Positions 1 to 31,270 of a DNA stretch of 31,270 nt are shown here, in pieces; within the stretch, counting starts at the first letter, position 1, and the number at the start of each line of letters is the position of its first letter. The translations under genes were made by a program, and so were the position numbers. The notes under the pieces are model-generated. The model saw nothing but the letters and a program-made list of their open reading frames with translations. It ran no database searches and was not told the DNA's origin. Origin of the DNA: a virus. The stretch lies in IMG/VR virus record IMGVR_UViG_3300030328_003716, positions 1-31,270 of that record, one strand, 5' to 3'.

Positions 1-1509
1 CCACAAAAGAAAATAATGGTGGTGTCGGCATCAAAGACAAGGGCTGATGACTTTGCACAGTTCTGTTTAAGACTGATAAGAGAGATGGAGTTGTTGAAGT
101 GCCTCGATCCTGACCGTGATGAGCAGAGAAGTGCGAGTAATAGGTTCGATGTCCGTCCGTCAATCCCTGACCAAAGCCCATCGGTGAAATCTGTCGGGAT
201 TTTTGGTCAGTTAACTGGTTCCAGAGCGGATTTAATCCTTGCGGATGACGTGGAAGTTCCAAATACAGCGTGGACAGTGGGTATGAGAGAAAAACTTTTG
301 TCATCTGTTGGTGAATTCAATGCAATTCTTAAGCCAGGAGGAGAGATTTTGTTCCTTGGTACTCCTCAAACCGAAGAAAGTATCTATAACAAACTTAGAT
401 TACGTGGATATACCTGTCGAATTTGGCCTTCACGTTATCCAGCTAACCCTGAACGATATGGTGATGCACTAGCTCCTTGTATTGCTGGAGAAGTTACACA
501 TAGAAAAGGTGATCCAACTGATCCAGATCGTTTCTCTGAATTAGATTTAGTCGAAAGAGAAGCTAGTTATGGTCGCTCTCAATTCAACTTACAGTTTCAA
601 CTTGATACCACTCTCTCTGATTTAGAAAGATTTCCTTTGCGACTAAATGATTTAGTTGTGATGGAGATAAAGGATCATGCACCTGAGAAAATTGTATGGT
701 CGTCAGGAGCTGACTATAGAATTAGTGACTTGCCTGCGGTGGGGTTCAGCGGAGATTACTACCACAGACCAGCGTTTTTACATGGCGACTGGTTGGAGTT
801 TCAAGGATGCGTCATGCACATTGACCCCAGTGGTAAAGGTGCAGACGAAACAGCCTATGCAATTGTCGCCCACCTCAACGGGAACTTATTTGTTTTGGAG
901 GTCGGTTCTTTCAGGGAAGGTTACACGGAAACTGTTTTAAAAGGTTTAGCCGAAGCTGCTAAAAGACAGAAGGTAAAGTTAATTCTCCTTGAAGATCAGT
1001 TCGGACAAGGAATGTTAGCCAGTCTTTTGCAACCATATCTTCGTAATATTTACCCTTGTACGATTGAACCAACAAGAAGCAATATGCAGAAGGAAAGAAG
1101 AATTATTAATGCACTTGAGCCTGTATTAAATCAACATAGATTGATAATGAATAGGTCGGTAATCGAAGTAGATTCCAAAGCCAGAGAGAATGATCCAGTC
1201 GAAAAAGCCTTGGCTTACCAACTATTCCATCAGTTAACTCATATCACCGTTGATAAGAATTGTTTGCAACATGATGACAGATTAGACGCATTAGCGGGTG
1301 CAGTTGAATATTGGAATGAATCTCTTGCTATAGATGAAGATAGAGCTATTAAAGAACGTGAATCAGAACTTTGGGATCTTGAGTTGGCTGCTTACAAAGG
1401 CGAAATTGAGGGGGCGCTTGACGCCAAAATCCTTGGTATCCCCCTCGACCAACTCCAAAAAACAGGACGAACTGGTAAAGGATGGTTCTCTCTTGCGGGA
1501 AGACATTAA
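1..1509 (+). CDS. terL: Terminase large subunit (partial, 5' end outside window)
   Basis: DNA-packaging motor ATPase/nuclease of the T7 gp19 type. The frame is open from base 1, and the residues before the first ATG (PQKKI, then MVVSASKTRADDF) read as part of the protein, so that ATG is internal and the Walker A region lies upstream of the window. Visible motifs are a Walker B (LILADDVEVP, about nt 232-261), motif III-like FLGTPQ (about nt 352-370), and a nuclease domain with its acidic ligands: MHIDPSGKG (Asp codon nt 823-825), LLEDQFGQG (about nt 985-1015) and HDDRLDALAGAVEYW (about nt 1270-1314). It docks on the portal protein, whose gene lies far away on the other strand (28587-30344). 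It heads a tightly packed plus-strand group with the next two genes. The family call is firm; the missing N-terminus is due to the window edge. Confidence 0.95.
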   Translation, partial: PQKKIMVVSASKTRADDFAQFCLRLIREMELLKCLDPDRDEQRSASNRFDVRPSIPDQSPSVKSVGIFGQLTGSRADLILADDVEVPNTAWTVGMREKLLSSVGEFNAILKPGGEILFLGTPQTEESIYNKLRLRGYTCRIWPSRYPANPERYGDALAPCIAGEVTHRKGDPTDPDRFSELDLVEREASYGRSQFNLQFQLDTTLSDLERFPLRLNDLVVMEIKDHAPEKIVWSSGADYRISDLPAVGFSGDYYHRPAFLHGDWLEFQGCVMHIDPSGKGADETAYAIVAHLNGNLFVLEVGSFREGYTETVLKGLAEAAKRQKVKLILLEDQFGQGMLASLLQPYLRNIYPCTIEPTRSNMQKERRIINALEPVLNQHRLIMNRSVIEVDSKARENDPVEKALAYQLFHQLTHITVDKNCLQHDDRLDALAGAVEYWNESLAIDEDRAIKERESELWDLELAAYKGEIEGALDAKILGIPLDQLQKTGRTGKGWFSLAGRH

Positions 1510-1699
1510 ACCTAGATATTTTGTAGTTCGTTTGCCTGGTGCTTTTACTTCTTGTGAAGAAGAAGCTGGATATCAAACTGTTGTTTTAGCTAGAACAGCT
1601 AATGAGGCATTTGAATCTGCTTGTGAAAGTAATTCATGGGAGCTTCTCCCTTTTGAAGTAGAGAATGTTCATGTCTTTCCCAAAGAAGTAAGAATGTAA
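1493..1699 (+). CDS. Small conserved-looking ORF downstream of terL (68 aa, TTG start proposed)
   Basis: A short open frame in +1 relation to terL, overlapping its last 17 nt if it starts at the TTG at 1493. That start has AAAGGA (1477-1482) ten bases upstream. The only in-frame ATG (1334) would overlap terL by 176 nt, so I prefer the TTG. The product contains RYFVVRLPGAFTSCEEEAGYQTVV and WELLPFEVENVHVFP, a mixed alpha/beta pattern without a TM segment or signal peptide. The stop codon shares one base with the ATG of the next gene (TAATG at 1697-1701), which suggests translational coupling and supports the ORF being real. I do not recognise a function. A C-terminal extension of terL by frameshift is an alternative that sequence alone cannot exclude. 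Confidence 0.6.
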   Translation: MREDIKPRYFVVRLPGAFTSCEEEAGYQTVVLARTANEAFESACESNSWELLPFEVENVHVFPKEVRM

Positions 1700-2418
1700 T
1701 GTCGGTTCCGAAAATTGAAGTTCAACGAATACAAGTCCCAGTTATTCGAGTTACCGAAATACAACCACCTCAGACTTCTTTACATGTCCCACAACCTATA
1801 ACAGTTCAATTAGGGTTTCCTGTTGCAGATATCCCTGGATGTGTTGAAGCACGAAGAGATAACAGAGAGAATAGTGCATTAGTAAATAACGACCCAAAAG
1901 GAAATGTTGTCTTATGCCAAGCGCAGTATCCAAGCTACAACGCAATGGATTACACGCCAGAAGAACTTGTATATCCACCAGAGGGTGAAACACAAAGATA
2001 TCCACAACCACCCATCCCAGCAGCGGACGCACCTCCCCCCAAGGAAATCGAGGATTGCCCGCCACCTGGCGCAGCGGAAGTTGGAACTAAAATCGAGGAT
2101 GGACGGAAAGAAATAACTGGATATCAATTAATAGGGAATCGTTGTGTTACTCAGTACGAAAAATTAACCCTTGATCAACAGATAATCAATGCCATACCAA
2201 CTGCTCCTCAAGTTGTCAGCACTACTGGCATTACTCTTATTGCTACAAGTGCGGCTCTGGCAACTCCTCTTCTCCTTAAGGCAGTTAAGCCAATAGTTAA
2301 ACAGATAATTAATAAGATAAAAAAGAAATTAGGAAAGCCAATTAGACCTTTAACTCCAGCAGAAAAAAGAGCTAATTCGTATCGAGAGAAGAAGGGCTTA
2401 CCACCTCTAAAGGTTTAA
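1699..2418 (+). CDS. Conserved cyanophage-type proline-rich membrane-associated protein, function unknown
   Basis: A 239-aa protein. The N-terminal half is rich in Pro, Val and Gln and contains FPVADIPGCVEARRDN, NDPKGNVVLC and PSYNAMDYTPEELVYPPEG, a signature I associate with structural or hypothetical proteins of cyanobacterial phages. Four or more Cys residues (IPGCVEA, VLCQAQ, EDCPPP, NRCVTQ) could form disulfides. One hydrophobic segment (STTGITLIATSAALATPLLL, about residues 174-193) is followed by a strongly basic tail (KQIINKIKKKLGKPIRPL), so it may anchor in or attack a membrane. Start ATG overlaps the preceding stop by one base. Its 3' end overlaps the opposing gene at 2372 by 47 nt, tail to tail. 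The role is inferred only from family resemblance recalled from memory. Confidence 0.75.
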   Translation: MSVPKIEVQRIQVPVIRVTEIQPPQTSLHVPQPITVQLGFPVADIPGCVEARRDNRENSALVNNDPKGNVVLCQAQYPSYNAMDYTPEELVYPPEGETQRYPQPPIPAADAPPPKEIEDCPPPGAAEVGTKIEDGRKEITGYQLIGNRCVTQYEKLTLDQQIINAIPTAPQVVSTTGITLIATSAALATPLLLKAVKPIVKQIINKIKKKLGKPIRPLTPAEKRANSYREKKGLPPLKV

Positions 2419-2980
2419 CATCATGTCTATGAGGTAAGACCTGACCAGGCTTTGATCTAACTATTACGTCCGCACATATTGCGTGATATGGAGAATTTTC
2501 ATGAAATTCTATCCCAGCAAGCTTGAGTTCCCCGCAATTCTTTAATCTTGTGATTTCGTAATCTAGTCTTTTAAATTCATTGACTTCATCCATTAATCTG
2601 ATTTGACGATCAACAATTGCTTTACATCTTTCTTGAAAAGAACCGTCTAAAGGAATAGAGAAATTGATGCTTACACCAAGATTGAGGGCATGGTTATCTT
2701 TCTGTCCAGTACGAGTAGCTACGTGGTGAGAGAGGGTTCCATCATCGTTATACGAAGGAGCATCGTACCAATATTCTCTAGGAAGACTATATGTATGTGA
2801 ATCGGTTACGAAAGGTGACACAGTTAACATAGGCCCCTGACAAATGATATTGCCCCCATAGTGATTTGTAACACTGTTTCCAGGAAGGTTCTGGATTCCC
2901 ATATTGGTTACACTCCCACTACTATTAGCCACGGGAGCTGCCGTAGAACTTGTCTGCGCTACGGCGCTCCCTCCATACAA
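2372..2980 (-). CDS. Cyanophage-type exported protein (third of three); start codon uncertain
   Basis: The conserved-looking body runs from AQTSSTAAPVANSSGSVTN through NHYGGNIICQGPMLTVSPFV, RTGQKDNHALNLGVSINFSIPLDGSFQERCKAIVD, RLKNCGELKLAGIEFHENSPYHAICADV. This pattern matches my memory of small exported proteins of cyanobacterial myophages. A signal-peptide-like stretch (NNFRLFPVIAAFFLYGGSAVA, cut before Q) precedes it, but no ATG, GTG or TTG lies just upstream of that stretch in this frame. The choices are TTG at 2980 (inside the hydrophobic stretch, used here), an AUA at 2995-2993 sharing one base with the upstream stop, or ATG at 3166, which would overlap the upstream gene by about 170 nt. 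The frame itself is open to 3166. Last gene of a four-gene minus-strand unit. Function unknown. Confidence 0.65.
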   Translation of the reverse strand: MYGGSAVAQTSSTAAPVANSSGSVTNMGIQNLPGNSVTNHYGGNIICQGPMLTVSPFVTDSHTYSLPREYWYDAPSYNDDGTLSHHVATRTGQKDNHALNLGVSINFSIPLDGSFQERCKAIVDRQIRLMDEVNEFKRLDYEITRLKNCGELKLAGIEFHENSPYHAICADVIVRSKPGQVLPHRHDVKPLEVVSPSSLDTN

Positions 2981-2994
2981 GAAAAACGCTGCTA

Positions 2995-3420
2995 TTACTG
3001 GGAAAAGACGGAAGTTGTTTCTGTGGTGGACTCTATATTTGTTGTTCGATTGATAGTGGTTATGTTGGACAGACCAGGGCCTTGATATGTTTCTACATAT
3101 TGAAACGCCTGACCACCATTTGTGATCGTAACGCTTGGCCTTGTGGTGAGGTCTAAGCCTGTCCATGATTGAGTTTGTCCATCAACTGTTCCTGTAATGG
3201 TGGTGCTATTTGGAGAGATTGTTGATCCATCTATAGTTAAATTAGAACCGTTAATTGAATATTGATGGCCAGTATTATAATCGTGAGAAACAATACTTTC
3301 TACGACCGTTGAAACAGTACGAGTAGTGGAAGTCATGCTTCCCTGAGAGAAATTTGGCACTACAGGTACACTATAAGCAGGAGAACTTATAAGTAATAGT
3401 AGTGGCAAAAGCCGCTTCAT
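2995..3420 (-). CDS. Cyanophage-type exported protein with signal peptide (second of three)
   Basis: A 141-aa protein. The N-terminus MKRLLPLLLLISSPAYS is a clear signal peptide (basic n-region, Leu core, small residues before a predicted cut at PAYS/VP). The mature part is Ser/Thr/Asn-rich and beta-like, with VVPNFSQGSMTSTTRTVSTVV, HDYNTGHQYSINGSNLTI and TGLDLTTRPSVTITNGGQAFQ. The ATG at 3420 overlaps the stop of the upstream gene by one base (TGATG on the coding strand); a GTG one codon earlier is less likely. The architecture is shared with the two neighbouring exported proteins: short signal peptide, repetitive Ser/Thr-rich body. Export implies the product acts in the periplasm or outer envelope of the host, or is added to virions after export. 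Function not recognised. Confidence 0.75.
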   Translation of the reverse strand: MKRLLPLLLLISSPAYSVPVVPNFSQGSMTSTTRTVSTVVESIVSHDYNTGHQYSINGSNLTIDGSTISPNSTTITGTVDGQTQSWTGLDLTTRPSVTITNGGQAFQYVETYQGPGLSNITTINRTTNIESTTETTSVFSQ

Positions 3421-3905
3421 CACTTAATAGTTAAAGCACTCTCTACACTTCCAATCGCAGAAGTACCAGCGCCACCAGCAGTCAAGGTGATTGCACCCTG
3501 GCTTGTAATCGTACCCGCTAAATTTCCTGCTACGCCAGCAGCAGTAGAAGTAACATCGCTAAAATTGCCGACTGCTCCTACTGACGGTGCGGACGTAGGA
3601 ACAGCATCCCCTTGTGTATAAGACTGAGAAAAGGAGAAGGCCGCTCCTGCTGTATCTTGTGTCGCACTGATCGTTCCAGGCGAATAAAGGCCACTCGTAA
3701 TTGTCCCCGTCGAGACGGCTCCCGCAGTTGTGCCATCAGTGGTGTCAATGTTTGATCCTGATACAGAAAAAGATGAGCCAATCCTTTCAGCAGCAGTTGC
3801 AGCAGCGTTAACTGTTAACTGAGTTGAAGTGGTTATTGCATGTGTTATATCAGCTCTAGCAGGAAAAGGAACTAGAATTAATACAAGTAGAAGAAACTTT
3901 TTCAT
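3420..3905 (-). CDS. Cyanophage-type exported Ser/Thr/Gly/Ala-rich protein with signal peptide (first of three)
   Basis: A 161-aa protein beginning MKKFLLLVLILVPFPARA, a textbook signal peptide cut before DITHAITTSTQLTV. The mature part is low-complexity and rich in Thr, Ser, Gly and Ala (GSNIDTTDGTTAGAVSTGTI, GVAGNLAGTITSQGAITLTA), consistent with a beta-strand-rich secreted protein. I recall similar proteins starting with a DITH motif after the signal peptide in cyanobacterial myophages, but cannot verify this here. Its ATG overlaps the stop of the upstream gene by four bases (ATGA), so the two are probably translationally coupled. It is the second gene of the minus-strand unit 4366 to 2372. 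Confidence 0.75.
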   Translation of the reverse strand: MKKFLLLVLILVPFPARADITHAITTSTQLTVNAAATAAERIGSSFSVSGSNIDTTDGTTAGAVSTGTITSGLYSPGTISATQDTAGAAFSFSQSYTQGDAVPTSAPSVGAVGNFSDVTSTAAGVAGNLAGTITSQGAITLTAGGAGTSAIGSVESALTIK

Positions 3906-4366
3906 TCTTTTTCCTCTAATGATTGAGCAGGTGGTTGAACAACTTGTTGAAGTTCGCCACCGTCAGGAGATTGAATACGAATAGGAGTTTGGACTCGAAT
4001 AATTTGCTCACCAGCTTGAGCTTGAGCGGTATTAGCTGTATTGGCTGCCATCATTTTTTCCATATCTTCTTTTGTAACGCCACCTCCATTCTTCTTAGAT
4101 GCAGCCTGGACGCCAAAAGTCGTGAGAGTTGAGGTAAAAATCGAGGCAATAAAGGTCGGATCGAAGGTCTGCTTAGGAATTCCTGGAACTTCAATGTACG
4201 CCAAAGTTAAACAGAACCCACTCCAAATGACTATTCCTAATCTGACCGCTACTCCGACCAAAGCAATTTGTTCTTCTTTATCGGGAGTAAGATCTTGAAG
4301 CTTTCCTAAGACTCCTTTTTTCTTTTCCTCTGGAACAGAGGAAGGAACGGATTGGTTGTCTGCCAT
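3902..4366 (-). CDS. Cyanophage-type single-TM protein, possible holin-like or envelope protein
   Basis: A 154-aa product starting MADNQSVPSSVPEEKKK; an upstream in-frame ATG (4384) would add only six mostly hydrophobic residues, so I use 4366. An amphipathic cytosolic segment (GVLGKLQDLTPDKEEQIALVG) precedes one clear TM helix (VAVRLGIVIWSGFCLTLAYI, about residues 39-58), a second semi-hydrophobic stretch (DPTFIASIFTSTLTTFGVQAA), and a soluble Gln/Pro-rich tail. The pattern DLTPDKEEQIALV...RLGI.IWSG...DPTFIASIFT is one I associate with conserved cyanophage proteins of unknown role. The size and TM layout would fit a holin or pinholin, but there is no direct proof. It leads the minus-strand unit and is divergent from the plus-strand gene at 4426; the 59-bp gap presumably holds start signals, though I found no clear promoter. 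Confidence 0.7.
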   Translation of the reverse strand: MADNQSVPSSVPEEKKKGVLGKLQDLTPDKEEQIALVGVAVRLGIVIWSGFCLTLAYIEVPGIPKQTFDPTFIASIFTSTLTTFGVQAASKKNGGGVTKEDMEKMMAANTANTAQAQAGEQIIRVQTPIRIQSPDGGELQQVVQPPAQSLEEKE

Positions 4367-4425
4367 GAATAGAAAGAAACACAATCCAACATTAGCGGTA
4401 AACTAAGAGAAATACAGACAAGACT

Positions 4426-4647
4426 ATGTGTGGCTCAGGATTAAGTGAAAAAAAAGACAGTGAAACTTTAGACTTTCCTGATGATCAAAATAAGTACAGC
4501 TCGATAGCAGGAACTAGAACTGGATCATTTTCTAATAGATCACTTGGTCCTGCTGGAAGTCATGGTGTTTACATGGATGGAGATATTGAAAGCAATGGAA
4601 CTCAAAAATTTATTCGTAAAAATAGTAAATGGGTTCCTCTAGCATGA
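4426..4647 (+). CDS. Small hypothetical protein (73 aa)
   Basis: A short hydrophilic protein starting MCGSGLSEKKDSE, with TRTGSFSNRSLGPAGSHGVYMDGDIESNG and a C-terminus QKFIRKNSKWVPLA. There is no TM segment or signal peptide. The stop codon overlaps the ATG of the next gene by four bases (ATGA at 4644-4647), typical of a coupled phage gene pair, which is the best evidence that it is expressed. The N-terminal Met-Cys-Gly is shared with two other virion-linked proteins in this window (gp14 at 9940 and the gp7.3-like protein at 30656). No function is recognised. Confidence 0.6.
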   Translation: MCGSGLSEKKDSETLDFPDDQNKYSSIAGTRTGSFSNRSLGPAGSHGVYMDGDIESNGTQKFIRKNSKWVPLA

Positions 4648-4811
4648 ATGAGATATGGGCAGCACTTGTTGGAGTCGCAGCAACTACAGTTGTAGTCGCT
4701 ATTAGTAACAATAGCTCAAGAAAAGAGAGAGATATCCGTGAATTATTCCACCGAGTTGTAGCACTTGAGAAACAAGTGGCATCGTTAAAGCCAAGGAATT
4801 GGCGTGGTTAA
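4644..4811 (+). CDS. Small one-TM protein with coiled-coil tail (55 aa)
   Basis: The start at 4644 (MNEIWAALVG) overlaps the previous stop as ATGA; an in-frame ATG at 4629 would overlap more and is less likely. An N-terminal TM helix (IWAALVGVAATTVVVAI, about residues 4-20) is followed by a charged helix with heptad character (RKERDIRELFHRVVALEKQVASL). This topology occurs in small phage lysis-associated proteins (inner-membrane spanin-like or holin-modulator proteins) and in short cyanophage hypotheticals. It sits next to other small membrane proteins. The lysis assignment is an inference from layout alone. Its 3' end overlaps the stop of the convergent gene at 4808 by four bases. Confidence 0.6.
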   Translation: MNEIWAALVGVAATTVVVAISNNSSRKERDIRELFHRVVALEKQVASLKPRNWRG

Positions 4812-5029
4812 AACTTGGGAATATTTAAGCCTTGGCTTGGTAAAGCTGTTGGTAAAGCTGGTCCTGATAGGTCAGGTAGTTTTATTGACTTTGTGATTTG
4901 CTCGATTGCTTGATCCATTAAAGCGTCTTTGTTTCCTTGGAACCAAAAGAAGCCATACGCCCCGCCACCAACAATAGTTAGGACACCAACGCCACTAGCT
5001 ATTGCAATTCCATCAATAATTTTCCTCAT
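4808..5029 (-). CDS. Small cyanophage-type membrane protein (73 aa)
   Basis: Starts MRKIIDGIAIASGVGVLTIV and continues GGGAYGFFWFQGNKDALMDQ, giving one N-terminal TM helix or uncleaved signal anchor (about residues 7-30). It is followed by an amphipathic helix (MDQAIEQITKSIKLPDL) and a Pro/Leu-rich tail (ALPTALPSQGLNIPKF). I recall proteins with the same plan (MKK.VD.. TM, Ala/Ile-rich helix, LPDL..., Pro-rich tail) in cyanobacterial myophages. It is an isolated minus-strand gene between plus-strand genes, divergent from the capsid gene. Between the two starts lies the 161-bp leader described separately. Function unknown. Confidence 0.7.
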   Translation of the reverse strand: MRKIIDGIAIASGVGVLTIVGGGAYGFFWFQGNKDALMDQAIEQITKSIKLPDLSGPALPTALPSQGLNIPKF

Positions 5030-5043
5030 AAAATAAGAGAAAC

Positions 5044-5072
5044 TTAGTAAATGATAGCGTTTTTGCTAATAT
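5044..5072 (+). promoter_or_regulatory. Candidate extended -10 promoter for the capsid operon
   Basis: An extended -10 element TGCTAATAT (TG-n-TAATAT, hexamer at 5067-5072) is preceded at a 17-bp spacing by a weak -35-like TTAGTA (5044-5049). The expected transcription start, 7-8 bases past the hexamer, falls at about 5079-5080, where the first predicted stem of the structured leader begins. This is a host-sigma type reading. A phage RNA polymerase promoter in the same gap cannot be excluded because its consensus is not known here. Confidence 0.4.
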
Positions 5073-5078
5073 TTAAAC

Positions 5079-5183
5079 ACCTAGACCCTTCTTGCAGCTA
5101 CAACGGCCCTTTGCGGAGGATACCCAGAGTAAATGAAGATTAGGTCGGGGACTCAAAACCCAATTCTTTTCATTTATCTAGGT
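5079..5183 (+). ncRNA. Predicted three-way-junction 5' leader RNA before the capsid gene
   Basis: Hand folding gives three nested or adjacent helices. P1 is ACCTAGA 5079-5085 with TCTAGGT 5177-5183. P2 is CCTTC 5087-5091 with GGAGG 5115-5119 (one G-U), extended after a two-base bulge by 5094-5097 with 5111-5114. P3 is 5130-5139 with 5167-5176 (ten pairs, one G-U). P1 and P3 abut with no unpaired base, so they could stack. The 3' strand of P1 contains AGGT, the apparent ribosome-binding site eight bases before the capsid ATG, and P2 hides a second GGAGG. The layout would suit a cis-regulatory RNA, but I cannot match it to a known family and no covariation was tested. Confidence 0.4.
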
Positions 5184-5198
5184 CATTTCTATGGCTAA
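5133..5198 (+). CDS. Possible 21-codon leader ORF overlapping the capsid start
   Basis: An ATG at 5133 opens a frame encoding MKIRSGTQNPILFIYLGHFYG, ending at TAA 5196-5198, so it overlaps the first eight bases of the capsid gene in another frame. The strongest Shine-Dalgarno in the leader, GGAGGA (5115-5120), lies 12 bases upstream of this ATG rather than in front of the capsid ATG. Translation of it would melt stems P3 and P1 and expose the capsid start, a plausible coupling mechanism. It is very short, so coding status is uncertain. Confidence 0.3.
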   Translation: MKIRSGTQNPILFIYLGHFYG

Positions 5199-6168
5199 CT
5201 TTACAGCTTCGCGGCTGGGTTATGTAAATAACACTGGTACAGCGAACTATGCTAATCTTAATGAATTATTCCTGAAAGTCTTTTCAGGAGAAGTGCTTAC
5301 AGCCTTTCGTAAGGCTACTGTATTCGAGCAATTGCATACAGTTAGAACAATTGCATCAGGAAAATCAGCCCAATTTCCAATAATTGGACTTTCTTCAACT
5401 GCATATCATACTCCAGGCACCCAGCTAACAGGTAACGCAATCAAACATGCGGAAGCCACTATTAACATAGATGATAAACTTGTCTCTAACGTGTTCATTG
5501 CGGACATAGACGAGGCCAAGAATCATTATGATGTGAGATCTCAGTACTCAACTGAGATGGGCAATGCATTAGCTTATACATTTGATAAGAATGTAGCAGC
5601 AATGGTTGCACAAGCAGCACGTACTTCTACTAACGCTAATACTGACCTTCCTGGAGGTACACGTATTAAGATTGTTGCTGGTAGTAAAGCAGCAATTACT
5701 GGTACTCAGTTAGCTGCTGCAATGTTCTCCGCTGCTCAGCAGATGGACGAGAACAACTTGCCTGAGAATGATAGATACTGCGTCATGGCTCCTGCCGAGT
5801 ATTACAAGCTCGCTCAGCATACAGACGCTATCAACCGTGACTGGGGTGGCCAAGGTGCTTATGCAGATGGCACAGTATTGAAAATAGCTGGACTACATAT
5901 CATTAAGTCCAACCACCTTCCAACTACAAACCGTTCTGCTGTAACTGGTGAGAACAACACCTATCACGCTAACTACACTGACAGTGTTTCACTTGTGTTC
6001 AACAAGCAAGCTGTTGGTACTGTGAAGTTGATGGATCTCAAGATGGAACAAACTGGATCTGATGTTCATGCTTTATGGCAGGGTACATTTATGGTTGGTT
6101 CTATGGCTCATGGTAGTGGCGTTCTTCGTCCTGACTGTGCAGTTGAAATCTATACAGCTACTAGCTGA
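5191..6168 (+). CDS. 10: Major capsid protein (T7 gp10-like)
   Basis: A 325-aa HK97-fold capsid protein of the T7 gp10 family. Family-typical stretches are MANFTASRLGYVN, NLNELFLKVFSGEVLTAFRKATVF, TIASGKSAQFPIIGLSSTAYHTPG, VSNVFIADIDEAKNHYDVRSQYSTEMGNALAY and, near the end, WGGQGAYADGTVLKIAGLHIIKSNHLP. Length is close to T7 gp10A (about 345 aa). It should assemble around the scaffold protein, yet the scaffold gene is at 27641-28441 on the other strand. Codons here look more GC-rich and less biased to A/T endings than in gp15 and gp16, as is common for highly expressed capsid genes. It is followed by a strong terminator, as in T7. No sign of a frameshifted 10B-type extension was seen. Confidence 0.95.
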   Translation: MANFTASRLGYVNNTGTANYANLNELFLKVFSGEVLTAFRKATVFEQLHTVRTIASGKSAQFPIIGLSSTAYHTPGTQLTGNAIKHAEATINIDDKLVSNVFIADIDEAKNHYDVRSQYSTEMGNALAYTFDKNVAAMVAQAARTSTNANTDLPGGTRIKIVAGSKAAITGTQLAAAMFSAAQQMDENNLPENDRYCVMAPAEYYKLAQHTDAINRDWGGQGAYADGTVLKIAGLHIIKSNHLPTTNRSAVTGENNTYHANYTDSVSLVFNKQAVGTVKLMDLKMEQTGSDVHALWQGTFMVGSMAHGSGVLRPDCAVEIYTATS

Positions 6169-6175
6169 TCTTTAT

Positions 6176-6200
6176 GGGGGGCTTGTCCCCCCTTCTTTTT
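6176..6200 (+). terminator. Rho-independent terminator after the capsid gene
   Basis: Six G (6176-6181), loop CTTGT (6182-6186), six C (6187-6192), then TTCTTTTTA. It is an all-GC stem with a U-rich tail, starting eight bases after the capsid stop and ending just before the gp11 ATG at 6204. Its position equals that of T-phi between genes 10 and 11 of T7; partial readthrough would set the capsid-to-tail expression ratio. Confidence 0.85.
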
Positions 6201-6203
6201 ATT

Positions 6204-6809
6204 ATGTCTTTACTTAGAACCTCAGAATTAGAAGCTGTCAATAGAGTGCTTCAGATGCTAGGAGAAGCTCCTGTTGGTAGTCTTATAAATCAGTTTGGGT
6301 TAGCGAAGCAAGCTGGTGATTCTATTAAAGATGTCAGCCGTAGAGTTCAAGCTGAAGGTTGGTCTTTTAATACAGATTACAATGTACCTTTAGATCGCAA
6401 TACGTCTGATGAAATTGTTGTTGGAAACAATGTAAGTCGTGTTGTTGTAGATCACCTTACTTATCCTGATTATGATATTGTCCAAAGAAATAATAGATTA
6501 TATGATCGCTTAAATCGGTCCTTTACTTTTACAGAAGATTTAAAAGGAGATGTTACATATATGCTTGATTGGGATGATCTTCCTGAACATGCTCGTCAAT
6601 ATATAATGACTAGAGCAGGAAGACAATTGCAAGAAGCAATCATTGGTAGTGCTGATTTAACTAAATTAAATATGGCAGCAGAAGCAGAAGCTAGAACACA
6701 ATTTATAGAAGAAGAAACAACAAAAAGCGATCATAATATGATTAGAGGAAATCCTAATAGAACAGGCCCAATGACTACTTATATGCCTTCTCGTGCCGTC
6801 ATTAGGTAA
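6204..6809 (+). CDS. 11: Tail tubular protein A (T7 gp11-like)
   Basis: A 201-aa tail-tube adaptor (gatekeeper) that forms the ring below the portal. The N-terminus MSLLRTSELEAVNRVLQMLGEAPVGSL is characteristic of the gp11 family, as are QAEGWSFNTDYNVPLDRN and YDRLNRSFTFTEDLKGDVTYMLDWDDLPEHARQYIMTRAGR. I start at 6204 and not at the in-frame ATG at 6174, because 6174-6203 is the terminator hairpin (it would encode MGGLSPLLFI) and the family N-terminus begins at MSLL. Length matches T7 gp11 (196 aa). It is followed two bases later by gp12. Confidence 0.92.
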   Translation: MSLLRTSELEAVNRVLQMLGEAPVGSLINQFGLAKQAGDSIKDVSRRVQAEGWSFNTDYNVPLDRNTSDEIVVGNNVSRVVVDHLTYPDYDIVQRNNRLYDRLNRSFTFTEDLKGDVTYMLDWDDLPEHARQYIMTRAGRQLQEAIIGSADLTKLNMAAEAEARTQFIEEETTKSDHNMIRGNPNRTGPMTTYMPSRAVIR

Positions 6810-6811
6810 TC

Positions 6812-9478
6812 ATGCCATTAATTAGCAGTACAATTCCTAACCTTATTAATGGGGTTAGCCAACAACCGCCAGCATTGAGACTAGCTTCTCAGTCAGAAGC
6901 TGTTGTTAACTGCATGCCTAGTCCTGTTGAAGGACTTAAAAAAAGGCCTCCATTACAACATATTGCAAAATTGTTTTCTGGTAGTGCAGGAACTGGAAGA
7001 CCTTTTTCAAGAATTGTTGATAGAGATGGAGACATACGGTATTTAATTTTCATTCAAGATGGAGATTTAAAAGTATTTGATTTAGATGGGACAGCTAAAA
7101 CAGTTACGTTTCCAAATGGAAAAGGTTATTTAGATGTAGCTAACACAGCCGATCCTTCAGATAAATTTAGAGCAGCATCTGTCGCTGACTATACTTTCCT
7201 TGTAAATAGAGAGAAAACAATTAGAACATATTATGAGGCTACATATAGTCAAAGTGGGACGACTGTCACTGTTACATATAACAATCATGGCTTAACAACT
7301 TCTGATCGGATATCAATTGATTGTACTTCTGGGGCAGGAGTAGATGGTAAATATAATGTTGCTTCAGTTGTTGATGCCAATAGTTTTACATATACGGCAG
7401 CCGCTTCAGCAACAACAAGTGGGAACTGTGCTTATAACATTATGTCTCCTACCTTTGGCACTAAGTCAATGGTATTTATTAAGGCAGCAGATCATGTAAC
7501 AACATATAAAGTCAAGATAAGAAGTGCTGATGGCACGTCTGTTTTGGCAGACGTAAGTTATACATCACCAGCGGTAGGTTCTGGAACTCCTGATACTTTA
7601 ACTATTGCCACTAATTTAAAGAATTCTCTTGTTACTGCTTTAGGCAGTGGATGGACTTTAAATGTTGTTGACTATATTATTCAGATTACAAAAGATGATG
7701 GTGGCGATTATCAATTAGAAACTAGCGATACGAAGACAGGAACTTATACAAAAGCTATTAAAGGAACTATTGATACGATTACTGATTTACCTACAGTTGG
7801 TGAACATAATTTCGTAGTTAAAATACAGGGAACTAAAACGACACAATTAGATGATTACTATGTAAAGTTTGAAACATCTGCTGGTAGTGGAACAGGTGCA
7901 GGTATTTGGAGAGAAACAGTCGGGCCAGATATTGCACATGGCTTTAATAATTCAACAATGCCACATGTATTAGTAAGGAATGAGGATGGAACATTTGTTT
8001 TCAAAGAGTTTGAATGGTCGCCAAGAGTTGCTGGTGATGAGGTAACAGTCCCTAATCCTTCTTTTGTAAATAGTCAAATCCAAAATTTGAATTTATTTAG
8101 AAACAGACTTGTCTTTCTTGCTGATGAAAATGTAATCCTTTCTGCTGCTGATAGTTATGACCGATTTTGGAGAGAGACTGTCCAAACTATTGTCGATAGT
8201 GATCCTATTGATTTGGTTAGTGGTGGTACTGAGATCAATTTCTTGAATTCAAGTCTTGCTTTTGCAAACACACTTCTTTTATTTAGTCGTCATGGACAGT
8301 TTCGATTAGATGCAGGAACTACATCAATAGGTACAAGTTTGACGCCTAAGACGGCAAATGTAACTGCAATCACTAGCTTTGAAATGGAGCCTAGCGTTGA
8401 CCCTATTTCAGTAGGTAGAACTGTTTACTTTGGTATTCCAAAGGGTGAATATAGTGGAGTAAGAGATTTCTTCCTGCCTGATTCAACTGGAGGTGTTCCT
8501 TTATCTGAAGAAGTTAGTTCCTCTATTCCACGATATATACCAAGTGATCTCACTACTTTAGTTACATCAGTTTCAGAAGAGGCAATAGTTGCTATAGCAA
8601 AAGGTCAACCTCAGCGTATTTATTTATATAAATTCTTTTTTGAAGATGATAGTAAACTTCAATCAGCCTGGTGTCATTGGGAAGTTAAAGGTAGTAAATC
8701 TATCTTAGGAGCTTCTATGTTAGATAGTGATATGTATTTATTGATTGAATATGCAGATGGTGTTTATTTAGAGAAAGTAGCGTTGAGACCTGAGACAGTT
8801 GATCCAGGTAGTGATATTGAATTGTTATTAGATAGAAAAACAACAGAAGCAAAATGTCATGTCAATGTTATTAATGCAGGTGGTGCAGGTGTTCAATCAA
8901 TAATTAGTCTTCCGTATCCAACTCCTTCTACAGGATTAATGGCTGTTGTTGGAACTGAGGCTGCAAATAATACGTTAACTCATGGACAAGTTCTTGTTCC
9001 AAGTGCTGAAACAACAACAGGTGCAACTCAAGGTGGTTTCAGTGGAAATGCAACTCTTACTGTATTAGGTGATTTAAGTGCAGCTAAGTTTTTTGTAGGA
9101 GAATTATATGATATGAGATATGAATTTAGTACGCCTTATTTAAAGGAGCAGCCTTCTGCTGGAGGAATGGCAGTTGTATCTGGACCTAAGCTTCAAATCC
9201 GAACATGGGCTGTAGTTTTTGATGAAACATCTCACTTCATTTTAAGAGTAACTCCTGCGGGTAGAACCGAAGTCGAGTATCCTTATAATGGATTAACTGT
9301 TGGAACTAGTCCTCCTTTACTTGGATCTCCAGGAATAGGAACAGGACATTTCAGAGTTCCTGTTTTAGCCAGTAGTCTTGATACTAAAGTCGAGATTCTA
9401 AGCAGTAGTCCTTTACCTTGTAGAATCCAATCAGCAGAATGGGAAGGCTTCTTACACTCCAGAGCAAAGAGACTTTAA
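6812..9478 (+). CDS. 12: Tail tubular protein B (T7 gp12-like)
   Basis: An 888-aa nozzle protein of the short tail. It begins MPLISSTIPNLINGVSQQPPALRLASQSE, the most recognisable motif of the gp12 family, followed by NCMPSPVEGLKKRPPLQHI. Later family-like stretches are FKEFEWSPRVAGDEVTVPNPSF, LNLFRNRLVFLADENVILSAADSYDRFWRETVQTI, DPIDLVSGGTEINFLNSSLAF and SEEAIVAIAKGQ. It is somewhat longer than T7 gp12 (794 aa); the extra length seems to lie in Thr/Gly-rich beta segments around residues 140-300. Its 3' end overlaps the start proposed for gp13 by 40 nt. It should contact gp11 above and fibre and adsorption proteins at the side. Confidence 0.93.
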   Translation: MPLISSTIPNLINGVSQQPPALRLASQSEAVVNCMPSPVEGLKKRPPLQHIAKLFSGSAGTGRPFSRIVDRDGDIRYLIFIQDGDLKVFDLDGTAKTVTFPNGKGYLDVANTADPSDKFRAASVADYTFLVNREKTIRTYYEATYSQSGTTVTVTYNNHGLTTSDRISIDCTSGAGVDGKYNVASVVDANSFTYTAAASATTSGNCAYNIMSPTFGTKSMVFIKAADHVTTYKVKIRSADGTSVLADVSYTSPAVGSGTPDTLTIATNLKNSLVTALGSGWTLNVVDYIIQITKDDGGDYQLETSDTKTGTYTKAIKGTIDTITDLPTVGEHNFVVKIQGTKTTQLDDYYVKFETSAGSGTGAGIWRETVGPDIAHGFNNSTMPHVLVRNEDGTFVFKEFEWSPRVAGDEVTVPNPSFVNSQIQNLNLFRNRLVFLADENVILSAADSYDRFWRETVQTIVDSDPIDLVSGGTEINFLNSSLAFANTLLLFSRHGQFRLDAGTTSIGTSLTPKTANVTAITSFEMEPSVDPISVGRTVYFGIPKGEYSGVRDFFLPDSTGGVPLSEEVSSSIPRYIPSDLTTLVTSVSEEAIVAIAKGQPQRIYLYKFFFEDDSKLQSAWCHWEVKGSKSILGASMLDSDMYLLIEYADGVYLEKVALRPETVDPGSDIELLLDRKTTEAKCHVNVINAGGAGVQSIISLPYPTPSTGLMAVVGTEAANNTLTHGQVLVPSAETTTGATQGGFSGNATLTVLGDLSAAKFFVGELYDMRYEFSTPYLKEQPSAGGMAVVSGPKLQIRTWAVVFDETSHFILRVTPAGRTEVEYPYNGLTVGTSPPLLGSPGIGTGHFRVPVLASSLDTKVEILSSSPLPCRIQSAEWEGFLHSRAKRL

Positions 9479-9936
9479 AGCTATCAGCTTATACTCGACC
9501 TTCTACGTTAGAAGATGTAGTTGAGTTAGCTAAGAAGATGAGGGAAGAGGATGTTGAAGAATTAAGAGCTACTGGTGATACCCCAAAGGGTTGTCTTCTT
9601 TATTGCTATTTGGCAAGCAAACCTTGTATAACTATGATGAGTCGTCATGGTTATTTGATGGGAATGTATGGAGTCATTCCAGAAGGAGAAAAAAGTGGAA
9701 GAATATGGATGTTAGGTCAAACTAAAATGACAGAAGATATTCGAGATAAAATTTGGTTTTTACGAGAGTCACAAGTTAGATTAAAGGAGTTACACAAGAC
9801 ATATCCATTAATGTTCAATATAGTAGACACTAGAAATAGGACTCATGTGAAATGGTTGAAATGGATGAAATTTACATTCATTCAAAATCACATTATGAAT
9901 GAAGGTCATTTATTCCATGAATTCGTGAGGATTTAA
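9439..9936 (+). CDS. 13: gp13-like internal virion protein (GNAT-like fold family)
   Basis: A 165-aa protein resembling the T7 gp13 / DUF2833 group, which has similarity to GNAT acetyltransferases. Visible features are RPSTLEDVVELAKKMREEDVEELRATG (N-terminal helix pair), GYLMGMYGVIPEGEKSGRIWMLGQTKM (strand-strand core) and YPLMFNIVDTRNRTHVKWLKWMKFTFIQN (the N.VD.RN..H.KWLKWM.F pattern). Its place between gp12 and gp14 agrees with T7 order. The ATG at 9439 gives a 40-nt overlap with gp12; no better start exists before the conserved RPSTLEDV, so I keep it. In T7 gp13 is needed for assembly of the internal core but is not a stable virion part. Whether any acetyltransferase activity remains cannot be judged from sequence. 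Confidence 0.8.
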   Translation: MGRLLTLQSKETLKLSAYTRPSTLEDVVELAKKMREEDVEELRATGDTPKGCLLYCYLASKPCITMMSRHGYLMGMYGVIPEGEKSGRIWMLGQTKMTEDIRDKIWFLRESQVRLKELHKTYPLMFNIVDTRNRTHVKWLKWMKFTFIQNHIMNEGHLFHEFVRI

Positions 9937-9939
9937 TTT

Positions 9940-10650
9940 ATGTGTGGTGTTGCCGCTGTTGTTGGTATTGCAAGTACAGTCCTTGGGATAGCGCAACAAT
10001 ATATGTCGTATCAGCAAGCGCAGGCTGATACCAGATTTTATAATGCTCAAAGGAAGCTTGAATGGCAGGGAGCAACCTTACAAGCTCAGTCAAATAGGAA
10101 TACGGAAAATATTAGACAACAGATGAATAGTAATTTTCAAGATCAGACTAGGGCTTTAGCTGATATTGCTTTTCATAATAAATCGACAGGCATTACTGTT
10201 GAACAACAACAAATCCAGGCAAAAGTTTCTAGAGAAAAGCAAGAAAGAGAGTTAGAATCATGGGAAGCTAGAGGTGCTTATACAGCTCAAGCACGAATAG
10301 GTTTATCTGTTGATGCTTTACTTAATGATGTTAAGAGACAAAAATCTGCTGCTGATTTCTTGACGAGTCAAAATAGTGCCTTTGCCTTTAGTAGGACACA
10401 ACAAGATAGAAGAGTTGCTCAGGCGGCAAGAGGATCAAGGATTGCTAGTGCCCGTGATTATGTTAAGACGACTTATTTAGATCCTGTTAGACCGTTAAAG
10501 AAAGAAGCTCCTGGCTTCGCTCCTTATGCGATAGGTATGGCAAGTAGTGTGCTAGGGGGATTATCTAGTTATCAAGGAATAGAAAGTGCCAGAATTAATG
10601 CAGGTTATAGACCTGGTACTTATGGTTATGGAGAGAGTGCAAAACTGTAA
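9940..10650 (+). CDS. 14: Internal virion protein B (T7 gp14-like)
   Basis: A 236-aa protein starting MCGVAAVVGIASTVLGIAQQYMSYQQAQADTRFYNAQRK. The N-terminus is hydrophobic and is followed by long Gln/Arg-rich helices, typical of gp14, the first ejection protein, which forms the pore in the host outer membrane. The C-terminal part again has Gly/Ser-rich hydrophobic stretches (APYAIGMASSVLGGLSSYQG). Length is near T7 gp14 (196 aa). It begins three bases after gp13 and its stop shares one base with the gp15 start (TAATG), so gp14, gp15 and gp16 are tightly coupled. The assignment rests on position, composition and N-terminal pattern. Confidence 0.87.
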   Translation: MCGVAAVVGIASTVLGIAQQYMSYQQAQADTRFYNAQRKLEWQGATLQAQSNRNTENIRQQMNSNFQDQTRALADIAFHNKSTGITVEQQQIQAKVSREKQERELESWEARGAYTAQARIGLSVDALLNDVKRQKSAADFLTSQNSAFAFSRTQQDRRVAQAARGSRIASARDYVKTTYLDPVRPLKKEAPGFAPYAIGMASSVLGGLSSYQGIESARINAGYRPGTYGYGESAKL

Positions 10651-13600
10651 TGGCAAAGTATTCACTTGGTAAAAATGTCGGTACGACTGACAAAACAACT
10701 CATCAACGAGTTGCTCCTCAAGCTGGGGAGGATCAGGCTTTAGCCTTTAGAGGAACACCAGGCGATGTTAAAAAGATTAGAATGCCTGATGTTGTCATTC
10801 AGAAGTGGCAAGGTGATACTTATATCAGTAATCCAAGTCCAACATTAGCTCCTAAATTAGAACTTCCTAGTCTTAGAGGTGTATTAGCAGAACCTAATCG
10901 AGATTTCGCTAGGCTTGCAGATGCTTTAGGTACATTTAATAAACAACTTGTTAACTTTTCAACTACTAATCTTGATTATGAAACTAAGAGGACAGAATAT
11001 GCAAGACAGGAAGCAGATGCAATTATTAAACAAACTGCTGTAGAAGGAACTTCTAGTCAGAAATTAGGAAATTTAACGGCAGAATTAGAAAGAATTATTG
11101 GAGATGAAAATTCAAGTAAAGATGAGATAAGTTATGCAGAAAGAACTTTAGATAGGATTAGAGCTGATAGTCGATTAGGTCCTGCAATAGAATCGAAATA
11201 TAGGGAAGAAGCGGTTTTAAATAGAGCTTATACACTTGATAGTGCAGCAAAGACAGAACTAGTAAAAACTACAAAATTAGTTGATGGGGAGCAGGTTGAA
11301 GTTGAGGTTCCTGTTCATACACTTTCTCCTAATGATCCCCTTTATTTACAGTGGGCTAATGATTATGTATTTAATGACGATAGTAGACAATTAACTTCTT
11401 TTGAATATAAAAACATTAAAGGTACATTATCTCAACTTTTATCAAACAATAGAACTGCTCAAAGTAAATTATTTAATACTGAGTTAACTAATAAGTATAT
11501 TACAAACGTTAATGTAACGACTAAAAGAATAGGTGAATTATTAAGAGACGAGAAAATGACAACAGAGCAAGCTGTTTTAGAAATCCATCAACTTATAGAA
11601 AGAGGTAGGTATGGAGCGATTTCAGGTACTGTTAAAAAGGAATTAAATGAAAATTTAATAGAGAATATAATAGTTGCTTATTTAAAAGATAACAATAGTG
11701 GAAGTGCAGAAGACTTATATCCATTATTTAATTCCATAATGACTGGACCTACTGAAAGCAGAGTAAAAACAAGAGAGAAGGAAATTACAATTACAACAGA
11801 GCTAGAGGCTGAACAATATAATGCAAATATAGGAGATAAAGTAACAATTAAAGAAGCTTATATAAATGATAATCAACGATGGATAAGTCAATTCCCAGCA
11901 GGATATTTAGAAGAGAGAGTTCGAGATGCTAATATTAAGCTTGCACTAAATGATGAAGATAGTCAAAGAGTACAAAATGGAATACAAGAGAATCTATTTA
12001 CAAAGGTATTCGAAAAAGAGATATCTCCTTTGCTTGATAATCAAATAGAAAATGCTCCTTTAGCTGTAGAGCTATTAAATGAAAGAAGAGATGAAGCTAT
12101 ATTGGCAGCAGGTGGAGATTTTAGAAAAATAATTGCAATTAATAACGCATATGACAAGGGTTTAAATGGAATATATGGAGTATTTGCAACGGATTTTTAT
12201 GACGATCGACTAGAGTTAGAAGCTGCGGTACTAGAAGCTATAGGTGATCCTAATAAAGTTGCGGCATTTAATATCCAATTAGAGATTTTTACTGAAAAAT
12301 ATAGGCATTATCCAAAGGCAAGAACTTATATAAATAGTCAAGCTGTAAAATATCAAGGATTATTTAAGGAACTAGAGACATCACAGTTAAAACCTATCAG
12401 TGATCTGTTAACAGCAGCGAGAACATATTGGATAAATGTTCTCGGAAAAGAAGAGGTAAGAGGTTATTCAAATATAGAAGAACAAGCTTATTTCGGAATA
12501 ATAAAACAAAGAATTATTGAGGATTATTTAAGCGGAATTTCACTAGATATGAAAGAAGATGAAATAAACACGTATACAACGGACTATATAGAAGAATTCC
12601 AGAAAGATTCAAAAGCTTTTATAGAAAGATTCGAAATAAATTTCGATGAAAATGCTGTAACAAATCAACGACAAGAACTTCCTGAAGTTAAGGTTAGCTA
12701 TCCAGGTACTACATCAGAAGGATTAGATTCTTGGGAACAGACAGCTCTTAATCAGGGAGAATTAAATACAGAGACAGGTTTATTAAATGAGCAGGGTCGA
12801 ACAAGAATAAGATTATTATATGAAAGTGATTCAGCTATGTTTAGTGTAGCGGCATTAGATTCTATATTAACTAAATTGGTAACTGATAAAGAAATTGATA
12901 GAAGATTAAAAGTTATAATTAATAATTTACCAGCAGAAGTAAGAGGAAATCTTGGCGATTTTCTTATTGATCAATATCAAAAACATAATCGACCAATTAA
13001 ACCTGAAGACATAGAAAAATTTAAGAACTTAAATTCAATTAAAATTTCTGATGCTAGTCAAGATAATCGTTGGATGACATATGCAAATAGATTCTCAAAT
13101 GGTGGAGTATTAATAGCTTCTAGTGGAAATGTTTCAGGTTTGATGAGTGGATCTAGTGATGAAATAAATGATTTACCTGATCCTGTTTCTATAAATGAAC
13201 CTGTAGATGAATTTATGCAACCAAAAACATTAGAGAATATTATTATTGAGATGAATGGGGCAATGGAATTCCGTGGAGTAGGGAATCCTAATTATAGAAA
13301 AGGTGATTATAGAAGTAGTGAAGAAGAAAATTTCTATTTTAATTTCCGTCCTCAACATATTCAAGGTGCAATTAATAGAATTCAAACGTTAACTGAGGCA
13401 GATTTAAATGCGTTAACAATAGGTGCGTTATTAGAAGCTGGTATAACTGATAAAGGGAAATTTGAAGTAGCAGCAAATGTTCTTTATAGATCTCATGAAT
13501 TTGGAGATGTTCCTATCTCTCATGTTTTAACTGGTCATCATGATGTTAATCCCAATCAGTATGAAGCAATCTTTAATCCTATGGGAAGAGCTGCAAATGC

Positions 13601-13748
13601 TAAGCCTTATACAATAGAAATGTTAGAAGGGAAGCCTGATTTGATGCAATTAGCAGATCTTTTAGGATTATCTTCTTCAAAAGAGGCAGCAGCTATATAC
13701 TATCTGTGGAGGGCTCGCTTTGCTTCTCAACAAAAAACCGAGGAATAA
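10650..13748 (+). CDS. 15: Internal virion core protein (T7 gp15-like) with a possible C-terminal hydrolase-like domain
   Basis: A 1032-aa, mostly helical and charged core protein in the position of T7 gp15 (747 aa). The N-terminal section has the usual LPSLRGVLAEPNRDFARLADALGTFNKQLVNF. Around residues 905-975 the sequence changes character: LTIGALLEAGITDKGKFEVAANVLYRSHEFGDVPISHVLTGHHDVNPNQYEAIFN. The pattern V..VLYR...F...I..VL.....QYE..F recalls SleB/Hydrolase_2-type cell-wall hydrolases and could be the virion peptidoglycan hydrolase, which in T7 sits at the N-terminus of gp16. That is an inference by motif only. gp15 is ejected with gp16 and helps form the trans-envelope tube. It is followed three bases later by gp16. 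Confidence 0.85.
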   Translation: MAKYSLGKNVGTTDKTTHQRVAPQAGEDQALAFRGTPGDVKKIRMPDVVIQKWQGDTYISNPSPTLAPKLELPSLRGVLAEPNRDFARLADALGTFNKQLVNFSTTNLDYETKRTEYARQEADAIIKQTAVEGTSSQKLGNLTAELERIIGDENSSKDEISYAERTLDRIRADSRLGPAIESKYREEAVLNRAYTLDSAAKTELVKTTKLVDGEQVEVEVPVHTLSPNDPLYLQWANDYVFNDDSRQLTSFEYKNIKGTLSQLLSNNRTAQSKLFNTELTNKYITNVNVTTKRIGELLRDEKMTTEQAVLEIHQLIERGRYGAISGTVKKELNENLIENIIVAYLKDNNSGSAEDLYPLFNSIMTGPTESRVKTREKEITITTELEAEQYNANIGDKVTIKEAYINDNQRWISQFPAGYLEERVRDANIKLALNDEDSQRVQNGIQENLFTKVFEKEISPLLDNQIENAPLAVELLNERRDEAILAAGGDFRKIIAINNAYDKGLNGIYGVFATDFYDDRLELEAAVLEAIGDPNKVAAFNIQLEIFTEKYRHYPKARTYINSQAVKYQGLFKELETSQLKPISDLLTAARTYWINVLGKEEVRGYSNIEEQAYFGIIKQRIIEDYLSGISLDMKEDEINTYTTDYIEEFQKDSKAFIERFEINFDENAVTNQRQELPEVKVSYPGTTSEGLDSWEQTALNQGELNTETGLLNEQGRTRIRLLYESDSAMFSVAALDSILTKLVTDKEIDRRLKVIINNLPAEVRGNLGDFLIDQYQKHNRPIKPEDIEKFKNLNSIKISDASQDNRWMTYANRFSNGGVLIASSGNVSGLMSGSSDEINDLPDPVSINEPVDEFMQPKTLENIIIEMNGAMEFRGVGNPNYRKGDYRSSEEENFYFNFRPQHIQGAINRIQTLTEADLNALTIGALLEAGITDKGKFEVAANVLYRSHEFGDVPISHVLTGHHDVNPNQYEAIFNPMGRAANAKPYTIEMLEGKPDLMQLADLLGLSSSKEAAAIYYLWRARFASQQKTEE

Positions 13749-13751
13749 CTT

Positions 13752-16700
13752 ATGGCTGAGGGTACACAAGCAGTCCAAGAAGAGAATTGGGTTAGCTTCC
13801 CAGAAGGAGAAATTCCTAGTGAGATTCAATCGGTAACAAAAGAAGGAGAAGAATCTTCTGATGATTGGGGGGATGTAGATGATTTAGCACCTAAGCCTAT
13901 TAACGTTAACTTTGAGGAACAGCCTGATGAACCTACTTCTGGTGCTGGTTCAATTCCTTTTGATGCTTCTCCTGATTTAAGTTTAGATCTATTTAACAAG
14001 CCTGAGAATTATTTTAAATCTTTTGGAGAAGGAGTTGAATTAAACACTGGTTTTTTGTCAGATGAAAAATTTTTAAGTGATCAATATAAAATTGATAATA
14101 TTGATTATGAACTATATCAGATTGATCAAGAGCTTCAAATTCCTGAAGAAATTAAAGGAACTAAACTAGAAGAAACTATTAGACAGCAACAAGAATATTT
14201 AAAGAGACATCCTGATTTGCAAGATGCAGTAATTAAAGCGACTAACTCATCTGAGACTGGGCAATTTGATCCAATTCAGTTTGTGCAGGATGAAAGTATT
14301 CCTTGGCAAATTAGAGCTAAGATGTATAATTTATTGAATAATAGATTGTCTGAAGATAATGATATTTTAACAGAAGATAGTTTTCGAGGTGCTTTAATTA
14401 GATTTGGCGCAAATTTCCAATCTTCAGGTCTTTCATTTGTAAGTAATATAACTACAAATTTAGCACAATTGATTGCTAAAAAAGAAGGATATGGCCTGGA
14501 ACTTTCAAAGGATAAATACCAAGTTATACCAAGTGGTGATTCAAGAATAGAAGGTTTAGAGTTAGCTCCTAATCCTGCAGATTTTCATTATGTAAATCAG
14601 AGAGTAGGAGAACCAAACCCTTGGTGGGTTAATGCTGTGAGCGCGATGGGACCAGGAGGCAGTTTTACCGGTAGAGATTTTGGTAAAGGGATTCCCCAAA
14701 TACCATATCTAGATTCAGAGGGTAATCCTTATTACTTAACACAGGCAGCAATTAGTGAGAAGCTTGGTCTTGATGAGGATGCGACAGCTCAAGCATTGTG
14801 GGAACAGGGAGTATGGCCTCTTGCTCTTGAATTTACAAATGAAGTAACTGGAGAAAAAGTAATTTTAAATCCTGTTAAACCTGGAGAATTACATACAGAG
14901 CGTAGTGAACATATTAGTGGTAAATATTTTGATGGAGGTGCGGGAAGCATTCTTCCTCAGAATCAAAATATTTTAAATGAGAAATATAGAGGATTAAATG
15001 TTACATATGGGGAGGATGGTGAACTTGAGTCAGTTATATATAACGGGAGAGAATATTTAACAGCTAGGCAGCAAGATTTATATGGAACTGATATATCAGT
15101 TTATGATCCATTCGGCTTAGAAGGTCAGATACAAGGTGTTCCTTCAATTGATGCTAATGGTCCGTTAGATCCAAGGTTTTATCAGAAGGGATTTGAAGAA
15201 CTCATACCTGGAATGGCTCCTCATATGCTTGCGATCATAGCTGTCGTTATGATTACTAAAGGTAAGGTAGCAAGTCTTCCAGGTACAGCGGCTGGAGCAA
15301 GGCTTCAAGCAACAGGTGCTCAACAGCTTGCAAAAGGGTTTACTTTAAAAGGTTTGCGAAATTGGACTCTAGGCGGCCTTGGAAAAGGTGCGGGAGAAAA
15401 TGCTATAGCTTCATTCGTAGTTGAAGCAGCTAGTTATAACCGAGAGACAGGGAATGCTGTTGATGCACTTGTTCAGGTTTTTCCAGAGTTAGAAAGTAAT
15501 GTAACTGAGATATTTAGAAGTAATGAGATTGACTCAAATAATACGGCTTTTTGGAGGACTATCGGTGTTAATGAAGGACTCTTCGGTATACCATTTGGTT
15601 CATTACTTGAAGTTCTTACAGCAGGTGGTGGAGCTGGTCTTAAGGGACTAAAGAGTAGTGGTATCCCTTTTGACCCTAAACTGTGGAGAGATCTTGGTCT
15701 TGATTTCAATATTGCTGCTTTAACGAAACTGGCAGAATTAGACGTAATGGGAAAAGCTTATCAATTTGATGCTTTAAATTTAAAACTAAATATTTTAAAA
15801 ACTTTTACTGAAGAGGGAAAGATTGATTGGGGTAAAGAGAATCTAGGATTTAGGCTACCTGCTAGAAGTGGAGCTAATGATTGGGGACCAGGGGGAAGAT
15901 GGACTAATTGGATTAATCAAAAGCAAGCAACAGGTGAGATTAGAGAACCTTTATATCCTTCAGGTTATGAAGAACAACAGATACTTAATGTCGATCAACA
16001 ACCTGAGTCTTCTCCCACATTAGATCGTCAAGATTTAATTGACTTCAATATTTCAAATCAAAAAGATTTAATTACATCAATTAAAGCAACAGAAGAAAAC
16101 ATAGAAAAAATAACAACAGAATTACAAGGTTCTATTAATAAGTTGAATGAAGCCTTAGCAAGAGCAAATGAAACATCAACACCAATAGATAGAACTATTA
16201 ATACTGAATTTGGTATTGATGAATCTTTATCTAAACCTTTACCAGGTGAAGTATCGGATGTTCCTCTCGATGAGATCAGCACTGCTCCTCAGTATTTTCA
16301 AGTCAAGGAATCAGGAGTTGGACAAGTTGAAGGTGTTAGTGGCTCATTGAAAGGAGCAGAAACCTTTGAACCTGAGTTAGCAGGTATTATTACTTTATGG
16401 CGTGATACAGGAGGAACGATTGGAGATCCTGGACGTGTTTATATTGTTGATGGTCACAATAGATTAGATCTTGCAAAAAGATCAGGCAATAAAACGATTT
16501 TATCTAGGTTTATTAATGTTAAAACCTGGCAAGAAGCTAGAAGTAAAGCAGCATTAATTAATATTGCTGGCACTCAAAGCTTGAAAGGAAGTATAGAATC
16601 TTTGGATATTGCAAAATTTTTACGAGATGATAATTTTACGCTTAATGATTTAGCAGCAAGAGGTATTAATTTACAAAATAGACTTGTAGCTGAAGCTGTT

Positions 16701-19700
16701 AGATTAAATAGATTACCTGAAGAATTATTTGGAAAAGTTAGCACAGGTGAATTAAGTCTAGCTAAAGCATTGGCTCTTGGATCGGCTGAAGGAGTAAATC
16801 CAGAAGCCATCATGGATATTTATAAGCTTGCAGTAAAACAAAGATGGTCAATTGGAAGGATTGAACAAGCTATTGTCATGGCAAGAAGTGCCACCGTAGG
16901 AGTAGAGGAAGGTGTATTTCCTGAATTAAGTTCTTACTTTAAGCAATCTAATATTAAGCAGTTATTAACTGTTAGAACTGAAGTTGTTAAACAGTTGAAA
17001 GTAAGAATTAAAGCATTAGCTCCTGCTACTAGACTTGAGCAAGCGCAGTTACTAGAAGGAGTTGAAGGAACAAATATTAATATTCAAGGAAGCAAAGAGC
17101 AACGAATGGCTACACAGGCTGTTCTCAATGTTTTCAACAGAGTGGCAGGTCTTGAAGGACCAGTAACCAATATTCTTACTGATATTGCAGCAAACTTAAA
17201 AGGTAATAATGCTTCTAAATTAGTGAAAGAAAGCTTGGTCGAGCTTGAAGAAGCAATCCTACAGGAATCTAATGTTCAAACTAATATCCCAAGAGGTGAG
17301 TATAACGAAGCAGTTACAAATCAAATTTCAAATATAGCGGAAAAGACTGATGCTTTATCTAATAAAGTTATTGAAGAAACTTTACCAAAGAGAAAGCCTG
17401 AACTTCCTGAGTTAATTAGAGATCAACAGAAATTTGATGAGACATTTCCAGCGGAAAAGAAAGACAGCATAACAAATCAATTAGATAAGGATGGAGCAAT
17501 AACAAGTGATCCACGACCAATTGACTCCACTCCTCCTTCCACTCGTGTTACTAAAACAAAAATTCGGCCTGAGATAATTAAAGCTATTAAAGAAGATCCA
17601 AGGGGATGGCTTGGTGATGATGATATATGGGGAGAAGTTCCTGTTAAGGATCAAACAGTTGAGGTAGAAGCAGAAGAAGTTCCAATATCTGAGATTCAAA
17701 AGCTTTTAACAGAACGTCCAAATGAAATTCCTGTAGAAGATCTTGAGCCAGTCACTACATCTTTGTCAAAAGTAGATCCTAAAACTCCTCTTGATTTATT
17801 GATTAGATCTGCACCTGATAGTCAACAAGCATCAATAGCTATAAATAGGCTTGTTGATTCTTTTGAAAAATTTGCTGATGCTAGAGAAGCAGAGGGTAGA
17901 GGATTCGGTCCAATTGATACTGTAGGAGATTTTATTAATCTATTGAATATAGGAAGAGTTGCTATAGAAGAAGGAACACAGAAAGGTTTAAGAGATATAA
18001 AGACAGCAGATAGATTTGGAAGATTAGCTGCACCTTATGTTCAGAAAGCAGGTAAGGTCTTTCTAGAAAGAGCTATTGATGATATTGAAAAGGTTCAAAT
18101 ATATACAAAGGCTTTGCAATATGAGATAGGTAAGATTGGTAAAGGGATTGAAAAAAAGATTTTAGATGCAGGGAAAGAAGCGGATCGGGAACTAGCCAAT
18201 ATAGATAATTGGGAAGATTCAAAAATCATTGCAGCGGTATTTAATCGTATAGGACTGAAAGATAAAGGTGAGTTATTAATGCCAACAAAACGACCTACAT
18301 TTGCGATGAGCTCTATGGGTAAGAACTGGGCTGGTAAGTCTGCTCCTACCTATAGCAAGATGAAAATCAAGTGGGAATCAGATGTAGATAAAGCTATTTA
18401 TATAGCAACAAATCCTAAGAGAAGTAAGAGTCCTGATGATAAATGGTGGTATTGGTTGACAGCAGAACTAGGAATTCCAGAAGATGAAATTATTGATATA
18501 GGAATATTAATTAGAAATGAATTGAAAGAGAATTATGAAGCAGGAAGTACGTGGACTGTTAAAGATACTGACGCATGGAAGTTTGGTGGTAATACAGAAT
18601 TTATGACCTTTGATATTGAAGATGCAAGATTAAAAGAACTTATTGAAAAAATAGACGAGGATCTACTTCGTAAATATCTTGATATTACTGACGCTAAAGA
18701 TCCAGGTGATTTGCTTGCAAAATTTAAAGAGAGATTCACTCAAGACTATTTGGATTTATTCCCAGTAAAAGGATATGGAGATGCAACTATTGGATCTAGA
18801 TTTGCGGGCCCACTTCAAAGTTTTGCAGAACAAGAAGCTTTAATTAGACAGGCCAGAAGAATATTTCCAGCAGGTAAGATTGAGTTTCCTTTTGAATTAT
18901 ATGGAAAAGTTGGAGATAGACAGGCATCAGTACATCCAAATCTTAAGGGTATGGAAGGTAAATTTGTTCCTATAAAAGGAGCTTATGAACCAGATCCAAG
19001 AGGAGCAGCACATGATTTAATTCGTGTTGCTCAATCATATGGTGCAGTACCTGCAAGTTTCAGTGAGAAGTTCTGGACTGTTACTCATGAAGCTGTTCAT
19101 GGCGTTTTCCGCAGATTTTATACAAGGGCAGATGCTGAACTTCTTCTTAAGGGAGAAAAACATTTAAGAGAGATAGCAGCAATTGCGGCTCCACATAAGA
19201 AACAAGCTATTTTAAGTGGTGAAGAAGGATTTGGTGAGGTCGTTTCTTACGCTGCAATGGCATGGCATAAAGTTAAGAATCAATATCTATTACCAAAGAA
19301 AGACGTTACATGGGCACAGCCTTTACAAAAATTAGAGCAAGTTGTTAATACAGTTAAAAGATGGCTTGGAAGGAAAGGATATAAGACATGGGAAGAATTA
19401 TTTGAGGCTACTGTTTCTGGTGAATTTGCAACTGTTAGAGAGCGAGGATTGTTTGGTCCAGTTGCAGGGCCTAATCAGATGAGAATTGGCAGAGATATGT
19501 ATCACTTTGGAGCGATGAGTAGAAAGGTAACTGAAGATGTCGATTTTCTACCTGCCTTTGAAGAAGTTAACCCTGAAGATTTCCAAGCAAGATTGGGTTC
19601 TTTAAGACAACAAATGAATAAAGGTTCAGTAACATTATTAGATTTAATGATGTCTGAGCAAAGGAGACTTATTAGTAGAGGTAAGAATAGTAAAGGGCAA

Positions 19701-22700
19701 TACTCTCCATCTATTCCTGGTAAAAGATTATATGTACCCTTAAATGAAGAAGGAATTATTTTATCTAGTAAAATCGTTGAAGATCAAATTAAAGATTTAG
19801 TAGGTGATCGTATTCAAAGGACTGGAATACCTGCACAAAATAGTTCAAGAATTTTACATGCGGCTAAGGAGTTATTGATAGGGAATGAAATGGCTACAGA
19901 GAAGATTATTAATTTATGGGAAAAGGCTAGAGGTGGGGATATAAGATCAGCCGATGAATTAATTACAACAGTTGCAATTGGTGTTCTTCGAGATCAGAAT
20001 CAATTAGCAATTAAAGAATTATCAGTTGAATTTAAAGGAATAAATGATGGAGAAATACCAATAGAAGTAAAAGCAGAATTAGGTAGTAAGCTAACAGCTC
20101 TATGGACAAACCAACTTGTTTTAAATCGTACATGGGAACAGATCACAAGAAAATGGGGACAAATAGGTAAAGCAACACAACTTGAATTTGATACTGAGAA
20201 TTTAACTTTACAAAGTAATACTTCATTGAATAAATATGTACCAGAAGAACTTGCAGAGAAAGTATTAACAGATGGATTAACAGTAGAAAATGGTCCTTTT
20301 GGTGCTGGAATCTATTTCACAACAGATACTGATGCTTCTTTAGGTACAATAGTTAAAGGACAATTACCAAAGGACATTGTTATTCTTGATTTAGTTGCAA
20401 GTAATAAATCCTTATCACAATTGTTGGAAGAAATAGGAGTTAATCCTGTCGTTGCAAAGTCTGGTTTAGACAAAGAACAAGCTTTAGCTCTTCAGAATTA
20501 TGTTTTAGAGAAAGGATATGATGGTATTAGATTACCAACAGATTTAAGTCAAGTTAACATTGGAGATCAAATAGTTTTCTATGATGTTAATGCTGCGAAT
20601 AGAACAATTGGATCAGGTGCTGCGACTCCACCATCAAAAGGAGGATCTGTTACTACTGAAGTAGTAGGGGAAAATGATTATAGAACATTTGTTAATAAGA
20701 CAATTATGGAGGCAGGTAGCTTATTGGAAAGCAAGCTTGAGCCTGGAATCGTAGATGCAATTAATCGTGGAGAGTTAACAGTTCGAGCTGAGTTATTGTT
20801 AGACGAATTAGCTGAAACTGCTTTTGAGATTAATGGTTTACCTATAAAAGATCAGAAGTTCTATGTAAAAGATGTTAGTGATTTAATGTCAAATATTCCT
20901 GATGGGACTGGATGGCAGAGAACAATTGCAGATATTAGAAGAAGTGCATTGTTCTTGAATCTGTCAACATGGGGCAAAGTTTTCCTTGGCGGTACAACAA
21001 GGATGTTAGGTATGCCTATATCTAGATATGTTGGGAATGGACATCTGGCTAAAAAAGCAGAAGCAAAAGGAAACTATTTTGAGGCAACATCAGCACGAAT
21101 AAGACAGCAGATAGATAAGGAATTATGGAGAATGATGATAGATGAAATCCCCAACGCACTTCGACTATCTAATAAATCTTGGAAAGTGGCAGAGGTACTA
21201 GTTGCGCCAGGAATGCAACATTTCCAAGATGCCAAGGTTAAACAATTTGGAGGAGTGGATGAGCTTGGAAATAAATTAACAGAAGAACAATTTAAGATGG
21301 CAGGAGAGAATAGAGCAATTGAAAAAATAACAAGGAGAGGTCCACAATGGTTTGAAAAACCAACTGCTAACCCTATTGCTTTAGCAGTTAGAGCATTGAA
21401 TAAGTTTGGACCTACTCGTTTTATTTATCAAGCAGGTGCACGTAGAGGCTTAAGTGCTATTGATACTTTTGTTAGTGGAATAGTAGGACCAGCAACAGAA
21501 AGAGCACGTTTATTAGATATGGAATTACATTCAATGAGAGCAAAAGGGCAGATTATTGATCAAAAGTTACTGAACCTAGCCTTAGAAAAGGTCAAGAAGA
21601 AGATGAAACAAACTTGGGTCGATATGATTGTTAATGGTGAAAGGATTGAAGATGCTTATTTAGATAGTCCTTCTGCGCAGAACTGGATAAGTTATGTAAA
21701 TATGACAGATAAAATAAAGGTTGGACCTGAGAAAAGAACTTGGCAATATGGCTTGAGAAAAGCACAAGAACTAGGAATTGATTCGACAAGTGAACAGATT
21801 AGATATGCAGAAGAATTTACTAAAACTAGAATTAATCCTGAAAATGTTTATTCAGGTAGGGGTTCAAACATAGTTAATGCTGGATTCCATCAAGCAAGAA
21901 ATCTTGTTAATCTTCCATCCGAAATCATATCTTCTATAGAACAGAAATTCCCAATAACAGGAGCTGTAATTCCTACGAACAGAACAAACTTAAATATATT
22001 TAAAGCACTTATAAGATATACAGGACAAGGACAACATTTAATAGATACTGCATGGAGAGATATTAATCATGAAGATCCTAATATTGTAGCGAATGCACTT
22101 GGAGAATATTCAATTGGAGCACTCATGTTATCGACAGGAGTTCTAATGCAAGTTGCTGGATTTGAATTTAGTGGCCCATCTCCTACTGATTACAGAGAAA
22201 GAAAGCACAATGAGATGATTGGTAAGCCACCTCATTCAGTAAGAGCAAAATTACCTTGGGGTGGTCATGGTCCTTGGGTGAACATATCAGCCTTTGATAC
22301 TGCTGCTCCTATCATGGGGATTATTGGTAGTTACATTTATCATATAAATAGAATTCCTGTTAAAGATTTAACTGAGGACAATGATGATCTGACAATGCTA
22401 ATGGGAGTTCATATGGCTGCTATAAGAAATGCGTTAGGAGATGCAACTCTTCAACAGATGACAAGAGGCGCATTGGAATCATTGACTGATATGTTGGATT
22501 TAGCGGAGGGTATGTTAGGTGAAGGTGGAGAAGAGATTCGTGGTGCGAGAACTCCTCAGGGGTACGCTCTTGAACAATTATTTGTAGGTGGTTCTACTCC
22601 TGTCTTTGTGAATCAGGCAAAAATTGCAGTCGATCCAAATAAAAGGCAGATCAATGAAAGTAATTTACCTGGTCCATTAGCAACATTAGAAAATACTCTT

Positions 22701-23351
22701 AATGGAATATGTGCAAAATTACCTTATTGTTCACTAACTCAACCATTAGTTTTACATCAAATAACTGGTGATCCAATAGTTGTTGAGGGACATTTAGGAT
22801 CAGGTCTAACTCAACATCTATGGGACCCATTCAAAATAGTTAATGGAGTACTTAATCCTTTAAATGCTTTCAAAGTAAGGACTGGATCAACAGATATAGT
22901 TGATGAAGAAATGGCAAGACTTCAAGGGCAAGGTGCTCAATTTATTATTTGGGATAGAAGAGTATTAGGAATCAAAGGAATGGTATTGAATACAAAAGAA
23001 TTAAATGAATTAATTGAGATTGGCACTAAAGAAGTGAAGAATGAATATGGTCTTAACTTGCATGAAGAATTAACAAGAATCATTAGTGAGTCGAAAACAT
23101 ATCAAGCATTACCTGAAATGGGCGTAAGTGATGAGAGAGCAAACATTCATACAAGAGGTTCAAGAGTTGAGTACTTATATAAAACAATTGATGTCTATAA
23201 ACTTAAAGCAGTTGAGATCTTCCTACAAAGACACCCTAAGTATCAGGATCTAATAGAACAAAGAGATCAACTACGATTTGAAAGGAATCAAATGTCTGAC
23301 AATCTTGGACCACAGAGTAACCTAGAAGCATGGAGGTCTCTCGTTTCTTAA
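13752..23351 (+). CDS. 16: Giant gp16-like ejected internal core protein with embedded ParB-like, zincin and ART-like domains
   Basis: A 3199-aa protein in the gp16 position, about 2.4 times the length of T7 gp16 (1318 aa). Rough domain order: an acidic N-terminus (1-70); a hydrophobic patch (MLAIIAVVMI, about 490-500); a coiled coil (about 768-808); a ParB/Srx-like motif YIVDGHNRLDLAKRSG with following helices (about 825-1010); a Lys/Glu-rich region; a segment SDVDKAIYIATNPKRSKSPD (about 1543-1562) like those of large polyvalent proteins; a zincin motif HEAVH (1779-1783) with EEGFGE (1824-1829); an ART-like stretch GPFGAGIYFTT (from 2181) to GYDGI (from 2255) and QIVFYD; and a C-terminal region with hydrophobic helices (about 2780-2865), presumably the virion and membrane-tube part. 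No transglycosylase motif was seen at its N-terminus. Position and ejection role are well supported; domain activities are inference. Confidence 0.88.
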   Translation: MAEGTQAVQEENWVSFPEGEIPSEIQSVTKEGEESSDDWGDVDDLAPKPINVNFEEQPDEPTSGAGSIPFDASPDLSLDLFNKPENYFKSFGEGVELNTGFLSDEKFLSDQYKIDNIDYELYQIDQELQIPEEIKGTKLEETIRQQQEYLKRHPDLQDAVIKATNSSETGQFDPIQFVQDESIPWQIRAKMYNLLNNRLSEDNDILTEDSFRGALIRFGANFQSSGLSFVSNITTNLAQLIAKKEGYGLELSKDKYQVIPSGDSRIEGLELAPNPADFHYVNQRVGEPNPWWVNAVSAMGPGGSFTGRDFGKGIPQIPYLDSEGNPYYLTQAAISEKLGLDEDATAQALWEQGVWPLALEFTNEVTGEKVILNPVKPGELHTERSEHISGKYFDGGAGSILPQNQNILNEKYRGLNVTYGEDGELESVIYNGREYLTARQQDLYGTDISVYDPFGLEGQIQGVPSIDANGPLDPRFYQKGFEELIPGMAPHMLAIIAVVMITKGKVASLPGTAAGARLQATGAQQLAKGFTLKGLRNWTLGGLGKGAGENAIASFVVEAASYNRETGNAVDALVQVFPELESNVTEIFRSNEIDSNNTAFWRTIGVNEGLFGIPFGSLLEVLTAGGGAGLKGLKSSGIPFDPKLWRDLGLDFNIAALTKLAELDVMGKAYQFDALNLKLNILKTFTEEGKIDWGKENLGFRLPARSGANDWGPGGRWTNWINQKQATGEIREPLYPSGYEEQQILNVDQQPESSPTLDRQDLIDFNISNQKDLITSIKATEENIEKITTELQGSINKLNEALARANETSTPIDRTINTEFGIDESLSKPLPGEVSDVPLDEISTAPQYFQVKESGVGQVEGVSGSLKGAETFEPELAGIITLWRDTGGTIGDPGRVYIVDGHNRLDLAKRSGNKTILSRFINVKTWQEARSKAALINIAGTQSLKGSIESLDIAKFLRDDNFTLNDLAARGINLQNRLVAEAVRLNRLPEELFGKVSTGELSLAKALALGSAEGVNPEAIMDIYKLAVKQRWSIGRIEQAIVMARSATVGVEEGVFPELSSYFKQSNIKQLLTVRTEVVKQLKVRIKALAPATRLEQAQLLEGVEGTNINIQGSKEQRMATQAVLNVFNRVAGLEGPVTNILTDIAANLKGNNASKLVKESLVELEEAILQESNVQTNIPRGEYNEAVTNQISNIAEKTDALSNKVIEETLPKRKPELPELIRDQQKFDETFPAEKKDSITNQLDKDGAITSDPRPIDSTPPSTRVTKTKIRPEIIKAIKEDPRGWLGDDDIWGEVPVKDQTVEVEAEEVPISEIQKLLTERPNEIPVEDLEPVTTSLSKVDPKTPLDLLIRSAPDSQQASIAINRLVDSFEKFADAREAEGRGFGPIDTVGDFINLLNIGRVAIEEGTQKGLRDIKTADRFGRLAAPYVQKAGKVFLERAIDDIEKVQIYTKALQYEIGKIGKGIEKKILDAGKEADRELANIDNWEDSKIIAAVFNRIGLKDKGELLMPTKRPTFAMSSMGKNWAGKSAPTYSKMKIKWESDVDKAIYIATNPKRSKSPDDKWWYWLTAELGIPEDEIIDIGILIRNELKENYEAGSTWTVKDTDAWKFGGNTEFMTFDIEDARLKELIEKIDEDLLRKYLDITDAKDPGDLLAKFKERFTQDYLDLFPVKGYGDATIGSRFAGPLQSFAEQEALIRQARRIFPAGKIEFPFELYGKVGDRQASVHPNLKGMEGKFVPIKGAYEPDPRGAAHDLIRVAQSYGAVPASFSEKFWTVTHEAVHGVFRRFYTRADAELLLKGEKHLREIAAIAAPHKKQAILSGEEGFGEVVSYAAMAWHKVKNQYLLPKKDVTWAQPLQKLEQVVNTVKRWLGRKGYKTWEELFEATVSGEFATVRERGLFGPVAGPNQMRIGRDMYHFGAMSRKVTEDVDFLPAFEEVNPEDFQARLGSLRQQMNKGSVTLLDLMMSEQRRLISRGKNSKGQYSPSIPGKRLYVPLNEEGIILSSKIVEDQIKDLVGDRIQRTGIPAQNSSRILHAAKELLIGNEMATEKIINLWEKARGGDIRSADELITTVAIGVLRDQNQLAIKELSVEFKGINDGEIPIEVKAELGSKLTALWTNQLVLNRTWEQITRKWGQIGKATQLEFDTENLTLQSNTSLNKYVPEELAEKVLTDGLTVENGPFGAGIYFTTDTDASLGTIVKGQLPKDIVILDLVASNKSLSQLLEEIGVNPVVAKSGLDKEQALALQNYVLEKGYDGIRLPTDLSQVNIGDQIVFYDVNAANRTIGSGAATPPSKGGSVTTEVVGENDYRTFVNKTIMEAGSLLESKLEPGIVDAINRGELTVRAELLLDELAETAFEINGLPIKDQKFYVKDVSDLMSNIPDGTGWQRTIADIRRSALFLNLSTWGKVFLGGTTRMLGMPISRYVGNGHLAKKAEAKGNYFEATSARIRQQIDKELWRMMIDEIPNALRLSNKSWKVAEVLVAPGMQHFQDAKVKQFGGVDELGNKLTEEQFKMAGENRAIEKITRRGPQWFEKPTANPIALAVRALNKFGPTRFIYQAGARRGLSAIDTFVSGIVGPATERARLLDMELHSMRAKGQIIDQKLLNLALEKVKKKMKQTWVDMIVNGERIEDAYLDSPSAQNWISYVNMTDKIKVGPEKRTWQYGLRKAQELGIDSTSEQIRYAEEFTKTRINPENVYSGRGSNIVNAGFHQARNLVNLPSEIISSIEQKFPITGAVIPTNRTNLNIFKALIRYTGQGQHLIDTAWRDINHEDPNIVANALGEYSIGALMLSTGVLMQVAGFEFSGPSPTDYRERKHNEMIGKPPHSVRAKLPWGGHGPWVNISAFDTAAPIMGIIGSYIYHINRIPVKDLTEDNDDLTMLMGVHMAAIRNALGDATLQQMTRGALESLTDMLDLAEGMLGEGGEEIRGARTPQGYALEQLFVGGSTPVFVNQAKIAVDPNKRQINESNLPGPLATLENTLNGICAKLPYCSLTQPLVLHQITGDPIVVEGHLGSGLTQHLWDPFKIVNGVLNPLNAFKVRTGSTDIVDEEMARLQGQGAQFIIWDRRVLGIKGMVLNTKELNELIEIGTKEVKNEYGLNLHEELTRIISESKTYQALPEMGVSDERANIHTRGSRVEYLYKTIDVYKLKAVEIFLQRHPKYQDLIEQRDQLRFERNQMSDNLGPQSNLEAWRSLVS

Positions 23352-23357
23352 TTTCTT

Positions 23358-24857
23358 ATGCCTTACGCTTCCTGGACTGGTACTGGTGATGATACAACGA
23401 AGCAGTTTGCTGTTCCGTTTCCTTATGTAAAGAAGGATCACTTAGTAGTCACAATTAACTATATAGCTACTACTGCTTATAGCTGGGTGAATTCTTCAAC
23501 TATTGCGTTCGATACTTTAAGTGCAGATACTTCTACACAAAAAGCATCAGGTGCTCCAAAGCAAGGATTTCCAATCATTATTAAAAGAGGTACAAGTTTA
23601 GGTTCAGCGCTTGTTGATTTTGTAGATGGATCAACTCTTACTGCTAATGATTTAGATACAGCAAATCTTCAGCTTTTATATGCAACACAAGAACTAGACG
23701 ATACTGTTAATGCTGGTGTTGCTTGGTCGCCTCAAGGTTTAGATGCTAATAACCAGCCTGTTATTAATGTCCAAAATCCAATTAATGCACAAGATGCTGC
23801 AACAAAAACTTATGTTGACTCAGCTATAACTCCAGTCGTTAACTCCTTAAACACAGATACTTTCAAGAAAGATGGAAGCGTTGCAGCTACTGGTAATTTT
23901 GCTTTAGGAAGTAATCGTATAACAGGTCTAGCTAATCCAGTTGATGCACAAGACGCTGTAACAAAAGCACATTATGACGCTGGCATTGGTACAGCAGCAG
24001 CCTCTGCAACGGCAGCATCTAACAGTGCAACTGCTTCTGCGGCTTCGGCAACTGACTCGTCAACTTCTGCGACCTTAGCCAATAGCTATAAAAATGCAGC
24101 TTTAGCTGTCGCAAGAAAAACACATATGTATGGATTCAAGAGAAATGCAGCAGGAAATTTATTATTGGATTACAGCACTGAAGTAGAGAAAGATAATGTT
24201 GTTTATAAACAGAATGATTATATATATAAAAATTCAAATCATGCTTTCATTGGATTCAATGATTTGTTTTATTCAGGAGCATCACCTTTAATTACTAGCA
24301 CCTTAGCTGCTACTGGATATGGTGAAGCGAAATGGGGGGCAGATGGGCCACCATTAAAGATATGGCTAGACAACGATGGTCATTTAAAAATGTTATTAAA
24401 TTATGATCAGACTAATCAAGCAGGGGATGACTTAGGAGATGATTATACAGAAGCATATGGAACTATTGATTGTAGTTCTACAGCCAAACAATACTATTCA
24501 ATAGATCATCCTGCTGATGTAGATGTATTAACATTATCGAATCATACTGCTGCTTGTACTGTAATTATTGAACAAGATACAAGGGCAGGGAAATCACCAC
24601 TAAAAGATTTTAGAGCTTTCTTTGTTACAGCAGGAAACACAAGAGCACAAGCTGATGTTTATATGGATGCCACTAATAAAATCACCTTCTCTGTTCCAGC
24701 ACCTGATTCATCCACACCTGCTAATGATTGGAAACATTTAGCAATAGAAGGATGGAGAGGCGCAGATAGTGATGCTGCCAATTCCTACGCTATGCTAGGC
24801 ACAGTTAAGAAATCTCCTTATCTTGGGGATTATTCGATTAGAGTTACCACTCCTTAA
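23358..24857 (+). CDS. 17: Tail fibre protein with T7 gp17-type N-terminal attachment domain
   Basis: A 499-aa protein. Residues 1 to about 120 (MPYASWTGTGDDTTKQFAVPFPYV, IIIKRGTSLGSALVDFVDGSTLTANDLDTANLQLLYATQELDD) form the conserved domain that fixes T7-type fibres to the tail nozzle (Phage_T7_tail family). Then come two similar segments, NPINAQDAATKTYVDSAI and NPVDAQDAVTKAHYDAGI, an Ala/Ser/Thr-rich helical stretch (about residues 212-250), and a C-terminal part unlike T7 gp17, which should bind receptor or a further adhesin. It lies six bases after gp16. The next gene, a propeller protein, may be its receptor-binding partner. Confidence 0.92.
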   Translation: MPYASWTGTGDDTTKQFAVPFPYVKKDHLVVTINYIATTAYSWVNSSTIAFDTLSADTSTQKASGAPKQGFPIIIKRGTSLGSALVDFVDGSTLTANDLDTANLQLLYATQELDDTVNAGVAWSPQGLDANNQPVINVQNPINAQDAATKTYVDSAITPVVNSLNTDTFKKDGSVAATGNFALGSNRITGLANPVDAQDAVTKAHYDAGIGTAAASATAASNSATASAASATDSSTSATLANSYKNAALAVARKTHMYGFKRNAAGNLLLDYSTEVEKDNVVYKQNDYIYKNSNHAFIGFNDLFYSGASPLITSTLAATGYGEAKWGADGPPLKIWLDNDGHLKMLLNYDQTNQAGDDLGDDYTEAYGTIDCSSTAKQYYSIDHPADVDVLTLSNHTAACTVIIEQDTRAGKSPLKDFRAFFVTAGNTRAQADVYMDATNKITFSVPAPDSSTPANDWKHLAIEGWRGADSDAANSYAMLGTVKKSPYLGDYSIRVTTP

Positions 24858-24863
24858 CCCGCT

Positions 24864-27644
24864 ATGGCACAACTTGATTTAGGTAAATTAAAATTTACAT
24901 GGAAAGGTTCCTATACCGATTCAACTGCATACGAAGTTGATGATGTTGTATTTGATAAGGGAACTGCTTGGATCGTTACAACAGATGTAGCAAGTAGTAA
25001 CTCGACAGATCCTGAAGCGAATAGTTCATTCACTCGAATGGCTTCAGGTATAAATTATCGAGGAGGTTTTAGTTCTTCAAATACCTATTACTTAAATGAT
25101 ATTGTTTCTGAAGCAGGTACTTTATGGCTATATATAAATGCGACCGCATCTAATACAACTCCCTCAAGTTCAGCAACTTCTCATTGGGATGAATTCATTG
25201 CTGCACCTGGTGGCTTAATTACTACAACAGCAGGGGATCTTCCTCTAAGAGATAAGTCAGATACATTAGTACGTTTACCAGTAGGAGAACTTGACAGTCT
25301 TTTAACTCCTGTAAAAGATCCTTTGGAAAGTGATATTAAGGGTTTCTCTTATGTCGCAAACGTAGCAGGAGGTAGTGCCAGAACAGCTGTTCTAACTGGT
25401 ATTAGCAATACAAGTACTGTGTTCGGAACAAACACTGTTAATGCAGGTGCTAGCAGTACTGCCAAAATTTATTTCTCAAGAGATCAAAGAAGATACAAAA
25501 TCACATTTGCGGCTGATTCATCAGGAGCTACCTATTCACTTAAAGATCCTGCCCACGGTTCTTACTCAGGAGCTGGATCAGGTGGACGTTTAACAAATGC
25601 TCAAGGTGTAGTAGGTAATGCACATGTAACAGTATCTGCTTCTGCTACTACAGAGTTAGTCATAGCTCCTAACGCTTCTACTCCGAATACTATTGTTGTT
25701 AGAACAGAAGCAAACCAAACAGATATTGCGACTATCACAGTTGTTGATCTGAAGAAGATTCCACAATGGAAACCAAATACAAAAAAAGATAGAGCTGGTT
25801 CTAAATTAACTAACAATAGTTATAGCAAAAGAACTACTTCCTTACAGGCTTTACCTAGTTGGCTAGAAAAGTTTGGTAGAGGTGGTGGAACTGTTAGCGG
25901 CGCTTACCAATGTGCTGGGTATAGATTAGGTGCTTATATTGATGGCGAAGGAGATATTTGGAGCTGGGGTAATAAATATAATGACGCTAGTTACAATGGT
26001 TATGATGCTTTCGGAACTGGTTTTGCTTCTAGAGGAGCAGTCTATTACCCTATTAAAACTAAATGGCGTCTACCTAGATTCTGGAGAAGAGCTTTAAACG
26101 GTGTTCAATCTGAAGGCAAGTGGCTCTATGACGAACATGGTGTAGATCTTGGTTATGTAAAAGGTGATAAGCCTAGAGTTGTAGAAGGTAATTCAAATTC
26201 CACACATGGCTTATGGCTTTGTGATAACGGAATGGTATTTGCAACTGGATATCAAGGATATGGAGTTAACGGAAGTGGTTCAACTGCACCAACTAATCTT
26301 TGTGCAAAGAGTGTTGCATTTAAAGATAAGGATGGAAATGAATTAACAGGAGATAATAGACCTCGAATAGTTCAACTTTGCTCTACCCTCGGTAGCGATA
26401 ACTTTGGAACTCAAGCGACTTATGGAGCCTTAGATGAGAATGGTCAGATTTACCTATGGGGTGCTAATAACTCTGGACAACTAGCTGACGATACAACTAC
26501 AGATAACGATCATGCCAGGATGGTAAATCCTGCTCACTTTGCAGTATCAGGAACTAATAGAAAGATCCTTCAGCTCTATTGCATGGGAAGATATGCCTAT
26601 GTTTGTTACTACGCTATTGATGAAGTTGGAGATGTCTGGGCCTGGGGAAATAATAACTCTGGTGAATTAGGAATAAATAGTACGACTGACGCTAAACTTC
26701 CTGTCAGACTTGGAGGTGTAACCAATAATGTTTTAAATGGCAAGGTGGTTACTCATATTCAATGCTGTAATGGTGATGCAGGTAATGTTGGTAGAGCTTG
26801 GTTCTTAACAACTGAAGGTAAGGTTTATGTCACTGGATATGTAGAAGACGAGGGACATTACTCAGGAAAATATCAAACTAATAACAATGACTTACTAATG
26901 CCAGTAGAACTTAGTAATGCCTCAACTGGATATAACAGTGTAGTTAATAGCACTGCACAGAAAGCAGTAGCGATATGGGTATCAGGTGGTAGATATAACA
27001 ACATCTGGATTCAAACTGATGGAGGTGGAACACCAGCTCAACCTAAGATTTATTGTTATGGTCGAGTTCAAAACGGTCAGCAGGGTTCAGGTGTTACAGC
27101 TACTGCCCCAACAGCATCAGCAGAAGGTACATCCTTTGGTGCTGAACTCAAATTCAGGGACTATGGAGATCAGGTAAATAACACTACTAATAACACAAGA
27201 CCAAACGAAACAATTGGATTCCAATGGTCTACAGATGTTCAAGCTGATATTGGCCCAGGCAAAATAACTAAGATCGTTGCTAATAATTATGGTTCTGATA
27301 CTAATGCCACCACGTTAGCCCTGGATGAATACGGTCAAGTTTTCGTATGGGGTTACTCCCATGACTGGACTCTTACTCCGTATTCTGAGTCTGACGATGC
27401 AAAGGATGGTGCAGCCACTGAAACTTACCATCATGCAGCAACACCTTGTTGGTCACTACCTGAACCTATGGTTGATATTGGATTTACTGGTCATCACTCA
27501 GGCGCAGACGTAGGCTACTTATTAATTGGTAAGTCAGGTACTGTTTATGCTGGAGGAAATAACACCTGGGGCCAAGCTGGAAATAACAGCACAAGCTTCG
27601 ATGGAGTTGAGCCCGTTAAGATTTCAACTGGAGGACAGGTTTAG
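24864..27644 (+). CDS. RCC1-type beta-propeller tail/adsorption protein
   Basis: A 926-aa protein. The first 105 residues hold two copies of a short beta module (WKGSYTDSTAYEVDDVVFDKGTAWIV and YRGGFSSSNTYYLNDIVSEAGTLWLY) that resembles small carbohydrate-binding modules of the ChiA/CBM5-12 type. From about residue 355 at least eight RCC1-like units follow, each with a G-x-hydrophobic-x-x-W/T-G core: GDIWSWGNKYND (about 362), GMVFATGYQGYG (about 455), GQIYLWGANNSGQL (about 527), GDVWAWGNNNSGEL (about 588), GKVYVTGYVEDE (about 651), PKIYCYGRVQNGQQ (about 726), GQVFVWGYSHD (about 823), GTVYAGGNNTWGQA (about 890). This predicts a seven- or eight-bladed propeller. Last gene of the plus-strand virion operon, so a fibre tip or tail spike is the likely role. 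Its stop overlaps the stop of the convergent scaffold gene. Confidence 0.82.
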   Translation: MAQLDLGKLKFTWKGSYTDSTAYEVDDVVFDKGTAWIVTTDVASSNSTDPEANSSFTRMASGINYRGGFSSSNTYYLNDIVSEAGTLWLYINATASNTTPSSSATSHWDEFIAAPGGLITTTAGDLPLRDKSDTLVRLPVGELDSLLTPVKDPLESDIKGFSYVANVAGGSARTAVLTGISNTSTVFGTNTVNAGASSTAKIYFSRDQRRYKITFAADSSGATYSLKDPAHGSYSGAGSGGRLTNAQGVVGNAHVTVSASATTELVIAPNASTPNTIVVRTEANQTDIATITVVDLKKIPQWKPNTKKDRAGSKLTNNSYSKRTTSLQALPSWLEKFGRGGGTVSGAYQCAGYRLGAYIDGEGDIWSWGNKYNDASYNGYDAFGTGFASRGAVYYPIKTKWRLPRFWRRALNGVQSEGKWLYDEHGVDLGYVKGDKPRVVEGNSNSTHGLWLCDNGMVFATGYQGYGVNGSGSTAPTNLCAKSVAFKDKDGNELTGDNRPRIVQLCSTLGSDNFGTQATYGALDENGQIYLWGANNSGQLADDTTTDNDHARMVNPAHFAVSGTNRKILQLYCMGRYAYVCYYAIDEVGDVWAWGNNNSGELGINSTTDAKLPVRLGGVTNNVLNGKVVTHIQCCNGDAGNVGRAWFLTTEGKVYVTGYVEDEGHYSGKYQTNNNDLLMPVELSNASTGYNSVVNSTAQKAVAIWVSGGRYNNIWIQTDGGGTPAQPKIYCYGRVQNGQQGSGVTATAPTASAEGTSFGAELKFRDYGDQVNNTTNNTRPNETIGFQWSTDVQADIGPGKITKIVANNYGSDTNATTLALDEYGQVFVWGYSHDWTLTPYSESDDAKDGAATETYHHAATPCWSLPEPMVDIGFTGHHSGADVGYLLIGKSGTVYAGGNNTWGQAGNNSTSFDGVEPVKISTGGQV

Positions 27645-28441
27645 AAGATCGAGGATCTTCCTAACTTTTTAATTACCTTATCTCTATAAGCAGGATCAGA
27701 AGAATATAAAGGATCAGACATTGCTGCTTCTAATTGTGCATGGGATTCAAATCTTTCTCCTGTATTAGTTGGAGTTTTACCTCCAATTAATTTTCCTTCA
27801 GTACCATTAACTGCTGCATATTTACTATGTAAGCCAGCAACAGCTAATCGAATTACCTCAATGTTTGGACTCTTAAGTGACAGACTAAAGGCTTCTTTCT
27901 CGGCATCAGATAAAGACTCAGCAGCCCACGCCATCATCTGAGTGTATCCTGTGTCTCCACCATATTGTTCTTTAATATCATTAACTTGGTTCTGAGTAAT
28001 CTTTCCTTTCTGTTCTAAACCAGCAAGATAAGCATCAACAGTATCTCTTCCAAAGCCAGCTTCTTCAAGCTTAGAGAAATGTTCTTCAGTTAAAGTTCCA
28101 TTGTCTTGGAAGTAACTATTCATTTCTACATAGTCAACTCCAGCCTCTTCAAACCGATCACCTACCCACTTACCATAAATGTCTTGAGGAGTTTCACCTT
28201 CTGTTATCTCAGCAGTTGACTGCTCTTCCTCTGATGGGGATGAAGTTTTTCTTTGAAGTTCTTCATAGGCTTTTTCTAACTCACTAACATCTTTATATTT
28301 TCCAGCCAAGAGTTTCTCTTCTTGGGCTGGCTCAGTAGAAATATCAGCAGGACTACCTTTAAGTTCCTGCTGTAATAGTTCTTCGTTTTCAGGGGAGAGA
28401 GCAGAAGTTTGCTCGTCCTTGATAGTAATAGCTTCAGGCAT
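27641..28441 (-). CDS. 9: Scaffolding / capsid assembly protein (T7 gp9-like)
   Basis: A 266-aa very acidic, Glu-rich, helical protein. The LLAGKYKDVSELEKAYEELQRKTSS stretch (about residues 46-70) is the common phage scaffold signature (L.GKY.s.eELeKAY). The central helices (DRFEEAGVDYVEMNSYFQDNGTLTEEHFSKLEEAGFGRDTVDAYLAGLEQK) and a basic C-terminus (DPAYRDKVIKKLGRS) fit the T7 gp9 plan, in which the C-terminus contacts the capsid shell. It acts inside the procapsid and leaves before packaging. It is the last gene of a minus-strand unit starting at the exonuclease and is convergent with the RCC1 gene (4-nt overlap at 27641-27644). It is separated from the capsid gene by the whole tail operon. 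Confidence 0.88.
   Translation of the reverse strand: MPEAITIKDEQTSALSPENEELLQQELKGSPADISTEPAQEEKLLAGKYKDVSELEKAYEELQRKTSSPSEEEQSTAEITEGETPQDIYGKWVGDRFEEAGVDYVEMNSYFQDNGTLTEEHFSKLEEAGFGRDTVDAYLAGLEQKGKITQNQVNDIKEQYGGDTGYTQMMAWAAESLSDAEKEAFSLSLKSPNIEVIRLAVAGLHSKYAAVNGTEGKLIGGKTPTNTGERFESHAQLEAAMSDPLYSSDPAYRDKVIKKLGRSSIF
27644..27670 (+). terminator. Candidate terminator at the end of the virion operon
   Basis: A perfect seven-base stem GAAGATC (27644-27650) and GATCTTC (27654-27660) with a three-base loop, followed by CTAACTTTTT (27661-27670). It begins on the last base of the RCC1 gene and lies inside the last codons of the opposing scaffold gene. The T-run starts five bases after the stem, so it is weaker than the post-capsid terminator. 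On the minus strand no U-tract follows the stem. Confidence 0.5.
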
Positions 28442-28453
28442 GTTGATAAATAA

Positions 28454-28708
28454 TTAAGAGATTACAATGTCACCAGACTCAATGTCCCTTGTGACTTTAG
28501 GTGGCACGATGATTTTCTTTTTAGAAGTTTGAACCTTTGCATCCTTTGGAATAATTAATTCCTTTACAGATGCAGGTGGTTCAGCTTTAGGCTGTTCCTG
28601 TTTCTCCACTGGGGAGTCCTTCACTTGCTGCGTCTGTGTCTGGGAGGACGTTTGCGATTCCTCCTCCTTCTTGGGAGGGGTTAGCTCCTGCTGCGTATTG
28701 GGGGCCAT
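28454..28708 (-). CDS. Small Lys/Pro/Gln-rich protein overlapping the portal 3' end (84 aa)
   Basis: Starts MAPNTQQELTPPKKEEESQ at 28708, with AAAGG eight bases upstream of the ATG; an in-frame GTG three codons earlier is less likely. The first half is disordered (Gln/Ser/Thr/Glu/Pro). The second half has SVKELIIPKDAKVQTSKKKIIVPPKVTRDIESGDIVIS, a likely small folded tail. It overlaps the last 122 nt of the portal gene in another frame and ends 12 bases before the scaffold gene. The good ribosome-binding site and the filling of the gap between portal and scaffold support it as a gene. Function unknown; a small decoration or assembly factor is possible by position only. Confidence 0.6.
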   Translation of the reverse strand: MAPNTQQELTPPKKEEESQTSSQTQTQQVKDSPVEKQEQPKAEPPASVKELIIPKDAKVQTSKKKIIVPPKVTRDIESGDIVIS

Positions 28709-30344
28709 AAGTTGCACCTTTTTCTGTGTAGTTTTTAACCGCTTGCGCAGCGGCTGGTGAAGACATAAGAGCTTGCATTTGCTCTTGCTGCTGCATTTGT
28801 TGTTGTTGTTGTTGTGCAGCCTGAGCTTCTTGTTGTAGTTGCTCAGAAGTTTTCACTAAGTTGGTCGTATCTATTGAAGCACTAGCAGCTAATCTTCGCA
28901 GCGCTTCTTCCATATTTAGATACTTCATCATTATCTCTGCACCTAATGCTTGATTCGCAGTGCCTATAAATTCAACCAGTTTATTTCTATCATCACCTCT
29001 ACCAATAGCTTCAAGTCCAGTAACAGGTTTAGGATTAACCATCGCTTCTCCAGTCTTATTACTTGTAGGCATCTGAGGAATCTTCCCTTGTTTCTGCAAG
29101 ATATACATCAGTCTTCTAATCAATGGTAGTTGTAGTTCTTGAGTGAGTATGGAATACAAGCCACCGATTGAAGTCTCAAGTTCTTGTGCCATATATCTAA
29201 TCTCTTCTGCTGTTACTCTTTCTCCTGGTCTTTGAATTGCAGTGTTAAGTAAGAAAGCAAACTGCAAACGACTTTCAATTCTGTCAATTGTATTGTTTGC
29301 TAATTGCAAATCATTTAACTTGCCTTGACTTTGGAGAACAGTTACATCATTAGCTGATCCCTGAACTATTGCACCATTAGCAGCATTACTAAGAGTGCGT
29401 GGTCGTGTAGTTCCATTGGGATTAACCATGAACAAGACCTTACTCATAGCTGCGCTTGCTTCAAGTACGCTTTGATAAAGAGATTCCAATGCTGTTAGAT
29501 CTCCATACCACTGCTCTATATATGAGCGACCATATTCTTCTGTATCAATTCTTTCCCATCTCAATGCAATGAATGGAGAACAGTGAGCAGGACAGTGACC
29601 TTCAGTCCCAGGGATTCTTTTGCCCTTTACTTCTTGATACCAATAACATTCTTCATTCTCATAGTGAACACATGTATGTATCTTTATTGACTTCTTGGTA
29701 GGGCCAGTCTTCTCTTGAGTAGTGAAGTCATCAGGTAAGAATCCTTCTGGCAATGCTTCAGGATATACTTCTTCTTCTACTACTATTTCTGTAACTGATC
29801 CCATTGGATCACGTACTACACAATATCTTTCAAGGTGTATAACTCTTATCCCTTCTGGATTTACATAAAGGAGAACATTACCTGCAACAATTAATTGTTT
29901 AAATGCCTCGTGCATTGAAGCACGTGCACTCATAGTTTCTAGCATTGTCATTACAGCTAGCTCTACCTTTACCAAGGCAGTGTCTAGCTCAGTCTTCATT
30001 GCAGGGTCTACATCTTCACCATGAAGCAGGAGACTATCTATCTCTAATTTGAAGAAAGGTGTATTGGGAGGGAAGAGACTCAGTTCTAATTTGGTACTGA
30101 GGTTGGCTAAACCTCTTGCACCTACTGATTGATATGGTGTCTTTAATTTACCGTGATCACCTTGATGAGTATCAGGTACAAGGGATGGAATAGTTACACG
30201 ACTACAATCCCTTGCTCTTTGGAGGAAAGGATCTCTTGTAGTACATAGTTGTTGATATCTAGCAGCAGCAGTTCCATCTTCTTGTTTTAAGTCAGAAGAT
30301 TTAGAAGCTACTGCATCAACATCAGTGGTTAAGGTGAGTTCCAT
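28587..30344 (-). CDS. 8: Portal / head-tail connector protein (T7 gp8-like)
   Basis: A 585-aa portal protein, near T7 gp8 (536 aa). Recognisable stretches are AAARYQQLCTTRDPFLQRARDCSRVTIPSLVP near the start, KTPYQSVGARGLANLSTKLELSLFPPNTPFFKLEID, EAFKQLIVAGNVLLYVN, GRSYIEQWYGDLTALESLYQSVLEASAAMSKVLFMVNPNG, and RPGERVTAEEIRYMAQELETSIGGLYSILTQELQLPLIRR. The C-terminal region carries a Gln-rich run (AQAAQQQQQQMQQQEQMQ) encoded by a TTG/TTC-type triplet tract on the plus strand. The ATG follows directly on the stop of the gp7.3-like gene (TAAATG). Portal forms the dodecameric ring at the packaging vertex and is the docking site for the terminase and gp11. Confidence 0.94.
   Translation of the reverse strand: MELTLTTDVDAVASKSSDLKQEDGTAAARYQQLCTTRDPFLQRARDCSRVTIPSLVPDTHQGDHGKLKTPYQSVGARGLANLSTKLELSLFPPNTPFFKLEIDSLLLHGEDVDPAMKTELDTALVKVELAVMTMLETMSARASMHEAFKQLIVAGNVLLYVNPEGIRVIHLERYCVVRDPMGSVTEIVVEEEVYPEALPEGFLPDDFTTQEKTGPTKKSIKIHTCVHYENEECYWYQEVKGKRIPGTEGHCPAHCSPFIALRWERIDTEEYGRSYIEQWYGDLTALESLYQSVLEASAAMSKVLFMVNPNGTTRPRTLSNAANGAIVQGSANDVTVLQSQGKLNDLQLANNTIDRIESRLQFAFLLNTAIQRPGERVTAEEIRYMAQELETSIGGLYSILTQELQLPLIRRLMYILQKQGKIPQMPTSNKTGEAMVNPKPVTGLEAIGRGDDRNKLVEFIGTANQALGAEIMMKYLNMEEALRRLAASASIDTTNLVKTSEQLQQEAQAAQQQQQQMQQQEQMQALMSSPAAAQAVKNYTEKGATYGPQYAAGANPSQEGGGIANVLPDTDAASEGLPSGETGTA
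28770..28842 (-). repeat. CAG/CAA triplet tract encoding a poly-Gln run in the portal
   Basis: On the plus strand a run of TTG and CTG triplets (including five consecutive TTG units near 28800-28814) encodes consecutive glutamines near the portal C-terminus. Such tracts are prone to length change by slippage; a change in multiples of three would leave the portal frame intact. Confidence 0.7.
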
Positions 30345-30656
30345 TTATGGAATATTCAGACCACTTCCAGCCTGTAAGTCAGTCCTTAGTTTTTTCCTTC
30401 CATAACCTCTACGTCTTGACGCAAGTGCTGAACCTTTTGTTCCACCTGCTGTAATTTCTAATGCTGCTGCTGCTGACTGAGCAACTGGACTTGGTGGTGG
30501 AGCTGGAGGAGCTTCTGCTATTGCTTTCTGTTCTGCATATCGCTCCTCTTGCGATGCCTTTTGTTCCTCGTATTGACGTTTCTGTTCAGCCATCTGCTCC
30601 TTTTGCAGCTCAAGCATACGATCATCTGGTTCTGGGTCGTCCCTTCTTCCACACAT
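30345..30656 (-). CDS. 7.3: gp7.3-like virion/tail assembly protein
   Basis: A 103-aa protein directly upstream of the portal gene. The N-terminal half is a long charged helix (RMLELQKEQMAEQKRQYEEQKASQEERYAEQKAIAEAP), then a Pro/Ala linker, and a basic C-terminus ending RRRGYGRKKLRTDLQAGSGLNIP. The ending G(R)KKLR...SGLNIP resembles the C-terminus of T7 gp7.3 (G.KSL....GGGINI), a small virion protein encoded just before the portal in T7. The N-terminus is MCGRRDDPEPDD. It starts two bases after the preceding stop. Assignment is by position and by the C-terminal motif; the rest has low complexity. Confidence 0.7.
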   Translation of the reverse strand: MCGRRDDPEPDDRMLELQKEQMAEQKRQYEEQKASQEERYAEQKAIAEAPPAPPPSPVAQSAAAALEITAGGTKGSALASRRRGYGRKKLRTDLQAGSGLNIP

Positions 30657-30658
30657 AA

Positions 30659-30844
30659 TTAAGTACCTTGATTGTTTTGATCAGCATAGACGGAAATGAG
30701 CATCCGCACTACACTCCTTGCTCCTCCATAATGCCAGATATCTCTATCTTTTGCCTCTAAGTCAGGACATTTCTCAGGATATATTTCATCTAACTTCTTA
30801 ATTAAAGCCTCCTCAATGGGAGGCCATAGATCTTCTTCATTCAT
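30659..30844 (-). CDS. Small conserved-looking phage protein (61 aa), function unknown
   Basis: Starting at 30844 the product is MNEEDLWPPIEEALIKKLDEIYPEKCPDLEAKDRDIWHYGGARSVVRMLISVY and a short polar tail. The pattern LWPPIEEALIK.L...PE.CPDL...DR.IW...G.R.VVR.L is one I associate with small proteins near the exonuclease or portal in marine T7-like phages. The chosen ATG overlaps the exonuclease stop by eight bases; a start at 30871 would overlap by 35. It is helical and soluble, with no TM segment. No function is known to me. Confidence 0.7.
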   Translation of the reverse strand: MNEEDLWPPIEEALIKKLDEIYPEKCPDLEAKDRDIWHYGGARSVVRMLISVYADQNNQGT

Positions 30845-31270
30845 AAATCGGTTCCCATAATTTAACTTCACCTGTTACATGATCGTACTCTCCATCACGC
30901 AAGATGCGTGTTAATTGAGCAGTCATAACAGCATCAGCATAAGTCCTTCCTTTCTTTTTATACTCCTCTACCACCTTGTTCCACATATCTTTAGGTGATT
31001 CCAAATCGCCTAACAATTTCTCGGCAGTCTTAGGACCAACGCCTGTTAAGCCTTTAATATTATCAGTCGCATCACCTTGTAATACTTGTAACATCCAGTT
31101 TCTATCTGCTTTCTTTCTTGTTACTAATTCAAGATCATCTTTAGCTAGCAAGGTACACGGTACACCTCGCATATCTTTATCAACAGAAACAATTATTGGA
31201 TTATCATATCGTCCACCTGTAGCAAGTAACGACATAACATCATCACCTTCTAGGTTAGGGAAACTAACAG
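30837..31270 (-). CDS. 6: 5'-3' exonuclease, T7 gp6-like (partial, N-terminus outside window)
   Basis: The frame is open to the window end; residues before the first ATG (VSFPNLEGDDV, then MSLLAT) fit the family's acidic metal-binding stretch (E.DDV), so the gene continues past 31270. Next come NPIIVSVDKDMRGVPC (another acidic motif of the FEN/T5-exonuclease superfamily) and LQGDATDNIKGLTGVGPKTAEKLLGDL, which holds the DNA-binding helix-3-turn-helix with the GD..DNI..L.GVGPKTA signature. In T7 gp6 degrades host DNA to recycle nucleotides and removes RNA primers. It is the upstream gene of the minus-strand unit leading to portal and scaffold, whose promoter must lie outside the window. Confidence 0.9.
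   Translation of the reverse strand, partial: VSFPNLEGDDVMSLLATGGRYDNPIIVSVDKDMRGVPCTLLAKDDLELVTRKKADRNWMLQVLQGDATDNIKGLTGVGPKTAEKLLGDLESPKDMWNKVVEEYKKKGRTYADAVMTAQLTRILRDGEYDHVTGEVKLWEPIYE

Follow-up and report, generated by a model that had tools for sequence, protein, structure and literature searches.

The window, which is a whole IMG/VR record, is a linear fragment of 31,270 bp, and its open reading frames and profile searches gave the gene set of a T7-like cyanopodovirus (Table 1). The T7-type portal, scaffold, capsid, tail tubular A/B, fibre N-terminus and terL of the Autographiviridae set were all present; the collinear portal-scaffold-capsid-tail order, which is usual but not formally required in that family, was absent. 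Comparison with relatives showed that the early genes, some 8-10 kb between terL and the exonuclease, are missing from the window. Two genes of the tail operon had features of their own: the 3,199-aa virion-type protein (13752-23351) carries a weak ParB HTH match and a HEAVH motif, a possible metallopeptidase signature, and a pattern search among viral contigs returned no close relatives of the RCC1-like gene.

Table 1. Features of the 31,270-bp window, with the evidence for each assignment
Feature	Position	Strand	Evidence
terL, 5' end cut by contig end	1-1509	+	PHROG 38, E 1e-91; PF22530
Second inverted segment: PHROG 570, 848, 650, 564 and 2714 genes and two small ORFs	1699-4811
73-aa gene, hydrophobic N-terminus	4808-5029	-
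-10-like hexamer TATCAT, divergent, toward the 73-aa gene	5051-5056	-	similarity only
-10-like hexamer TAATAT, 6 nt ahead of the capsid leader	5067-5072	+
Structured RNA leader of the capsid gene, conserved	5079-5190	+	covariation; covariance model, 78 bits
Major capsid protein, at the start of the inverted block	5191-6168	+	PF21703, 1.5e-66; PHROG 267
Rest of the inverted block: tail tubular A/B, internal virion proteins, 3,199-aa protein, fibre, RCC1-like gene	6174-27644	+
Tail tubular A/B	6174-9478	+
Fibre with T7-type N-terminal domain	23358-24857	+	PF03906, 4.7e-30
RCC1-like last tail gene	24864-27644	+
Overlapping tail-to-tail stops, TTAG	27641-27644		scaffold TAA / last tail gene TAG
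Terminator-like hairpin then T run, end of the capsid-fibre operon	27644-27660	+	consensus match only
Capsid assembly scaffold protein	27641-28441	-	PHROG 1052, 6e-51; PF05396, 2e-12
Portal (head-tail connector)	28587-30344	-	PF12236, 7e-82; PHROG 449, 8e-166
103-aa protein, gp7.3 position	30345-30656	-	position only
70-aa protein adjoining the exonuclease	30659-30871	-	PHROG 4970
Exonuclease, 5' end cut by contig end	30837-31268	-	PHROG 107, 1e-27

The capsid-to-fibre operon (5191-27644) runs on the plus strand, portal and scaffold lie on the minus strand, and the two operons converge tail to tail, with 21.5 kb between the capsid stop and the scaffold stop. An earlier sequence-only reading had described this unusual layout with scaffold and capsid about 22 kb apart, and open reading frames, profiles and gene order in independent contigs confirmed it. 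Profiles likewise bore out portal and scaffold on the minus strand, and profile searches found no family match for the 103-aa protein, to which the name gp7.3 is given by its position.

We then followed the two junctions in other contigs, which were retrieved by a portal search of viral contigs with synteny mapping, or via the capsid and the 73-aa gene. At the first junction (27641-27644), TTTAGAAGAT is common to the window and a G008-type junction. One or other junction was found in 16 further contigs from 10 metagenome datasets, as counted from contig names. The scaffold junction, in which the scaffold gene is followed by reversed tail-end genes, was present in L005, L006, L007, L008, L011, L012, L180/L193 and L184, with portal identity to the window of 97% for L005 and 87-89% for L006, L007, L008, L011 and L012. 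The capsid-side junction, in which the capsid gene and its neighbour, either the PHROG 570 gene or the 73-aa gene, stand back to back, was present in L085-L091 and L172. Both junctions lie on a single contig in the window and in G008, a nearly closed contig of 41,227 bp whose ends overlap by 333 bp at 97%, giving a genome of about 40.9 kb. The terminator-like hairpin behind the window's late operon, which could keep that operon from antisense run into the scaffold gene, was not evident by eye in G008.

As the window is a metagenome contig, inverted pieces might have been wrongly joined near 27641 and near 5000. However, the junctions recur in contigs whose portals diverge by up to about 14%, genes are complete on either side of the junction, with overlapping stops, and no inverted repeats, a candidate cause of inversion or of misleading an assembler, were found at the block ends in the window. 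Because independent contigs show the same gene order, chance and misassembly are excluded, and an assembly chimera, to which we give a negligible probability, is already refuted for the capsid-fibre inversion. The small inversion at 1699-4811 was seen in the window only.

Gene orders were compared after setting the RNA polymerase gene (RNAP) forward in every genome. In the standard order of P-SCSP1u, G013, G016 and G017, RNAP leads to the exonuclease, portal, scaffold and capsid and on to the fibre, after which come the 73-aa gene and the PHROG 570 gene (where relatives exist), reversed small genes, and reversed terL and terS. The window clade keeps the order RNAP-exonuclease-portal-scaffold unchanged and has the capsid-fibre block reversed. 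Thus it was the capsid-fibre block that moved, and not portal and scaffold. The sequence-only reading, which had called portal and scaffold inverted, had the polarity backwards: both retain the ancestral orientation, collinear with the exonuclease and RNA polymerase, and the scaffold gene closes the early-side operon. It had also counted the position of terL as part of the anomaly, but terL is already reversed in the standard-order P-SCSP1u, and this is the ancestral state of the group. In the ancestral order the 73-aa gene has the fibre genes on one side and the PHROG 570 gene on the other.

A portal tree of 73 sequences placed the inverted order in a single clade of 8 tips (100/100), and a single origin was obtained in 100% of bootstrap trees. 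Capsid and exonuclease identities agreed with this tree: capsids are 95-96% identical within the clade and no more than 86% outside it, and exonucleases 90-100% and no more than 77%. Of the nearest GenBank records, 47 were present in the portal listing as well as in the capsid listing (counted from the tables), and in all 47 portal and capsid were on the same strand, a few kb apart. The suggestion that the layout is the mark of a lineage with a genome plan of its own was upheld by the monophyly of the clade and by the absence of its order from these records. The comparison with P-SSP7, Syn5, HTVC011P and Pf-WMP4 agreed, as none has the inverted order and all have scaffold and capsid close together on the same strand. 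Reversal of the whole structural arm is already known from Pf-WMP4; the split of scaffold from capsid by inversion appears to be new, since no published description was found in a search that omitted most subscription journals.

Further inversions were found in the group. The clade itself has two sub-arrangements: in the G008 type the 73-aa gene adjoins the scaffold, and in G007, G024 and the window it adjoins the capsid. This difference between subclades calls for one more event at the least, or else for two inversions. Segment 1699-4811, which the earlier reading had missed as a second inversion, is reversed relative to its neighbours in the window alone, the other clade genomes having it the opposite way. 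The junctions that it created coincide precisely with stop codons, and comparison with G024 showed that the g121 gene (1334-1699) closes with CTTTAA and the 73-aa gene with TTTTAA, two pieces that give a 5-base inverted match. Reversal takes in the whole structural arm in G014, G015 and others, such that terL adjoins the portal operon and the exonuclease end faces a small gene; here GCCAA is common to both ancestral ends. The whole-arm state is scattered on the portal tree, with three changes, and whole-arm inversion occurs at two or more points of a sister clade. A terminase gene immediately ahead of the portal operon was observed in L056, L132, L142 (G014, G015), L027-L031, L034, L134 and L137. 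It appears that short matches at gene ends permit occasional illegitimate inversion, and that survivors keep their operons whole.

This recurrence, with whole-arm inversion in a sister clade and a small inversion in the window, might also be expected if the capsid-fibre block flips within populations, as in phase-variable phages, with each contig recording one state. We consider this improbable: the block is not flanked by long inverted repeats, the standard order was found in none of the contigs of the clade, and the junctions have gathered clade-specific sequence.

We also examined the control region of the capsid gene. Upstream of this gene lies a leader of ~115 nt whose conservation spans genomes of the inverted and of the standard order. 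A -10-like hexamer (TATTAT, TACACT, TAATAT, TATCAT, TATAGT or TAGTAT) stands 6-7 nt before the first base of the leader in each of the 45 distinct leaders for which sufficient upstream sequence was available, whereas in a shuffled control a hexamer of equal quality, at any position in the upstream region, was found in 26 of 45. No -35 was recognised with the element, and k-mer and matrix scans for a phage-RNAP promoter motif common to the operons gave, besides the capsid element, only low-scoring or chance-level matches. We infer that the capsid -10-like element is a working promoter, and its reader may be the host or the phage polymerase. In the inverted clade (5030-5078 in the window), the element has behind it, in divergent orientation, a second -10-like element, TATCAT or TATTAT, which faces the neighbour gene.

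An initial RNAalifold run on a loose alignment recovered a hairpin alone, and the structure was afterwards set by hand and tested. In 31 aligned leaders, 94.7% of the cells of its 18 pairs were paired and 35 cells were changed on both sides, against a shuffled mean of 10.2. When the partners were slid by one to three columns pairing fell to 60% or less, a comparison that favours the set structure over its slid versions because the structure was set on the same sequences. The hairpin (columns 31-42) is always paired, with five pair types at one position; the outer stem shows almost no variation and lacks support from covariation. Folded alone, the window leader did no better than shuffles (z -0.59). 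The covariance model matched once per genome where it matched, at the capsid gene, P-SCSP1u included, and gave no match in P-SSP7, Syn5, P-SCSP2, P-RSP2, Pf-WMP4 or HTVC011P. As no Rfam family reached the gathering cut-off, the leader is a candidate new regulatory RNA family in many cyanopodovirus-like contigs. The outer stem would cover CUAGG, a putative ribosome-binding site, so that the leader may tune capsid translation; we propose such translational control as a hypothesis because the outer stem hardly varies.

The nearest isolates are P-SCSP1u/MPP-C (portal 60%, capsid 76%, terL 81% identity). Like the window, they have a reversed terL and the capsid leader, but their capsid gene directly follows the scaffold gene on the same strand. 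They have no DNA polymerase gene. Although the incomplete window has no early region, clade members G001, G004, G005, G008 and G023 carry a single-subunit RNA polymerase gene with 59-61% identity to that of P-SCSP1u, and near-complete G008 gave no match to DNA_pol_A, for which P-SSP7 and Syn5 score. The portal tree joins the P-SCSP1 clade, at a fork with 100/96 support, to a larger sister group that contains the window clade. The window was not filed as MPP-C proper because it belongs to this sister lineage, outside the isolate clade; the MPP-C isolates have genomes of 37.3-37.9 kb (PMC9860041), a range that does not include G008. P-SSP7 and Syn5 resemble the window in their morphogenesis gene set and differ in having all late genes on one strand, a forward terL, a DNA polymerase gene and no leader match. 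Change at the scaffold-capsid boundary is tolerated in P-SSP7 too, where hliP and psbA are inserted at this point. Pf-WMP4 (Saffermanviridae), in which the structural genes oppose the early genes and a gp19-like gene adjoins the portal gene, is like the whole-arm inversion of G014/G015, but has portal, scaffold and capsid contiguous on the same strand of the reversed arm and no match to the capsid leader.

Taken together, these results are very probably explained by one inversion of ~23 kb, from capsid to fibre, in an ancestor of this MPP-C-related clade, in which a self-contained operon was moved intact with its -10-like element and leader. The first break would lie just behind the scaffold stop, upstream of the capsid promoter-like element, and the second where the tail operon ends. 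Portal and scaffold would then have remained collinear with the early genes, and the late operon now points at them. Because the -10-like element and structured leader moved with the capsid gene, the operon appears to have been a self-contained unit already, which would be why the inversion was tolerated. Hence the view that the layout needs new timing control found no support. The relative amounts and timing of capsid and scaffold would be set by their own promoters, and the distance between the two genes need not matter because both proteins act in trans; on this analysis head assembly probably works as in relatives.

The T7 genome enters the cell end first, and from such entry it would follow that the flip could have been selected for changed capsid timing, for instance by a promoter near the last-entering genome end. 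The capsid start in the clade does now lie toward the terL end. We regard this adaptive rewiring as unlikely, since the control elements of the capsid gene were conserved and not replaced, and fixation by drift accounts for the data equally well. Somewhat less doubtful, although still tentative, is the idea that a host-type promoter, with the new RNA leader as translational switch, makes the late operon independent of orientation and repeated large inversions possible.

T7-like phages are a model of a fixed gene order linked to the timing of genome entry and of transcription. With a natural lineage whose scaffold and capsid lie 21 kb apart on opposite strands, the need for such an order can be tested. 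The inverted lineage is present in many marine datasets and belongs to a little-known group of T7-related viruses of cyanobacteria, and its travelling capsid leader is a candidate regulatory RNA of abundant marine viruses.
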